From NCBI GenBank assembly GCA_002356215.1, contig AP017959.1:2124195-2188194 (forward strand): DNA of 64,000 nucleotides, in the 5' to 3' direction. A model generated the notes under the pieces. That model was not told the DNA's origin. It did no database searches and saw only the letters and a list, made by a program, of their open reading frames with translations. A program made the translations under genes and the position numbers. Source of the DNA: [Synechococcus] sp. NIES-970. Lineage in GTDB: Bacteria > Cyanobacteriota > Cyanobacteriia > Cyanobacteriales > MRBY01. This document shows positions 1-64,000 of this stretch, piece by piece. The stretch's first letter is position 1; each line of letters opens with the position of its first letter.

Positions 1-82
1 GCTCCCCCCACTGGCGGACCCGTTCCGGGGAAGCGATACCAATTTTGACGTAATCAAAATGCTGTTCTTGTTGACTTTTCAT
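1..82 (-). CDS. rpoC1: RNA polymerase gamma subunit RpoC1, N-terminal fragment
   Basis: Only the first 27 codons are in the window. The ATG lies at 80-82 on the minus strand and the reading begins [20 protein letters not shown]. This is the expected start of the cyanobacterial gamma subunit, which corresponds to the N-terminal part of bacterial beta-prime. In cyanobacteria beta-prime is split into rpoC1 and rpoC2, and rpoB precedes rpoC1, as it does here with 107 bp between them. The assignment rests on the short N-terminal match together with the position after rpoB. Confidence 0.9.
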
Positions 83-137
83 GGACGTAACTGCTCTCTA
101 AACTACTCAGCGAATAAATTGGGTCTAGACCAGATTG

Positions 138-178
138 AGGTGATGGGGAGCCCAGACTATATATCGGCTCCACCACCT
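138..178 (-). promoter_or_regulatory. Hairpin between rpoB and rpoC1
   Basis: An imperfect inverted repeat pairs AGGTGATGGGGAGCC (138-152) with GGCTCCACCACCT (166-178) around a 13-nt loop. No uridine run follows on the minus strand. It therefore looks like a processing or attenuation structure inside the rpoB-rpoC1 transcript, not a full terminator. The function is inference. Confidence 0.4.
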
Positions 179-189
179 GTTTAAAAGAC

Positions 190-3100
190 TTAGTCCGCAG
201 CTTCCTCGACTAAATCTTCTTGCTCCTCATCAGTCACGGATTCATAGGTCGGTCGATTGGGGGCGCGGCGCTGATTGTCCATCATCAAATCAACCTCCAC
301 ATCCCGACTTGTACCATCATCAGCGGCCTCTACCTTGTGGACAGCAATGTCTAAGCCAAGGGATTGCAACTCACGCATCAAGACCTTGAAAGACTCTGGT
401 GTGCCAGGACGGGGAATCGGTTTGCCCTTAACAATCGCATTTAGAGCCTCGTTCCGTCCCTGCATATCATCTGATTTGACCGTCAGAAGTTCCTGGAGAG
501 TGTAGGCAGCCCCGTAAGCTTCCAAGGCCCAAACTTCCATTTCCCCAAACCGCTGACCACCCTGCTGGGCTTTACCACCAAGGGGCTGTTGAGTCACGAG
601 GGAGTAAGGGCCAGTGGAACGAGCATGGATCTTGTCATCCACCAAGTGGACTAACTTCAGCATATACGCTTTCCCGACGGTGACAGCTCGGTCAAAAGGC
701 TCCCCGGTACGGCCATCATAGACCTGAATTTTGCCAGGTTCTGCTTCGTTAAAGACCCACTCTTTCCCTGGTTTGTGGGCCGCTTCTCGAATCTTGCCAT
801 GGACTGTTTCGCGAGAGGCCTCAGCACCGTGCATCTCATCAAAGGGCATCATCTTAAAGCGGGCATTAAGGTGTTCCCCGGCCCAACCCAATAGACATTC
901 AAAAACCTGACCCACGTTCATCCGGGACGGCACACCTAGAGGATTGAGGACAATATCCACAGGGGAACCATCGGGGAGGTAGGGCATATCCTCAATCGGT
1001 AAGATCCGCGAGATAATCCCTTTATTCCCGTGGCGACCTGCCATCTTGTCACCCACTTGGATCTTCCGTTTTTGGGCAACATAAACACGGACAACCATGT
1101 TTGCACCAGGGGGCAGTTCATCGCCCTGTTCACGGGTAAAGACGCGCACATCTACAACTCGGCCTTTCTCACCATTGGGAACTCGCAGGGAATTGTCCCG
1201 TACATCTCTGGCCTTCTCACCGAAGATTGCCCGGAGAAGTTTTTCTTCGGGGGGCTGGTCAGATTCCCCTTTCGGGGTGACTTTCCCGACCAGAATATCT
1301 CCAGATTCGACCCAAGCACCAATGCGAATAATCCCCTGTTCATCGAGGTTACGGAGGGCATCTTCTCCAACGTTGGGGATCTCACGGGTAATTTCTTCAG
1401 GGCCTAGTTTCGTCTGGCGGGCTTCAATCTCGAATTTTTCGATGTGAATACTAGTGTAGACGTCGTCATAAACGAGCCGCTCGCTGATTAGGATTGCATC
1501 CTCGTAGTTATAGCCTTCCCAGGGCATATAAGCGACGGTAACGTTTTGACCAAGGGCGATTTCACCTCCTTCCGTGGCAGAGCCATCGGCCAACACCTGC
1601 CCCGCCACCACGTCTTCTCCAATGTCTACAAGGGGACGCTGATTGAGGCAGGTATCTTGGTTAGAGCGTTGATATTTTTGTAATGGATAGACAATTTCAG
1701 CGGCGTCTTCTGTGCCTTCCCCAGTGGGTTGAACACGAATCACGGTAGCATCAACAAAAGTTACAACACCATCACAGCGGGAAACGATAACCATCCCAGA
1801 GTCTCGGGCAGCTTGCGCTTCTAAACCAGTACCGACAAGGGGACGTTCCGGACGAAGGAGAGGTACAGCTTGCCGCTGCATGTTTGACCCCATAAGAGCA
1901 CGGTTAGCGTCGTCATGCTCCAAGAAAGGAATCAGAGAGGTCGCAACGGACACGATTTGCAGGGGCGAAACAGCTACATAATCTACCTGTTCTGGAGTTG
2001 TGGTAGAAAATTCTCGGCGGTAACGGACAGGAACAGTTTCCCCAAGGATATTGCCGTCTTCGTCCCGGGGTACATCCCCAGGGGCAACCCGCAAATCATC
2101 TTCTTCTCCAGCTGTGAGATAAACGGAACCTTGGTCGAAGAGAATTTTACCGTTTTCGACTTTGTAGTAAGGGGTTTCGATGAAACCATATTCGTTGACC
2201 CGAGCATAGGTAGCGAGAGAACCGATTAGACCTGCGTTGGGACCTTCTGGGGTTTCGACTGGGCAGATACGACCATACTGGGTCGGGTGAATATCACGCA
2301 CGGCAAAACCTGCCCGTTCGCGGGTCAGACCACCGGGGCCAAGGGCCGAGAGGCGACGCTTGTGGGTCAACTCTGCGAGGGGGTTGGTTTGGTCCATGAA
2401 CTGGGAGAGCTGCGAGGAACCAAAGAATTCTTTAATCGCTGCCACAAGGGGCTTCGGGTTCACCAAAGAGGCGGGGGTGAGGGCTTCTGCTTCGCTAACG
2501 GTCATGCGTTCACGAATGATGCGCTCGAGGCGATTTAGACCGACTCGCACCTGATTTTGGAGTAGTTCACCAACGGAACGCACACGGCGGTTACCGAGGT
2601 GATCGATGTCATCGATGTTCCCGGTGTCAAATTCGAGGTTGATTAGGTAGTCGATCGCCGAAAGAATGTCTGTGGGTGTTAGCACCCGAACAGTGTCGGG
2701 GATATTAAGCCGGAGCTTTTTATTGATCTTATAGCGGCCAACTTTACCTAGGTCATAGCGCTTGTTGTCAAAGAAGCGCGATTCTAATAGTTGCTGACCA
2801 CCGGTCACCGTGGGCGGCTCACCGGGACGCAGCTTCCGGTAGAGTTCGAGCAAGGCTTCTTCTTCGCTGGGATTCCCTTCTTTTTCGAGGGTTTTTTGGT
2901 AAAAGTCAGCATGGCGGAGGGCGTCGAGAATCTCGCTATCAGAGAGTCCCATGGCTTTGAGGAGTACCTGGGCTGAAAGCTTTCGGGTTTTGTCAATTCT
3001 GACCCAAACAATGCTGTTTTTGTCGGTTTCAAACTTTAACCAAGCACCCCGGTTCGGAATTAAGGATGCAGAATAAGTACGCCGCCCATGCTTATCGACT

Positions 3101-3501
3101 TCGGATTTGTAATATACCCCAGGCGATCGCACAATTTGGTTGACGATTACGCGCTCTGCGCCGTTGATAATAAAAGTACCCCGATCCGTCATCAGAGGCA
3201 GATCGCCAATAAAAACTTCCTGCTCTTTGATTTCACCAGTTTCTTTGTTGATGAGCCTGGTGGGTACAAACATCTGAACACCGTAGGTGCTATCCCGACT
3301 TTTCGCCTCACTCATGCTGTACTTGGGTTCTTTGAGGCGATATTTTTCCCCAATAAAGTGCAGCTCTAACTTTCCGGTATAGTCGGTGATGGGTGAGAAA
3401 CTGTTGAGCTCCTCAATTAACCCTTTTTCAAGGAACCAGCGAAAGCTTGACCGTTGAATATCAATCAGATCGGGAAGCAGGCTTTGGGTGATATGAGTCA
3501 T
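190..3501 (-). CDS. rpoB: DNA-directed RNA polymerase beta subunit RpoB
   Basis: This encodes the catalytic beta subunit of RNA polymerase, 1103 aa from the ATG at 3499-3501, close to the usual cyanobacterial length. An in-frame extension of 25 codons upstream is not conserved-looking, so the [12 protein letters not shown] start is preferred. Recognisable family segments include the rifampicin-pocket region ([23 protein letters not shown]), the [20 protein letters not shown] region, the [14 protein letters not shown] segment and the C-terminal clamp and switch region with [18 protein letters not shown]. It is transcribed ahead of rpoC1. No truncation or frameshift is seen. Confidence 0.98.
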
Positions 3502-3704
3502 AGGTATTATCTTGGGTCGGGATAACTGGGAGACAATAGTGTGGTGGCAGATAGGCGATCGCCTTTGAGGCAACACAGCTTGGGCAAAGATAACCTTTTT
3601 CTAGGGCAGTGCAGCATAACCATGCTTACAGCACAAGACGACCTTCTCAAGCACTCGGAACAAAGCCCGGGAAAGAGAGAACGTCGACAGAAAAAGAGTA
3701 TTGA

Positions 3705-4481
3705 TCAATGGAGGTTAAACAACTGGCAGGCATTGGCCGTAGTCTGGTGAGCAAGGGTTTCTAATGATGTTTCCCGCAATTCAGCAAGGTATTCTGCCAC
3801 ATGGCGGACGAAGGCTGGCTCGTTCCGTTTTCCCCGTTTAGGAACAGGGGCCAAGAAAGGGCAATCCGTTTCAATCAGCAGTCGGTCATCGGAAACTAAA
3901 CGGGCAGACTCTTTAATTTGTGCCGCATTTTTGAACGTGACGACTCCGCTGAAACTGACAAAAAAACCCAAGTCCAAAAACCAACCAGTCTCTTCGGGAG
4001 TACCACTCCAGCAATGCATCACACCACGGATCGGTTGCTGAGCTGCCTGGAATTCTTCGAGAATAGCCCTGAGTTCAGCTGCTGCTTCACGGCAGTGGAT
4101 AATGACTGGCAGATCAAGGGCCGCAGCGATCGCAAGTTGATTTCTGAGCACCTTTTCTTGATGTCGGTGATTATTTGCCTTAAAAAAATCTAGCCCCATT
4201 TCCCCGAGGGCGACAATGCGAGGATCGCTCTGGGCGTAGGCTTTGATTTCTGTCGCCATAGTTTCTGTCCACTTGTCTGCATCTAAGGGATGAAGACCGA
4301 CAGAAAACCGCAGCTCGGGAAATCGATCTGCCAGGGCTTGGATTGCAGCAAATTCTCTGGGCTCGACACAAGAATGTACGAGGTGGGCCACCCCCGCGGC
4401 ACGCCAGCGACTGGCGATCGCCTCAATGTCTTCTTGGAAAACATCGAAGTTAATGTGCACATGGGTATCAACAAGTTGCAT
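3705..4481 (-). CDS. TatD family metal-dependent hydrolase (DNase)
   Basis: The 258-aa protein is of standard length for TatD/YcfH-type metallohydrolases with an amidohydrolase TIM-barrel fold. The N-terminal metal motif DTHVHI (His7, His9) is present, as are [24 protein letters not shown] and the late [13 protein letters not shown] motif. Family members act as 3'-5' exonucleases or deoxyribonucleases and some process tRNA or peptide substrates, so the exact substrate is open. It sits between rpsT and rpoB on the same strand and may be co-transcribed with rpsT (82 bp gap). Confidence 0.9.
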
Positions 4482-4562
4482 GGTAAAAGTGACAGCGGCT
4501 CCTTCAAACCATCAGCGAACTAAAGAGAACTAATAAAGAAAGCTAAAAAACGCTCTCCTACC

Positions 4563-4862
4563 CTAAGCCGCTACCTGTCCAGTTGCCTGCTTGAACTCCT
4601 TGGCCAAACGTGCTTTTTTCCGGGCTGCGGTGTTGTGGTGATAGACGCCGCGCTTCACAGCCTTGTCAATTTTGCTGTAGGTTTCAGAAAGGTACTTCTG
4701 CGCTTCTACCTGAGCTTCCGCGGAAGGAGCTGCAGTATATTGTTCGATGGCTTGGAGACACTTTTTAGAAAGGGTCTTGACTGCAGATTTGTAGGACTTG
4801 TTACGGAGACGATTCCGTTCAGCAGTTTGGATACGCTTAAGCGCAGATTTAATATTAGCCAC
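4563..4862 (-). CDS. rpsT: 30S ribosomal protein S20
   Basis: The 99-aa basic protein begins [22 protein letters not shown], the signature start of S20, and contains the conserved [20 protein letters not shown] segment near the C-terminus. The start codon is GTG (rc of 4860-4862). S20 binds 16S rRNA early in 30S assembly. The gene lies divergently from hisD, with about 250 bp between them that must carry both promoters. Confidence 0.97.
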
Positions 4863-5110
4863 AGTGGTCTTAGTTAGTTTAGGTGGACAGAATAAATATA
4901 GATGATCAAAAATCCCATTGTAGCAAAAGTTGCCCCATTGAGATCGACTATCGTAAAACTTTAGACTGGTTGGGAGTTCGAGAATTAATAAATTTCAGAG
5001 TAAAAAATTTTACCACGAAATCTAAGCCTCGGCTTACTATCACTGCCATTGGTTCAGAAAATTCAGTAGAATGGGACAAGATTTTAAGCTAAACGTGATT
5101 GAAATTCTCT

Positions 5111-6424
5111 ATGCTGCGCATTCTCTATCAGCAGACCGATGCCCCCTCTGAGTTACAACGTATCGCCAGTCGGACCTCCCATGATGTAGCTCTTACCCAA
5201 GAGGCCGCGGTCAAGGAGATTGTGACGGCGGTGAAAGAAAAGGGAGATCTCGCCCTTGTTGATCTGACCGCGAAATTTGATGGCCAAACCCTAACCCCCA
5301 GCCAATTAAAGATTTCAGCCGCTGAACTAGACGCGGCATATCAGCAGATCGATCGCCCCCTCCTTGAGGCAATCCAACTGGCCAGCCAGCAAATTGAAGC
5401 CTTCCATCGCCAGCGCATCCCCCAGTCCTGGGTGCAGTTTGCCCCCAATGATGTGGTTTTGGGGAAACGGTATACTCCCGTTGATCGAGCGGGTTTGTAT
5501 GTGCCTGGGGGCCGAGCTTCTTACCCAAGCACGGTGCTAATGAATGCGATTCCGGCAAAGGTGGCGGGGGTCCCTAAGATTGTGATGGTAACCCCCCCAG
5601 GCCCTGATCTAAAAATCAATCCAGCCGTGCTTGTGGCAGCCCAGGAAGCGGGGATTGAAGAAATCTATCGAGTCGGCGGTGCCCAGGCGATCGCCGCCCT
5701 TGCCTATGGGACAGAAACCATTCCAGCGGTAGATGTGATCACAGGGCCGGGGAACATTTTTGTCACCCTGGCGAAAAAAATGGTCTACGGCCGGGTCGGG
5801 ATCGATTCCCTGGCTGGGCCATCGGAGGTGCTCGTGATCGCTGACAACAGCGCCAATCCGACCCATGTGGCGGCAGATTTGTTGGCCCAGGCTGAACATG
5901 ACCCCCTTGCCGCCGCGATTTTACTCACCCCAGACCAGTACTTCGCGGAACAGGTGCAGGCTGAGGTGGAGGCGCAATTACAAAATCACCCCCGCCAGGA
6001 GTTAACAGAGAAGGCGATCGCCCACTATGGCCTAGCAGTGGTGGTTGATTCCCTTGAAGAAGCCGCTGCACTGTCTAATCTTTTTGCCCCAGAGCACCTG
6101 GAGCTAGAAATCGAGGAGCCCTGGGAATTACTGCCTCTGATTCGCCACGCCGGGGCAATTTTCCTCGGTCACTCTACCCCAGAAGCAGTGGGGGACTATC
6201 TCGCGGGGCCGAACCATACTCTCCCGACCGCTGGGGCCGCTCGCTATGCTTCCGCCCTAGGCGTAGAAACCTTTATGAAGCATTCAAGTATTATTCAATA
6301 TTCAGCCAAAGCACTCCAGAGCATTTCGGGGGCAGTTCAAACCCTCGCTGAGGCCGAAGGGTTGCCCTCCCATGGTGCTTCTGTGCGATTGCGCACCCAA
6401 AAAAGCAATAACCTAGAGGCCTAG
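5111..6424 (+). CDS. hisD: Histidinol dehydrogenase
   Basis: HisD catalyses the last two steps of histidine synthesis, oxidising L-histidinol to L-histidine with NAD and a catalytic zinc. The 437-aa protein shows the family blocks YVPGGRASYPSTVLMNAIPA, RVGGAQAIAALAYGTE, DVITGPGNIFV, DSLAGPSEVLVIAD, the AEHDP segment and GPNHTLPT. The ATG at 5111 is preferred over an in-frame TTG at 5099. It is monocistronic here. Its last 12 bp overlap the convergent membrane protein gene at 6413. Confidence 0.97.
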   Translation: MLRILYQQTDAPSELQRIASRTSHDVALTQEAAVKEIVTAVKEKGDLALVDLTAKFDGQTLTPSQLKISAAELDAAYQQIDRPLLEAIQLASQQIEAFHRQRIPQSWVQFAPNDVVLGKRYTPVDRAGLYVPGGRASYPSTVLMNAIPAKVAGVPKIVMVTPPGPDLKINPAVLVAAQEAGIEEIYRVGGAQAIAALAYGTETIPAVDVITGPGNIFVTLAKKMVYGRVGIDSLAGPSEVLVIADNSANPTHVAADLLAQAEHDPLAAAILLTPDQYFAEQVQAEVEAQLQNHPRQELTEKAIAHYGLAVVVDSLEEAAALSNLFAPEHLELEIEEPWELLPLIRHAGAIFLGHSTPEAVGDYLAGPNHTLPTAGAARYASALGVETFMKHSSIIQYSAKALQSISGAVQTLAEAEGLPSHGASVRLRTQKSNNLEA

Positions 6425-6829
6425 CTCCAAAAATTTACGTAGATAAGTCACCCACTTGGCTGCCAGATCAATCTGGGTGAAAGGAATTGCAAGGGATTCT
6501 TGGGTGCGCGTTTCCAGAATTAGAACAACTTTCCCGCGAGAGGGAAGGGTATTTAGATCATGGATAGCTTCTTGGTCAACCTGCAAAAAAATATTTTGCA
6601 GGGAGGCGATCGCCACAGTTTTGAGATGCACCACCCCCTGGCGAGTCGCCTTTCCATAGGTAATTTGACCATTGCGATAACCGAGCACTGAATAGAGATC
6701 GTATTTTGCTTGATCAAAATCCGCTGCCCAGCGTTGATAGGTCTCAATTTTTTGATATTCTGCCCAGCCTGCCCAAGCCAGGCCAACAAAGAGGGCGAGT
6801 AAGGGCAGCCACAATAATCCCCTTTCCAT
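6413..6829 (-). CDS. Uncharacterised membrane-anchored protein
   Basis: I do not recognise a named family. The 138-aa protein starts with one hydrophobic segment (roughly residues 4-21, LLWLPLLALFVGLAWAG), consistent with an N-terminal anchor. A soluble domain of about 115 residues follows, predicted to lie outside the cytoplasmic membrane. No catalytic motif is apparent. The stop region overlaps the end of hisD by 12 bp. It lies 32 bp downstream of the SRPBCC-like gene on the same strand, so the two may share a transcript. Confidence 0.7.
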   Translation of the reverse strand: MERGLLWLPLLALFVGLAWAGWAEYQKIETYQRWAADFDQAKYDLYSVLGYRNGQITYGKATRQGVVHLKTVAIASLQNIFLQVDQEAIHDLNTLPSRGKVVLILETRTQESLAIPFTQIDLAAKWVTYLRKFLELGL

Positions 6830-6861
6830 AGATGTTCCAGATAATGTTTGACTTAGTACTC

Positions 6862-7248
6862 TTATTTTTGGGCTTCCTTTGTTTCGATAAAACGGCGTAA
6901 GCCCAGTAGCATCGCCGTCTGCCCCAGATTTAACGGTAACAGAGAAATTCCCTCAATTTCAGACTGGAGCCAACCGTCATCCCAAGACCAAGCCTGGAAG
7001 CCGTCGATGCCTTGTCCTAAAAGAAATCGTAAACCATGACCATGGCAGGTCTCTACGGTGTGGGCGATCGCCACGAAACCAAGATGAATCGTAAAGTGAG
7101 CTCCCACTGTGAGCTGCTCTGGTAAATTTTTTTGGCCGCGCCAGAGCCACTGTTTTAGCTGGGTCGGTTGGGTCAAACTATCGCGAATAGTTTGACGGGA
7201 TGCCTTGATCTCAAGGCGGATATTGCTCTGCTGAAATTGTCCAAACAT
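6862..7248 (-). CDS. Hypothetical protein, possible SRPBCC (START-like) fold
   Basis: The reading frame is open from 7365, but the ATG at 7246-7248 (MFGQFQQSNIRLEIKASRQ) gives a sensible 128-aa start. Upstream in-frame codons overlap the promoter side of the divergent gene and look non-conserved. The pattern of an early QTIRDSLTQPTQLKQWLW stretch followed by alternating beta-like segments and a C-terminal amphipathic helix resembles cyanobacterial SRPBCC or polyketide-cyclase-like proteins. That is a weak, motif-level inference and no active site is claimed. Confidence 0.65.
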   Translation of the reverse strand: MFGQFQQSNIRLEIKASRQTIRDSLTQPTQLKQWLWRGQKNLPEQLTVGAHFTIHLGFVAIAHTVETCHGHGLRFLLGQGIDGFQAWSWDDGWLQSEIEGISLLPLNLGQTAMLLGLRRFIETKEAQK

Positions 7249-7385
7249 GGCAAGTTTTCGGGCGTTTTCGGGTGAGGGAATGCCCTTGATTATAGCGGGG
7301 GACCCCTTAGGACTGTGGGAAACAAAATCTAGCCCGCCAACGTCTCGAAATTCACCCGATGTCAATCAATAAAAGAGTATTTGTC

Positions 7386-8087
7386 ATGTCTACCACGCCT
7401 ATGTCTCCTAGGAAAACAGGTGCATTAACTTGTTTAAGCGCCCTGTTACTTGGTACGGCGATCGCCCCCTTTGCGGCACTGAATCCTGCCCAGGCCCAGC
7501 TTTTTCCGGGCAATTCGACTACCCAGGGACAGAACCAAAATCAAACAGTGACCATTGCCCAGGGCACTAGAATTCCGGTAATTTATCCCGATGCAGAGAG
7601 AATTTTAGTTTCCTCGGAAGAAACATTAGATGTCACGGTGGAAGTGGCGGCAAACCTACGCGATCGCAATAACCAAATTCTGATTCCCTATGGTACCCAG
7701 ATCCAAGGCCAGATTCGCCCGGCCCAAGGGGGTTCTCAGTTTGTGGCTGAAAACCTAGTCTTTGCGAACGGTGATGTCCAACGGATCTACGCCGAATCTA
7801 ATGTTAATAACCGCGTTGAAAATATCAACCAAGGAGCCAGTAGTGGCGATATCCTCGAAGGAGCAGCCATTGGTGCTGGGGCCGCCGCGATTATTTCTCT
7901 AATTACGGGTAACCGCCGTATCGAATTTGGTGAACTCATTCTGGGTGGCGGTCTTGGAGCCCTCGGAGGATTGCTGCTCGGTGGGAATAAAGACGGTGAA
8001 GTCATTGCCTTTGAGAGCGACCGGGATCTGGATGTGACCTTGACGAGCAGCCTAAATACCCAGCCCTACGCTTTTCGACCCCGTTAA
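7386..8087 (+). CDS. Secreted or outer-membrane protein with signal peptide and glycine-zipper segment
   Basis: The product of 233 aa (start at the second in-frame ATG, 7386) has a clear signal peptide with hydrophobic core ALTCLSALLLGTAIAPFAAL and a likely AQA cleavage site. The mature part contains a beta-rich region (about residues 50-140) and a glycine-rich zipper-like stretch (GAAIGAGAAAIISLITG and GELILGGGLGALGGLLLGG), typical of membrane-inserting or envelope proteins. A function cannot be assigned. It is transcribed toward the phycobiliprotein lyase gene but is separated from it by about 107 bp. Confidence 0.75.
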   Translation: MSTTPMSPRKTGALTCLSALLLGTAIAPFAALNPAQAQLFPGNSTTQGQNQNQTVTIAQGTRIPVIYPDAERILVSSEETLDVTVEVAANLRDRNNQILIPYGTQIQGQIRPAQGGSQFVAENLVFANGDVQRIYAESNVNNRVENINQGASSGDILEGAAIGAGAAAIISLITGNRRIEFGELILGGGLGALGGLLLGGNKDGEVIAFESDRDLDVTLTSSLNTQPYAFRPR

Positions 8088-8194
8088 TCACCCGAGATAA
8101 TCGCGGTTATTCTAATCAGTGACGGCCTTGGTTTGCCTTGGGGTAGTCCAGTATGATGGATCGAATCTGATCTTTACCCTTTTGTAACTTTTTT

Positions 8195-8746
8195 ATGGAT
8201 ATCAACGCCTTTATCCATCAGAGTGCGGGCAACTGGTTCGCCCAGCGTACGTTCTACCAAGCTAATACCGCAGACCCTGATAATGGCAAGGCAAACCTGG
8301 CCTTTGAGCTCCTGCCCCTGGCCCACCCAGAAGTCGCCCGTCTTGCTACGGCGATCGCCCAAACCCCCAACGAACATTGGTATGTCTTCCAGAGTAGCTG
8401 GGATACTTCCGTGGATTGGGGGAAGCCAAAAGCTGCGGGTAGTTCCCTATTTGCGTTTGTGGTAAATCCTGACCAACCGACCCAGGGGCAAGCTTTTAGC
8501 TTGGATCAGCGCGCCCTCGCCCAGGGTCAGTACCACCTGGGAGAAGATCAGATTCTTATCGTGACCCTAAAAGCTGGGGATGTGGAAATTGTTGAGCGGC
8601 AGTGGTTTGGCAATGAAAATCTCCGCCTCAGAACCAATATTGTGACGGGGAAAAATGGGGTACTGCAAACGGCTTTCTACTCAGAAATTCGTCGAATTAT
8701 TGAACCGGTAAAAACCCCAGAAGCCACTGCTGAGGTAAATAGTTAG
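8195..8746 (+). CDS. Phycobiliprotein lyase, CpcS/CpeS family (possibly CpcU)
   Basis: The 183-aa protein starts [19 protein letters not shown], which matches the N-terminal SAGxWFxQRT pattern of CpcS/CpeS-type bilin lyases. These attach phycocyanobilin to a cysteine of phycobiliprotein subunits in the thylakoid light-harvesting system. Further family features are the WGK-containing beta-barrel segment, [18 protein letters not shown] near the C-terminus and the SEIRR motif. In Synechococcus sp. PCC 7002 CpcS-I works as a heterodimer with CpcU. Which paralogue this is cannot be decided from the sequence alone, so no symbol is given. Confidence 0.85.
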
Positions 8747-8750
8747 TCTT

Positions 8751-9374
8751 TTAATGCTCAAATACATTGTCGTAAAAAGCTAGATCTAGACTAATAAACG
8801 TGGGGAGGCAGCGGAGACATTCTTCCATGAGCTCCCAGCGCTCTTCCCGTTTGAGCATGGCCGTTAGCTGGTGCATCATGGGGATCAAATAGCGCACATC
8901 ATTAGATGCGTATTTGAGTTGTTCAACGCTGAGGGCCGCCACATTACCCCAGTCAGAGCTTTGGGCAGATTTATCGAGTTCAATGCCCATGAGTTCTTTC
9001 ACCAGAGCCTTAAGACCATGGCTTGAAGTGTAGGTGCGGGCAAGCTTGCTGGCAATTTTTGTGCAGAAAAAAGGCTGGGTTTCAATGGCAAATGTATGGC
9101 GCAGTTGGGCAATATCAAAGCGACCAAAGTGGAAAACTTTTGTGATTTGGGGCGCTTCCATCAAGATTTTGAGGTTTGGGGCAGCGGTCTGACCCCGGGC
9201 AATGCGGATTGCGCTGACATAGCCGTCGTCGTCACAAAGTTGCACAAGGCAGAGGCGATCGCGGTGGGGATTGAGGCCCATGGTTTCGGTATCAACGGCG
9301 ATCGCCTGGGATTTGAGGTAGCGTTCTAAGATGTCGGGACTGAGGTCTTGGTCGAAGAGGGCAAATTGATCCAT
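8751..9374 (-). CDS. rnd: Ribonuclease D-like 3'-5' exonuclease
   Basis: The 207-aa protein is a single DEDD-type exonuclease domain without the HRDC domains found in E. coli RNase D. Catalytic signatures are visible: exo I VDTETMGL (Asp28, Glu30), exo II FHFGRFDIAQLR and exo III YASNDVRYL, the DEDDy arrangement. Members trim RNA 3' ends, notably tRNA precursors. It is convergent with the lyase gene, the stop codons being only a few bases apart. Confidence 0.88.
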   Translation of the reverse strand: MDQFALFDQDLSPDILERYLKSQAIAVDTETMGLNPHRDRLCLVQLCDDDGYVSAIRIARGQTAAPNLKILMEAPQITKVFHFGRFDIAQLRHTFAIETQPFFCTKIASKLARTYTSSHGLKALVKELMGIELDKSAQSSDWGNVAALSVEQLKYASNDVRYLIPMMHQLTAMLKREERWELMEECLRCLPTFISLDLAFYDNVFEH

Positions 9375-9430
9375 GGTTGAAGGTTAGGTTTTTCAATAAA
9401 AAATGGCAGGGCTGTGGTGACAATCGAAGC

Positions 9431-10012
9431 TCAAAAAGTAGAGCCTGGCTGGGCAAGAAAAGCTAATTCTGCAGGGGTGCTGACCCGGCCTAAGATTTGA
9501 TTGCGGTGGGGAAAACGCCCAAATTGTTCAATGACGTCAAAGTGGCGCTGGGCATAGTCTAAAAAATCGTCGCCCACTTCAGTTGTTGCCGCCAGTTGGC
9601 GAAATAAGGCCAGGCATTGAGATTGATCCGTGAGATTTTCGCTGTGTTCTAAGGGGAGATAAAGAAATACCCGTTGGACTGGCAGCAACGCTTGATCAAA
9701 TCGTTGGGCGATCGCCTGTTTTGTGAGGGCTAATGCCTGGGGATCGCTAGCAAACGCTTGGGGATCATTGCGAAAGAGATTGCGGGGTACTTGATCAAAG
9801 AGCAAAATCAATGCGAGACAGGATTGGGGCGTTTCGCTCCAGGTGTGAAATTCTTTGGCGATCGCCCGTTGGTATAGAGGCCCCAGGGTTTCGGCAACGG
9901 CCTGATCAAATGCCTGGCTTTTGCGGAACCATTCTTTGCGGGCCTGGCCAAAGTCTGGACTATCAGGTTGACCAAACCAAAAATCTAAAACCGTTTGCCA
10001 TGGTTCAGCCAT
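9431..10012 (-). CDS. DUF924 family protein
   Basis: The 193-aa product from ATG 10010-10012 begins MAEPWQTVLDFWFGQPDSPDFG, a hallmark of the DUF924 family. It carries the conserved LILFDQVPRNLFRN, RVFLYLPLEHSE and FGRFPHRNQILGR motifs. The fold is a TPR-like alpha solenoid and the molecular function of the family is not established. An upstream in-frame extension (to 10060) is not needed. The start region lies back to back with the serine hydrolase gene at 10083. Confidence 0.88.
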   Translation of the reverse strand: MAEPWQTVLDFWFGQPDSPDFGQARKEWFRKSQAFDQAVAETLGPLYQRAIAKEFHTWSETPQSCLALILLFDQVPRNLFRNDPQAFASDPQALALTKQAIAQRFDQALLPVQRVFLYLPLEHSENLTDQSQCLALFRQLAATTEVGDDFLDYAQRHFDVIEQFGRFPHRNQILGRVSTPAELAFLAQPGSTF

Positions 10013-10082
10013 TGATGACCGTGCCTCCCACTGAAAATATGCCAGAATCTTACCATTCAATTGTGTTGGACAAAGAAAGAAC

Positions 10083-11021
10083 GTGCCCTTCTATCAAAGT
10101 TGCGATCGCCTCACGGCCCTAGGACAACAAGTTTTACAAGCCACCTGGCGACAATTTCCCAGTCTTAGCCCGGAGCAAATTGCTCTCACCTGGTTGGTCT
10201 ACGATGATCCGGTGGTGGTCAATACCGATGGTGCCCTTTCCCCCGAAGCTTTTTGGCAACATCCGGTGCGGGGTTTTCAATACCGTGGCGACCAACGCCT
10301 TTATCCCGCCAGCATCGTGAAATTGTTTTATCTAGTGGCGATTCAGGAATGGCTCGAAGGGCAGATGCTCCAAGACAGCGCTGAGCTGCAACGGGCGATC
10401 CAAGACATGATTGTTGAATCGAGCAACGATGCCACCAGCTACATCGTCGATAGCCTCACGGGGACGACCAGCGGCCCAGAGCTGCCCCCAGAGCCCCTAC
10501 AAACCTGGAGCCATCAGCGAAATATTATCAACCGCTACTACCAGTCTCTCGGCTGGGAAGAGCTGGCTCCTATCAATGTGAATCAAAAACCCTGGGGTAA
10601 CGGTCCCTATGGTCGTGAACGGCAGTTTTTGGGGCCGAATTATGAAAATCGCAATATGCTTACCACCAATGCGATCGCCCGGTTATTTCACAGCATTATG
10701 GGCGGTGTAGCGGTTTCCCGAGACCGCTGCCAAGGGATGATTCGTTTACTAAGCCGCTCCCTCAATCCGGTCGATCTCCAAGAATTTGATGAGGAAAATC
10801 AGGTCACCGGCTTCCTTGGGGAAGCACTGCCAGGGGACAGCCAATTATGGTCAAAGGCGGGCTGGACTAGCCGTGCACGCCATGATGCTGCCTACATCGA
10901 AGTGCCAGACCTGCAGCCATACCTCTTGGTCGTCTTCATGGAAGGGGAAGCCAATGCAACAAATCGCGCCATTCTCCCCTTTATTTCCCAGCAAATCCTG
11001 ACGGCGATCGCCCAAATTTAA
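10083..11021 (+). CDS. Serine hydrolase of the class A beta-lactamase/DD-peptidase fold
   Basis: The 312-aa protein uses a GTG start. It has the SxxK nucleophile motif ASIVK (Ser77, Lys80), an SxN-type second motif in VESSNDATS (around 113-116) and a KTG-like third motif WSKAGWTS. No signal peptide is seen, so a cytosolic location is likely unless the start is misplaced. Cyanobacterial members of this group are usually annotated as serine hydrolases of unknown substrate, and drug resistance should not be assumed. Its TAA overlaps the TAA of the convergent OsmC gene within the same four bases (11018-11021). Confidence 0.83.
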   Translation: MPFYQSCDRLTALGQQVLQATWRQFPSLSPEQIALTWLVYDDPVVVNTDGALSPEAFWQHPVRGFQYRGDQRLYPASIVKLFYLVAIQEWLEGQMLQDSAELQRAIQDMIVESSNDATSYIVDSLTGTTSGPELPPEPLQTWSHQRNIINRYYQSLGWEELAPINVNQKPWGNGPYGRERQFLGPNYENRNMLTTNAIARLFHSIMGGVAVSRDRCQGMIRLLSRSLNPVDLQEFDEENQVTGFLGEALPGDSQLWSKAGWTSRARHDAAYIEVPDLQPYLLVVFMEGEANATNRAILPFISQQILTAIAQI

Positions 11022-11458
11022 CTGACTTGGATGCTTGTCTCTAAAGAAACAGTGCCTAACAGGGAATTGGTGACCAGACAGCCGCTTTCTGCCTTGTGAA
11101 GGAGGCGATCGCCCCTGGCCGGGTCACTGTCTGGCGGGATTGTGAGGGTCGCTGTGATTTGATAATGGGTAAATTGGGTCAGGTGGTCTGCTTTTGCTAA
11201 GGTTCCTACCACAGAGCAATGCAAAGACTCCCAGATGAAATGAGAGGCCCGGGCTGTTCCCCGAAAGCTGAGAATAAAACAATCGGCGATCGCCGCAATC
11301 AAGAGCGTCTCGGGTGACCAATATCCTTCTGGGCCGCCAAATTCTACGGGGGGCGCTGACTCCAATGGTGGCAGGCCCGCACTTTCTAGGGTGACATTGC
11401 TAACAGCAGTGGCCTTGGCCTGGACGGTGTAATGGTGCGGGAGGGGTTGGCTCGTCAT
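11018..11458 (-). CDS. OsmC-like peroxidase/organic hydroperoxide resistance family protein
   Basis: The 146-aa protein has the OsmC/Ohr layout: a two-layer sandwich with the helix motif SPETLLIAAIADCFILSF carrying the first redox cysteine and KAESGCLVTNSL carrying the second. OsmC/Ohr proteins reduce organic hydroperoxides using this cysteine pair. The sequence resembles the YhfA-like branch as much as true Ohr, so the substrate is not certain. It is convergent with the serine hydrolase gene, sharing a TTAA in which both stop codons lie. Confidence 0.85.
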   Translation of the reverse strand: MTSQPLPHHYTVQAKATAVSNVTLESAGLPPLESAPPVEFGGPEGYWSPETLLIAAIADCFILSFRGTARASHFIWESLHCSVVGTLAKADHLTQFTHYQITATLTIPPDSDPARGDRLLHKAESGCLVTNSLLGTVSLETSIQVS

Positions 11459-11517
11459 TTTCTACGAGGAAATTATGTATCGATGCAATTATGTTAGCGG
11501 TGATTTTTTAGGCTGCG

Positions 11518-12933
11518 CTATTGGGGCTGCAATTTCGCAGTTAGCTCCTGGCGCAAACGATGCAAAATCGAGTCCTGGTCTAGGGAGTCAATGATATTTT
11601 TGACGACGACTTTCGGGTCACTGTCCCCCCAAGACCCCCCATTGGCCAGATAAGCCTGGGTGCTCTTGCCGATAATTTGGGTAGTTAACCCGGCGATCGC
11701 CCCCTGGGTAACAGCCACAGACAAATAAGGGACAGCCGATAGGCCTCCGGCCAGGGGCAAGCTGACCCCCAACAGAGTTTTCAGAGAACTCAGACCGAGG
11801 TGCGCGAGTAATTCACCGAGGCTAACGCCCCCCATACTCAAAACAATTTTCTGGAGTAGGGCGATCGCCTCCTGGTGCTTGAGGGGCAAACCGTACCACT
11901 GGGCTAAGCGAATAATCAGTGCCACATCTACGACTGCGCCACTAAACACATCCACCACTGTCACAGGGTTCAGGGCCACTGCCACGGCTTTGGTGACCAT
12001 CGCCTGTTCAATAAGACGGGTAGCGGCCTCGGCCCGGAGCAGAAGTTTTCGTTGGGCCAATTGATTTTGCAGCTGATCAACGAATAGCATCGAATTAAGG
12101 GCAAGGAGGGCTTTCCCTTCCCGGTCAAGAATTTCAAGAATTTTGAGCTTCAGTCCGCCGATGTTTGCTGGCCCCCGTTCTCGGATTAACTGGCGTTGTC
12201 CGGCGGCATCAGTGATTATTTTCGTGACGAGGGGCGCGGCAGAAACCATCACAATTTCATCGGGGGAAAGCAGTTCTTTCACCCGGCGATCGCAAATGGT
12301 TTGATAAATCAGCTCCCGGTCAGCTTGGGGATATTGATCGACTTTATTAAACACCAAGATCATTGGTTTCCCCACGTCTCGCAACTGGGAGAGGGCGTCA
12401 AATTCTACCCGCGACATATCCCCTGCGACCACAAACAGTAATAAATCCATCTGCTTGGCCACCAGTTTAGCCAACTGCTCCCTGGTCTCTCCATTGACTT
12501 CATCGATGCCTGGGGTATCAATCAACTCCAAACAGCCTTGGCCCTGTTGAAAAAAAGTCGCCCGCTGGATCTCACTGTTGGCGATCGCCTCTGTTTGTAA
12601 CGTCCAAGGCACCTGGTGGATATCTGTTGTGACGCCGTGGATCGCTCCTGTCTGAAAAATTTCTTCCCCCAAAAGAGCGTTTAAAATAGATGACTTACCA
12701 CGTCCCACCAGACCGAACACCGCGATTTGGAGGCGAGTCCGTTCTAGCTTATCTAGCATCTGAGAAAGTTGATCAATCTCCTCTTCTAGGCCCTGCTGTT
12801 CAGTTTGGGTCAGGTCGAGGTGTTGCAGCACATGGCGCACAATTTCCTGGGCATGCTGGTAATTGATCTCCGTTTGAATGTCGGAAAAATTGGCGATCGC
12901 CCCTTCTAAATCTGCCTTTGACCAGTCAGCCAT
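11518..12933 (-). CDS. Dynamin-like/Era-type GTPase with DUF697 domain
   Basis: The 471-aa protein has a P-loop GTPase domain (about residues 65-250) with G1 GLVGRGKSS, G3 DTPGID and G4 NKVDQ. A C-terminal region follows with two hydrophobic glycine- and alanine-rich stretches (about 300-440) typical of YcjF/DUF697 proteins. An N-terminal coiled-coil-like helix precedes the P loop. Cyanobacteria carry several such GTPases, thought to be membrane-associated, of undetermined role. It lies between the OsmC and LON genes, same strand as both, with gaps of about 50-60 bp. Confidence 0.85.
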   Translation of the reverse strand: MADWSKADLEGAIANFSDIQTEINYQHAQEIVRHVLQHLDLTQTEQQGLEEEIDQLSQMLDKLERTRLQIAVFGLVGRGKSSILNALLGEEIFQTGAIHGVTTDIHQVPWTLQTEAIANSEIQRATFFQQGQGCLELIDTPGIDEVNGETREQLAKLVAKQMDLLLFVVAGDMSRVEFDALSQLRDVGKPMILVFNKVDQYPQADRELIYQTICDRRVKELLSPDEIVMVSAAPLVTKIITDAAGQRQLIRERGPANIGGLKLKILEILDREGKALLALNSMLFVDQLQNQLAQRKLLLRAEAATRLIEQAMVTKAVAVALNPVTVVDVFSGAVVDVALIIRLAQWYGLPLKHQEAIALLQKIVLSMGGVSLGELLAHLGLSSLKTLLGVSLPLAGGLSAVPYLSVAVTQGAIAGLTTQIIGKSTQAYLANGGSWGDSDPKVVVKNIIDSLDQDSILHRLRQELTAKLQPQ

Positions 12934-12985
12934 CGGTTGTGTTAATGCGTGTCTTTACACGGTATTATTCTGAATCTTTTGGGGA

Positions 12986-13627
12986 TTAGCCTTGGAAAAC
13001 ATCCTTTAGAGCCGTTCTAGCAGCCAAATGGTTACGGGTAGAAGTGAGAATGTCCACTTCACGCCGTAGTCGTTCCTGGGTATCTCGCAACTCTAAAAGA
13101 GCCTGTTGTTCTTCCGCAACACCATATAAACTGCCCGCAATCCAAAAAGATAACTCTCGTGGTAAATCGGGCAATTCTTCCGGCAACTCAAGCTCCTGTC
13201 CAGCTAATTTTGCCGATAGACCAACAACATCCATCAGAACCTGTTTGGCATCTACTGCCAGGGAAGATAAATTTCCCGTGGTTAAGTCATCTTCAATCCA
13301 TTCAACTAAACCGACCCGATAGGGTTTTTCTCGCACGTAATCTAAAACTCGAAAGCGCTGCTGACCGATGGTGAGCATTTTCATTCGGCCATCGGGTAAT
13401 TTTTCACAATGAACAATTTCTGCGCAGCAGCCCACATTGGCGATCGTGCCGTCTACCGGATTGACCATGAGCACCCCAAAACGGCGATCATTTTCCAGGA
13501 TCGTATTCATCATAATCCGATAACGAAACTCGAATACATGAAGCGGTAGGGGCCGCGATGGAAATAGGACTAATTCCGGTAAAGGAAAAAGAGGCAATTC
13601 TCGAACAGCGACGGAGAAAGAAGTCAT
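12986..13627 (-). CDS. LON N-terminal (substrate-binding) domain protein
   Basis: The 213-aa protein consists of a LON substrate-binding domain: VRELPLFPLPELVLFPSRPLPLHVFEFRYR at the N-terminus is the classic motif, followed by FGVLMVN and a C-terminal helical bundle. No ATPase or protease domain follows. Such stand-alone LON-domain proteins are widespread in cyanobacteria and their function is not established. It follows the str operon but is separated from rpsJ by a terminator at 13689-13726, so it is probably a separate unit. Confidence 0.9.
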   Translation of the reverse strand: MTSFSVAVRELPLFPLPELVLFPSRPLPLHVFEFRYRIMMNTILENDRRFGVLMVNPVDGTIANVGCCAEIVHCEKLPDGRMKMLTIGQQRFRVLDYVREKPYRVGLVEWIEDDLTTGNLSSLAVDAKQVLMDVVGLSAKLAGQELELPEELPDLPRELSFWIAGSLYGVAEEQQALLELRDTQERLRREVDILTSTRNHLAARTALKDVFQG

Positions 13628-13688
13628 GGGCCAGGGTCAATACGATCTTTCTATACTGTAGCGGATCTATAAAACTTGAGGGAAACAG

Positions 13689-13726
13689 AAAAAAGGTCTT
13701 CCCTGAAAAATTATCCAGAAAAGACC
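13689..13726 (-). terminator. Rho-independent terminator of the str operon
   Basis: On the minus strand a stem pairing GGTCTTTTCTG with CAGGGAAGACC (13695-13726 as read on the plus strand) is followed by a run of six T (13689-13694). It sits 55 bp after the rpsJ stop codon. Confidence 0.8.
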
Positions 13727-13781
13727 CCAACTATAATCATTAAAAACAGTTAATGAAACAGCTTAGTAATGTTGGTTCAAA

Positions 13782-14099
13782 TTAGAGCTTGACTTCAATA
13801 TCAACACCAGCAGGGAGATCAAGCTTCATCAGAGCATCAATTGTTTTAGAAGAGGGCTGATAAATATCGATAATGCGGCGGTGGGTGCGAGTTTCAAAAT
13901 GTTCGCGGGAGTCCTTATCAACGTGAGGAGAACGGAGAACACAATAGATTTTACGCTTGGTGGGCAAGGGGATGGGGCCGATTGCTGTTGCATTGGTGCG
14001 ATTTGCCGTGTCGACGATTTTTTCACAGGATGTATCGAGTAAGCGACGGTCAAAGGCTTTCAAGCGAATCCGGATTTTTTGTTGTTGCAGTGTTGCCAT
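13782..14099 (-). CDS. rpsJ: 30S ribosomal protein S10
   Basis: The 105-aa protein has the S10 blocks [44 protein letters not shown] and the C-terminal [12 protein letters not shown]10 is a 30S head protein and also an antitermination partner of NusG/NusB in bacteria. As is usual in cyanobacteria it closes the str operon after tuf. Confidence 0.98.
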
Positions 14100-14189
14100 T
14101 GTTTTTACTTGTCAAGGTGCAGAAATTTAAAATGCTTTTCCAAAACACTAAAAGCTTTGGTGTATGGAAAAAATAAGTTAGGTGGCGGT

Positions 14190-14220
14190 GGGGAGTGGAG
14201 CCCCTAAGGACTCTCTCCCC
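14190..14220 (-). promoter_or_regulatory. Hairpin between tuf and rpsJ
   Basis: GGGGAGTGGAG (14190-14200) can pair with CTCTCTCCCC (14211-14220) around a 10-nt loop. On the minus strand a T-rich stretch comes about 12 nt later, which is too far for an efficient terminator. A processing or partial-attenuation role within the operon is inferred. Confidence 0.4.
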
Positions 14221-14240
14221 TGCTGCTTAGGGAAATCTGA

Positions 14241-15470
14241 TTACTTCAGAATCTTGGAAACAGTACCAGCACCGATGGTGCGGCCACCTTCACGGATTGC
14301 GAAACGCATCCCCTGTTCGATCGCGATGGGGTTGATGAGCTCTACAGTCATCTTAATGCGATCGCCAGGCATAACCATCTCAGCAGCGGAACCATCATCA
14401 GCAGTAAATGCAGAGATAGTACCAGTTACGTCAGTTGTACGAACGTAGAACTGAGGACGGTAGTTGGGGAAGAAGGGAGTGTGACGGCCACCTTCTTCTT
14501 TGGTGAGAACATAAACTTCAGCTTCGAAGTTAGTGTGGGGAGTGATAGAACCGGGCTTAGCCAGTACCATGCCACGCTCGATGTCATCCTTTTGAATACC
14601 ACGGAGGAGTACACCGACGTTGTCCCCAGCCATCCCTTCATCAAGGACTTTCTGGAACATTTCAACACCTGTAACGGTGGTGCTGCGGGTGTCTCTGATC
14701 CCGACGATTTCAATGGTTTCACCCACTTTGACGCGGCCACGCTCAATCCGGCCAGTTGCCACAGTACCACGACCAGTGATGGAGAAAACGTCCTCAACAG
14801 CCATCAAGAAAGGCTTATCAACATCACGCTCGGGCAGAGGCATATACTCGTCAACGCTGTCCATCAGAGCAAGGATTTTGTCAACCCACTCGTTTTCGCC
14901 ACGCTTGATGGCGGGGTTAGCAGAGAGAGCTTCAACGGCTTTGAGAGCAGAGCCAGTGGTGATGGGAATATCGTCACCAGGGAAGTCGTATTCGCTGAGG
15001 AGTTCACGAACTTCGAGTTCAACGAGTTCGAGGAGTTCGGGGTCATCAACTTGGTCTTCTTTGTTGAGGAAAACCACAAGGCTAGGTACACCAACCTGCT
15101 TTGCTAGCAGGATGTGCTCACGGGTTTGGGGCATAGGACCATCAGCCGCAGATACGACGAGGATACCGCCATCCATTTGTGCTGCACCAGTGATCATGTT
15201 TTTCACATAGTCAGCGTGACCAGGGCAGTCAACGTGAGCATAGTGACGGTTTTCAGTTTCGTATTCAACGTGGGCAGTGTTGATGGTGATACCACGCGCT
15301 TTCTCTTCAGGAGCCGCGTCGATATCTTCATACTTCCGTGCTTTTGCACCACCTTGGGCAGCCAACGCCATAGTGATCGCTGCAGTCAAAGTAGTTTTAC
15401 CGTGGTCAACGTGACCAACAGTACCAATATTCGCGTGGTCTTTGTTTCTTTCAAACTTAGCGCGTGCCAT
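14241..15470 (-). CDS. tuf: Elongation factor Tu
   Basis: The 409-aa GTPase delivers aminoacyl-tRNA to the ribosome. G motifs are intact: G1 GHVDHGKTT (about 18-26), effector region [15 protein letters not shown]3 DCPGHADYV and G4 NKED. Length and the extra acidic segment ([21 protein letters not shown]) are typical of the cyanobacterial/plastid form. It follows fusA by 15 bp, in operon order. Confidence 0.98.
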
Positions 15471-15485
15471 GAGTTTTGTTATTCC

Positions 15486-17573
15486 TTAATCGTGAAAATT
15501 GTGCGTTCCCTTGTTTTTTGCGATGATTGCTTCCGCCACATGGCGAGGCACTTCATCGTAGTTGCTGAACTCCATTGAGAAGATACCACGTCCTTGGGTT
15601 TTTGAACGGATATCCGTGGCATAGCCGAACATCTCTGCCAATGGAACTTTGGCAGCGACTTTAGCAATACCTTCTTCGGAACTCATGCCTTGGATGTTGC
15701 CCCGACGGGCATTGAGGTCACCCATGATGTCCCCAAGGAAATCCTCGGGTACTTCAACCTCAACCTGCATAATCGGTTCTAGCACCACAGGTGATGCCTG
15801 GTCAACGGCACTACGAATTGCGATCGAACCCGCAATTTTAAATGCCATTTCTGAGGAATCAACGTCGTGAAAGGAGCCATCAAGCAGGGTGGCTTTGAGA
15901 TCGATCATGGGGTAGCCTGCGATAATACCAGATTCGCACGCTTCTTTCATCCCCTGTTCAATGGAGGGGATGTATTCGCGGGGAATCGTACCACCGACAA
16001 TCTTTGATTCAAACGCAAAGCCACTGCCTTCATCTCCAGGTTCGATCTGGATGACAACATGGCCATATTGACCCTTGCCACCGCTCTGGCGGATAAATTT
16101 GCCTTCGGCATCTGCTTTTTGGCGAATCGTCTCCCGGTAGGCGACTTGAGGTTGACCGACATCTGCTTCGACTTTAAATTCTCGTAGCATACGGTCCACA
16201 AGGATTTCGAGGTGCAACTCTCCCATCCCTGCGATGACTGTTTGGTTGGTCTCCGGATCAACACTGACACGGAAGGTCGGGTCTTCATCGGATAGTGATT
16301 GGAGGGCTTTGGATAGCTTCTCCATATCTTGCTTGGTTTTGGGTTCTACAGCGACAGAGATCACAGGCTCTGGTACAAACAAGGACTCGAGAATAATCGG
16401 TTTGTCTGCGTTACAGAGAGTGTCGCCTGTGGTCGTCTCTCGCATACCAATAATTGCGCCGAGGTCTCCGGCGCGCAGTTCGTCCACTTCGATACGCTCA
16501 TTGGATTTGAGGACGATCAATCGAGAAACGCGTTCTTTCTTATCTTTTGTGGAGTTATAGATATAGCTTCCTTTTTCGATTACACCGGAATACACACGGA
16601 TAAAGCTGAGTCTGCCGTAGGGATCAGAGGCAATTTTAAAGGCAAGAGCCGCAAAGGGGGCTCCGTCATCGGCGGGGCGATCGCCAATTGTCCCGTCAGG
16701 AAGCTCTCCCTGGATTGCAGGGACATCAAGAGGGGAAGGCAGATAATCTACCACGGCATCGAGGAGAAGCTGCACACCTTTATTCTTAAAAGCCGAGCCG
16801 CAGAGTACGGGCACTAAGTCGCCTTTGACAGTTCCTTTGCGCAGTGCAGCCATGATTTCTGCTTCAGTGAATTCTTCCCCTTCGAGGTATTTTTCTAGCA
16901 GCGTTTCGTCCCATTCGGCGATCGTCTCAACCATGAGAGTGCGATATTCAAGCGCTTTTTCCTGCAACTCAGGGGGAATCTCCGTCACCTCAATGTCTTG
17001 ACCAACATCATCTCTGTAGAGATTAGCTTTCATTTTGATGAGGTCAATAATCCCCTGAAAATCACCCTCAGCACCGATGGGGATTTGAATCGCAACAGCA
17101 TTTGCTTTTAGGCGCGTGCAAATTTGCTCATAAACCTTGTAAAAATTCGCCCCTGTGCGATCCATCTTGTTCACAAAAGCAATGCGGGGCACCTTGTAAC
17201 GGTCTGCTTGACGCCAAACGGTTTCAGATTGAGGCTGAACACCGCCCACAGAACAAAACACGGCGATTACGCCATCAAGTACCCGCATCGAGCGTTCCAC
17301 TTCAATGGTGAAATCAACGTGGCCGGGAGTGTCAATAATATTAATTTTGTGGTCGCGCCAGCTTGTGCTAATGGCGGCTGCTGTAATCGTGATGCCCCGC
17401 TCCCGCTCCTGTTCCATCCAGTCAGTCACCGCGTTGCCATCATGAACTTCCCCGATCTTGTGGACAATGCCGGAGTAAAACAAAATTCTTTCAGTTGTCG
17501 TTGTTTTGCCCGCATCGATGTGAGCGGCAATGCCAATGTTACGGACTTGTTCTAGGGCGATGCTGCGTGGCAC
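15486..17573 (-). CDS. fusA: Elongation factor G
   Basis: The 695-aa translocase has G1 [15 protein letters not shown], the [10 protein letters not shown] switch, G3 [10 protein letters not shown]4 NKMDRTGA and domains II-V including the GKGQYGHV segment of domain IV. A longer frame opens with TTG at 17588. However, AGGAGG at 17579-17584 sits at ideal distance from the GTG at 17571-17573 ([14 protein letters not shown]), so that start is chosen. It is the third gene of the str operon. Confidence 0.97.
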
Positions 17574-17578
17574 AATGA

Positions 17579-17584
17579 CCTCCT
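17579..17584 (-). promoter_or_regulatory. Shine-Dalgarno sequence of fusA
   Basis: A full AGGAGG on the minus strand lies 5 nt from the GTG at 17573. It decides the fusA start against the upstream in-frame TTG, which would lie inside or before the site. Confidence 0.85.
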
Positions 17585-17722
17585 GCAAACTGAATCTTTT
17601 TGCGGAGCATTCTCAGATATCATTCAGAGCTTGCTTCTTTGGATGCTACTCAAACAGTTGCTTAATATTTCTTAGCAATGGCGACTCACTATTATAGTCT
17701 TGCCATTTTGTTTCGTCCAGTA

Positions 17723-17767
17723 CCGGAGAGAGTTTCCATCAATATCGATGATTTCTCTCTCCTCCGG
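17723..17767 (-). promoter_or_regulatory. Bulged hairpin between rpsG and fusA
   Basis: CCGGAGAGAG (17723-17732) pairs with CTCTCTCCTCCGG (17755-17767) with a 3-nt bulge and a 22-nt loop, directly after the rpsG stop region. It could set the relative expression of rpsG and fusA or mark an RNase site. No T run follows, so it is not called a terminator. Confidence 0.4.
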
Positions 17768-17794
17768 CTAATCGGTATGTGGGAGATATTTAGT

Positions 17795-18265
17795 TTAGTA
17801 GCGGTAGTGGGCAAAGGCCTTATTCGCTTCTGCCATCCGGTGGGTATCTTCCCGCTTCTTAATAGCACCGCCGGTTTCATTCGCTGCATCCATCAGCTCA
17901 TTGGCCAGCTTGATTGCCATGCTCTTGCCAGAACGCTGACGGGAGTAGTTGATCAACCAGCGCAGGGCCAGAGCGGTACCACGGCTCTGGCGAACTTCCA
18001 TGGGTACCTGGTAAGTGGCACCACCGACCCGACGGGCTTTTACTTCCACGAGGGGAGTGAGGTTACGGATTGCAGTCTCAAAGACTTCGATAGGATCGCT
18101 ACCAGTTCTTTCTTTGATGATGTCAAGGGCATCATAGACAATCCGTGCTGCCAAGGATTTTTTACCGCTCTTCATAACGCGGCGGATGGTCATACTAAGG
18201 AGGCGGTTGTTGTACACGGCATCGGGTGGAACAACGCGCTTTTTGGTAACTGAGCGACGAGACAT
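17795..18265 (-). CDS. rpsG: 30S ribosomal protein S7
   Basis: The 156-aa protein begins [20 protein letters not shown] and contains VNKVMKSGKK-like ([20 protein letters not shown]), [18 protein letters not shown] and the C-terminal [20 protein letters not shown] motifs of S7. S7 nucleates assembly of the 30S head. It is the second gene of the str operon, about 200 bp upstream of fusA. Confidence 0.98.
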
Positions 18266-18483
18266 ACTTTTCTATGCTTTACAGATAGAGGGTTTTCTTA
18301 GAAATTGGAGTGACTAGTCAAACTAGACACAATTTTTTTAATAGGGGCAGCAATTATAGAAGGGGGACGCTCCACGATTTTGTCGTGAGTTTCGGGAGGT
18401 TCCTGACAAGCTTTTATTCAGTTGATTTTAAGAAGTTTAAGGGAGGTCGGCGATCGCAACTCTTGCCAACAGCTCAGCCTTGT

Positions 18484-18864
18484 TTATTTTGCTTCTTTGG
18501 GGCGTTTTGCACCGTACTTAGAACGGCCCTGCTTACGGTCTTTGACACCGGTAGCATCAAGGGTTCCACGGACGATGTGATAACGAACACCAGGTAAATC
18601 TTTCACACGGCCGCCACGGATTAACACGACGGAGTGCTCTTGGAGATTGTGACCAATCCCAGGGATATAGGCAGTCACTTCAAAGCCAGAAGTCAATCGA
18701 ACACGGGCTACTTTCCGGAGAGCAGAGTTCGGCTTCTTCGGAGTAGTGGTGTAGACACGGGTGCAGACGCCACGACGCTGGGGGCATTGCTTCAGTGCGG
18801 GAGACTTCGTCTTTTTCTTGAGCTTGAAGCGCTCTGAACGAATAAGCTGTTGAATAGTTGGCAT
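18484..18864 (-). CDS. rpsL: 30S ribosomal protein S12
   Basis: The 126-aa protein starts [20 protein letters not shown] (ATG 18862-18864, preferred over an in-frame TTG two codons earlier). It has [20 protein letters not shown], the region around the streptomycin site, and [22 protein letters not shown]12 is a decoding-centre protein and heads the str operon here. Confidence 0.98.
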
Positions 18865-18946
18865 GGACAATTGCCCTACGCGGATGGATTGACGTAGGTC
18901 ATTAACATTGACAAATTACAATCTTAGTGACAAAGAATGATTACTG

Positions 18947-19273
18947 TCAAGGTTCTCTTTGAAAGGATTGGCCGCAATTGCAAGTTTTTGTGTGGCGAGA
19001 ATTTTTAAACCGGAAACCTCCCCCCATCAAATCTTCAGAATAATCAATACTGAGGTTTTCGAGTGGCCCGACATCTTGGGCAGATGTAAGGATATTAATA
19101 TTGCGGATATTTTGCTGGCGATCGCCTGGCTGAGGTTCAGACTCCAGAGAAAACTGATAAATGTAATCTAGACAACCACCTGGCTGGATAGTAATCCGGA
19201 GATAGCTATCTAGTTTTTGGCGGCTCCGCTGGATACGTTTGATTTCTTGGGCAGCAGTGGTGGTAATTTGCAT
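18947..19273 (-). CDS. HesB/IscA family iron-sulfur cluster assembly protein
   Basis: The 108-aa protein has the IscA/SufA/ErpA fold pattern: AAQEIKRI at the start, LRITIQPGGCLDYIYQF carrying the first cysteine, SIDYSEDLMGGGFRFKN and the terminal CNCGQSF with the cysteine pair. These A-type carriers bind iron or iron-sulfur clusters and pass them to target proteins. The cyanobacterial paralogues (IscA, SufA) cannot be separated by eye, so no symbol is given. Confidence 0.88.
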   Translation of the reverse strand: MQITTTAAQEIKRIQRSRQKLDSYLRITIQPGGCLDYIYQFSLESEPQPGDRQQNIRNINILTSAQDVGPLENLSIDYSEDLMGGGFRFKNSRHTKTCNCGQSFQREP

Positions 19274-19307
19274 CGTCTCAGAATATCAGGCCGGTAGATA
19301 GCAACGC

Positions 19308-19709
19308 TTACTGACGAGAGTAGTCATCTTGGAAGCGAATAATATCATCTTCTCCCAAATACTCGCCATTTTGCACTTCGATCAAGACTAAGGGGACAAC
19401 CCCAGGGTTATGGAGACGATGCTTAGTGCAAGCGGGAACATAGGTAGATTGATTCGGGGTTAAGAGTTCTGTTACATCTCCACATTCAACGTGGGCAGTG
19501 CCAGAGACAACAATCCAATGTTCGCTGCGGTGGTGGTGCATCTGGAGGCTGAGTCGGTGGCCCGGTTTAACCTCAATGCGTTTGATTTTATAGCCAGGGC
19601 CTTCATCCAGGATTGTAAATGTGCCCCAGGGACGGGAGTCGGTGGGGCACTGTTGACCCGGAAGGGCAGTTGGTGTCGGGGTGATAGTGGCTTGTTTTGT
19701 TAAGGTCAT
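19308..19709 (-). CDS. Cupin protein of the mannose-6-phosphate isomerase type II family
   Basis: The 133-aa protein is a single cupin domain equivalent to the C-terminal part of bifunctional mannose-1-phosphate guanylyltransferase/mannose-6-phosphate isomerases. Seen motifs are RPWGTFTILDEGPGYKIKRI, GHRLSLQMHHHRSEHWIVV with the metal-binding histidines, PACTKHRLHNPG and IEVQNGEYLGEDDIIRFQDDY. It would act in GDP-mannose or cell-surface sugar supply. The frame is open to an ATG at 19751. The internal ATG at 19709 (MTLTKQATITPTP) is preferred because related proteins start near here, but this is not certain. Confidence 0.8.
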   Translation of the reverse strand: MTLTKQATITPTPTALPGQQCPTDSRPWGTFTILDEGPGYKIKRIEVKPGHRLSLQMHHHRSEHWIVVSGTAHVECGDVTELLTPNQSTYVPACTKHRLHNPGVVPLVLIEVQNGEYLGEDDIIRFQDDYSRQ

Positions 19710-19757
19710 GGGCACTTTCAAACCGTAGAGAACAAGAAATTCGCCTTCCATTATGCG

Positions 19758-20234
19758 TCAGGGTTGACGATTGTGCCGAAACCAATTCTGGAGCAGTTGA
19801 CTGCACTCGACAGCGGCAATCCCGCCAATAACGGAAAAAGAATGATTGCTAAAGGTGGCATCAGAAAAATTTGTGATACTCCGCAAAACTCCAGTTTTTG
19901 GGTCATCAGCTCCGTAGACAACTTGTTTCAGACGGCAATGGATAATTGCTCCGGCGCACATTGGGCAGGGCTCGAGGGTGACATAGAGAGTACAGTCCTG
20001 GAGATGCCAATCTTGGCGCTGCTGGCTGGCGGCCCGAATCGCAAGCATTTCAGCATGGGCGGTGGGGTCTTTTATTTTTTCTTTGCGATTACCGCTCTGG
20101 GCCAGTAGGTGATTGTGGCCATCGACAATAATTGCGCCGACGGGAATTTCCCCCGACTCTCCGGCGATTTTTGCGAGGGCGATCGCCTTTTGCATCCAGT
20201 AGTAGTGCCGTTGGTATTCTGCCCGGGTAATCAC
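19758..20234 (-). CDS. tadA: tRNA-specific adenosine deaminase TadA
   Basis: The 158-aa enzyme deaminates adenosine 34 of tRNA-Arg(ACG) to inosine. Zinc-site motifs are present: HAEMLAIRAA with the catalytic glutamate and PCPMCAGAIIHCR with the paired cysteines. A GTG start (20232-20234) overlaps the TGA of the glutaredoxin gene in a GTGA arrangement, indicating translational coupling in one transcript. Confidence 0.93.
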   Translation of the reverse strand: MITRAEYQRHYYWMQKAIALAKIAGESGEIPVGAIIVDGHNHLLAQSGNRKEKIKDPTAHAEMLAIRAASQQRQDWHLQDCTLYVTLEPCPMCAGAIIHCRLKQVVYGADDPKTGVLRSITNFSDATFSNHSFSVIGGIAAVECSQLLQNWFRHNRQP

Positions 20235-20536
20235 TGGTGTAGGAGTGTTTTGAGTTCACCTTTTTTATCCAGGTCAAACAGGTCGCTGCAACCACCGATA
20301 TGGGCATTGTTAATGAAAATTTGGGGGACAGTACGCTGACCCTTGGCCCGTTCTGCCATGGCGTTACGGGCTACCTCATCCCCATCAATTTTGTATTCGG
20401 TGAAATGTACGCCCTTGAAGAATAGGAGAATTTTGGCGGCGATACAGTAGGGACAGGTCTGCCAAGTATAAATTTCCACTTTTGCATTGATCCCATTGGC
20501 ACTCTTGCCGAATAACGGGTTTAACCAATCAAACAT
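20231..20536 (-). CDS. grxC: Glutaredoxin (GrxC type, CPYC)
   Basis: The 101-aa protein is a dithiol glutaredoxin with active site CPYC in YTWQTCPYCIAAKILL, the TVPQIFINN cis-proline loop and the GGCSDL glutathione-binding motif. It reduces disulfides and mixed disulfides using glutathione. An N-terminal stretch of about 18 residues precedes the domain. It is translated just ahead of tadA with a 4-base overlap. Confidence 0.93.
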   Translation of the reverse strand: MFDWLNPLFGKSANGINAKVEIYTWQTCPYCIAAKILLFFKGVHFTEYKIDGDEVARNAMAERAKGQRTVPQIFINNAHIGGCSDLFDLDKKGELKTLLHQ

Positions 20537-20848
20537 TTGCTAAAACTCCCCAGGGTTGCTGCTCTTAATTTTGTCTTGGATATTGTTGAACAACAATAGG
20601 GCGATCGCCATCAATGCCTGAAAAATAAGGGGCATTTTTGGGCGGGGCGACTCTATTTCAGGCGAAAAAATCCAGCAGAGCCCATAGGCTTAAGGTTAGA
20701 CTAAAATACCTGTAGCGTTGCTGCACCTTGGGATGCATATATCTGGACAACTTTAAGTGATTTGCATGATCGCCCAACTCATCCCCTCGTCCAGCCACAG
20801 CTCATTTGTTGATCAACCTTTTCTGAACACTCGCTAGACCATAATTTT
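20537..20848 (+). other. Intergenic region upstream of ahcY
   Basis: This 312-bp gap between divergent grxC and ahcY contains one HIP1 octamer and must hold both promoters. I see no clear terminator, tRNA or named riboswitch; an S-adenosylhomocysteine riboswitch was looked for and not found with confidence. Confidence 0.6.
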
Positions 20849-22225
20849 ATGAGCACTTCTACATTAACCCGTGATTATAAGGTCGCTGATATTAGCCTCG
20901 CCAGTTGGGGTCGTAAGGAAATTGCGATCGCCGAAGGCGAAATGCCCGCCCTCATGACCATCCGTAAAAAATACAGTGCGGACAAGCCCCTTGCTGGCGC
21001 GAAGATCATCGGCTGTATTCACATGACCATCCAGACCGCTGTGCTGATCGAAACCCTGGTTGAACTGGGCGCAGAAGTCCGTTGGTCATCCTGTAATATT
21101 TTCTCTACCCAAGACCACGCTGCAGCGGCGATCGCAGAAGCTGGAATCCCTGTTTTCGCCTGGAAAGGGGAAACTGAAGAAGAATACATGTGGTGTATTG
21201 AGCAAACCTGCCGCACACCTGCCGGTGAACTATGGGATGCCAACATGATTTTGGATGATGGCGGTGACCTCACGGGCTACATCCATGAAACTTACCCCGA
21301 AATGCTCACCAAAATTCATGGTGTTACTGAAGAAACCACCACTGGGGTCCATCGCCTCTACGAAATGCTCGAAAAGGGTGAATTAAAAATCCCCGCAATT
21401 AACGTCAACGACTCCGTAACCAAGGCGAAAAACGATAACAAGTACGGTTGTCGCCATAGCTTAAACGATGCCATTAAACGCGGTACAGATCACCTCCTTG
21501 CCGGGAAGAAAGCGCTGGTAATTGGCTATGGCGATGTGGGTAAAGGTTCCGCTGCCTCCCTCCGTCAGGAAGGGATGATCGTTAAAGTTACTGAAGTAGA
21601 TCCCATCTGCGCGATGCAGGCTTGCATGGATGGGTATGAAGTTGTTTCTCCCTACCTCAACGGCATTAATAATGGCCCGGAGAGTGTCAACAAGGATCTT
21701 TTGGCAAATACTGATCTTTTGGTGACAGCGACTGGCAACGTCAATGTTTGTGATGCCCATATGCTCGCTGCCCTGAAGCCTAGTGCAGTGGTATGCAACA
21801 TTGGTCACTTTGACAATGAAATTGACACCGCTTATATGCGTCAAAACTGGGAGTGGGAAGAAGTAAAACCCCAAGTCCATAAGGTTTATCGCAGTGATAA
21901 TCCCCAAGACTTTTTGATTCTCTTGGCTGAGGGTCGTTTGGTGAACCTTGGGAATGCGACCGGTCACCCTTCACGGATTATGGACGGTTCCTTTGCTAAC
22001 CAAGTTTTGGCGCAAATGTTCTTGTTTGAGCGTAAATTTGCGGACCAAAATCCTGCAACGCGTCAAATTACCGTTGAAGTGCTGCCCAAGCATCTGGACG
22101 AGGAAGTGGCTCGTTATATGGTTGAGGGTTTTGGCGGCGTAATTACTCAACTTACTAAAACCCAAGCGGACTACATCCATGTGCCTATGAATGGCCCCTT
22201 CAAAGGTGATAGCTATAAGTATTAA
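20849..22225 (+). CDS. ahcY: Adenosylhomocysteinase
   Basis: The 458-aa enzyme hydrolyses S-adenosylhomocysteine to adenosine and homocysteine in the activated methyl cycle. Visible blocks include [35 protein letters not shown], the catalytic region [28 protein letters not shown], the NAD-binding [12 protein letters not shown] and the C-terminal [10 protein letters not shown] with the conserved Lys and Tyr. It is a single-gene unit closed by the terminator at 22302-22342. Confidence 0.98.
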
Positions 22226-22301
22226 TCCTTGATGAATGCTTGATTGAACTTCGCTAATTTCAGAACGGTTTGATGGGGTTAATCCTGCATAAACCTGTTT
22301 T

Positions 22302-22342
22302 TTGCCTCTAATCGTTATCTAATGATCAGAGGCAATTTTTTT
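22302..22342 (+). terminator. Rho-independent terminator of ahcY
   Basis: TTGCCTCT (22302-22309) pairs with AGAGGCAA (22328-22335), and an inner ATC/GAT pairing extends the stem past one mismatch. A run of seven T (22336-22342) follows. It lies about 80 bp after the ahcY stop and its T run touches the end of the displaced dihydroorotase remnant. Confidence 0.85.
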
Positions 22343-22467
22343 ATAAGAAATGCGTGAATGACTTTGCTGGACAAGTGTTGGTCTCGCCAAGCAAGGGGAA
22401 TGGCTTTCGGGACAGTGGAAATTTTCACTTTTAACCTGTCTGTTTTGTTGGGATCAAACAGAATGAG
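22342..22467 (-). pseudogene. Displaced C-terminal fragment of a dihydroorotase homologue
   Basis: On the minus strand 42 codons read LILFDPNKTDRLKVK...WRDQHLSSKVIHAFLI. This aligns with the last 41 residues of the intact dihydroorotase homologue ending at 27432 (LILFDPHKT...WGQNLSGKVIKTFLV), with 19 identical positions and one gap. There is no start or N-terminal part. A TAG stops the frame three codons upstream (22474-22476), where the sequence changes to an antitoxin start. It is read as the ancestral 3' end of that gene, left next to ahcY when the island inserted. Confidence 0.8.
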
Positions 22468-22473
22468 GGATTC

Positions 22474-22539
22474 CTATCTTTTGCTGGTGTTGCGCTTCAA
22501 CTCGGTGAGGGAGAGGATATTTTGGGTAAAGTCAAGCAT
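22474..22539 (-). pseudogene. Truncated Phd/YefM-type antitoxin start
   Basis: From ATG 22537-22539 the minus strand encodes MLDFTQNILSLTELKRNTS followed by KR and a stop. This resembles the N-terminus of cyanobacterial Phd/YefM-family antitoxins, which continue with a DNA-binding and toxin-neutralising domain absent here. The gene is broken exactly where homology to the dihydroorotase remnant begins, and no toxin gene follows. The assignment is from remembered family sequence over 19 residues, so moderate confidence. Confidence 0.6.
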
Positions 22540-22935
22540 AAATTAAACACCCAATACTCATTGAAACTGTAATCAGTGTAATAAGCTCGGAGAGTTTGTC
22601 AGTGATCGCCCTTGATGGGTTCTAGCTAAAATGAACTGACCGTCACCATCGAACCATGGCTGTTTCTCCGAGGGTAGATAGACACAAGCATATTCTCCCC
22701 AAAATCCTGTTGATTCACTTGCTGAGTTGCTTCTAGATAACTTTTAAGGGTACTTTACACCGCATGTGGTGGAGGGGCAGCCTGATTCCCATTACCCTCC
22801 GTATCGCGGATAATCAATTCAGTACTCTAGGGGTAATGTCTTGAGACGAACCTCACATACCACATCTAATAAACTGGGTGGTGCAGATAGTGTCACAATA
22901 AGCTTTTAAATCTACATATTATTCCCATGGGAATT

Positions 22936-23038
22936 TTATACAGATTTTATCTGCATAACACGCTGTTTGTGGTGTTTATACGGAAATTTTCCATATAAAA
23001 ATAACAGAGGGGACATTATACGGAACTCGTCTGCATAA
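22936..23038. repeat. Three 23-bp palindromes at exact 40-bp period
   Basis: Units lie at 22936-22958, 22976-22998 and 23016-23038. Each has the form 9-bp half-site, 5 variable bases, 9-bp inverted half-site: TTATACAGA-N5-TCTGCATAA, TTATACGGA-N5-TCCATATAA and TTATACGGA-N5-TCTGCATAA. Both intervals are exactly 17 bp and unrelated to each other. A weak further half-match (ATCTACATAT) occurs at 22910-22919. The array lies 225 bp before the OLD nuclease start. Cooperative operator sites or a recombinase or replication-initiator binding array are possible readings. Confidence 0.8.
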
Positions 23039-23150
23039 TACATAGTTCTAGAGACAGCGAAATAAAGTTACTGATAGGGGATAATTAACTGTCGGGTTAG
23101 GTACATAATTGGTTTGAGATTGTGACGCTCTCTCTAGAACAAATCATTGT

Positions 23151-23214
23151 AACCGACCGCAAATAAAGCGCTATCATTTAGTAGCAAAGATTTTTGCGGC
23201 GGTTAAATTTAACC
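23151..23214 (+). promoter_or_regulatory. Bulged hairpin overlapping a 14-bp palindrome upstream of the OLD nuclease gene
   Basis: AACCGACCGCAAA (23151-23163) pairs with TTTGCGGCGGTT (23193-23204) with a single bulged A. The last GGTT is also the left end of the perfect palindrome GGTTAAATTTAACC (23201-23214), so the two foldings exclude each other. The structure ends about 50 nt before the GTG start and could be a leader switch or a protein site. The role is inference. Confidence 0.45.
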
Positions 23215-23224
23215 GTTATGTGTA
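23210..23224 (+). repeat. Left copy of a terminal-inverted-repeat-like sequence
   Basis: TAACCGTTATGTGTA here matches, inverted, TACATATAACGTTA at 26931-26944 (reverse complement TAACGTTATATGTA), with one base gap and one mismatch. The two copies closely bracket the OLD nuclease-UvrD gene pair. The repeat is short and AT-rich, so chance is possible. Confidence 0.35.
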
Positions 23225-23262
23225 AATCGTTATTGAAATAATCTAAGTAGTGAGATGAATCA

Positions 23263-24987
23263 GTGAATTTGCAAGATGTCAAGATTGAGAACTTCCGTGG
23301 TATCAGTTTTTTACACCTTCCCCTCGATAAACTGACAGTACTAATTGGTGAAAATAACACTGGTAAGTCAACTGTTTTAGAAGCTGTAAAGTTTGTTCTC
23401 AACCGCAGCCTTGGCAATCAACGTGGCAACCAGTTCACCGAGTATGATTTTCATCTCAGAGATGTTAACGTTACGCCACAAACTGCTCAGCCAATTCTAA
23501 TCACTCTACATTTTGCCGAAGAAAATCCGGATGAATGGCCTGATGCTATTATTCAGCAAATGAATGAAGTAATTCAGTTGGATTCTGTAGGACTCAATCA
23601 TATCTGGTTACAGGCAAAAGGCATTTTTAATCCTGATACTGTTTCATTTGAAACCAAGTGGGGTTTTCTCAATTCAAGCGAGGAAGAGTTGAGTTTGAGA
23701 AGCCTTACACCGATCAATCTTATTTCACGATTTGTTCCGCTTTTTTTCCTGTCGGCGTTACGTGATGCTTCTCAAGAGTTTGGACAGCGTGGTCAGTTCT
23801 GGAAAAGCTTCCTGAAGTCTATCCAGATTCCTGATGACGAGCGAGCACAGATTGAGGGAACACTTGAGGAAGTTAATACATCAGTTATCGATGCAAATAT
23901 TGGGTTAACACAAGTTATTCAAGAAATAGCTAAGCTAAAGGAGCTTGTTCCTTTGGCTTCTAATGATCCTGTTGTACTAGAAGCATTCCCAACCCGCATC
24001 TTTGATATGGTCGGCAAAATTCAGGTGTATCTAAAATCAACTTATGGAGCAAAGATCCCCCTCCATCGACATGGGGAAGGAACTCAGAGCCTTGCTGTAT
24101 TGATGCTTTTTCAAGCCTTTGTAGCTAGCAATCTAGCCGAAGCCTATACTCCTGAATCTAGCCCAATTCTCGCTTTGGAAGAACCAGAAGCGCATCTTCA
24201 TCCATCAGCTATTTGTTCACTTGGCTCATTTCTGAAGAATCTATCAGGAAAAATCCTTGTTTCTAGCCATTCTGGCGATTTGCTTTCACGGGTTCCAATT
24301 ACATCATTGCGTAGGTTATACAAAGTCAATGGAGCAACAAAGGTAGGACAAGTTCAGACTAATTTGTTGGATGCCAAGGAGATGCAGGCAATTGATTATA
24401 GTATTTGTCTAACAAAAGGCCAGTACCTCTTTTCACGTTGCTGGTTACTTGTGGAAGGTAAATCAGATTTTCATCTTATGCCGCTTCTTCTAGATATCAT
24501 GGGTTTTTCTCAAGATGAAGTTAGTCTATCAGTCCTTGAAATTAGCGAAGTCATTAACAAAGGTGAGCCGTTCATAAAGCTAGCAAAAGCACTTGGTATT
24601 CAATGGTTTATGATGGCAGATGGCGATAGTGCTGGAATGGATTATGTTAATCGCGCAGCAAATTACCTTGAAGCCAGTGACACTCTTGCTGATCGTGCCC
24701 GACAATTAACTCATGCCGATATCGAGCATGAATTTTGGCATAATGGTTATTCTAGCTTTATTACAAATATCGTGCCTTCTAATGTTCTACATCAAATTCA
24801 GACACGGACAGGAGGAAAGGCTGAAGAGAAAATCAAGGAGATAATTAAAACTGCTATCAAGCAGAAAGGAGGGAAGCCTGCTTTTGCACAAGCCTTAGCT
24901 CTAGAAATCCGAAATCAAGGTAAAACAACTATTCCTCAGACAATTCAAGATGTTATTACCCGTACTGTCCAATTAGCCAGAGGTTGA
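23263..24987 (+). CDS. OLD-family ATP-dependent nuclease with TOPRIM domain (Gabija GajA-like)
   Basis: The 574-aa protein has an N-terminal SMC/RecF-like AAA ATPase with Walker A GENNTGKST (residues 29-37), signature-like RHGEGTQSLAVL, Walker B ILALEEPEAHLHP and switch SSHSGD. A TOPRIM nuclease domain follows, with Glu398 in LLVEGKSD and Asp453/Asp455 in ADGDSAG. This is the class 2 OLD architecture of Gabija GajA, whose length is about the same. The start is GTG; a three-codon ATG reading frame (23255) overlaps it. The UvrD gene follows after 1 bp. In known systems GajA nicks DNA and is controlled by nucleotide levels; activity here is inferred. Codon use and base composition differ from neighbours. 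Confidence 0.88.
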   Translation: MNLQDVKIENFRGISFLHLPLDKLTVLIGENNTGKSTVLEAVKFVLNRSLGNQRGNQFTEYDFHLRDVNVTPQTAQPILITLHFAEENPDEWPDAIIQQMNEVIQLDSVGLNHIWLQAKGIFNPDTVSFETKWGFLNSSEEELSLRSLTPINLISRFVPLFFLSALRDASQEFGQRGQFWKSFLKSIQIPDDERAQIEGTLEEVNTSVIDANIGLTQVIQEIAKLKELVPLASNDPVVLEAFPTRIFDMVGKIQVYLKSTYGAKIPLHRHGEGTQSLAVLMLFQAFVASNLAEAYTPESSPILALEEPEAHLHPSAICSLGSFLKNLSGKILVSSHSGDLLSRVPITSLRRLYKVNGATKVGQVQTNLLDAKEMQAIDYSICLTKGQYLFSRCWLLVEGKSDFHLMPLLLDIMGFSQDEVSLSVLEISEVINKGEPFIKLAKALGIQWFMMADGDSAGMDYVNRAANYLEASDTLADRARQLTHADIEHEFWHNGYSSFITNIVPSNVLHQIQTRTGGKAEEKIKEIIKTAIKQKGGKPAFAQALALEIRNQGKTTIPQTIQDVITRTVQLARG

Positions 24988-24988
24988 T

Positions 24989-26914
24989 ATGCTTAATTTA
25001 GCGTCACTCAATGAAAATCAGTGCGAGGCTGTGTTGTGGAACAAAGGAGCGCTACTGGTCTTAGCAGGGCCTGGTTCTGGCAAAACAAGAGTTCTTACCT
25101 GTCGCATTGCACACATATTGGAACAATCAGAAGGTCAACATTTTCGTATTTTGGCTCTTACTTTTACTAATAAGGCTGCCGCAGAAATGCGGAGCAGAGT
25201 GCAGGAACTAGTTCCAAAAGAACTTAGCAGGGTACGGCTTACAACGTTCCATTCTTTCGCTGCTGAACTTCTCCAGCAGCATGGCAACCATCTCAATTTT
25301 CGCCCAGACTTCCAAATACTTTCAAACAATGCTGATAGAGAAGCCCTTCTAGATGATGTATTAAGGCAACTCCGAAAAAACCTTGCCTATTCTCTGCCAG
25401 TCCATTTTAAAGCAGCCCAACTTCTCCCTGCTGTGACAAGACTTCTTGAAAAATGTGTTCCGATAGATCAGGCAGAAGAAATTCTTCAACAATCCAACGT
25501 GGAAAATGCTGCTCTTCTATCTAAGGTGTATGCAGATTATAGAAACGCACTTCGCAAAAACAATTCTCTCGATTTTCCAAGTTTGATAGCTGAAGCGTTC
25601 GATTTATTAACAAAGTATCCGTTCTTGGTTAAACACATACGCAAAGTTTACAAGCACATTCTTGTCGATGAATTTCAAGATACGAATAATACTCAGTATC
25701 AAATTCTATCATTGCTCGTATGCCCAGATCCTTCAACACTGTTTGTTGTAGCTGATGACGATCAAATTATTTATCAATGGAATGGAGCAAATCCTAAAAG
25801 GATTCAGGCATTGCGTGATGACTTTGGGGTTACTGAGTTACAACTTCCAGAAAACTACCGTTGTCCGCCTCTTATCATTGAATTAGCTAATTCTCTAATT
25901 GAAAAAAATCTCGGTCGATCAGCAGGGAAAAAACCGCTGAAGGCAGTCAAGCAGGGAGAAAGCGTAGAAGTTGTACGTGTTTTTAGTTTTGCTACTTTTG
26001 AAAAGGAAATTGAATGGATCGTACAGGATATCGCTCAAAGGGAACCTGAAGACCGAACAAACTGTGCTGTTCTTGCACGAACGAAAAAGCTCTTGGAGCA
26101 GGCAGGATCTAAACTTGCGGAAGCAGGTATTCCTGTTTACTTTGCAGCCAACAAGGATGAATTTAAGAGTGCTCCACTGAGAATGTTACATGCCATTCTT
26201 CGGCTAGTTAACTCCAAGGAAGATAAGCAGTCACTTGCAAGGCTCTCAAAGGCTTTTTATGAACTTGAAGGTATCAGAATTGAATTGTCTCCAGTCCTTG
26301 CGCGTGCATCTGCTGATGGCAAGGATTTGCTTCGCTCTTGGCTTGATGAGGTAAAGCTCCGAGATGCTTTGGAGGAAAAGACACGAACACTTTTGGAAAC
26401 AGATATTAAGTCACTGCTTACATCTCTAAACTATCGTAATTTTTCAGAAAAACTTTTAGATTGGGCGGTAGAGTCTTCGCCTGAATCTAACCAAGATGAA
26501 GATGCCTTCAATGAGTTTGAAGAAGAGCGGGATGTTTGGCAACAAATTTTGAATGAAATAATGAAAAAATTTGAAGGTGAAGAAGTGAGTCTTCATCAAT
26601 TACTGCAAGAGCTTGATCTTACATCGAAGACACTGCCAAAACCGCCAGAGGCAATTCCTTGTTTCACTATCCATGCCTCAAAAGGCTTAGAGTTTGGACA
26701 TGTCTACCTCATTGGATTAGTAGAGGATCAGTTTCCCAGTTGGGCTGCTATTAAAAAAGGCGACAATTCTTTAGAAATGCAAGAAGAACGTCGAAATTGT
26801 TTTGTCGCTATTACACGTACTCAGGAAAGTTTGACGCTGACTTTTTCTGCCAAGATGTTTGGATGGCCAAAAAAGCCTTCTCGATTTTTAGCAGAAATGG
26901 GAGTAGAGCTATGA
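24989..26914 (+). CDS. UvrD/PcrA-type superfamily 1 helicase (partner of the OLD nuclease)
   Basis: The 641-aa helicase shows Q motif LNENQCEAV, Walker A AGPGSGKT (26-33), LTFTNKAAAEM, LTTFHSFAAELL, Walker B ILVDEFQDTN, DDDQIIYQWNGA, ENYRCPP, TIHASKGLEF and the late AITRTQESL arginine motif, so all SF1A motifs are present. It is longer than characterised GajB (about 500 aa) and shorter than housekeeping PcrA/UvrD (about 720-780 aa). It starts 1 bp after the OLD nuclease stop, implying co-translation and a joint function. OLD class 2 proteins are regularly paired with UvrD-like helicases in anti-phage defence. Confidence 0.9.
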   Translation: MLNLASLNENQCEAVLWNKGALLVLAGPGSGKTRVLTCRIAHILEQSEGQHFRILALTFTNKAAAEMRSRVQELVPKELSRVRLTTFHSFAAELLQQHGNHLNFRPDFQILSNNADREALLDDVLRQLRKNLAYSLPVHFKAAQLLPAVTRLLEKCVPIDQAEEILQQSNVENAALLSKVYADYRNALRKNNSLDFPSLIAEAFDLLTKYPFLVKHIRKVYKHILVDEFQDTNNTQYQILSLLVCPDPSTLFVVADDDQIIYQWNGANPKRIQALRDDFGVTELQLPENYRCPPLIIELANSLIEKNLGRSAGKKPLKAVKQGESVEVVRVFSFATFEKEIEWIVQDIAQREPEDRTNCAVLARTKKLLEQAGSKLAEAGIPVYFAANKDEFKSAPLRMLHAILRLVNSKEDKQSLARLSKAFYELEGIRIELSPVLARASADGKDLLRSWLDEVKLRDALEEKTRTLLETDIKSLLTSLNYRNFSEKLLDWAVESSPESNQDEDAFNEFEEERDVWQQILNEIMKKFEGEEVSLHQLLQELDLTSKTLPKPPEAIPCFTIHASKGLEFGHVYLIGLVEDQFPSWAAIKKGDNSLEMQEERRNCFVAITRTQESLTLTFSAKMFGWPKKPSRFLAEMGVEL

Positions 26915-26930
26915 GAACTCTTTAAGGTGC

Positions 26931-26944
26931 TACATATAACGTTA
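26931..26944 (-). repeat. Right copy of the terminal-inverted-repeat-like sequence
   Basis: TACATATAACGTTA lies 17 bp after the UvrD-type gene and is the imperfect inverse of 23210-23224. No target-site duplication is recognisable outside the pair. Confidence 0.35.
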
Positions 26945-26959
26945 GGCTTTCGTATACTA

Positions 26960-26978
26960 ATCGCCGTCCCATCTCTGC
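26960..26978 (+). repeat. Direct repeat, copy 1
   Basis: ATCGCCGTCCCATCTCTGC recurs at 27401-27419 with one mismatch. The two copies bracket the small orphan gene at 27098-27358. Confidence 0.6.
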
Positions 26979-27097
26979 TCCCCTGAAGTTCCGTGACCTT
27001 GATCTGTAATCTGTAAATCTCCGATGGCGATCGCCTGTTCATACTTGCACCCAAAACCTTGGGATATGATGAATGAGATGTAAGAGCGAGTTTAGTT

Positions 27098-27358
27098 ATG
27101 TCTACCCATCCCCCTGTGACCGCCCCCTTCTCTCTTGCCCAATTACAACAAGACATCGCTTCTCTTTCACCCGATGCCCAACAAATTATTTTTGATCTTG
27201 TTCATCTACTGAAAAACAAAACAACATCTTCAGAAGATTCTGCTACAGTTCAAAATACGATGTCAGAATGGTCAGACTTTATTGGTTGTGGGGAAGCAGA
27301 ATCAGATTTATCTCGTCATTACAAAACCTATCTAATCCAAAATTTACTGATGCTTTAA
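27098..27358 (+). CDS. Small antitoxin-like protein without toxin partner
   Basis: The 86-aa product reads SLAQLQQDIASLSPDAQQIIFDLVHLL then EWSDFIGCGEAESDLSRHYKTYL. A helical segment with SLSPDAQQ followed by a C-terminal toxin-binding-like tail is common in small cyanobacterial antitoxins paired with PIN-domain toxins. No toxin gene follows. The C-terminus appears shortened (ending IQNLLML) and the frame runs out at a TAA before the pyrC-like gene. The family assignment is tentative and the gene may be a relic. It is flanked by the 19-bp direct repeats. Confidence 0.5.
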   Translation: MSTHPPVTAPFSLAQLQQDIASLSPDAQQIIFDLVHLLKNKTTSSEDSATVQNTMSEWSDFIGCGEAESDLSRHYKTYLIQNLLML

Positions 27359-27400
27359 GACACTCTGAGAATTATTATGGTTTTACTCAACAGGGAAGCG

Positions 27401-27419
27401 ATCGCCGTCCCATGTCTGC
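27401..27419 (+). repeat. Direct repeat, copy 2
   Basis: ATCGCCGTCCCATGTCTGC, one mismatch from 26960-26978. It ends 13 bp before the stop codon of the dihydroorotase homologue. Confidence 0.6.
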
Positions 27420-27431
27420 CACCTCACTTTT

Positions 27432-28697
27432 TTAGACAAGAAATGTTTTGATTACTTTGCCAGACAAATTTTGTCCCCACCAAGGAGTATTACTTTGGGG
27501 GCAATGGAGATTCTTGGCGTTTACTTGCCATGTTTTGTGGGGATCGAACAGGATTAGGGGCTGGGAATTTTCAGGAGCGATCACCTGGACTTCATTGCCT
27601 AAACATTTTTGCGGATTACTGCTCAGGGTTTGCCAGAGTTGGAGCGGTTGCCAATCTTGGGAGACGACAAAATTTTGCCAGAGGATTGGCAGAGCAATTT
27701 CTAGACCAATTACCCCGGTCGGTGCTTCGGCAAAGCTGACAGTTTTTTCTTCGTAAAGATAGGGTTGATGATCAATGGCGATCGCCTCAATTACACCATT
27801 TTTGACACCTTCAATTAAGGCTTGTTGATCTTCCGGATTACCGAGGGGCGGATCGAGCCGCAAATTGGGATCGTAGGTGCTGAGGGCTTTAGTGTTCCAG
27901 AGCAAATGCATCCATGACACGCTAGCCGTAATCGGTAAACCGCGCTCCTTTGCAGCAGCGATCAGTTCTATACCCCGGGCGGTGGAAATACGCATCAGAT
28001 GGACAGGGGTTTTCAGTTCAGCTACTAGTTCACAGATAGCGGCGATCGCCGTGGTTTCGACGGAGGCTAATTCTTCAACGAGTCCGTAAGCTAAACTGAC
28101 TTTGCCGTAGCGGGCAGTGCCCCCATTATGGAGCGCTAAATTTTTCGGGTAGAGGGCGATCGCCCGTTGGTAGGGCCGGAGATATTCCAGGGTGCGGCGC
28201 AACAGGAGCCAGTTATTGAGGGCGCGACCATCGCTAAAGCCAGCAATCTTTGCCGTCGCTAATTCTCCCAATTCTGTGAGGGCCTCTCCTTGGCATTTTT
28301 TTGTGAGGGCGGCCCAGGGTAAAAAATTTGGTTTGGGGCTGGGCAGTTGGTTAATCCGTTGTTGAAAGCTTTGCAGTTGCCCAAAATTATCAAGGGCGGG
28401 TTGGGTGTCCGAGAGAATGCCCACCTGGGTGAAGCCCCCGGCCAACGCACCTTGGGCCAACTGTTCTAGGGTTTCGCGAGACTCATGACCGGGTTCGCTG
28501 CTGTGGCTGTAGAGATCGACCAAACCAGGCGCCAGAATCAGATCTTCTGCCTCGATACTTTCCACCTCGGCGGGTAGGTCGGTCAGTTGGGGGGCGATCG
28601 CCTGGACTTGACCTTCCCTAAGCCAAACATCCTGACGATGATCCAGATTGGCCACGGGATCTAATACCCGCACCTGCCGTAAAACCACGTTATTCAT
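27432..28697 (-). CDS. Dihydroorotase homologue with degenerate active site
   Basis: The 421-aa protein (ATG 28695-28697 preferred over a GTG five codons upstream) is a full-length amidohydrolase of the type I dihydroorotase family: ILAPGLVDLYSHSSEPGHESRETL, GGFTQVG, ARGIELIAAAKERGLPITA and AIAIDHQPYL. The metal motif normally DxHxHxREPG reads DLYSHSSEPG, so the first His is Tyr63 and the Arg is Ser. The usual PHH motif reads WMH. It is likely a non-catalytic, PyrX-like paralogue that may bind aspartate carbamoyltransferase, as known elsewhere. Its 3' end has a second, displaced copy at 22342-22467. Confidence 0.85.
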   Translation of the reverse strand: MNNVVLRQVRVLDPVANLDHRQDVWLREGQVQAIAPQLTDLPAEVESIEAEDLILAPGLVDLYSHSSEPGHESRETLEQLAQGALAGGFTQVGILSDTQPALDNFGQLQSFQQRINQLPSPKPNFLPWAALTKKCQGEALTELGELATAKIAGFSDGRALNNWLLLRRTLEYLRPYQRAIALYPKNLALHNGGTARYGKVSLAYGLVEELASVETTAIAAICELVAELKTPVHLMRISTARGIELIAAAKERGLPITASVSWMHLLWNTKALSTYDPNLRLDPPLGNPEDQQALIEGVKNGVIEAIAIDHQPYLYEEKTVSFAEAPTGVIGLEIALPILWQNFVVSQDWQPLQLWQTLSSNPQKCLGNEVQVIAPENSQPLILFDPHKTWQVNAKNLHCPQSNTPWWGQNLSGKVIKTFLV

Positions 28698-28862
28698 TGC
28701 CGCACTTGCCACCGCAATATTCCCCTTCGCGAAAATCCGTCCCCCATTCTACTGTCTCTGTCTCAAATCCCCTTGGGTTTTGGGAAATTCTGCAAGATTT
28801 AACCCAAAAGGCGATCGCCTGATTATGATCATTTTGTGGTGAATTTTGGAGTGAATCAGAAA

Positions 28863-29459
28863 ATGAGCGCATTACGGGTTGGCATTGCAGGGCCGGTGGG
28901 ATCAGGGAAAACAGCCCTCCTTGATGCCCTTTGTAAGTCTCTACGGGAGCACTATGCGATCGCCGTGGTCACCAATGACATCTACACCAAAGAAGACGCC
29001 CAATTTCTCACCCGCTCCGGGGCACTCCCCGCCGAACGCATCATGGGGGTGGAAACGGGGGGCTGTCCCCACACGGCGATCCGCGAAGATGCTTCCTTAA
29101 ATTTGGCGGCGATCGCTGAACTCGAAGAAAAATTTCAACCTTTAACCCTGATGTTTGTTGAGAGTGGCGGTGATAATTTGGCCGCCACCTTTAGCCCGGA
29201 ACTAGTCGATTTAACAATCTATGTCATTGATGTGGCTGCCGGCGATAAAATTCCCCGTAAAGGTGGCCCCGGCATTACTAAATCTGATCTGTTGGTAATT
29301 AACAAAATCGACCTTGCCCCAGCAGTGGGCGCAGATTTAGACGTGATGGACCGAGACGCAAAAAAAATGCGCGGCGACAAGCCCTTTATTTTTACCAATC
29401 TCAAAACTCAGGAAGGTTTAGATGGTGTGATTGATTTTGTCGAAAAACACATTGTTTGA
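28863..29459 (+). CDS. ureG: Urease accessory GTPase UreG
   Basis: The 198-aa protein is a SIMIBI-class GTPase that drives nickel insertion into urease. P-loop [29 protein letters not shown], the [15 protein letters not shown] metal-binding CPH motif, FVESGGDNL and NKIDLAP are all intact. The ATG at 28863 ([11 protein letters not shown]) is chosen over an upstream in-frame start. No other urease gene is adjacent, so the ure genes are scattered in this genome. Confidence 0.97.
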
Positions 29460-29592
29460 GATTTTAAATCATCATGAAATTAGCCGGGATTCAAATTTTC
29501 TAGATCAGCTAAATCTTGCAATCTCCCCGAAGTATGTTTATTGATCTACAGATTTTCAAAGCTAATGACATTAATTGGCAAATCTTCAATTG

Positions 29593-29918
29593 TTATAGTT
29601 GTTTTTTTTGATAACAGCTTTTGAAATCAACGCCATTAGGTGTTGTCAACAAATCAATCCGACTAGGGAGATAACCCAACTGAATGATTTGACCAGGAGC
29701 TTGAAAATCTTCTGGCATAATCCCCAAGCTACCAAAACCAAATTCTTCTAAGACTGTAATTAAAAGCTGTGCATTTTCTGCACTCGTCTTAATCCAGATA
29801 TCAATATCTTTTATGTAACGGAGATGATCAGGGATTGCGTGTAATCCCCAATAAGCAAATATTCAACCCTATGCTTATTTAATAATTCGATAAATTCTCT
29901 GAAGTCTGGGGTGAGCAC
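29593..29918 (-). pseudogene. Frameshifted nucleotidyltransferase (MNT-like)
   Basis: A GTG at 29916-29918 opens VLTPDFREFIELLNKHRVEYLLIG. The frame then breaks where the family has a GGYAxxxHG-like catalytic motif. In another frame it continues DHLRYIKDIDIWIKTSAENA and on to SRIDLLTTPNGVDF before a stop at 29593-29595. The catalytic glycine motif is damaged, and the C-terminal third expected for these roughly 150-aa proteins is missing. It overlaps the small gene at 29875-30054, the normal arrangement of the pair. Confidence 0.75.
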
Positions 29919-30054
29919 TATTGTATTTGTGTTGGTGGTATTCTCGGCGGATCTGTTCGAGAGCTGCTATGCGTACTTCTGGAGATTGATTCTGCCAGTA
30001 AAGACAGTCTTTGGGTTGTTCAGTTTGCCTGAATTTACAAATTACTTTTTCCAT
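29875..30054 (-). CDS. Small conserved protein paired with a nucleotidyltransferase
   Basis: The 59-aa frame from ATG 30052-30054 starts MEKVICKFRQTEQPKDCLYW and contains SPEVRIAALEQIRREYH and a C-terminal PRLQRIYRIIK. Proteins of this shape lie directly upstream of, and overlap, MNT-like nucleotidyltransferases in many cyanobacteria, as here. The function is unknown; a toxin-antitoxin role has been suggested for such pairs but is not shown. The frame is intact although its partner is broken. Confidence 0.6.
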   Translation of the reverse strand: MEKVICKFRQTEQPKDCLYWQNQSPEVRIAALEQIRREYHQHKYNSAHPRLQRIYRIIK

Positions 30055-30171
30055 ACATTTTCAATGAAAACCATTAAATTTTAGGATGTTTTTTAAAAAT
30101 CTGATCACGATGCAGAGCCGATACAATAAGCATAAATAAACTTTTTTAGATTATCTTTGGAGCGATCGCCT

Positions 30172-31356
30172 GTGTTAGATGGAGAACAACTATCCTACAT
30201 TGTGTCCCAAGCTTGCCGCCATTATCAGTTTTCTAAAGCAATTCGGCAACGGGCCTGGGTAGAAATCGACCATCAAGCCCTAGCGGATAATATTCGCGCG
30301 CTTAAAGGAATTCTAGCCCCCCAAACGGCCTTGATGGCGGTGGTAAAAGCCGACGCCTATGGCCATGGCGCTATCAAAGTAGCCGAAACAGTCCTCCGGG
30401 CCGGGGCAACTTGGCTGGCGATCGCCACCCTCGGCGAAGGGGTCGAACTGCGCGAAGCAGGGATCACCGCGCCAATTTTAGTTTTAGGGGCGACTAATAC
30501 CACCGAAGAAATTGAGGCGATCGCCCACTGGGATTTGCAACCCACCCTCTGCACCCTAGCTCAAGTGAAATTATTTGACCAAACCGCCGCGAAGTTGGGC
30601 AAAATCTTACCGGTTCACCTCAAAATCGACACCGGGATGTCCCGCCTGGGAACCCGCTGGGAAGAAGCATTACCCTTTGTCAGCGCCGCCCACGCAGCCT
30701 CTAATTTGAACATCGCCAGCATCTATTCCCATTTCGCCACCGCCGACGAACCAGATCCCAGCACCCTCAATCAACAACACCAACGCTTCCAGGAGGCGAT
30801 CGCCAATTTTCAGCAGCATGGTATTCCCATCCCGAAATTACATATCAGCAACTCTGCCGCTACTCTTCATAGCACGGCTCTCCACTATGACCTAGTGCGC
30901 ATCGGCCTTTCAATTTATGGCGTTTATCCAGCCCCCCATCTCGCCGCGCAAGTTTCCCTCAGACCAGTCCTCCAAGTCAAAGCTCGGATCACTCAAATCA
31001 AGACCCTCCCCCCTAACACAGGCGTGAGCTATGGCCATCGCTTTAAAACAAGTGCCCCAACAAAAATTGCTGTGGTGGGTATTGGCTATGCCGATGGAGT
31101 TCCCCGCCGTCTGTCTAATCAGCTCAAAGTTTTGGTCAATGGCATCTTTGCGCCCCAGGTCGGCGCGATTACCATGGATCAAATCATGCTCGATGTCACC
31201 CACTTACCAGCGGTGCAGGTAGGGGATGTGGTGACCTTGATTGGCCATGAAACTAAAGAACAATTAACCGTAGACCAATGGGCCAACCAGCTGGGGACTA
31301 TTTCCTGGGAAATTCTCTGTGGTTTCAAGCACCGGCTGCCTCGCATTAACTTGTAA
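30172..31356 (+). CDS. alr: Alanine racemase
   Basis: The 394-aa PLP enzyme makes D-alanine for peptidoglycan. The PLP lysine lies in AVVKADAYGHG, the second catalytic tyrosine in NTGVSYGHRF, and RAWVEIDHQALADNIRAL, HLKIDTGMSRLGT, GYADGVPRRLSN and GAITMDQIMLDVT are typical. The frame opens with TTG at 30157, but GTG at 30172 follows a GGAG ribosome-binding sequence (30159-30162) at good spacing and is preferred. Confidence 0.95.
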   Translation: MLDGEQLSYIVSQACRHYQFSKAIRQRAWVEIDHQALADNIRALKGILAPQTALMAVVKADAYGHGAIKVAETVLRAGATWLAIATLGEGVELREAGITAPILVLGATNTTEEIEAIAHWDLQPTLCTLAQVKLFDQTAAKLGKILPVHLKIDTGMSRLGTRWEEALPFVSAAHAASNLNIASIYSHFATADEPDPSTLNQQHQRFQEAIANFQQHGIPIPKLHISNSAATLHSTALHYDLVRIGLSIYGVYPAPHLAAQVSLRPVLQVKARITQIKTLPPNTGVSYGHRFKTSAPTKIAVVGIGYADGVPRRLSNQLKVLVNGIFAPQVGAITMDQIMLDVTHLPAVQVGDVVTLIGHETKEQLTVDQWANQLGTISWEILCGFKHRLPRINL

Positions 31357-31380
31357 GGCTTGTGGCAACCCCGGTGAAAT

Positions 31381-33033
31381 TTACGGCTGCAATTCCTCAA
31401 GAATCATAAAACGCACATGGTTTAAGGCTAAATCCCCAAGGGAAACCTGTTCTTTGGGGACAACTTCACCATGGTGATACAGTTTTTCAAAGGGAACTCC
31501 TTTCGCCATCTCCGCATGATACCAAGCCAATCCCATGAAAAAGCGGGCTGGATAGGGCCCCCCTTCGCAGAGATCATCCGGGTTAGACTCCATTGGTAAC
31601 CAGCCATAACCGGGTACATAAAATTCCATCCACACATGGTTATAATCCGGCTGGAGAGGCATATTTCTCAGGTGGGCATGGGCCGGACATTTATAGCGGC
31701 CAACGGTGCGGCTGGCAATCTGATTGAGGCGAGAGAGCGCGAGTAAGACACCTAAATATTCTCCACAGGAACCAACACCCCGCCGGAGGGCAATATCTGG
31801 GGTATCAATGTGGGGTTTGATGCCATAGGAGAGGTGGTCATAAACATAGTTGCGGATGTTGTACATTTGCCGGAGCAGATTAGTCTCAGTACCCACAGCG
31901 TCTTCCGCTGCCCGCTGGATAATCTCCGTTTCCATGGCGAGGTTTTCGTTGTCTACCAAATATTGCCCCTGCATCACCTCGGAGAGGGGGGGCAGATTTT
32001 CACAGTCCCTGGGGGTGAATTGATATTTGATGCTCCACACCTTGAGGATTGCTCGCCAGCCGAAAATATAGCGTTGTTGTTCATTGAGTTGGTCGAATTT
32101 AAAGACCGCTATTTTTTGGCCGTCTTTTTCTTCGATGGTAAAGGGCAGGCCCACTGGCTCGATGCTGACCACCTGTTGGCGATCGGTTTCAGCGGGGAGG
32201 GCGATTTTCCATTCGAGGTTTTGCAACTCGACCGGATCGAGGGGGGAGAGTTCTTCCACATAGCTCATCTCCAGGAGAAAACCATTGGAGAGGGCATATT
32301 TTTTCTCGGGGTCATAGCGATAGTAGAGGGGATGCAGAAACGTGACATCTCGATACTGGAGTTCGTAGTTGGGGTCGGCATTGGGGTTATCGCGGATGTA
32401 GGGTTCCTGGGAGGCATAGGCCACATAGAGAATATCTGGGCTACCCTGGGAATTGGGGCAAAAAGCAAGGCCAGTGGGGGACTCAAAGGGAGTGAGGAGG
32501 GTGAATTTTACTTCGCCAGTGGCCCGCTCAAGGCAATAGACAGTTTGTTCGAGGCTGTCGGAAACCCAGAGTTCTTCGCCGCGAATCACTAAGTTTTCGA
32601 TACCGATGCCGGGCGCATAGAGACTGGTGATAGATTGGCGACTAACGGCGTCGTAGATAAAAATTTCGCCTTGTTTCTGACAAGAGATGTAGAGGCTGTT
32701 GCCGGAAATTGCCACCCCGTTGACGGTATCGGCAAAGCGGATGATCAGTTCGGGCTGCCATTGACCATCGGTGATAGAACATCTGTAGAGGCGATCGCCA
32801 CTGGTAAACCACAGGGTGTCATTTTGGATTGCGAGACTTGTAGCGCCGATAAACCCGGACCAGGTTTTGGGATTCATAATTTCGGTGGCATCAGTCTGGG
32901 GATTGATCCGCAGGAGATAGCCATTAATATTTTCGATTGCCCAGATATAGCCGTCATAGAAGGCCACACCGTGGAGGGCATAGGTTGAAATGGGGCGAAT
33001 GGTGCGGTGATTAACGGGGGTGGCAGTGCTCAA
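31381..33033 (-). CDS. Beta-propeller and transglutaminase-like protein
   Basis: The 550-aa product combines an N-terminal region of repeated beta-strand units (about 1-230, with motifs such as GVAFYDGYIWAIE, SLAIQNDTLWF and GVAISGNSLYISC) resembling a seven-bladed propeller, a linker domain, and a C-terminal transglutaminase core. The core has Cys in RRGVGSCGEYLG, His in YNHVWMEFYVPGYGWLPM and an acidic residue in ESNPDD, a complete papain-like triad. Start is TTG (33031-33033) with no better alternative nearby. No signal peptide is seen. The substrate is unknown; protease or amidase activity is possible. Confidence 0.82.
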   Translation of the reverse strand: MSTATPVNHRTIRPISTYALHGVAFYDGYIWAIENINGYLLRINPQTDATEIMNPKTWSGFIGATSLAIQNDTLWFTSGDRLYRCSITDGQWQPELIIRFADTVNGVAISGNSLYISCQKQGEIFIYDAVSRQSITSLYAPGIGIENLVIRGEELWVSDSLEQTVYCLERATGEVKFTLLTPFESPTGLAFCPNSQGSPDILYVAYASQEPYIRDNPNADPNYELQYRDVTFLHPLYYRYDPEKKYALSNGFLLEMSYVEELSPLDPVELQNLEWKIALPAETDRQQVVSIEPVGLPFTIEEKDGQKIAVFKFDQLNEQQRYIFGWRAILKVWSIKYQFTPRDCENLPPLSEVMQGQYLVDNENLAMETEIIQRAAEDAVGTETNLLRQMYNIRNYVYDHLSYGIKPHIDTPDIALRRGVGSCGEYLGVLLALSRLNQIASRTVGRYKCPAHAHLRNMPLQPDYNHVWMEFYVPGYGWLPMESNPDDLCEGGPYPARFFMGLAWYHAEMAKGVPFEKLYHHGEVVPKEQVSLGDLALNHVRFMILEELQP

Positions 33034-33165
33034 AATCCCAATATCCGGTCATAAGTTGTATTCTTCATTAGGATTATCACCTATGAAACTCCTTTCGTTC
33101 TCGTTTCCATCGGGGAGATTAGGAGGGTTTTGTACAAAAACCTTGATGTTTTGTGAGGAATAGTT

Positions 33166-33747
33166 ATGGGAATGGCTCTTGATCGCGCTCGAGTGATTAC
33201 CTGGCTAGAAAACCATGTGTCGCCCCATCGTTTGCACCATATCCTTGGGGTTGAACAGTTTGCCCAGACTTTAGCACTCCGCTATGGTGTTGATCCGGGT
33301 CAGGCGGCCCAAGCCGGTTTATTACACGACTTAGCTAAATTTTTCCCGCCCCAACAATTGCTACATATGGCCCAGGAACATGATTTAGACATTGACCCTA
33401 TTTGCGAAAAAATCCCCCATTTACTTCATGCTGATGTGAGTGCGTTTGTGGCGCGGCAGGAATTTGGGGTAAAAGATGAGGTCATTCTCCAGGCGATCGC
33501 CAACCATACTTTGGGGCGGCCAGGCATGGATCTATTAAGTTGTATTATCTTTGTGGCTGATGCCCTAGAACCGGGTCGTGGCGATGAAAAGAAGCTCCGA
33601 AAATTGCGGGAACTCAGCGAAACAAATTTACATAAGACCGTGGCCGGGGTTTGCGAATACATGATCAAATACCTCATCAAACATCACAAAATCATTCACC
33701 CTCGGATGATCCTGACCCGCAACTGGGCTCTAAAGGCCAAAGATTAA
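33166..33747 (+). CDS. yqeK: HD-domain bis(5'-nucleosyl)-tetraphosphatase YqeK
   Basis: The 193-aa protein has the YqeK arrangement: SPHRLHHILGVEQFAQTLA, HD motif AGLLHDLAKFF, HADVSAFVARQEF and the ANHTLGRPGMD and IIFVADALEPGR segments. Characterised YqeK enzymes split Ap4A symmetrically into two ADP. In many bacteria the gene neighbours nadD or rsfS; here it is alone. Confidence 0.92.
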   Translation: MGMALDRARVITWLENHVSPHRLHHILGVEQFAQTLALRYGVDPGQAAQAGLLHDLAKFFPPQQLLHMAQEHDLDIDPICEKIPHLLHADVSAFVARQEFGVKDEVILQAIANHTLGRPGMDLLSCIIFVADALEPGRGDEKKLRKLRELSETNLHKTVAGVCEYMIKYLIKHHKIIHPRMILTRNWALKAKD

Positions 33748-33863
33748 AAACTAAAAGGCGATCGCCTCTATCCTGAAAGCACCTTGGTGCTAGCTAAACC
33801 CAGTACTACCGAGCCACTTCGTTTCACATGGCCATTATGAAAGCCCAATCGATCAGCAATTGC

Positions 33864-34382
33864 CTAGGGGACTAGGGCGTGATCCTCTTGATCTTGGGAA
33901 TGCTGCCGCGAACGGTGGCGCCGAGAAACAGTCTGCTCCGGATCAATGCCGTCAAAAGTAGGCGGCAGCCAAACTCGGATTACCAGTAGCGTCCCCAACA
34001 CCAAAAGAAAAATGCAAGCAACTAAAACCTGTGTCCAGGGCGTTTCCAACACACCACGCACAATGATTTCCCTGAGTACAGAAACAATTGATACCTCAAC
34101 CGCCACGCCAATCGAAACCCGATGTTCTTGCAGGTAGATAATCAATAAGCGAAACAGCTCGACCAGGATCAGGAGAAAAAGAATATCGGAGGTCACCGTT
34201 TGAAATTGCAAGGGGGGCAACAACGAAAGCACCATCTCCCGCAATTGCAAAACCATAAAGCTAAACAGCCCAATACACAGACTAATGACAATCAGATCTT
34301 GAATCGTTTCTAACAACCGCACAACATAGGTGCTATTGAGCCAGCGATACCAAGGCAGAGGTAGAGTTTGAGGGGTTTTCAT
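33864..34382 (-). CDS. PsiE-like phosphate-starvation-inducible membrane protein
   Basis: The 172-aa protein has about four hydrophobic segments (near 27-47, 63-84, 95-110 and 118-137) with the PsiE-type VELFRLLIIYLQEHRVSIGVAVEVSIVSVLREIIVRG core. The C-terminal 35 residues are soluble and His/Arg-rich. PsiE proteins are of unknown function; phosphate regulation is not shown by anything in this sequence. Confidence 0.82.
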   Translation of the reverse strand: MKTPQTLPLPWYRWLNSTYVVRLLETIQDLIVISLCIGLFSFMVLQLREMVLSLLPPLQFQTVTSDILFLLILVELFRLLIIYLQEHRVSIGVAVEVSIVSVLREIIVRGVLETPWTQVLVACIFLLVLGTLLVIRVWLPPTFDGIDPEQTVSRRHRSRQHSQDQEDHALVP

Positions 34383-34451
34383 CGAAAAAACTCAGCTAGG
34401 GGAAACAATATGGCTTGATCACCGAAGGAAATCTTGGTCATGTGACAAGGA

Positions 34452-34781
34452 TTAACAATAACGGCAGACTTCACTCGGAGAGTTTTCAGCGAGGTAACAA
34501 AGGGCTTTAAATCTCAAGGCCACCACTTCTTCATAGAGGGGATTGAGTTTACAAAGGGGCGGAATTTTAAAGTGAATCAGACCCGCTAAAGAAATTTCCT
34601 GGGCGAAGGGACACTGGGCTGGTACAAGCTGGCAAATCATCCGCGCCTGGTCAACATCGACAATCTCCAAATGATTGAGCCATCGACGGAGGGGTCGGAG
34701 CAAGTCAAAAGCGTTTGCCGCCGGGGAGGAAAGTTTTTCTGTAGGGCTTTTTGAAGCTTGTTGGCGTGGGAAAAGAAGCAT
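34452..34781 (-). CDS. Mo-dependent nitrogenase C-terminal domain-like small protein
   Basis: The 109-aa protein (ATG 34779-34781 chosen over an upstream TTG) carries RRWLNHLEIVDVDQARMICQLVPAQCPF, IPPLCKLNPLYEEVVALRFKALCYL and a final CRYC. This cysteine-containing domain is annotated as the Mo-dependent nitrogenase C-terminal family and is common as a stand-alone protein in cyanobacteria that do not fix nitrogen. There are no nif genes here, so the name should not be taken as function. Regularly spaced cysteines suggest metal binding. Confidence 0.8.
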   Translation of the reverse strand: MLLFPRQQASKSPTEKLSSPAANAFDLLRPLRRWLNHLEIVDVDQARMICQLVPAQCPFAQEISLAGLIHFKIPPLCKLNPLYEEVVALRFKALCYLAENSPSEVCRYC

Positions 34782-34952
34782 GGCGAATATTTTTTGGAAT
34801 AACAATAACCTTGTTCTTCTACAGTCTAAAGATAAGCTTCAAGAATTAAAATACTGCAACAATATAAATATTGTTTATCATTGATAATCTCTACTTAACT
34901 AAGCCTGTGAGCAAAAGTATTTGGGTAGAAGATACGCCAGGATCTCGGGATA

Positions 34953-36326
34953 ATGATTCAGCTTGCCCGGGCGATCGCCCTCATGTTTCTTAGGTTAAGT
35001 TCGTTTAAGCAGCCGGAAAGGAAAGGTTATCATGAAGGCAAGTTTCAGTCCTGGTACTTTCTCTTGCCCTACTCCTCCGAGCCTGATCCAGCGAAATCCT
35101 TTACCTTCCCCAACGGCCTCCAAGTGATTCACCAATATTTGCCTGGGGCTCCGGTGGTGGTGACGGATGTGTGGGTGAAAGCCGGGGCGATCGCCGAACC
35201 GACAGAATGGGAAGGGATGGCGCATTTTTTAGAACATATGGTCTTCAAGGGTTCCTCTCAAGTACGCCCTGGGGAATTTGATCAAATTGTCGAAACCTGT
35301 GGCGGCGTGAGTAATGCGGCCACTAGTTATGACTATGCCCATTTTTATCTCAGTACTGCCGGCGATCGCCTCCCCGAAACCCTGCCTTATCTCAGTGATA
35401 TTTTGCTGAATGCCACTATTCCCGACGAAGAATTTATTCGAGAACGCCAGGTCGTCCTTGAAGAGATTAGCATCAGCCACGATGACCCCGATTGGCTCAC
35501 CTTCCAAGAATTAAACCGCCTCCTTTACCAAAGTCATCCCTATGGGCGATCGATTCTCGGGGAAGCTGACCAACTGTGCGGCTATACCCCCAACCAAATG
35601 CGGTGTTTCCATCGCACCCATTACCAACCCCAAAATTTAACCGTTGGTATCGTTGGGAATATCCCTGCCGACCAAGCCTTAAACCTGGTACAGGAAACCT
35701 TTAGTCACTTCCAAGTGCCCTCGGAATGTCCTCCTTTCGCCATGGAAGCAGAGCCCCCACTCATTGATATCCGTCGCAGTGAACTGCAGGTTCCCGATGT
35801 GCAGATGGCGCGTCTGGTGATGGGTTGGCTCGCAACGGGGGTAGAGCAATTTACCGATGCTGTGGGTTTAGATTTGCTGTCGGTGATTTTAGCGGGGACG
35901 GCCTCCGCTTGGCTTGTGCAAGAGCTACGGGAAAAACGTCAGTGGGTGATGGACATCAGCAGTGGCTTTTCACTGCAGCGCGATTCTAGTTTATTTACGA
36001 TACAGGCTTGGCTTGATGCAGAGTATTTGGGGGATGTAGAACTGATTATTGGCGATCGCCTCGCCGATCTCCAGACCCAATACATTAGTGAAAGTGAAGT
36101 CATACGAGCCCAAAGGGTGCTCTGCAATGACCATATTTTTTCTACCGAAACAGCCAGCCAGTTGGCCGGACTTTACGGCTATTATCAAACCCTCGGCAAT
36201 CTGGAATATGCCTATCTTTATCCCCAAATTGTTGCCTCTTTTACGCCCCAAGACCTACAGCGTTTAGCACGCCAATATCTATCCCCAGAACGCTATGGCA
36301 TTGTTACCCTAGTCGGTGAATATTAA
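34953..36326 (+). CDS. M16 family zinc metallopeptidase
   Basis: The 457-aa protein is an insulinase/processing-peptidase-like enzyme with the inverted zinc motif in MAHFLEHMVFKGS (HxxEH) and the distal glutamate in ERQVVLEEISISHDDP. The first 50 residues are not homologous-looking and the true start could lie at a later codon, but the ATG at 34953 is usable. The C-terminal half has the inactive-type M16 repeat. Cyanobacteria often carry two such genes in tandem; only one is seen here. Confidence 0.9.
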   Translation: MIQLARAIALMFLRLSSFKQPERKGYHEGKFQSWYFLLPYSSEPDPAKSFTFPNGLQVIHQYLPGAPVVVTDVWVKAGAIAEPTEWEGMAHFLEHMVFKGSSQVRPGEFDQIVETCGGVSNAATSYDYAHFYLSTAGDRLPETLPYLSDILLNATIPDEEFIRERQVVLEEISISHDDPDWLTFQELNRLLYQSHPYGRSILGEADQLCGYTPNQMRCFHRTHYQPQNLTVGIVGNIPADQALNLVQETFSHFQVPSECPPFAMEAEPPLIDIRRSELQVPDVQMARLVMGWLATGVEQFTDAVGLDLLSVILAGTASAWLVQELREKRQWVMDISSGFSLQRDSSLFTIQAWLDAEYLGDVELIIGDRLADLQTQYISESEVIRAQRVLCNDHIFSTETASQLAGLYGYYQTLGNLEYAYLYPQIVASFTPQDLQRLARQYLSPERYGIVTLVGEY

Positions 36327-36380
36327 TCGCTTAAATAGTCTTTAATCTCCCCGAAGTGGGACATTTTCCAAAATTTTTCC

Positions 36381-36425
36381 AAACAAAAGAAAGACCTATG
36401 AACTTCACAGATCTTTCTTTTGTTT
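36381..36425. terminator. Bidirectional terminator between the M16 peptidase gene and sigA
   Basis: AAACAAAAGAAAGA (36381-36394) and TCTTTCTTTTGTTT (36412-36425) form a perfect 14-bp stem with a 17-nt loop, which can extend by a few pairs inward. The T-rich arms serve both convergent genes. Confidence 0.75.
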
Positions 36426-36444
36426 CTAAAGGCTATCCGTTAAC

Positions 36445-37599
36445 TTAGCGAATATATTCTTTGAGAATGCTATTGCGGTTGGGGTGACGCAGTTTACGGA
36501 GGGCTTTTGCTTCGATCTGCCGGATTCGTTCTCTGGTCACATTGAAGATTTGGCCGATTTCTTCGAGGGTTTTCATCCGACCATCGTCTAGGCCATAACG
36601 CAGACGCAAAACATCCCGTTCCCGGGCGCTGAGGGTATCTAAAACGTTCTCTAGATCTTCCCGTAGGAGGCTTTTAGAAACTTGATCTTCGGGGGTTTCG
36701 CCATCCGCTTCAATGAAGTCACCCAGACGGGAATCTTCTTCTTTACCAATGGGGGTTTCGAGGGAGATGGGCAACTGAGCAGATTTAGCGATAAAGCGCA
36801 GTTTTTCGATGGTCATTTCCATGCGCTCAGCGATTTCTTCCTCGGTGGGTTTGCGGCCTAATTCCTGGGAGAGGATCTTGGTGGTTTTCTTGATGCGGGA
36901 AATGGTTTCGTAGAGGTGCACCGGTAGACGGATGGTGCGGGACTGGTCGGCGATCGCCCGGGTGATCGCCTGGCGAATCCACCAGGTGGCATAGGTGGAG
37001 AATTTATAACCTTTCTCGTGGTCAAATTTTTCAGCGGCCCGGATCAGACCAAGGGAACCCTCTTGGATCAAATCTTGAAACGAGAGGCCACGGTTCATAT
37101 ATTTTTTGGCGATCGATACCACTAGACGGAGGTTCGATTGCACCATCTTGTCCTTAGCGCGGCGGCCATGGAATAGGCGGCGTCGGAAATCTTTGAGGGG
37201 CATCCCCGCTGCTTCAGCCCATTCTTTGTCGGTAGGCACCCGGGATTCATGTTCGGTGAGCTGTTCCCGCATCCGCTCAAGTTCAAGCAGATCGGCAATT
37301 TTCCGGGCGAGCTCAATTTCTTCCTCAGCCCGGAGGAGACGAATGCGGCCAATTTCCTGGAGATAAATCCGAATAGAGTCTTCGGTGTAGGGCTTCTTTT
37401 TAGCAGCAGTTTCCTTACGACGACTGGTTTTTGCTTTCCGACTTTTTTTGGTAGGTAGAGTTAATTCTACGTAGTCGGCACCTTCTTGGACTTCACCGAG
37501 TTCTGCTTCTGCAAGGGCACTGTAATCAATATCAGCGTCATCATTCCGGGTCGCCAGTTCGGTGAGATCCAGTACGGTGGTATTCGTCGCTTGGGTCAT
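36445..37599 (-). CDS. sigA: Principal RNA polymerase sigma factor SigA (group 1)
   Basis: The 384-aa sigma-70 factor starts at ATG 37597-37599 behind an AGAGGAAA ribosome-binding sequence; an in-frame extension to 37647 is rejected. Region 1.2 ([21 protein letters not shown]), region 2 ([44 protein letters not shown]), region 3 and region 4.2 ([20 protein letters not shown]) are intact. An N-terminal Lys/Arg-rich stretch ([19 protein letters not shown]) precedes region 1.2. It ends at the bidirectional terminator and probably forms its own unit with a long leader. Confidence 0.96.
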
Positions 37600-38243
37600 G
37601 CCTATTTCCTCTTGTTCGTTTAAAAAAGCAACTAAATGGACATTCAAGGGGGGACTTCTAAAAAACAGGGGAATGCTATTGAAGTCGCGATTCTCCTACC
37701 AGGGCCAACCCTGATAGAAAAAATGGTGGGTTTTGATTGTACTAGTAGATGGGAACTTTCCTGTGAGTGTTAGGCGTTTTGATTCCTTTTCTAAACCTAG
37801 TCAAAGTCTGCGATCAGCTTCTCTGGGAAGAGAGCTTTGACAAAATTTCTAGACATTCTAGTGAATTTGTCTTTTATTGCCCACATGGTTATAGCAAAAT
37901 CTGGTGAACTTTGCACACTAGTAATTGATTGGCTTAGGTACATTTTTGTACTAGTACTTAGGCTAATCCGTTGTTTAGTGGCGATCGCTCACAGGATTAC
38001 CAAGAGAAAAGTCTACTCTTAGATAGATGCAACCTTTGTCAAGGGCTATTTAGAAACTTGATGCTATTAGGTTAACTGATCTTTCCCAAAAATGTTCACT
38101 GTGGGCAAATTTTTCTGAAGATAAGTTTTATTGAGAGAATGCTGCTCGTTTGACAGGTTTAGCCAATGACTGGGGTTATTGCCCTAGGCCTGACTTCTAA
38201 AGCTATATCTTGATTTCTTGATGTCCCGGGGCTCTGTCCTCAC
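37600..38243. other. Long intergenic region between petA and sigA
   Basis: About 640 bp between two minus-strand transcription units; it must contain the sigA promoter(s). It holds one HIP1-like site (GCGATCGC near 37982), an NtcA-type palindrome at 37938-37951 and several ACTAGT words. A 61-codon frame at 37837-38022 begins with TTG inside a TTGACA and is not considered a gene. Confidence 0.6.
37938..37951 (-). promoter_or_regulatory. NtcA-type box (GTA-N8-TAC) upstream of sigA
   Basis: GTACATTTTTGTAC fits the NtcA consensus GTA-N8-TAC perfectly. It lies about 340 bp before the sigA start. A good -10 element at the distance of a classic NtcA-activated promoter is not evident, so regulation is only possible. 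Confidence 0.35.
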
Positions 38244-38269
38244 AAAAAAAGACAGACCAGGGGTCTGCC
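38244..38269 (-). terminator. Rho-independent terminator of petC-petA
   Basis: On the minus strand GGCAGACC and GGTCTGTC (38251-38269) form an 8-bp stem with a 3-nt loop, followed by seven T (38244-38250). It lies about 55 bp after the petA stop codon. Confidence 0.9.
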
Positions 38270-38322
38270 TTCTCAAAAAATTTAAAGTTAGTTAAAAAAT
38301 CACAAAAAGCATAAATCGCTTT

Positions 38323-39300
38323 TTAGTAGTTGAGTTGACCGGAGGCTTGAACACGTTCTACTTGCTTCTTCTTCAGAACGAGGAAGATTTGGGTGAGCAT
38401 AATGCCGGCAACGAAGGCCATATAGCCGTAGATCCGGGCCGGATTTTGCAGGACAACTTCGGTATCTTTTTGACCAAAACCACCGACATTGGGGTTGTTA
38501 GTGAGGGCATCACCGGCGGCGATCGCCTGGCCTTCGGACACAATCACTTCGGGGCCAGCAGGAATCGCATTGACCACATCCCCTTCGGCGGTGGTGATTG
38601 TCACGTTGTAACCACCGGCTTCATTGGCGGCGATCGCACTAATCGTCCCAGTGGCAGAAGCTTTAAACTGATTGTTGTTGCTCAGGTCACCAGTGGGATA
38701 AACCTGACCACGGCCTCGGTTTGCGCCCAAATGAACCGCATATTTACCGTAGTGGACATTCTTATCAGTCTTCGGATCGGGGGAAAGAACGGGAAAAACG
38801 ATCTCTTCGTACTGGTCACCAGAGATGGGGCCGATGATCACGACGTTTTCTTGATCGGGGGCATAGGGCTGGAAATACAGACCTTCGGTTTTTTCCTTCA
38901 GTTCTTCAGAAAGCCGTTCTGCAGGAGCAATCTTGAAGCCATCGGGCAGCATCAGTACGGCACCAACATTGAGACCACCCTGAGAACCATCGCCCAGCAC
39001 CTGTTGCTGACTGTGATCATAGGGGATTTTCACAACGGCTTCAAAAACCTGATCGGGAAGGACAGACTGGGGAATTTCTACTTCTGCAGGCTTTGCTGCC
39101 AGGTGACAGTTAGCGCAGACAATTCGTCCCGTGGGCTCACGGGGCGTTTCAGGGGCGGTCTGCTGGGCCCAGAAAGGGTAGGCAGCAGCAGCCTGGGGAA
39201 AGAGGGCGTCACTGGCGAAAAATAAACCAAAGGTGGCGATCGCCACGAGGCAGGCGGTCTTCAGCCGTTGCCAAATTGCCATTAGTTCAGGAGTTTTCAT
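38323..39300 (-). CDS. petA: Apocytochrome f
   Basis: The 325-aa precursor of the c-type cytochrome of the b6f complex has a signal peptide (core CLVAIATFGLFFAS) ending before AYPFWAQ, where the mature N-terminal Tyr acts as axial haem ligand. The haem site CANCH follows. Later come LPDGFKIAPAERLSEELKEK and one C-terminal membrane helix (IYGYMAFVAGIMLTQIFLVL) with the KKKQVERVQ stop-transfer tail. It follows petC by 52 bp in one operon. Confidence 0.98.
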   Translation of the reverse strand: MKTPELMAIWQRLKTACLVAIATFGLFFASDALFPQAAAAYPFWAQQTAPETPREPTGRIVCANCHLAAKPAEVEIPQSVLPDQVFEAVVKIPYDHSQQQVLGDGSQGGLNVGAVLMLPDGFKIAPAERLSEELKEKTEGLYFQPYAPDQENVVIIGPISGDQYEEIVFPVLSPDPKTDKNVHYGKYAVHLGANRGRGQVYPTGDLSNNNQFKASATGTISAIAANEAGGYNVTITTAEGDVVNAIPAGPEVIVSEGQAIAAGDALTNNPNVGGFGQKDTEVVLQNPARIYGYMAFVAGIMLTQIFLVLKKKQVERVQASGQLNY

Positions 39301-39352
39301 CGTAAGTTTTTACAAGCGTTTTCTCTAATGGATGAACCCATAGGGGGAGTTT

Positions 39353-39895
39353 CTAGGCCCACCAGGGAGCTTCGTCGGTACGGAAGTCAGTTTCTGTCCA
39401 ATCGGTGAAGGAGATCTTGTCATCCTCAGTCACATCCGCATGAACGAGGGCGAGCGATAGGGGTGCTGGGCCCCGGACAACCTTTCCAGTGTCGTCATAC
39501 TGGGAACCATGGCAAGGACACATAAATTTGTTTTCAGCGGCGTTCCAGGGCACGACACAGCCCAGGTGGGTACAGATGGCGTTGATCCCATAGCTGGAAA
39601 TGGTGTTATCCCCTTCAATCACGACATAGGTGGGATCCCCCTTGAGGCCTTGGGCCAGGGAGCGATCGCCTGCAGTATGAGTTTGGAGATAGTCGCTTAC
39701 GATGATGTCATTACCGAGGGCATCCTTGGCAATCACGCCACCACCAGCGCCACCACTAGAGGGCGGAATAAAATATTTAATAATCGGATATAAACCACCG
39801 AGGGCTGTTCCCGCCGCCGTCCCTACCCAGAGGAGGTTCAGGAATTGGCGACGACCTAGATCTGGCACATCGGAGGAACCTGATAATTGCGTCAT
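39353..39895 (-). CDS. petC: Cytochrome b6f Rieske iron-sulfur protein
   Basis: The 180-aa protein has an N-terminal membrane anchor ([21 protein letters not shown]), preceded by a GRRQFLNLL twin-arginine-like sequence. The two cluster-binding boxes are [10 protein letters not shown] and CPCHGSQYD. It carries electrons from plastoquinol to cytochrome f. It is the first gene of petC-petA. Confidence 0.98.
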
Positions 39896-40120
39896 AATCA
39901 GAGCCTTTTTGTATAGTTATGTAAGCGTTTCTAGAATACTTCTTACGAAGAATACCATTTAGATGGTGAGCAAAGCTGGCTTATTACCTGAGCTTGAGCC
40001 TGGGGTAGGTTGCCGGAAAGCCTTTAAAAAGGTTAACAAAGTCTTGTAAATAAATTATTACAGATCCAGTGAGACAACGCTTTTGGTCACGGAGAAATCA
40101 AGGGGGAGGAGAATAAATTG

Positions 40121-40435
40121 ATGACCAGTGGTGCAGACCTACGGGAACTTTTGTGGCGAAAATGGGGACGTTCCTACGACGTGCAGATCCGACAAATCAA
40201 GGGGGAATGGTATCTCCAGGTGATGTGGAAGTATTTAGAACAGGTGTCTTTTCCTCTCTCGGAAGCGCAATATGAGGAGCATCTCCAGGCGATCGCCACT
40301 TACCTCAATGAATGGGGGGTTAGCCAACAGGTACAAACCTACCTAGAAGAAACCTCAGAGCGTCCCCGGGTCGGCAAGGCTATTAGTATTCGTCTAGAAC
40401 TGGGGGAGCGTGCATCGGAATGGCTTTTAGGTTAG
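40121..40435 (+). CDS. DUF3067 family protein
   Basis: The 104-aa protein begins MTSGADLRELLWRKWGRSYDVQIRQ, which matches the DUF3067 family of cyanobacteria and chloroplast-containing organisms, and continues with GEWYLQVMWKYLEQVSFPL and the RVGKAISIRLELG segment. The start ATG at 40121 has GGGGAGGAG at 40103-40111 as ribosome-binding site. The gene is divergent from petC and overlaps the next gene by 16 bp. The molecular function is not known. Confidence 0.85.
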   Translation: MTSGADLRELLWRKWGRSYDVQIRQIKGEWYLQVMWKYLEQVSFPLSEAQYEEHLQAIATYLNEWGVSQQVQTYLEETSERPRVGKAISIRLELGERASEWLLG

Positions 40436-40965
40436 CGGTGCGATGGGGGGCTGTTTTTTTCGTGGCAGTCATGGGATTGAGTCTGGGCCATGGGCCAAGG
40501 GTGATCGCCAATGTTCCAGCTGAGTTGCCTCCCCTCCAGAGTTGGGATTTTGACCCCCAACAACAGCAACTCCGTCTCCAGACAAGCGCCGTAGCGGTTC
40601 CTCAATATTCTCGTCTCAGTGACCCGCCCCGCCTCATTATCGATCTGACCAACACCACTTGGCCCACTGCCACCTTGACCCAAACCTACACTGGCCCGAT
40701 TCAGCAATTGCGCATTGGTCAATTTACCGACAGTACCACCCGGATTGTCTTGACCTGGGCAGAAACTCTTCCTTCCGCTTGGTCACCTGCTTTTCGGCGC
40801 ATCCCCCAGGCCGATGGTTCCGTGATTTGGGCGTTTGAATTTCAGGGGGCGATCGCCAGCACACCTGCTCAAAATACGCCTTTTGTTGTCACGTTCCCCC
40901 CTGCTCTGTTGCCACCGGCGATCGCCGTGCCGATCCAAGTCCCTGCCCCCCCTGCTCGCCCTTGA
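40420..40965 (+). CDS. Secreted AMIN-domain-like protein
   Basis: The 181-aa product has a signal peptide (AVFFVAVMGLSLGH core) and a mature domain with SWDFDPQQQQLRLQT, PRLIIDLTNTTW, QLRIGQFTDSTTRIVLTW, the pattern of AMIN domains that direct proteins to the periplasm and peptidoglycan. The tail is proline-rich (PPALLPPAIAVPIQVPAPPARP). No amidase domain is attached. It overlaps DUF3067 by 16 bp and is probably co-translated with it. Confidence 0.83.
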   Translation: MAFRLAVRWGAVFFVAVMGLSLGHGPRVIANVPAELPPLQSWDFDPQQQQLRLQTSAVAVPQYSRLSDPPRLIIDLTNTTWPTATLTQTYTGPIQQLRIGQFTDSTTRIVLTWAETLPSAWSPAFRRIPQADGSVIWAFEFQGAIASTPAQNTPFVVTFPPALLPPAIAVPIQVPAPPARP

Positions 40966-41077
40966 AGGTTTATTGCGATCGCCTCTACCTTTTGGTAGAT
41001 AAATTCTCCCTTTGGGCTACACTCAGGGGTGAATGTAAGCTGAAATTCTATCCCGATGAATTGTATGCTGGTATCCC

Positions 41078-41083
41078 TATAAT
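41078..41083 (+). promoter_or_regulatory. Probable -10 element upstream of the cyclase gene
   Basis: A consensus TATAAT lies 84 bp before the ATG of the cyclase gene. The matching -35 region is weak (GATGAA near 41055), so the assignment is tentative. Confidence 0.35.
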
Positions 41084-41166
41084 GCTTTGTTTTACCTAAG
41101 CCGCAGCGTTCACCAAACAATCCCATAACCTTTTTTCTAGGGTGAATTGTCCCCAGTGAGACTGCC

Positions 41167-42837
41167 ATGACCGACTTACAGCTCCGTATCCAAGCCGAGG
41201 GTTACCCAGAACGCATCGTGGTGGTCGATCAGGGAGAATTTGTCATTGGTCGCTTACCAGAATGTAGTCTCACGCTACAAATGACGCAAATTTCCCGCTA
41301 CCACGCCCGCATCAAGCAGGTCGGCACAACCTGGATCCTAGAAGATTTAGGGAGCACCAACGGCACTTATCTCAACCATGTTCGCATCAGCGACCCCCAG
41401 CCTATCCGCCAGGGAGATTTGATTCGCCTTGGTGTCACTTCGATTCTCGTTACCTTTCAAGATGTGACCCTCGGTAATGGGGATGCCACGGAGCTTAATT
41501 TTGGGCAGTCTGGGGACGGGCGGACGATTTTGCGGAGCGCAGAGGCGCTTAAGGAACAGTGGTTACAAGGGGAAGAGGGCCTTAGTCACCAGCCCCATAC
41601 CGAGACGGCGATCGCCCGCCTCAAAGAATTGGTAGATATTGCGAAACAACTCAGTTCTGCTGAATCAATCGAAGCGATTTTTCGTCTTACCCGGGGGGTT
41701 GTCTTTCAAGAATTGCCAGGCTTAGAGCGGCTGGCCCTGTTAATTGATGTCCGGGGCAATGGCAAATTAGAACTCCTCAGTGCTGCTGCCCAAAACCTCC
41801 CAGATAACCATCCGGCGATTCGTACCAGTGCTTGGATTAGTCAATCGGTATGCCAAAAAGTCTTTCGAGAGAAGCTAGCCATTAAGTCTGTCGATGCCCA
41901 GAGTGATCAGCGTTTTGCCGGGGAAGATAGTATTCTGGCGAAGGGAATCCGGGGGGTTTTGGCTGTGCCCTTGTGGGACCAAGCCAAGGTGGTCGGCGTG
42001 TTGTATGGGGATGCCCATCTCAAACTGGATGACTCGGAGCCACTGGCCGAGGATGATTTGAGTTTTTTTTCTACCATTGGCCATCTCTTGGCTGCCAGTG
42101 TGCAGCGCTGGCTTTTGGGGCGACGGCTCCAAGAACAAGCGCAAATCCGCCAAAAGTTAGAGCGTTACCATTCCCCAGCGGTGGTACACCAGTTAATCTC
42201 GGTGGGCGCCTTAAAAAATGGTCGTCTCCCCCCAAAGGAAGCAGATATTAGTATTCTTTTTGCAGATATTGTGGGTTTTACGGCGATCGCCGAACAATCA
42301 ACTCCCAGTGAAATTGCCGATCTGCTGAATGTCTTTTTTGAGGAGATGCTCCATTCTGTTTTCGGGCAAGGGGGAACCCTCGATAAGTTTATTGGCGACT
42401 GCATCATGGCTTTTTTTGGGGCACCGGAACCCCAGGTAGATCATGCAGAACGGGCGATCGCCGCCGCCATGGGAATGTTAAATCGCCTTGAGCAGCTCAA
42501 TTTACAGAAAATTTGGCCCCAACCGATCCAACTGCGGATCGCCGTAAACAGTGGGAAAGCGTTTGTGGGGGATGTGGGCAGTACCCAGCGGGTAGACTAC
42601 ACAGTGCTAGGGGCGACGGTGAACCTCGCCGCGCGGATCGAAACTATTTGTCCACCGGGGGAATGTGTGATCACTGATGCCACTTACCAGGCTATTCGCC
42701 ACCATCAAGATCTTTTTACCCCCATGGGGGAAGGGCGCTTTAAAGGTATCGATCGCCTAATTCAGGTCTATCGCACCCAGCGGCATCGCCACACCCAATC
42801 CCCTTGTCTTAAAAGTACAGAAACCTATTCCCTCTAA
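41167..42837 (+). CDS. FHA-GAF class III adenylate cyclase
   Basis: The 556-aa protein has an FHA phosphothreonine-binding domain (about 20-95: FVIGRLPECSLTL, ISRYHARI, STNGTYLN), a GAF sensor domain (about 150-330), a short helical linker and a class III cyclase domain (about 355-535). Metal aspartates lie in LFADIVGFTAIAEQ and IGDCIMAFFG, the adenine-selecting lysine in GTLDKFIGD, and the transition-state Asn/Arg in VLGATVNLAARIE. It should make cAMP from ATP. The stop codon overlaps that of convergent ispD by 4 bp. Confidence 0.93.
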   Translation: MTDLQLRIQAEGYPERIVVVDQGEFVIGRLPECSLTLQMTQISRYHARIKQVGTTWILEDLGSTNGTYLNHVRISDPQPIRQGDLIRLGVTSILVTFQDVTLGNGDATELNFGQSGDGRTILRSAEALKEQWLQGEEGLSHQPHTETAIARLKELVDIAKQLSSAESIEAIFRLTRGVVFQELPGLERLALLIDVRGNGKLELLSAAAQNLPDNHPAIRTSAWISQSVCQKVFREKLAIKSVDAQSDQRFAGEDSILAKGIRGVLAVPLWDQAKVVGVLYGDAHLKLDDSEPLAEDDLSFFSTIGHLLAASVQRWLLGRRLQEQAQIRQKLERYHSPAVVHQLISVGALKNGRLPPKEADISILFADIVGFTAIAEQSTPSEIADLLNVFFEEMLHSVFGQGGTLDKFIGDCIMAFFGAPEPQVDHAERAIAAAMGMLNRLEQLNLQKIWPQPIQLRIAVNSGKAFVGDVGSTQRVDYTVLGATVNLAARIETICPPGECVITDATYQAIRHHQDLFTPMGEGRFKGIDRLIQVYRTQRHRHTQSPCLKSTETYSL

Positions 42838-43529
42838 GGATTTGCCCCCGTACGCCGTTGCAAAATAAATTCGGCGATCGCCAGATCGACTGGGGTTGTA
42901 ATTTTTAAATTCGTTTCCTCCCCCTCGACAATCTTCACCGGGAGACCACAGCGCTCAAATAAAGCCGCATCATCCGTTACAGCCCAACCGAGAGACTTGC
43001 CTTTTTCGTGACAATCCTTGAGCCGATTAACCTGAAAGCCCTGGGGGGTTTGGGCGGCCCAGAGGCGATCGCGCTCTGGGGTATCGGCCACAAAGCCTTC
43101 TTGGTTTACCACTTTAATGGTGTCTTTGACCGGTATTGCCGCAATTAAGCCATCGCAGGTTGCCAAATTAACGGCGCAGCGATCAAACAATTCTGGAGTC
43201 GCCAGACATCTCGCACCATCGTGAATCAGCACCCGAGTCGCCTCCGGGGGGAGGGCTTGCAAGCCGTTATAAACCGATTCTTGACGGGTATCGCCCCCCT
43301 GAATCAATTGCACCGGCTTGGTTAAGTTTAAACGCGCCAAGATCGCCTTAAATTCCGGGAAATCCACCGACTGCCCCATAATACCAATCCATTCCACCGT
43401 TGTTGCCGCTGCCGCCGCCCGGAGAGTCCAGCTCAAAAGCGCTTCCCCCCGTAAGGTCAAAAGGAGTTTGTTGCGATCGCCCCCCATTCGTTTACCGACA
43501 CCCGCCGCGGGCAATAACAAGTGGACCAT
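42834..43529 (-). CDS. ispD: 2-C-methyl-D-erythritol 4-phosphate cytidylyltransferase
   Basis: The 231-aa enzyme forms CDP-methylerythritol in the MEP isoprenoid pathway. It shows LLPAAGVGKRMGGDRNK, GGDTRQESVYNGL, VLIHDGARCLATPE, AIPVKDTIKVV, RLWAAQTPQGF, VTDDAALFE and GEETNLKITTPVDL. It is convergent with the cyclase gene, sharing overlapping stop codons at 42834-42837, so neither has room for a private terminator. Confidence 0.97.
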   Translation of the reverse strand: MVHLLLPAAGVGKRMGGDRNKLLLTLRGEALLSWTLRAAAAATTVEWIGIMGQSVDFPEFKAILARLNLTKPVQLIQGGDTRQESVYNGLQALPPEATRVLIHDGARCLATPELFDRCAVNLATCDGLIAAIPVKDTIKVVNQEGFVADTPERDRLWAAQTPQGFQVNRLKDCHEKGKSLGWAVTDDAALFERCGLPVKIVEGEETNLKITTPVDLAIAEFILQRRTGANP

Positions 43530-43607
43530 GGATTTTCCCTAAGTTGCTAAACGTTTCCGCCTATTCTCTTCTAAAATGATGCTGGATACGTAATTTATAC
43601 CCCCAAG

Positions 43608-44567
43608 ATGCGAATACTAGCCCTCGTTCCCGGAGGAATTGGCGATCAAGTCCTCTTCTTCCCAACCCTCGCTGGTCTCAAGGAACGTTATCCCGAAGCA
43701 ATGATTGACGTTCTGGTTGAACCCCGTGCCAAGGCAGCCTATCGCGTCTGTCCCCAGGTTCATGAAGTGCTGACCTTCGACTTTAAAGACCGCAATGGCC
43801 CTGCCGACTACCTCAATATTCTCGGTACAATTCGCGACCGCGAATATGAAATCGCCCTCTCCCTTGATAAAAATTGGGTGGTGGGTCTTCTGCTTTGGTT
43901 AAATGGCATTCCCACCCGCGTCGGCTACAAAACCGCCACATCTTGGTTTATATCTAACCCTGTTTCCCCTAACGAAAATCAGTACACCGCCGCTTTCTAC
44001 CATGACCTCCTCCAAGGCCTAGGTATCCAAACCCCTAGTACCCCGCCGAGCATTACCGTACCTAAGCCTGATATTCAATGGGCGGAAGGAGAACAAAAGC
44101 GCCTTGGTTTAACCGGGGGTTATATCCTCATCCACGGTGGTGCGAGTCAACTATCCCAGGTTAAAGGGTTAAAGAAAGCCTATCCCCTAGAAAAATGGCG
44201 GGCCATTATCGACGATATTCAAAACAAACAGCCCAATCTGCCAATTGTGTTACTCCAAGGCCCCGATGATTTGACCTGGGTGACAGAACTAACTGCCCTT
44301 TATCCGACTCTGAAGGTGACCCGCCCCGAAGATATTGGGAAAGCAGCAGCGATGATTGCCGGGGCAAATCTGTTAGTTTGTACTGACAGCGCTCCTTTGC
44401 ATTTGGCCGCTGCGGTGGGCACTTACACAATCGCCCTCCTTGGGCCAGTCCAGGCAGACAAGCTGTTCCCCTCCGGCAAAGACAACTTGATTGGGATTCA
44501 GTCTCCCACCGGACAAATCACAGATATCCAACCTAAAGACGTATTGGCGCAAATTTGGCGTGGCTAA
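43608..44567 (+). CDS. Glycosyltransferase family 9 (heptosyltransferase-like)
   Basis: The 319-aa protein has the two Rossmann-like halves of GT-B enzymes in family 9: MRILALVPGGIGDQVLFFPTLAGLKERYP at the N-terminus, GGYILIHGGASQ and the CTDSAPLHLAAAVGTYTIALLGP motif near residue 270. It probably transfers a sugar to a cell-surface glycolipid or polysaccharide; the substrate is not known, as cyanobacteria lack standard heptose cores. It overlaps the following HAD gene by 8 bp. Confidence 0.88.
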   Translation: MRILALVPGGIGDQVLFFPTLAGLKERYPEAMIDVLVEPRAKAAYRVCPQVHEVLTFDFKDRNGPADYLNILGTIRDREYEIALSLDKNWVVGLLLWLNGIPTRVGYKTATSWFISNPVSPNENQYTAAFYHDLLQGLGIQTPSTPPSITVPKPDIQWAEGEQKRLGLTGGYILIHGGASQLSQVKGLKKAYPLEKWRAIIDDIQNKQPNLPIVLLQGPDDLTWVTELTALYPTLKVTRPEDIGKAAAMIAGANLLVCTDSAPLHLAAAVGTYTIALLGPVQADKLFPSGKDNLIGIQSPTGQITDIQPKDVLAQIWRG

Positions 44568-45123
44568 ACCAGCAGTTTTCCTTGATTGTGACAGTGTTTT
44601 AAACATTGGAGCGAGCCATATTAACCCCCCCCAAGACCTGGATCTGTCTCCAGGGACGGCGGCGGCGGTGCGATCGCTCAACGAACAAGGAATTTTTTGC
44701 TGCTTACTTTCCCATCAAGCGGAGTCCGTCCAAGATGATGGGGAAGCACTGCCCATAAGACTATGTGATCTGTTAGAGCAAGAAGCTGATGCTCACTTTG
44801 ATGCCCGATACCACTGCCCCTATCCGAGTCCGGCCTCTACCCAGTGGGGAACCTGGCGGAAACCGAATACAGGGATGTTGGTCGCCGCCGCCTGGGACCA
44901 TGACCTTGATCTACGACATAGCTTTATCTTGAGTGATAAGGTGAGCGACATTCATTTAGCGCACAATGCAGGCTTACGGGGCGTACTAATTCAGGTGAAC
45001 TCTGGTAAAAAGGTGCTTGATAACAAATATCAGCACCATGCGAAACCTGATTATGTGGCAGATAGCTTGTTGGCAGGAGTAGCTTGGATTTTGACGCAAT
45101 TATCTGAAGAAGCGTCATCATAA
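44560..45123 (+). CDS. HAD-family phosphatase (GmhB-like)
   Basis: The 187-aa protein begins at GTG 44560 with AKPAVFLDCDSVLNI, a HAD motif I (normally DxDG(T/V); here Asp-Cys-Asp-Ser). HYCPYP-like YHCPYPSPAS and KPNTGML follow, typical of D-glycero-heptose-1,7-bisphosphate phosphatases, then FILSDKVSDI for motif IV, in which the usual DD pair is SD. The zinc-loop cysteine pattern is incomplete. It overlaps the GT9 gene by 8 bp, so both act in the same pathway. Activity is less certain than the fold. Confidence 0.78.
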   Translation: MAKPAVFLDCDSVLNIGASHINPPQDLDLSPGTAAAVRSLNEQGIFCCLLSHQAESVQDDGEALPIRLCDLLEQEADAHFDARYHCPYPSPASTQWGTWRKPNTGMLVAAAWDHDLDLRHSFILSDKVSDIHLAHNAGLRGVLIQVNSGKKVLDNKYQHHAKPDYVADSLLAGVAWILTQLSEEASS

Positions 45124-45139
45124 CCGCCTATTTTTCGGA

Positions 45140-45164
45140 TGTTTCTTGTTGAAACATATTTTTT
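45140..45164 (+). terminator. Weak terminator after the GT9-HAD pair
   Basis: TGTTTC-TTGTT-GAAACA (45140-45156) is a 6-bp stem followed by a T-rich run with one interrupting A. It is A/U-rich and of low stability, so the call is tentative. Confidence 0.45.
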
Positions 45165-45226
45165 AATAGCACCGATCATCGGGCGATCGCCTGTCACCAT
45201 AGTCATATTTGCGCGGCATCTACACC

Positions 45227-46054
45227 CTAAGCAACAAAATGGGTCAATGGCCCCAATCGGAAACCCTGATCGAAAAAATATTGACTTTCTAGAAGCCCCG
45301 CAGAGAGAGGATGGCATAAAAAATAGCCTTGTACTTCATCGCAGCCATACTGCCTCAATTGCGCCAATTCCTCTGGATGTTCAATGCCCTCAGCAACAAC
45401 CCTAAATCCAAGCTCCTGGGACATATTAATCATATTTTTTGTAATCACCGCATTCACCTGGTCGAGGTGGAGATTACTCACAAAAGAGCGGTCTAGCTTG
45501 AGAACATCCCAACGAAAAAGCTTGAGATATCGTAAGGAAGAATAGCCAGTCCCAAAATCATCGATCGCCAGCTGAACTCCTAAATTACGAAGCGCTTCGA
45601 GGGTAGAATGAAGAGTCTGAAAATTTTCAATCAAAATCGACTCAGTAATTTCTAACTCCAAAAAATGTGCTGCTAACTGATGTTCGACCAACAGATGTTG
45701 TAACCGAAAAATAAAACAAGGATCTAGCAGTTGCCGTACGGAGATATTAACTGCCATTTTAAAGGGCTGTTGGTATTGGGTTTGCCATTGTTTCAGTTGA
45801 CGAATGGCTTCTTTGAGGATCCAATCACCCAACTCGTGAATTAACTCCGACTCCTCAGCGATGGAAATAAACAAGCCTGGTGACACGTAGCCCAACTGCA
45901 AATGTTGCCAGCGCAGAAGAGCCTCAAAGCCCACTGTCGTACCACGCTCCAGGTTGACCTGGGGCTGATAGGCAACTGTTAGCTGTCGTCGGGCGATCGC
46001 CTGGGACAATTCCAGAGCCAAAAAACGTCGTTTCGGAGAAGCAGGAGTCGCCAT
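45227..46054 (-). CDS. Stand-alone EAL-domain protein (c-di-GMP phosphodiesterase)
   Basis: The 275-aa protein is an EAL domain with no sensor or GGDEF domain. Active-site residues look intact: FEALLRW, SPGLFISIAEES, VNISVRQL, LEITES, IDDFGTGYSSLRYL, LKLDRSFV, VAEGIEHPEEL and EVQGYFLCHPL. It should hydrolyse c-di-GMP to pGpG. The ATG at 46052-46054 is used; the TTG two codons earlier is unnecessary. A second, degenerate EAL protein is encoded at 62177. Confidence 0.92.
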   Translation of the reverse strand: MATPASPKRRFLALELSQAIARRQLTVAYQPQVNLERGTTVGFEALLRWQHLQLGYVSPGLFISIAEESELIHELGDWILKEAIRQLKQWQTQYQQPFKMAVNISVRQLLDPCFIFRLQHLLVEHQLAAHFLELEITESILIENFQTLHSTLEALRNLGVQLAIDDFGTGYSSLRYLKLFRWDVLKLDRSFVSNLHLDQVNAVITKNMINMSQELGFRVVAEGIEHPEELAQLRQYGCDEVQGYFLCHPLSAGLLESQYFFDQGFRLGPLTHFVA

Positions 46055-46523
46055 AATCAATGGAGAAAATATTTTAGAGTTGTGAGGTTATTCCCCAATC
46101 CTCGATGAAGGAACCAGATATTTGAACAACTTGCTTGAAGGTGATACCAAGGTTACTTATGAGAAATTGCAAGTAATCATAGCTTCATTGAATCTTTAAT
46201 AAAACACGAAGTTTATGAAGAAACGATAAAGCTTAAAGAAGAATGAAATCGTAATTTTCGATACATGACTATCAAGAGAGGCCTCATCCCTTTCACTCTA
46301 TTCCCTTAAAAGCGATATCTAACGTCGATGCATTCGACTGCTCCCAGGCATTTACAGTTCCAGAAACTTTGAAAAATAAAAAGGCCACATCTCCAGGATG
46401 TAGCCTCATAATGGCCTAAATATTTAGAAAAAGTGATACATCAAGCAAACTATTCTGAATTCTGAGGCATTTTAAATCAGAAATTTTGCTGAAGTAGCAG
46501 TTTCGACAACGCGGTGATCAGTT
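46055..46523. other. Intergenic region between EAL and fasciclin genes
   Basis: About 470 bp, AT-rich, holding the fasciclin terminator (46372-46405) and presumably the EAL gene promoter. No open reading frame or RNA gene is recognised. Confidence 0.6.
46372..46405 (-). terminator. Rho-independent terminator of the fasciclin gene
   Basis: On the minus strand GGCTACATC pairs with GATGTGGCC (46383-46405, one G-U pair, 5-nt loop), followed by TTTTTATTTTTC (46371-46382). It lies about 120 bp downstream of the gene. Confidence 0.8.
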
Positions 46524-47255
46524 CTAGAGAGCTGCCTCGATATCTACTTCAGCTTCGACATCTGCTCCTACTGCTGTTTCTTCCTCTGTTTCCATTTCAG
46601 CTTCAACACCGACTTCTGTCTCGGCTTCAATTTCAGCTTCAGCCAGTAGTGCAGGGGGAAGAATGACAGAGTCAATTACGTGAATGACACCATTGCTAGC
46701 TTCGATGTCAGCCATCAGCACATTAGCTTGGTTGATTTGGACGCCATCATCTTCGAGGCCTACCAAGATGTCACTCCCTTCAACGGTTTCTACGGCACCT
46801 TCGGTCAGGTCACTGGACATGACATTACCACTTACAACGTGGTAGGTGAGGATCTGGGTAAGAAGATCTTTGTTTTCAGGAAGTAAGAGGCTCTCTAGCA
46901 CACCATCAGGCAGAGCAGCGAAAGCGTCATTGGTGGGGGCAAAAACGGTGAAAGGGCCTTCTCCGGCTAAAACCTCAGCGAGGTCTGCGGCGGAAACAGC
47001 TGCAACGAGGGTCGAAAAAGCTTCATTACTGGCGGCAATGTCAACAATGGTGGGGGCAGTCATGGCTGCTTCAGCTTCTGTTTCTACCTCTGTTTCGGCA
47101 GCAGGCATTTCAGTAGCGGGCATTTCAGCAGCAGGCTTTTTTTGGTCGCCATAGGGCTTAGTTTGTTCTCCATGTCCTCCGGCTTGGGCAACAGTGCCGA
47201 AGCCGATAGCACTACCCAAAGCGAGGGTTAGGGCAAGAGTTTTTGTAAAACGCAT
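46524..47255 (-). CDS. Secreted fasciclin-domain protein with acidic tails
   Basis: The 243-aa precursor starts MRFTKTLALTLALGSAIGFGTVAQA (ATG 47253-47255), a signal peptide. A Pro/Ala/Glu/Met-rich stretch follows, then one fasciclin (FAS1) domain, about 65-205, with the H1 box GPFTVFAPTNDAFAALP, LLTQILTYHVVSG and the H2 box GVIHVIDSVILPP. The last 40 residues are an unusual Glu/Ala/Val tail rich in EAE and ETE. FAS1 proteins mediate adhesion or matrix interactions; the acidic tail may bind cations. A DNA-level repeat underlies the tail. Confidence 0.88.
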   Translation of the reverse strand: MRFTKTLALTLALGSAIGFGTVAQAGGHGEQTKPYGDQKKPAAEMPATEMPAAETEVETEAEAAMTAPTIVDIAASNEAFSTLVAAVSAADLAEVLAGEGPFTVFAPTNDAFAALPDGVLESLLLPENKDLLTQILTYHVVSGNVMSSDLTEGAVETVEGSDILVGLEDDGVQINQANVLMADIEASNGVIHVIDSVILPPALLAEAEIEAETEVGVEAEMETEEETAVGADVEAEVDIEAAL

Positions 47256-47506
47256 AAGTGTTTCCTGAAAGTAAGCGAACAATAGAATGGTTAAATTTCG
47301 CTCTGTTTTGTAAAGCGAAATTTACAACCGTATTCACTGTAGCAAGGATTTTGTATTTTGACAGGTATTTTTTGGGAAATTCAATTTATTTTAGAAGCAG
47401 GGAACTTTATGATTTGACTTTAAGTCTAGTACTTGTTTTGCCTGAGAAAATATTATTTCTAATATGTATATAAACGGGATGATTTGCTAAAAGATTACCG
47501 TGAATC

Positions 47507-47857
47507 TCAGGAAAATACACGGCTTGCGTGGATATTTTTTACGACTAAAGATAGAGGGATAAGGCGGAAATCAATCTGTTGACAGTGGGCTTGAAATGTA
47601 GATACCAGGGTAAAACAGTCGTTGACGAATGGAGAAGTACGACGGAGGCGATCGCCAGCACTTCTTACTAGCTTGAGACACCAGTGACGCAATAGATCAT
47701 AGAGAATTTCTAGACCCAGATAGATCATGATTTTTTGTAGAGAGTTAAAGTCTACTGTTAGGGGAGAGAGACAATAGAGCCAGCATAAAAAACCAAATAC
47801 AGCAAACCCAATGGCTAGTTTTAGGGAGTGTTGACGGAAGAAAATTGTGCTGTTCAT
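47507..47857 (-). CDS. Small membrane protein of unknown function
   Basis: I do not recognise the 116-aa protein. Residues about 13-32 (LAIGFAVFGFLCWLYCLSPL) form a membrane segment, and about 41-56 may be a second, shorter one. The C-terminal part contains three cysteines and no known motif. The gene has an ATG start and lies alone between the fasciclin gene and the sigma-factor gene. It could be real but poorly conserved. Confidence 0.55.
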   Translation of the reverse strand: MNSTIFFRQHSLKLAIGFAVFGFLCWLYCLSPLTVDFNSLQKIMIYLGLEILYDLLRHWCLKLVRSAGDRLRRTSPFVNDCFTLVSTFQAHCQQIDFRLIPLSLVVKNIHASRVFS

Positions 47858-47934
47858 GGTACTTTCCTGCTCTAACTGCGTTGCTTTTATGTAGTTGTCA
47901 AGGCAGTAGCAGATGCGGTTGGCTTTCCCAACAG

Positions 47935-47972
47935 AAAAAATCCCCCTGCTTTATGGGCTAGAGCAGGGGGAT
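47935..47972 (-). terminator. Rho-independent terminator of the group 2 sigma factor gene
   Basis: ATCCCCCTGCT and AGCAGGGGGAT (47940-47950 and 47962-47972) form a perfect 11-bp stem with an 11-nt loop, followed on the minus strand by six T (47935-47940). Confidence 0.92.
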
Positions 47973-48025
47973 AGGTAATATAAAAGACCTTAGGCGATCG
48001 CCTGTAGGACTGTCGCTTCCTGAAA

Positions 48026-48982
48026 CTAGCTGGCAAGATACTCGCCCATCTCTGCTTTGCGCTTACGGAGTTTCGCTAAGGCTTCCCGTTCAATCTGACG
48101 GACACGCTCACGACTGATGCTCAGATGTTCGCCAATTTTTGCCAGGGTATAGGGTTGACCATCCCGAAGGCCGAAACGCAAGGTCAAAACCTCCTGTTGT
48201 TGGGACGTGAGCTCATTCAACATCCGTTCTAGGTCTCTTTTTAGGGCTGCATGGGTGGCATAATCATCGGGAGTGAGACCGTCATCTTCTAGCAGTTCGA
48301 TGAGTTCGGTGTCATTGTTGTCTCCTACCCGCAAATCTAGGGAAAGGGGTTGACGTGATTTTTCGAGGTAATCTCTAACCTGCTTAGCGGTGAGTCCCAA
48401 TTCTTCGGCTAGTTCGGGGACAGATGCAGAGCGACCATTGGCCTGGGCAAGTTGACGCTGGGCCTTTTTAATTTTATTGAGCTTTTCGGTGATGTGGATT
48501 GGTAACCGGATTGTCCGGCTTTTTTCGGCGATCGCCCGGGTAATCGCCTGTCGAATCCACCAGTAAGCATAGGTCGAAAAACGATACCCCTTAGTCGGAT
48601 CAAATTTCTCTACGCCCCGTTGCATCCCAATCGTGCCCTCTTGGATCAAATCCAAGAGATCCATATTGCGCTTGATGTATTTTTTAGCGACGGAAACCAC
48701 CAATCGGAGATTTGCCTCGACCATCTTCTGTTTGGCCCGTTTCCCCAGAAGGAGCTGTTTTTTGAGCTCACCTGGAGATAAATTCGCGGCCGCCGCCCAT
48801 TCCTTCAAGCTGAGTTCCTGTTCCCGTTGCTGGACTAACTCAGCTTTGAGGTTTTCTAGGCTAACCATTTTTTGGACGCGGCGAGCGTAGAGCACCTCTT
48901 CTTCATGGGTCAGCAGGGGAACTCGCCCAATTTCTTTGAGATAAGTGCGGACAGGATCGGCAGAATGCTTGGCAGTTTTCAT
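48026..48982 (-). CDS. Group 2 sigma-70 family factor
   Basis: The 318-aa factor has regions 1.2 ([22 protein letters not shown]), 2 ([52 protein letters not shown]), 3 and 4 ([21 protein letters not shown]) but lacks the long basic N-terminus of SigA. That is the pattern of non-essential group 2 sigma factors (SigB, C, D or E) that adjust transcription to stress and light. The start and the [10 protein letters not shown] segment resemble SigD/SigB types, but the exact group cannot be fixed by eye. Confidence 0.93.
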
Positions 48983-49292
48983 AGGTCAACTCGGCTGAAA
49001 GGGATGAAAATTAAGTAATGAACTAAAAGTTTTTCCCTAAACTTCAGTCAAATCAGGGTCTAGGGAAAGATGAGTTGTCCAGTTAAGGAAATGATAGGAG
49101 CTTGTGGCTCAGCTGAAATAGGGCGTAGGCCCCACAACGTCAGGAAAGTGGCTGTTGTTTAAATTTTATTTATGAATTTATCTTACCAAAAAATTAGAGT
49201 TTTATTAAGTTTTTTTAATAAATGTAAAGTTGATAAAAACTAAAAACTTACCGCAGTGCCCTACGGTAAGTCTAAGCGAGAACGGAGAAGCT
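48983..49292. other. Intergenic region upstream of the sigma factor gene
   Basis: A 310-bp AT-rich gap holding the sigma gene leader and promoter and, at its left-hand partner side, the terminator of the TerC-like gene (49237-49271). No gene recognised. Confidence 0.6.
49237..49271 (-). terminator. Terminator of the TerC-like gene
   Basis: ACTTACCG (49246-49253) and CGGTAAGT (49264-49271) form a perfect 8-bp stem with a 10-nt loop. On the minus strand a T-rich tail with TTTTTAGTTTTTA follows. Confidence 0.75.
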
Positions 49293-50009
49293 TTAGGGGG
49301 AAGGGGATTCTTTCTGGGGAATATAATCAGGATTGCGCTTAGAAAAGCCCCAGATAAACATAGCGGCGATCGCCGTAATCATGAGCCACTCAGGCATCAC
49401 GAAGCTGGGGTAGACTGCCTTCAGCAGTAAACGGACGCCCACAAAGCCCACCGTGACGAAGCCAGCATCTTCAAGATTTGTAAACTCATCAAGCCAGCGG
49501 ATAAAAAGTCCGGCCAAAAACCGGAGAGTAATCACGCCGATTGTTCCCCCAATGACAATGAGCCAAATGTCATCGGCGACGGCGATTGCCGTTGTGACGC
49601 TATCGAGGGAAAAGGCGAGATCTGTCACCGCAATCATCGGAATCGCTTGCCAGAGAGATTTGAACTCTAAGCTATGGTGATGATTTTTATCATCTTCACC
49701 AGAGGTGAAATAGCGAAACACTAACCATAGGAGATAGAGTGCCCCCAGGAGCTCCACTTGCCAGAAGTGAATGATCCAAGTTGCAGTAAAAATGAGTGTA
49801 ATTCTGAGAATATAGGCGGCGATTAAACCAATGTTAAGCGCTCTGCGCTGTTGTTCTGGGTTGGCTAGGCCTTGGGCGATCGCCGCCAGGGCAATGGCAT
49901 TGTCCGCCGAAAGCACTGCTTCTAAGGCCACTAGAATTATAAGAACAAGGGAGGTCTCTAAACTGAGATGCAACTGGGGATGAAGGATTTGCTCAAACAT
50001 GGAAGACAT
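49293..50009 (-). CDS. TerC-family integral membrane protein
   Basis: The 238-aa protein has about seven hydrophobic segments and the TerC signature acidic motifs LEAVLSADNAIALAAIAQGL and TDLAFSLDSVTTAIAVADD. Family members export manganese or calcium, or are tellurium-resistance proteins; in chloroplasts a relative helps thylakoid assembly. Two ATG codons three residues apart (50009 and 50000) are both possible starts. The terminator at 49237-49271 follows. Confidence 0.9.
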   Translation of the reverse strand: MSSMFEQILHPQLHLSLETSLVLIILVALEAVLSADNAIALAAIAQGLANPEQQRRALNIGLIAAYILRITLIFTATWIIHFWQVELLGALYLLWLVFRYFTSGEDDKNHHHSLEFKSLWQAIPMIAVTDLAFSLDSVTTAIAVADDIWLIVIGGTIGVITLRFLAGLFIRWLDEFTNLEDAGFVTVGFVGVRLLLKAVYPSFVMPEWLMITAIAAMFIWGFSKRNPDYIPQKESPSP

Positions 50010-50292
50010 TCACACGGTAAACTTTTCAAAAACAAGCCAAGACAAAAAAGACCGCCCATCATTCAGCTACGGCGGTAACGGATCACCATTAGCTCATTGT
50101 AAACAAACTGTAGAGACAACGACAGAAACTGCAATGGATCGCCACAGGGAGCAATCTCAAGGGGGTGATTGTCTTTACAGGCTCCGGAAAACATCAATAT
50201 GTTGCGTCTTGTTACAAAACCTTGGGGAAAGCGGAGACAATATCGCAAATTAAGGGATAAATCTCAGTTTATATTTGGAGTTTTCAACTGTT

Positions 50293-50388
50293 ATGGGAAT
50301 TTCTGATACCCAAGTGCTCGTCGCCCTCGCCATTGCCCTCATCCCCGGAGTCTTGGCTTTCCGTCTGTCGACTGAGCTTTATAAGTAA
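50293..50388 (+). CDS. psaM: Photosystem I reaction centre subunit XII
   Basis: This 31-aa gene encodes MGISDTQVLVALAIALIPGV then LAFRLSTELYK, a one-helix protein. The SDTQ start and the FRLSTELYK end are diagnostic of PsaM, a small subunit of cyanobacterial photosystem I near the trimerisation domain. It stands alone, with its own terminator shared with comB. It is short enough to be missed by length-filtered gene finding. Confidence 0.95.
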   Translation: MGISDTQVLVALAIALIPGVLAFRLSTELYK

Positions 50389-50413
50389 TTTTGCTTAAGT
50401 TAACGTTTACAGT

Positions 50414-50444
50414 AAAAAAGGGGTTCCTTCAGAACCCCTTTTTT
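50414..50444. terminator. Bidirectional terminator between psaM and comB
   Basis: AAAAAAGGGGTTC (50414-50426) and GAACCCCTTTTTT (50432-50444) make a strong stem with A and T runs at its two sides. It serves both convergent genes. Confidence 0.92.
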
Positions 50445-50469
50445 ATGCCATAAATAACGATTTTGATTT

Positions 50470-51198
50470 TTATCCCTGGTAGGCTTTGAGCACACCGGGT
50501 TCGGTTTGGATCGGTAGGACTGCAAGGCGATCGCTCTCGGCACAATAATGGATATCGATTTCGTTATCTAACCCCAAAAGCCGCTGGCCGTGGCTCGCTA
50601 ATTTGAAGAGACTGAATAGATCTTGGTGCCACTGCTGGTGGAGGGCGATCGCCCCGAGCACCTCATCGTTCCCCAATTGGGTGCTACTGCCATCCCAAAG
50701 AGCTTTGGCGATCGCCCCGGCACAGACCGTATCTTCGAGGGAATAGTCTCCTTGCCAACCGGAGCCAACAAACCACACAGTTTCAGGCTGCTCTTTTTTT
50801 AAAAAATCGACCACACTCTGACGATTTACCTGGGCAGCGGTGATCACAATCGGCGCTTTTTCAACTCGCTTTAAGGCCCGTGTACCATTGGTGGTCGTTA
50901 AGAAGAGACGTTTACCTGCAACGACCTCTGGGGTGCAGTTGAGGGGAGAATTTCCCAGGTCACAGCCTTCTACTTGTTGGCCGCCCCGCTCCCCTGCCCG
51001 GAGATAGGGGGTCTGACTCCAGGTTTCGCTGAAACGAAACAGGGCCTCAAGATCAGAAAAGGCTTGTACTGCTTCTGCTCCAGCGTGGAGAGCCGTGGCA
51101 ATGGTCGTCGTTGCCCGGAGCACGTCGATGACCACAGCGCAATCGGGAAGCTGATCTGGTGGGGTCGCCTCAGGCGTGTGATACACAAAAAGTTTCAC
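50470..51198 (-). CDS. comB: 2-phosphosulfolactate phosphatase family protein (ComB)
   Basis: The 242-aa protein starts with GTG (51196-51198) and has [81 protein letters not shown] and a final [11 protein letters not shown]. ComB removes phosphate from 2-phosphosulfolactate in archaeal coenzyme M synthesis. Cyanobacteria have the gene without coenzyme M, so the real substrate here is unknown. Confidence 0.9.
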
Positions 51199-51378
51199 GC
51201 AAAAAAATCCTTCCTTAACAATTCCAGTCTAGATTCCAAAATACCCGATTTGGCGATCGCCAAGCCCAAGCATTGATAAATCCCTTGGGCGCAATCACTC
51301 AATACCAGCTTTTATGCGTAAATTTTTGTCTAAAAATTGTTGAATGACTTGGAAAAATTAACCAAAGCATATTTCAGA

Positions 51379-51804
51379 CTAAGCACGACAGCCAGCACAT
51401 AGGCCCTTGACCGTGACTTCATAGCTTTCCGCCGTCACCTCAGCAGAAAATTGACTCAAATCAAAGCAGCTAAAGGCTTGCCAAGGGAGGTCTTGGATGG
51501 CGCCACAGCCCCGGCAAACAAAATGGTGGTGGGGGTTAACGTTCGCGTCATAACGGGTCACTCCCTCATCAAGGAGCACTTCGCGTACTAGGTTAACTTC
51601 TCGTAATACAGTTAGGGCGCTATAAATGCTGGCTTTCGAGGCGATCGGTAAATCTGCATTCACATCTTCGAGAATCTGTTCCACCGTGGGATGGTCTGCC
51701 CGGCCAAGTAGGTTAGCATACACCGCAAACCGCTGGGGTGTGATGCGCAACCCTTCTTGTTTCATGGTGTTACGAATATTAGTGGCGGTGTGGGCTTGGG
51801 GCAT
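51379..51804 (-). CDS. Fur-family transcriptional regulator (PerR-like)
   Basis: From ATG 51802-51804 the protein is 141 aa, usual for the family; a frame to 51873 adds a Lys/Arg-rich start that looks unconserved. The winged-helix part has LRITPQRFAVYANLLGRADHPTVEQIL and ASIYSALTVLREVNLV. The metal part has NPHHHFVCRGCGAI and LCAGC, two CxxC pairs as in zinc-structural PerR/Fur. The SIYSAL and VTRYDAN segments favour PerR (peroxide response) over iron Fur, but the regulator type is inferred. Confidence 0.85.
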   Translation of the reverse strand: MPQAHTATNIRNTMKQEGLRITPQRFAVYANLLGRADHPTVEQILEDVNADLPIASKASIYSALTVLREVNLVREVLLDEGVTRYDANVNPHHHFVCRGCGAIQDLPWQAFSCFDLSQFSAEVTAESYEVTVKGLCAGCRA

Positions 51805-52074
51805 GGCTTCGGGAAACAGAAGAATAGGTCGTTTATGGGGGCTATTTTTGCGAATTGACCGAGAATAAATCAAGGCCTACCTACGGCAAAGTGGGTATAG
51901 ATGAAAACTTTTAAGCTTTTCTTTAGCTTATTTTCAGGCAACAAGCATAGATTAAGGGCCTTTTAAGGATCTTAGCACTTCTAATTAAGCCCTGGGACTA
52001 TCTGCTAACAAATCCTATATAAAAGACTATCCTATTTAAGAACTATTCTGATTAATGTTCGAGGCAAATCAATC

Positions 52075-52464
52075 ATGATGACTCGTTTTTTTCTGGTTAT
52101 TGCGCCCCTCCTGGCTGGTTTAGCTGTCGCGGCTGGCGCCTTTGGGAGCCACGGCCTCAGGAACAGTCTCGACCCCCAAGCGATCGCCATTTGGGAAACT
52201 GCCGCAAAATATCAGATGTACCAGGCGATCGCCCTGCTGTTAGTGGGTTTCTTTTCTGTCCAGGGGTCATTGCCCCAGAGTTGGCTCAATGGGGCGGGGA
52301 TTGCCTTTGTTATCGGCATTGTGCTTTTTTCTGGTAGCCTCTATGCCTTGAGTTTAAGTGGGGTGAAAATTCTGGGGGTGATCACTCCTCTTGGTGGAGC
52401 GGCTTTTATAGTGGGTTGGATCTGTTTGGCGATCGCCGGCTGGCAGTTTAACCCACCAGACTAA
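52075..52464 (+). CDS. DUF423 family small membrane protein
   Basis: The 129-aa protein has four hydrophobic segments and the DUF423/YgdD motifs AAGAFGSHGLRNSLDPQAIAIWETAAKYQMYQAIALL and GVITPLGGAAFIVGWICLA. The function of the family is unknown. A second ATG at 52078 is an equal start choice. A 14-bp perfect stem without a T run lies downstream (52508-52553), before convergent tldD. Confidence 0.9.
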   Translation: MMTRFFLVIAPLLAGLAVAAGAFGSHGLRNSLDPQAIAIWETAAKYQMYQAIALLLVGFFSVQGSLPQSWLNGAGIAFVIGIVLFSGSLYALSLSGVKILGVITPLGGAAFIVGWICLAIAGWQFNPPD

Positions 52465-52507
52465 ATCTGAATTCCTGAGTTCTGCACTGTTTTGTCATCG
52501 GGCGAAT

Positions 52508-52553
52508 GCTTGGCTATTTGAGCACCTGTCACTAGATAGTCAAATAGCCAAGC
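52508..52553. repeat. Perfect 14-bp inverted repeat between convergent genes
   Basis: GCTTGGCTATTTGA (52508-52521) and TCAAATAGCCAAGC (52540-52553) with an 18-nt loop, 44 bp after the DUF423 stop and 20 bp before the tldD stop. There is no T run on either side, so it is an unconventional terminator or another structural element. Confidence 0.7.
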
Positions 52554-52572
52554 CATGGTGACCCTATTTGAC

Positions 52573-53964
52573 CTAGCGGCCACCGACAACGACATTTTTG
52601 ATGCGGAGGTGCGGGCCGCCAACACTCACCGGTAAACCACCTTGGCCTCCTTTACCGCAGCCGCCATTGGTGTAGAGGGTGTCATCACCGATCGCCTCAA
52701 TATCCTTTAACGTTTGGAAGACATTCCCGGACAAGGTGACATCGCTTACAGGTTCAGCAATTTTGCCATCGCGGATCATGTAACCTTCCGCTGCTGCAAA
52801 GGTAAACATTTCGCCATTGGTTTGGCCACCAATCATTCGCACCGCATAAACGCCCTCTTCGATATCCTGGATCATCTCTTCAAAGGGAGTGTCCCCGGGT
52901 TCGATCGCCGTATTGGTCATGCGCACGAGGGGCGGATAGGAAGCTTGTAGGGCGCGGGCATTCCCGGTGGGTGCTTCACTCATTTTGCCCGCCGTTTCCC
53001 GAGAATGGAGCCGCTGGGTGAGCACACCATCTTTAATCAGGTATTTGCGTTGACCCGGAACCCCTTCATCGTCGTATTTCATCGTGCCGGGCAGATCGGG
53101 CAGAGTGGCATCATCGATCACGTTTAGTTGGGAAATGCCTAGGGGTTTGCCGATGGTCAGCAGCTCTTGCATCTTCGGGTTTTCGTAGACAAAATCTGCC
53201 TCCGAGAGGTGGCCAAAGGCTTCGTGGATAAACACCCCAGCCAGGTAGGGATCCAGCACGACGGTGTATTGGCCTCCTTTGACGGGTTTGGCTTCCAGTT
53301 GACGGATTGCCCGTTCGGCAGCTCCTTTGACCCGGTCTTCGATGCCGAGCAACACATCAAAGTCACAGCGGGAATTGAGGGATTCAAACCCCTGGCGCAC
53401 GACCCCGTTTTCACCCCGGGCGATCGCCCCGAATCGACCATTCACATCGAGGCGCTCTTGGATAATGCAACTGCCGTTGGAGTTAACAAAATAGGTGGTG
53501 ACGAAACTATCGCTGATGCTGGCCATGGTCGTCTGGATCCGGGGGTCATAGTCCAGCAAAATCTGATTGTATTTTGCCAGTAGATCCCGCTTTTCCTTGA
53601 GGGAAATGGTGCGGGGGTCAGTTTTGATCTCGACGGGTACATAGTCTTCGATCGCCCCGCTGGGAGCTAATTGGGTGGATTCTTTCCCCACTAGTTTCGC
53701 TTGGGAAACCGCATCGGCGACGCGATCGCCTAATTCTTCCAGGCCGTTAAAAGTGACAAAACTCCAGCCCCCCTGATGGCAGGCCCGGATCCCCCCAGCG
53801 AGGGCAAAACTGCGGTTACTGCCATCAAACTGGGCGCCCCGGAAGGCGAGGCTAGTGGATTCACTCTGTTGGACACGGATTTCGAGGTAGTCGACGGCGG
53901 CTTTATGGGCGGCGATCGCCCCTTTAAGTGCGTCCGTAACCTGTTGCATGGTGAGGGTTGTCAT
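52573..53964 (-). CDS. tldD: TldD family metalloprotease-like protein
   Basis: The 463-aa protein has the TldD arrangement: VLDPYLAGVFIHEAFGHLSEADFV with the HExxxH zinc motif, GTMKYDDEGVPGQRKYLIKDGVL, HSRETAGKMSEAPTGNARA and the C-terminal GGCGKGGQGGLPVSVGGPHLRI. TldD works with PmbA (TldE) in proteolysis of unfolded peptides, for example in microcin B17 maturation and CcdA degradation; the PmbA partner is not adjacent here. The first 30 residues of the frame are the normal start. Confidence 0.93.
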   Translation of the reverse strand: MTTLTMQQVTDALKGAIAAHKAAVDYLEIRVQQSESTSLAFRGAQFDGSNRSFALAGGIRACHQGGWSFVTFNGLEELGDRVADAVSQAKLVGKESTQLAPSGAIEDYVPVEIKTDPRTISLKEKRDLLAKYNQILLDYDPRIQTTMASISDSFVTTYFVNSNGSCIIQERLDVNGRFGAIARGENGVVRQGFESLNSRCDFDVLLGIEDRVKGAAERAIRQLEAKPVKGGQYTVVLDPYLAGVFIHEAFGHLSEADFVYENPKMQELLTIGKPLGISQLNVIDDATLPDLPGTMKYDDEGVPGQRKYLIKDGVLTQRLHSRETAGKMSEAPTGNARALQASYPPLVRMTNTAIEPGDTPFEEMIQDIEEGVYAVRMIGGQTNGEMFTFAAAEGYMIRDGKIAEPVSDVTLSGNVFQTLKDIEAIGDDTLYTNGGCGKGGQGGLPVSVGGPHLRIKNVVVGGR

Positions 53965-53970
53965 TGGGTG

Positions 53971-55755
53971 TTACTCCTTAAATTCAGCAGAAATGGTCAA
54001 ATCTTCAATGTTCCAGAGGGGGCCCCCCAGGGCCGAATGCTCCACGCCCTCGATCTTGTTACGAACCGCCGCCAGGGAATAATTATTCACCAGATAGATG
54101 AAAGGCAAATGTTCCGCCGCCAGATCCTGGGTGCGATCATAGAGGGCTTTACGGCGGTCAAAATCCAGTTCCTGGGCAGCTTGAATGTAGAGGTCCGCAA
54201 TTTTCTGTTCCCAATCATTAACTACCCGATCCGTGAGGGGGGTAGAGCCCGCCCGAGCTGTTTGGTTAAACATATGCAAATTTCCTTCGGGGAACCAGAC
54301 ATTCGCACCACCATTGGGTTCGTTACCCCCGGTCAAACCCAGCAAGAAGCAGTCCCAATCGAGGGAATTACTGAGCTTATCTACGAGGATATTGAAGCTG
54401 ATCGGGCTGTAATCTATCTGCATCCCCAGGGCTTCGAGATCCTGCTCAATTTGGGTGGCCATCGCCTCACGGATTTTGTTGCCCGCGTTGGTAATGAAGG
54501 AGAAACGAACGGGATTGTTCGCCTCGTCCACCAGTTGCCCTTCGCCATTGTAAGAAAAACCCGCTTCCATCAGGAGCGCTTTCGCCCGGTCAGGGTCATA
54601 GTCGTAGGTGCGTACCTGGGAATTATAAAAAGGAGATTGCACTGAAATGGGGGAATGTTGCACTTCTCCTAAACCCCGGTAAATATTGTTTACCATCCGT
54701 TGGCGATCGATCGCATAGGCGACGGCCTGGCGGAATTTGAGGTTGTTAAACCACTTGGACTTGATCGGATCAACGAGGGGTTTACCGTCCCGCTTGCCCG
54801 TGTTGAGGTTGAAGGAAATAAAAGTCGTGCCATAGTCGGGGCCACCGTTGTAAATGGTAAATCGCCCCCGGTCTTCTTCCCGTTTGAGGAGAGAAAAATA
54901 TTCTGGGCTGACCCCGGTAACATCTAAATCACCGGAACGAAATTGGAGGAGGGTGGTGTCGGTATTGGGGACAATTTGCCAGACTACTTGTTCGATGTAG
55001 GGCTGGGGCGCTTTCCAGTAGTAGGGATTGGGCTCAAAGATTAATCGCTGGCCCACAGCGTAATTTTTCAAGAGATAGGGGCCGTTGGAGACTAATTCTC
55101 CCGGCGCGGTGCTGACGCCCCAGGTGCCGAGAAACAGGGGATTTCCTTCGCTGTCAGTTTGTTCGATGCGTTCTCTGAGGGTATGTTCTGGCAGGATACT
55201 GAGGGCTGTGTTGTTTAAAAAGGGAGCAAAGGGTTCAGTGATGGTGAATTTCACCTGGCGATCGCCTAATTTCTCGACAGTGGGCAATGTGCCTTCGATG
55301 CCCACCCGGAGGCCATCGCGGGAATTGGTGGGAATTTTATCGTTGAGGTAGACCTGGTTATAACTAAACACCACATCATCAGCGGTGAGGGGCGCCCCAT
55401 CAGACCATTTAAGATTTTCCCGGAGGGTAAAGGTAATGCTCAATTGGTCATCGGAAAATTCCCAGGATTCAGCCAGGCGCGGTTCCGTTTCCCCGGTGAC
55501 CGGATTTTCCGAGACTAAACCTTCATAGGTGAGGCCAAAAATACTGGGAGATTCGGCGGACAGGGCCGGATTGAAGGTTTTTGGGTCACTGAGGACGCTG
55601 ATTACAATTTGGTTATCATCAACGCCCAAGGCACTTGTTGATTGGGGATTACAGGCAGTAAGGACAGCAGGTAGCGTGATCGTCAGGGCGATCGCCACCA
55701 AGAAAGCCCAGAACTGCTTAAGACGAATTAGGTTAAATGCATTATTCTTCTTCAT
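53971..55755 (-). CDS. ABC transporter substrate-binding lipoprotein (family 5, peptide/nickel type)
   Basis: The 594-aa protein has a signal sequence ending in a lipobox (TLPAVLTAC, Cys about residue 34), so it is anchored to the outer face of the plasma membrane. SBP_bac_5 motifs follow: FNPALSAESPSIFGLTYEGL, LAESWEFSDDQLSITFTLRENLKWSDGAPLTADDVVFSY, SNGPYLLKNYAVGQRLIFEPNPYYWK and LKFRQAVAYAIDRQ. The ligand is an oligopeptide or similar. No permease or ATPase genes adjoin it. It follows tldD-upstream by 6 bp in the same direction and overlaps a small membrane gene by 14 bp. Confidence 0.92.
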   Translation of the reverse strand: MKKNNAFNLIRLKQFWAFLVAIALTITLPAVLTACNPQSTSALGVDDNQIVISVLSDPKTFNPALSAESPSIFGLTYEGLVSENPVTGETEPRLAESWEFSDDQLSITFTLRENLKWSDGAPLTADDVVFSYNQVYLNDKIPTNSRDGLRVGIEGTLPTVEKLGDRQVKFTITEPFAPFLNNTALSILPEHTLRERIEQTDSEGNPLFLGTWGVSTAPGELVSNGPYLLKNYAVGQRLIFEPNPYYWKAPQPYIEQVVWQIVPNTDTTLLQFRSGDLDVTGVSPEYFSLLKREEDRGRFTIYNGGPDYGTTFISFNLNTGKRDGKPLVDPIKSKWFNNLKFRQAVAYAIDRQRMVNNIYRGLGEVQHSPISVQSPFYNSQVRTYDYDPDRAKALLMEAGFSYNGEGQLVDEANNPVRFSFITNAGNKIREAMATQIEQDLEALGMQIDYSPISFNILVDKLSNSLDWDCFLLGLTGGNEPNGGANVWFPEGNLHMFNQTARAGSTPLTDRVVNDWEQKIADLYIQAAQELDFDRRKALYDRTQDLAAEHLPFIYLVNNYSLAAVRNKIEGVEHSALGGPLWNIEDLTISAEFKE

Positions 55756-56137
55756 TGCTCTGTGCCCCGTCTAAACGACCTAGTTCATAGACCCCGCAGC
55801 CTGCACAGGCCATTACTCCTAGACTAATTGCCCAACTGTGGCCTAGGCCCCATTCCACCCCGAAGTTGCAACCTGCCCCAAAAATGAGAAAGGGCACAAT
55901 GCTCAAGAGAGAGGCAGAAAAAGCGCTTTTTGATTCGCGGATCTCTTTATCTTTTTCATATTCTTCTTCGGAAAAATAAAGCGATCGCTCTGCCCAGTTC
56001 ATCCACTGTTCTAAACCATTCAAAATTGTTTCTCGCAGGGGGGCAACGCCGATGTACAGGGCAAAGGCCCAGAGGCAAGCGCCGGCGATTGTGCTGGCTT
56101 CAAGACTGAAGGTAAACGGCAAAAATTCACGCAACAT
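55742..56137 (-). CDS. Uncharacterised membrane protein
   Basis: The 131-aa protein (ATG 56135-56137 chosen over a TTG at 56155) has hydrophobic segments near 12-30, 75-92 and 98-115, separated by a charged stretch with YFSEEEYEKDKEIRESKSAF. I do not recognise the family. It overlaps the start of the binding-protein gene by 14 bp and is likely co-translated with it, hence possibly linked to the transporter or to its assembly. Confidence 0.65.
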   Translation of the reverse strand: MLREFLPFTFSLEASTIAGACLWAFALYIGVAPLRETILNGLEQWMNWAERSLYFSEEEYEKDKEIRESKSAFSASLLSIVPFLIFGAGCNFGVEWGLGHSWAISLGVMACAGCGVYELGRLDGAQSNEEE

Positions 56138-56252
56138 GGGGAAGTGGGGCAACAACTGTGTTTAAAGATTGTATCGATTGTGGCGGCCATCGGCATCATT
56201 CCCCGCGCGCCGTGACTTTCAAAATCAAGAAAACAAGCGATCGCCCGTTCTT

Positions 56253-57509
56253 TTACACCACTTCTAGGGATGGTAATTCAGGGTGTTGCATAACGACTTC
56301 TCGTTGTGCCTCTGCCATATCCGCTGCCACCGCCGCCATCAACTGTTCCCTCAGATCTGGCACGACAGCCAAAGCCCTTGTCCAATCCGGAATGCGATAC
56401 ACCGCTGGTTCATGGATATAGCGGTCAAAGGCCAGGGGGATCACTTTTTCAAAACTCTCGACGGTCATTTCTTCGCGGTGGCGATCGTAGGGGATTCCGT
56501 TACAGGTCGCATCCACAAAATATTGCCGGATCATATCCTGGGCCAAACGACGAAACTTCACCTGGAGGGCAATCTGGTGCCCTTCTGAAAACACCACCGA
56601 TTCTGTTTCTGTGAGGGTACGCAGGATTGAGGACAAAATCTCTGTGCACATTTTTTGGAGTCCCTCTTGGGGATTATTACCCACTTCTTTATGTTTGTGG
56701 TCGAAAAAGCCTAGATCTACTTGGGCGACGCGCTTCGGGGCCACATTACGGTACACTTCGGCCAACAGCCCCACCTCAATGCCCCAATCACAGGGAACCC
56801 GCAGATTGAGGGCGAGATCAGCGGTCATGGCAAATTCCCCTGCCAGGGGATAACGGTAGGATTTGAGGTAATGAAGGTAGGCATTGCGACCGAGGACATC
56901 TTCGAGAGTGGCCAACAGCGGGGCAACGAATAACCGCACCACCCGCCCATTCATCGCACGATTTTCGAGGCCCAGGCGGGTGTAATAGGCTTTGTTGTAG
57001 GCAATGCCAAATTCAGGCTCTGCAATGGGATAAAAAAGCTTTGCCACTAGGGAACGCTCAAAGGTAACAATGTCGGCATCGTGGAGGGCGATCGCCCGGG
57101 CCTTGAGGGAAGAGAGCCCCAAGCCCAACCAGACAGCCCAACCCTTACCCTGATAATCAAGCAAATTGAGATTTTGCTGGGCGAGCTTTTCGAGGATGCT
57201 CCGAATCCGGGCACCATTACTCCAAATGACATTTACCTTCTGGGGGAGCTCACCAAAAAAAGCAACGGCATGGTGATATTGCGCGAGGGTTTCAGCATAG
57301 AGGCAGATGTTGATTTCCTGGAGATAGGCGCAGCCTTTGAGCTGTTCTTTGATCGCAGTGAGGGCTGGCCGTTGCAGTTCTTCGTAGAGGGAGGGAATCA
57401 GTAACGCCATGGGGCAAGTTTCACGAAGATTCATCAGGCGTTTTTCGAGGTAATCCAGATCGGCATTGAGATCATGGATAGTGGTGATGAATTCTTGGAA
57501 AAAGTCCAT
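56253..57509 (-). CDS. gpgS: Glucosyl-3-phosphoglycerate synthase
   Basis: The 418-aa GT81-type enzyme joins a glucosyl unit from a nucleotide sugar to 3-phosphoglycerate, giving glucosyl-3-phosphoglycerate for the compatible solute glucosylglycerate. Seen segments are IPSLYEEL, INICLYAET, QGKGWAVWLGLGL, the metal DxD-type ALHDADIVTF, YKAYYTR-like YNKAYYTRLG, RYPLAGEFAMTADLALNLRVPCDWGIEVGLLAEV and DLGFFDHKHKE. Length fits. GpgS is known in marine cyanobacteria such as Synechococcus sp. PCC 7002. It is divergent from the GH13-gpgP pair, about 350 bp away. Confidence 0.93.
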   Translation of the reverse strand: MDFFQEFITTIHDLNADLDYLEKRLMNLRETCPMALLIPSLYEELQRPALTAIKEQLKGCAYLQEINICLYAETLAQYHHAVAFFGELPQKVNVIWSNGARIRSILEKLAQQNLNLLDYQGKGWAVWLGLGLSSLKARAIALHDADIVTFERSLVAKLFYPIAEPEFGIAYNKAYYTRLGLENRAMNGRVVRLFVAPLLATLEDVLGRNAYLHYLKSYRYPLAGEFAMTADLALNLRVPCDWGIEVGLLAEVYRNVAPKRVAQVDLGFFDHKHKEVGNNPQEGLQKMCTEILSSILRTLTETESVVFSEGHQIALQVKFRRLAQDMIRQYFVDATCNGIPYDRHREEMTVESFEKVIPLAFDRYIHEPAVYRIPDWTRALAVVPDLREQLMAAVAADMAEAQREVVMQHPELPSLEVV

Positions 57510-57856
57510 TACTAGTCACCTAAACAAAGAGAAGATATTAGAATTTACGTTTAAGTTAACCTGATTTTTTTTAGTTGGCCGTATCTAAAACGACGTAAAA
57601 ATCATGACAATGTCAGCTGAATTTATTGATAGGCTGAGGTTTATTTGGAATCACGATAACTTCAATGGCTTTCCTAAAGGGTGAATCAGTCGTTTTTCCA
57701 TTCTGAAGCAAATACCTGGGAAATAGATTCGTAAGGTTTCTGCAAAGGAGTCTGCTTAATCTGTAGTGGGATAGATCCCTCTCTTCTGGGGCATTGTTGA
57801 GCGGGGAAGTCATCCCCGATCTGTGAACTTAAAAAAAGTGTTTGTGGTGTTTTTTT
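57510..57856. other. Intergenic region between gpgS and the GH13 gene
   Basis: A 347-bp region carrying the two divergent promoters of the glucosylglycerate genes. No HIP1 octamer and no gene was seen in it. It is a likely site of salt or nitrogen control, but no specific operator is recognisable. Confidence 0.55.
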
Positions 57857-59614
57857 ATGACGATTACCCAAATTGCCGGGCTTGGCGATCGCCTTAATGA
57901 TTTTTTTGTGACCTTGTACCCTGACCATCATCCTGCCGCTTTGGTTGGGCGTCTCGAAAAGGTGCTCGAAACCCATTTGGCACAGACGTTGGAGCAACAC
58001 CCCCTGTGGGACCAAGCAACAATTCTGATGATTACCTACGGCGATAGTTTGCGTCAGGAAAAGGGGCAAAATCCTCTCAAACCGCTCCAAATTCTTCTTT
58101 TATTTTTGCAAGAGCGACTCCAGGGAGTAATCAGTGGATTGCATCTTTTGCCATTTTTTCCCTACAGCTCCGATGATGGTTTTGCGGTGATTGATTACCG
58201 TCAAGTGAACCCACACCTGGGGACTTGGGAGGATATTGAAGCGATCGCCCAAAACTTTGAAGTCATGGCCGATCTTGTCATTAACCATGTTTCAAGCGAA
58301 TCTGAATGGTTCCAGCAATTCCTCGCCCAAGAAAAACCCGGTTGTGACTATTTCATTACCGTGCCCCCCGACACCGATCTCCAACTGGTAGTACGACCCC
58401 GTAGTAGTCCTCTCCTGAGTAAATTCACGACCACAAAAGGCGATCGTTATGTGTGGACGACCTTCAGCCGCGACCAAATAGATGTCAACTTTGCCAACCC
58501 CGATGTGCTGTTTGAATTTATCGATATTCTTTTGGGCTATTGTCAGCATGGTGTCCGTTTCATTCGTCTCGATGCAGTGGGTTTCCTCTGGAAAAAATCA
58601 CAAACTGCCTGCATTCACCTCCGGGAAACCCACCTAGTCATTCAACTCATCCGGGAAATTCTCGCCTTAACTTACCCACGCACCGTGTTGATCACCGAAA
58701 CCAACGTGCCAAACCGGGAAAATCTCAGTTATTTCGGCAAGGGCAATGAAGCCCACATGATCTACAACTTCAGCCTGCCACCTTTGTTGCTTAATGCGTT
58801 GATTCGGGGCGAGTCTCGTCATCTGAAAACCTGGATGAAAAGTATGCCCCCAGCCCAGGATGGGTGTGCCTATTTTAATTTCACGGCTTCCCATGATGGC
58901 ATCGGCCTGCGTCCAGCGGAGGGATTATTAGAAGGCAGCGAATTCGAGCAACTGATCGACACCATGGAAAATTTTGGGGCGAAGGTCAGTTACCGCAGCT
59001 TACCCGATGGCACCGAAAAACCCTATGAGCTCAATATTTCGCTGTTTGATGCTCTCCAGGGGACGATCGCCGGCCCTGACCAATGGCAAAGGCAACGGTT
59101 TCTGTGTTCCCAGGCGATTATGATGGCCCTTGAAGGAGTGCCGGCTTTTTATATTCATAGTTTGCTCGCAACCCCCAATGATCACGCCAGGGTAGAAGCG
59201 ACCCAACACAACCGCAGTATTAACCGCCACCAGTGGGACTATGACCAGCTGGAAGGGAAATTAGCAGACCCAGATTCTGACCAGGCTTGGGTGCTCCGGG
59301 AATTAACGAAGTTGATCCAAATTCGTCGACTCCAGCCAGCTTTCCACCCCAATGCAACCCAATACACCCTTGATTTTCAGAGTCCAGCAATTTTTGGTTT
59401 TTGGCGTCAAAGTCGCGATCGCCGCCAGAGTATTTTTTGTTTGTTTAACCTAGGCGATCGCCCGAGTACCATCCCCGTTTCCAGTTTGAATCTCATTTGT
59501 ACTGACCAATGGCAAGATCTCTTGGGTAAGGTGGTGCTAGAAGAAGGGGCGATCGAGATTACCCTTGCTCCCTATCAAACTGCCTGGATTACCAATGTTC
59601 CTCTGCTTCACTGA
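57857..59614 (+). CDS. GH13 sucrose-phosphorylase-like enzyme, probably glucosylglycerate phosphorylase
   Basis: The 585-aa protein is a GH13 alpha-retaining enzyme of the phosphorylase subgroup. Catalytic segments are seen: HLLPFFPYSSDDGF, the nucleophile Asp in FIRLDAVGFLWK, the acid/base Glu in VLITETNVPN and the stabilising Asp in FTASHDGIGLRP. Classical sucrose phosphorylases are shorter (about 490-500 aa). Members in glucosylglycerate loci have proved to be glucosylglycerate phosphorylases in other bacteria. Here it overlaps gpgP by 20 bp, which favours breakdown of glucosylglycerate over sucrose. Substrate is inference. Confidence 0.8.
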   Translation: MTITQIAGLGDRLNDFFVTLYPDHHPAALVGRLEKVLETHLAQTLEQHPLWDQATILMITYGDSLRQEKGQNPLKPLQILLLFLQERLQGVISGLHLLPFFPYSSDDGFAVIDYRQVNPHLGTWEDIEAIAQNFEVMADLVINHVSSESEWFQQFLAQEKPGCDYFITVPPDTDLQLVVRPRSSPLLSKFTTTKGDRYVWTTFSRDQIDVNFANPDVLFEFIDILLGYCQHGVRFIRLDAVGFLWKKSQTACIHLRETHLVIQLIREILALTYPRTVLITETNVPNRENLSYFGKGNEAHMIYNFSLPPLLLNALIRGESRHLKTWMKSMPPAQDGCAYFNFTASHDGIGLRPAEGLLEGSEFEQLIDTMENFGAKVSYRSLPDGTEKPYELNISLFDALQGTIAGPDQWQRQRFLCSQAIMMALEGVPAFYIHSLLATPNDHARVEATQHNRSINRHQWDYDQLEGKLADPDSDQAWVLRELTKLIQIRRLQPAFHPNATQYTLDFQSPAIFGFWRQSRDRRQSIFCLFNLGDRPSTIPVSSLNLICTDQWQDLLGKVVLEEGAIEITLAPYQTAWITNVPLLH

Positions 59615-60437
59615 CCTGGACGGCACGTTTTTAAACCACGATGATTATCGCTATGATGCGGCGGTGCCGACGGTTCAAGCCCTTAAAAAGCTGGGCACCC
59701 CCATCATCCCCACCACCAGCAAGACTAAGGCCGAAGTGATAAATTTGCGGCGCGAGCTTGGGTTACAAGATCCGTTTATTGTGGAAAATGGCAGCGGTAT
59801 TTTCTTAGAACCGGATGATCAGCGATTTGATTTTTCAGGGCTAGATTTAAACATCGCCGTTAATCAGGACTTCACAATGATTACCCTGGGCATCACCTAT
59901 GACCAGGCGCGGCAAAATCTCCAGGATTTGGCCACACAGCTGGGAGAACCTTTAAGGGGCTTTGGGGACTTGGGCCTACCGAAATTGCAGGCTTTAACGC
60001 AATTACCCATCTCTAAACTGAAACAGGCGGGCGATCGCCAATTTAGCGAACCCTTTCTGCGGCCCCAAGCAGATCTAAAAATTCTCGAAACCCTGGCGGC
60101 AGAAGCGGGCCTGCAAATCCTGGTAGGAAACCGCTTTTGTCATCTCCTCGGTGCGGGTGCTGGGAAAGGCCGTGCGGTAAATCTTGTTCGTCAGGCTTGG
60201 CAAATAGCCCACCCAGACCAAGGGCCGATCAAAACCATCGGCCTGGGGGATAGCCCCAATGATCTTTCCCTACTGGATGCGGTAGATGTGGCGATCGTCG
60301 TCCCGGGGCCCCAAGGGGTGAACCCCAAACTACTGCCCCATAGCCTCAAAAAAGGCTGGTTCATTGCCCCTGAGCCTGGTGCTGCGGGTTGGGCGGGGGC
60401 GATCGAAACCCAATTGCAGAAGTTTGTTGGGCCATGA
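59595..60437 (+). CDS. gpgP: Glucosyl-3-phosphoglycerate (mannosyl-3-phosphoglycerate-type) phosphatase
   Basis: The 280-aa HAD-superfamily phosphatase starts at ATG 59595 (MFLCFTDLDGTFLNHDDY), motif I FTDLDGTFLN. TTSKTKAEV for motif II, FIVENGSGIFL, the family RFCHLLGAGAGKGRAV and GLGDSPNDLSLL for motif IV follow. MPGP/GpgP enzymes remove phosphate from glucosyl- or mannosyl-3-phosphoglycerate. With gpgS nearby, glucosylglycerate synthesis is the clear reading. Its start overlaps the GH13 gene by 20 bp. Confidence 0.9.
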   Translation: MFLCFTDLDGTFLNHDDYRYDAAVPTVQALKKLGTPIIPTTSKTKAEVINLRRELGLQDPFIVENGSGIFLEPDDQRFDFSGLDLNIAVNQDFTMITLGITYDQARQNLQDLATQLGEPLRGFGDLGLPKLQALTQLPISKLKQAGDRQFSEPFLRPQADLKILETLAAEAGLQILVGNRFCHLLGAGAGKGRAVNLVRQAWQIAHPDQGPIKTIGLGDSPNDLSLLDAVDVAIVVPGPQGVNPKLLPHSLKKGWFIAPEPGAAGWAGAIETQLQKFVGP

Positions 60438-60525
60438 TGAAATCCTAGTTTCTCGGGGAGGATGCACGGCAGGCGATCGCCTGGGATTTGTTAGGCTGTT
60501 CCTGCAGATAGCCTAAATTCACACC

Positions 60526-61635
60526 ATGTTTTTTAAGCAACTCACCAGCTGGGACCGCTGGAATCAATTTCTTGTGAGTTTGTCGATTCTCGCTTTTTTA
60601 CCACTGCAACTCCCCCAGGTCAGTCGCAATGCCGCTGTCATCGCCACTGGTGATCCAGCGGCGATCGCAACCCTAGCCGTGATTCCCATTGGCGGTTATG
60701 GGGCAGGGATGCTAGGCAATCTTCTGCTGATGAATTTTCTGGCAAGTCAACGGGAATTTTGGGGAGCGACGGTGCAAGCCGTGGGCATTGTCACCGCCGC
60801 CGTCGTCTTGTTTCAACTGTTCCAGGTGATGTTGATTCCGGGTTGGCTCTTCTTTCCGGCCGTCCTCTTGCTCGGCGTGGGCATGGTACTGAACTATCTG
60901 TATTTTTTCCTGGGCGATCGCCCAGGCTGGCAAGAACAATTTTGGCCCCGCTGGCGTCAGGTTTTGCAATGGCTGGGCATTGCCCTCTTACCTGCTTTGG
61001 TGGTGATGCAACTCCATGAAGCATTTTGGCCAAATTTACCAGAATGGCCTGGGGGTATTGGGGTAGTGCTCCTATTGGGTGGATTGGCCGCGCGATTGGG
61101 GCAACGACAAACAACAACTGTTCCTAATTTTTTTCAACGGCAAAACCACTGGCGTCGGGGAGTGATCACCCAAGCGACTTGGTTGAAAAGCTGGCTCCGA
61201 CGGGGTTGGCGGGGGCTCGCTGGTTGGACAGCGAATCTTTTGTTTATGTTTAATTCCCTGGCTCAGTTCACAAATTGTCTGGTACATCCTGAGCACCTGG
61301 CAGCCCTGTCTTTGACAACCCAAGGGCTCTTTGTGGCGGGCAACCTTTTGATGCTTTCTCGCTCAGGAACGCTACTGATCGCCGGTAAAGATCGCATCTG
61401 GTGTGCCAGTACCCTTTGGGATCTGCTCATGCGGGTGGGCATTTTTGCTTGTTTGCTCCGGGCAGGGTTGTTGGGATTGCTTGGTTTTGGTCTGTTGTGC
61501 GGGGCGATCGCCCTCTATTTGAGTTTTATTTTTGTGATGACCAAGCGCTCATATCCGGCCTCTTCTTTGATTTGTACCATTGTTTTTCTCTTGGTTGGCC
61601 GCGTTCCCCGCTGGCAGGCCCTCGAAAATCTCTAA
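60526..61635 (+). CDS. Polytopic membrane protein of unknown function
   Basis: The 369-aa protein has roughly eight to nine hydrophobic segments, including an N-terminal LSILAFLPLQLPQVSRN, whose PQ dipeptide resembles PQ-loop transporters, and a central Arg/Trp-rich cytoplasmic region (about 195-225, HWRRGVITQATWLKSWLRRGWRG). No known transporter family can be named. It lies 88 bp after gpgP on the same strand and could export or sense the compatible solute, but that is only positional inference. Confidence 0.7.
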   Translation: MFFKQLTSWDRWNQFLVSLSILAFLPLQLPQVSRNAAVIATGDPAAIATLAVIPIGGYGAGMLGNLLLMNFLASQREFWGATVQAVGIVTAAVVLFQLFQVMLIPGWLFFPAVLLLGVGMVLNYLYFFLGDRPGWQEQFWPRWRQVLQWLGIALLPALVVMQLHEAFWPNLPEWPGGIGVVLLLGGLAARLGQRQTTTVPNFFQRQNHWRRGVITQATWLKSWLRRGWRGLAGWTANLLFMFNSLAQFTNCLVHPEHLAALSLTTQGLFVAGNLLMLSRSGTLLIAGKDRIWCASTLWDLLMRVGIFACLLRAGLLGLLGFGLLCGAIALYLSFIFVMTKRSYPASSLICTIVFLLVGRVPRWQALENL

Positions 61636-62176
61636 TTTATGCTGCAGTGAGCCAGGCGATCGCCCAGATATTTTCTTATATCGCTACATAATAATACAAT
61701 CAAAATTCAAAGAATTCATACGGAAAGCCTAGTGTTTGAGATACTTACTTTTTGCCTTTGAGATTTTAATGCTGTTCATCAATGTCAAGCGATAATGTGA
61801 TTAGTGTTTTTCGAGGGCTATTTATCTCGCAAATGCAAATTTACCTGCTTTATTAATGACTTGCAGCCGTGAAAAGACTAACCCAAAAATTGATTGAAAA
61901 TAAGTTGAACTATTCTTAGGTAATTTTTAATATTGGCTCATTAGAATAAACCCACTGACTCAAAAAAGACTTATTCTAATGGGGGGATTGTTTCAATCCT
62001 ATTTGTGCATTCCGATCAAAATATTGTCACTTTAAATACCGTCTTTCCCGAAAAGGAGTGGCTAAATGGGCATATTCACATCAAACTCCTCCGTAAATCA
62101 CCATTGAGACCCTCTGTCTTGACACAAAAAAAATTATTTTCAGACAACTGGCCCAACGAATAAACGGATTAAAAAG
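61636..62176. other. Intergenic region upstream of the GGDEF-EAL-like gene
   Basis: 541 bp, AT-rich, with one HIP1-type site near 61658 and a 10-bp inverted repeat at 61940-61980. No gene, tRNA or clear terminator is recognised; the gpgP-downstream gene therefore seems to end without an obvious hairpin. Confidence 0.55.
61940..61980. repeat. 10-bp inverted repeat in the leader of the GGDEF-EAL-like gene
   Basis: ATTAGAATAA (61940-61949) and TTATTCTAAT (61971-61980) are perfect inverse copies 21 nt apart. An operator or leader hairpin is possible, but the stem is AT-rich and weak. Confidence 0.4.
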
Positions 62177-63412
62177 ATGACAAAAACACAGCCTCCTCGC
62201 CCCCATGTGACCGGCCAATCTGACCCCAAAAGCTTTTTTCAAGCTATCAGTCAGGAGTATGAATCTGAATCTCAGATCGGCGTGTTTTGTCTTGTTTTTG
62301 ATCGATTTCAGCGGATGAATGAAAACCTTGGCCACAAAGCGGCAAATCTTCTTTTTGCCCAGGCGACAAGACGTTTAAATAAGCTGGTTAGTCGCTACGG
62401 AAAATTATTTCATCTCAATGGTTTTGAATTCTGTATCATCCTCAAGCCTCTCCCCAACAAAAAGGCGATCGCCGACATCGCCCAAGAAATTCTCCAGGCT
62501 TTTTCCCGGACTTTTTCTGTCACCCATGGCCAAGAAACCTTTGTTAGCGTCAGTATTGGCATCTCTGTTTATGTGCGGGATGGTTTCGACTTCGAAGCGC
62601 TCCTTAAAAATGCCCACACAGCAATGCTCCGGGTCAATAAGCAGGGAGGGAATTTATCGATGTTTTATTCCATGGCTTTTAATGTCGGCCTATCAAACTT
62701 CACTTCCTTATTGCGCTGGTTTCACCCGACCCATGGCCTCATTTCCCCTCGACAATTCATTCCCCTAGCCGAAGAAACGGGGTTGATTATTCCCATCGGC
62801 GAATTTGTTTTACAAAAAGCCTGCCAACAACTGCGGCAATGGAAAATGGCAGGCCTCCAAGACTTCACCCTGTCGGTCAACCTTTCAGCCCGGCAATTTA
62901 CCCAATTAGATTTACACCAGCGTCTCAGCCAAATCTTGATCGAACATCAACTCAAGCCCCAGGATATCGAGCTAGAACTTACAGAAAGCACCCTTGTTGG
63001 CCATGGGGATGCCTCGATTCGTCGCCTCAAAGCCTTAAAGACCCTGGGCGTCCAAATTTCCCTCGATGACTTTGGTACCGGGTACTCTGGCCTCAGTTAT
63101 TTACAACATGCTTGCTTTGACACCGTAAAAATTGACCGCTCCTTCATCAACAAAATTCACAGCAATCCCGTCAATGGGGTCATCATTAAGGCGATTATCA
63201 CCATGGCCCATAAGCTCAACCTCAAGGTAATCGCCGAGGGCGTAGAAAGCCAAGAAGAACTCGAATTTCTCAAGCAGTTTAACTGCGATGAGATTCAAGG
63301 ATTTGTTTTTAGTCGCCCGATCCAAGCGGCAGAGTTTGAGCGATCGCCTTTTATGGCAAATGCCTTTGAACGCCTTTTTCACAATGACAAAAGCCTGGTG
63401 TTAGCTGCCTAA
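62177..63412 (+). CDS. Degenerate GGDEF-EAL protein lacking the EAL motif
   Basis: The 411-aa protein has a GGDEF-fold N-terminal half in which the GGDEF site reads NGFEF (81-85), so cyclase activity is not expected. An EAL-fold C-terminal half begins abruptly at TSLLRWFHPTHGLISPRQF. The normal start of the EAL domain, including the glutamate of EAL, is absent (Thr176 stands in its place) and about 45 residues are missing. Later motifs (VNLSARQF, LELTES, LDDFGTGYSGLSYL, VKIDRSF, VIAEGVES, IQGFVFSRP) remain. It may bind c-di-GMP or act as a regulator without turnover. Confidence 0.85.
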   Translation: MTKTQPPRPHVTGQSDPKSFFQAISQEYESESQIGVFCLVFDRFQRMNENLGHKAANLLFAQATRRLNKLVSRYGKLFHLNGFEFCIILKPLPNKKAIADIAQEILQAFSRTFSVTHGQETFVSVSIGISVYVRDGFDFEALLKNAHTAMLRVNKQGGNLSMFYSMAFNVGLSNFTSLLRWFHPTHGLISPRQFIPLAEETGLIIPIGEFVLQKACQQLRQWKMAGLQDFTLSVNLSARQFTQLDLHQRLSQILIEHQLKPQDIELELTESTLVGHGDASIRRLKALKTLGVQISLDDFGTGYSGLSYLQHACFDTVKIDRSFINKIHSNPVNGVIIKAIITMAHKLNLKVIAEGVESQEELEFLKQFNCDEIQGFVFSRPIQAAEFERSPFMANAFERLFHNDKSLVLAA

Positions 63413-63507
63413 TTCTGCCCGAAAAACTCCCCTAAGACATCCCAGCATTGCCCAGAAGTGGGGTACACTTTTAACCCAGGAAACCCAGACAACACAGGGA
63501 GAAAATC

Positions 63508-64000
63508 TTGGGCATTGAACTGCGCAGCTATGTGTACCTCGATAGCTTGCAACCGCAACACGCATCCTATATCGGAACGGTCGCCCTCGGATTTTTGCCT
63601 CTACCAGGAGATTCGTCCCTCTGGATCGAAGTATCCCCAGGGATTGAGATTAATCGCATTACCGATGTCGCCCTAAAGTCTACTTCTGTGCGCCCAGGGG
63701 TACAGTTCGTTGAGCGTTTGTATGGCCTCCTCGAAATTCACTCTCCCCGCCAAGGGGAAACCAAAGCTGCGGGCCAAGCGATTCTCGATGCCCTCGGCGT
63801 CACCGCCAGAGATTGTCTAAAGCCAGAAGTCGTTTCTAGCCAGATCATCCGCAATATTGACGCCCACCAAGCCCAGTTGATTAACCGCAACCGCCGGGGA
63901 CAAATGCTCTTGGCAGGTCAGACGCTCTATGTACTTGAAGTGCAACCCGCTGCCTATGCTGCCCTCGCCGCCAATGAAGCGGAAAAATATGCCCAGATTA
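63508..64000 (+). CDS. ccmP: Carboxysome shell protein CcmP (tandem BMC domain), 5' part
   Basis: The first 164 codons are in the window. A TTG start at 63508 follows AGGGAGA and reads [20 protein letters not shown], with [34 protein letters not shown], the [21 protein letters not shown] linker and [26 protein letters not shown]. This matches tandem bacterial-microcompartment shell proteins of the CcmP type, which form pseudohexamers with a gated pore in the beta-carboxysome shell. The 3' end lies outside the window. Confidence 0.88.

Follow-up and report, generated by a model that had tools for sequence, protein, structure and literature searches.

Gene Organization of the ahcY-Dihydroorotase Interval

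The window analyzed here is a stretch of 64,000 nt on contig AP017959.1 of [Synechococcus] sp. NIES-970 (genome size 3.12 Mb). At the locus under study, ahcY (20849-22225, plus strand; one open frame, its name taken from an earlier sequence-only reading rather than from a family search) stands to the left of a dihydroorotase gene (27432-28712, minus strand), which scored 643.7 bits with NF005614 against a cutoff of 456. Between the two genes lie, from left to right, genus-type intergenic sequence, a decayed second copy of the dihydroorotase 3' end (the relic), the truncated start of an antitoxin gene, the start side of a broken integron-integrase gene with an attI-like flank, an attC-like hairpin, the two genes of a Gabija system and a small ORF. 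The G+C content of this island is 40.8%, versus 48.8% for the window.

The interval was compared within the genus, as the sequence-only reading had proposed. The sample consisted of the own genome (G000) and five congeners (G001-G005); a scan of genome contigs returned two loci, both in genomes already sampled, and searching the whole family brought the number no higher than six. The ahcY protein is 92-95% identical in the five congeners and its position is unchanged. In all five, ahcY and the dihydroorotase gene lie tail to tail in an uninterrupted interval free of the island, the last matched codons of the two genes being 83, 83, 138, 124, and 124 bases apart, whereas the distance in the own genome is 5.2 kb. 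No match to gajA or gajB was detected in these five stretches at E ≤ 1e-3. In the window, the sequence adjoining ahcY (22226-22341), which includes a terminator-like hairpin recognized by eye, aligns up to the relic with the genus's own intergenic sequence. Since the site is empty in 5/5 congeners and native intergenic sequence stands beside the relic, we concluded that ∼5 kb have been inserted at the 3' end of the dihydroorotase gene. The ancestral tail-to-tail order and the entry of an island of this size, both first proposed from the letters alone, are thereby confirmed. No tRNA that could have served as attachment site was found in the window, and a search for Rfam-type attachment gave no match at gathering score in 18000-32000.

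The right part of the island contains an ORF of 86 aa (27098-27358, plus strand) that is antitoxin-like by eye only; it is 46% identical over 80 aa to sequence beside ureG in G005 and has no accepted family match in three libraries. A 19-base direct repeat (95%) was noted on both sides of this ORF, at 26960-26978 and 27401-27419.

A Complete Gabija Pair in the Island

PADLOC and domain searches assigned gajA (23263-24987, plus strand) to the Gabija OLD-type ATPase/TOPRIM nucleases and gajB (24989-26914, plus strand) to the UvrD-type helicases of the same system. The best PADLOC models were GajA (E = 3.3e-176) and GajB (E = 5.3e-253), with AAA and OLD-like TOPRIM domains in the first protein and UvrD domains in the second. 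Both genes are full length and adjacent, together occupy ∼3.65 kb, and follow the order of known Gabija systems; in the features tested the proteins do not differ from these systems, and what is unusual is the genomic setting alone. By these assignments the island carries a complete, predicted Gabija phage-defense pair, which may be expressed. Further gajA matches in the six genus genomes were weak and partial (E = 1.9e-7 in G004 and 6.5e-7 in the own genome). A plasmid source of gajB was rejected: four records were found at E ≤ 1e-60, all below 60% identity and none cyanobacterial. A cyanobacterial source was also rejected, with 2 of 386 genomes matching at E ≤ 1e-100, namely the own genome and G269 (52%). 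The matching stretch of G269 (L060) has an ORF, transposase-like by eye, ahead of a shortened gajA, and no integron-type integrase was seen by eye in its list of ORFs of at least 80 aa.

A Probable Integron Relic Beside the Gabija Pair

To the left of gajA, positions 22702-22819 and 22819-23047 match C1:531032-531770 of the own genome on the minus strand, at 71 and 78%. The matched region belongs to an intact integron-integrase gene, of which it comprises the start and the flank, so that the window holds a broken intI (start side at 22702-22918, minus strand, right limit approximate) with an attI-like flank (22919-23047, plus strand). Approximately 390 bases are missing between the two pieces of intI, and residues 164-202 of IntI match 22820-22704 (E = 1e-7) with one stop. 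Judged from its sequence, the window intI is a non-functional relic. The attI-like flank has copies at seven loci, one of them next to the intI of L053; the similarity among copies stops at or near GTT 23045-23047. Within the flank, at 22929-23041, three palindrome-like units of the form TTATAC(A/G)GA..TCTGCATAA were observed, the middle one less exact, which are possible protein-binding sites.

An attC-like hairpin with the right box GTTAAAT (23147-23208, plus strand) lies 55 bases before gajA. A strict attC scan of the window found nothing; nor did it recover the attC-like sites at L053 and L054, which we used as controls. The left-box consensus of attC sites is RYYYAAC, from which the candidate's TTGTAAC departs. 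Left box and scoring were loosened after the candidate had been seen, so its first rank among 105 window candidates under the loosened rule is not blind; it scored 14, and the control sites 12 and 14. The fold of 23147-23212 gave z values of -3.5 and -4.3, and the control sites fold less well (z -1.5 to -2.0). The hairpin is part of a unit (23095-23217) common to G012, at 79%; 3 of 291 genomes match this unit, one over 30 bases only. Behind gajB, TATAACGTTAGGC (26935-26947, plus strand) resembles the right end of an attC, its GTTAGGC box lying 26 bases after the gajB stop, and no hairpin accompanies it: the sequence does not fold (z +2.0 on both strands) and an attC is not recognizable there.

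The order and orientation of the parts, from the broken intI through the attI-like flank and the attC-like hairpin to gajAB and the GTTAGGC box, suggest that gajAB is a probable integron cassette and that the island is probably an immobilized integron holding Gabija. Because intI is truncated and no folded attC follows gajB, the pair is probably locked in place. The absence of a folded attC behind gajB is also what would be seen if gajAB were no cassette at all and lay beside an integron relic that predates it or came separately, a reading that we regard as rather doubtful. It agrees with the empty strict scan, which passed over the L053 and L054 sites as well, and with the length of gajA-gajB, large for a cassette when set against the small systems reported for integrons in the text of PMC12409362; the arrangement of the parts speaks against it.

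Integron Parts Elsewhere in the Genome and Genus

The intact integron-integrase gene of the own genome lies in L053 (contig C1, ∼528.1-532.2 kb) at 3164-4153 of that locus. It scored 469.8 bits with TIGR02249 (cutoff 265, E = 4.3e-141) and fell under the cutoff of the narrower NF011946. Positions 110-4153 of L053 hold this intI, an attI-like flank and two ORFs judged by eye as radical-SAM-like and protease-like, and an attC-like site (110-196) follows the final ORF visible in the array. L053 is apparently a complete small chromosomal integron. At E ≤ 1e-30, IntI matches, of which many are fragments, were found in 8 of 40 relatives, the own genome included; the five other genus genomes gave no match.

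Copies of the flank element were detected in the own genome at L054, L061, and weakly at L062, in G001 at L059, in G002 at L058 (twice) and in G005 at L063; in the loci whose ORFs were listed, the copies precede differing ORFs. L058, L059, and L061 represent one syntenic place in G002, G001, and G000, respectively, where differing single genes follow an attI-like element and have a recurring 33-43-base repeat behind them. In L063 (G005:C22, 2015-2348), a truncated intI start of 56 residues (82%) lies beside an attI-like element, and G005 has no intact IntI. L054 (contig C1, ∼2.575 Mb) contains a second relic at 2634-3436, composed of an attI-like flank ending in GTTAGGC, a 166-aa ORF and a 93-base attC-like site running from GCCTAAC to GTTAGGT. 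It stands behind a 1141-aa ORF that is glutamate-synthase-like by eye, and no duplicated end of the neighboring gene was found at L054.

A Decayed Copy of the Dihydroorotase Gene End Beside ahcY

On the minus strand from 22539, the window reads MLDFTQNILSLTELKRNTSKR, a stop and then ESLILFDPNKTDRLKVKISTVPKAIPLAWRDQHLSSKVIHAFLI, that is, an antitoxin start followed by a homologue of the dihydroorotase end. The sequence-only reading had the antitoxin-like start running directly into the gene-end fragment. The start spans 22539-22477 (21 residues), and the in-frame stop TAG at 22476-22474 separates it from the relic, so the two parts do not form one reading frame and no fusion ORF exists. The truncated start and its upstream sequence (22474-22565, minus strand) are probably of the Phd/YefM type and have a counterpart in G005: 16 of 25 residues agree with a 95-aa antitoxin of that genome (tblastn, E = 6e-6), and at the DNA level 22484-22565 matches over 82 bases at 84%. 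The full G005 antitoxin passes TIGR01552 (prevent-host-death antitoxins) with 28.6 bits (cutoff 20.8).

The relic (22342-22473, minus strand) agrees with the resident gene end at 89 of 130 aligned bases. Its local score of 71 compares with a maximum of 30 in 1000 Markov shuffles, which ruled out a chance match. The claim of a displaced dihydroorotase 3' end at this place holds, and the scar is a real second, decayed copy of that end. Its description as a 42-codon fragment is correct as to homology and needs amending as to frame, because one 1-base loss and one 4-base gain put the middle of the open stretch out of frame.

Of the seven ends the relic diverges most, with 63-68% DNA identity to the others (89/130, 86/130, 86/130, 84/127, and 82/130 bases for G001 to G005). 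A search of 388 genomes gave seven matches to it, the nearest six being the genus ends (E = 4e-10 to 9e-8) and the remaining one G358 at 2e-4, so both gene ends belong to the genus. The divergence of the relic, together with the uniformity of the resident gene, could mean that the relic itself is the foreign piece, donor DNA having placed a gene end of its own next to ahcY with the resident gene left untouched. Against this, the local alignment of the ahcY-side intergenic sequence to G003 continues unbroken into the relic, the relic thus running on into genus-type sequence and ahcY, and no identity break was seen along ahcY. Part of the divergence is moreover decay, as the indels indicate, and we consider a foreign relic improbable.

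Divergence of the Resident and Displaced Gene Ends

The sequence-only reading further held that the island had brought a replacement 3' end, now the working end at 27432-27560 (minus strand), and named a uniform phylogeny along the gene as evidence to the contrary. By DNA identity the resident end is ordinary: its last 42 codons are 79% identical to G001 (81% in the rest of the gene) and 79% to G003 (75% in the rest), and the resident gene is as near to G003 as to G001 also in one of nine other full 42-codon windows (codons 217-258). In protein, the tail is less like G001 (74% identity) than is the rest (89%) or the adjoining window (81%); the tail drops between G001 and G003 too (76 versus 80% in the rest). 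For the six working genes, trees of tail and body agree in unrooted topology and give no topological sign of chimerism. The branch that unites G000 with G001/G002 has a length of 0.227 and a bootstrap of 100 in the body, but in the tail it is short (0.068) and weak (bootstrap 69). Neither windowed identity nor the tail and body trees revealed a breakpoint or crossover in the dihydroorotase gene. When the relic was included, the AU test rejected none of seven trees (six distinct unrooted trees; P = 0.09 to 0.84).

The shared topology and the 79 versus 81% identity to G001 are equally expected if the insertion, by template switching or a long target duplication, had copied the gene's own end within the lineage, with the resident end inherited vertically and the left copy decaying without selection. 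The best-scoring tail tree agrees with such a duplication in pairing the relic with the resident end (bootstrap 71), with a relic branch of 0.42 versus 0.10. The positions at which the two ends differ point the other way. The 31 differences in 41 codons fall 12, 2, and 17 on first, second, and third positions, a spread that is uneven at P = 9e-5 (hypergeometric, versus even spread). Among bases that are fixed in all six working ends, 7 of 26 first, 0 of 33 second, and 2 of 8 third positions are changed in the relic (Fisher P = 0.002). A fresh duplicate that decays freely should be hit at second positions as well, so this pattern counts against duplication within the lineage; it would fit two ends that diverged while both were functional, one falling silent only later. 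G001 and G002 share a base that differs from the resident end at 25 sites; the relic has the shared base at 11 of these, the resident base at 10 and neither at 4, which also argues against a simple copy. Of the 11 congener-type sites, 10 fall in the first part of the alignment, and 8 of the 10 resident-type sites fall in the last part. We therefore regard in-lineage duplication as an unlikely origin, though one to be taken seriously. Replacement of the resident end by that of a congener is plausible from the codon-position pattern, the lower protein identity to G001 and the weak tail branch; with ordinary DNA identity, one topology and no tree rejected by the AU test, it is not demonstrated.

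Discussion

The earlier reading was right about gene order, insertion and relic, went further than the data on the replacement end, and missed what the island is, namely a Gabija pair with an integron relic. We lean toward a history in which a derelict-integron segment with Gabija was joined into the gene end, most likely on congener DNA that carried the gene's 3' part. In the ancestor, ahcY and the dihydroorotase gene would have stood tail to tail. A segment of ∼5 kb (antitoxin start, broken intI, attI-like flank, attC-like site, gajA-gajB and the small ORF) would then have been joined into the last ∼42 codons, most likely on DNA of a congener in which a derelict integron adjoined the dihydroorotase end. 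On the right side, homologous exchange within the gene may have kept a complete working end; on the left side, illegitimate joining would have severed the old end, which was left beside the ahcY terminator and decayed. Integron integrases are not known to bring replacement ends for genes. Natural transformation is known from Picosynechococcus strains, PCC 7002 being one. Against this history, the resident end has no topological foreignness and its DNA identity is ordinary, and in the best tree relic and resident end are grouped together, as expected from a simple duplication. No donor genome for the island was found. One-sided events of homology-facilitated illegitimate recombination have been described (PMC3240628). 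They would produce one homologous and one non-homologous joint and leave the end of the anchor gene duplicated in truncated form. A duplicate gene end is present here, as such an event would leave it, with no breakpoint found in the gene.

Phage-defense cassettes are known in chromosomal and mobile integrons (Darracq et al.; Kieffer et al., 2025; both via PMC12409362), where defense systems tend to be small according to the text of PMC12409362, and integrons in Cyanobacteria are on record (PMC8618304, PMC8352920). Like the defense-cassette integrons as presented in PMC12409362, the window has an integron-integrase gene, an attI-like flank and an attC-like site beside a defense system; it differs from them by the truncated intI, the unrecognizable downstream attC, the single full-size two-gene system and the cyanobacterial host. 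The word Gabija does not occur in the main text of PMC12409362, and among the openly licensed papers listed, judged by title and abstract opening, none describes Gabija in a cyanobacterial integron.

As a tentative proposal, which we put forward as possible rather than probable, a full-size Gabija system would have been a cassette of a cyanobacterial chromosomal integron, moved between lineages of the genus on DNA with a dihydroorotase end and become fixed upon collapse of the integrase and attC, in a genus that would repeatedly lose intI and keep single captured genes at orphan attI-like sites. Because the two gene ends bracket the insertion and the empty site is known from five congeners, arrival route and relative age can be tested in further strains. 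If gajAB came as a cassette, a cyanobacterial integron can carry a complete two-gene defense system, which can afterwards be domesticated through loss of the integrase. Scar and island together would be a readable record of how defense genes entered the chromosome.
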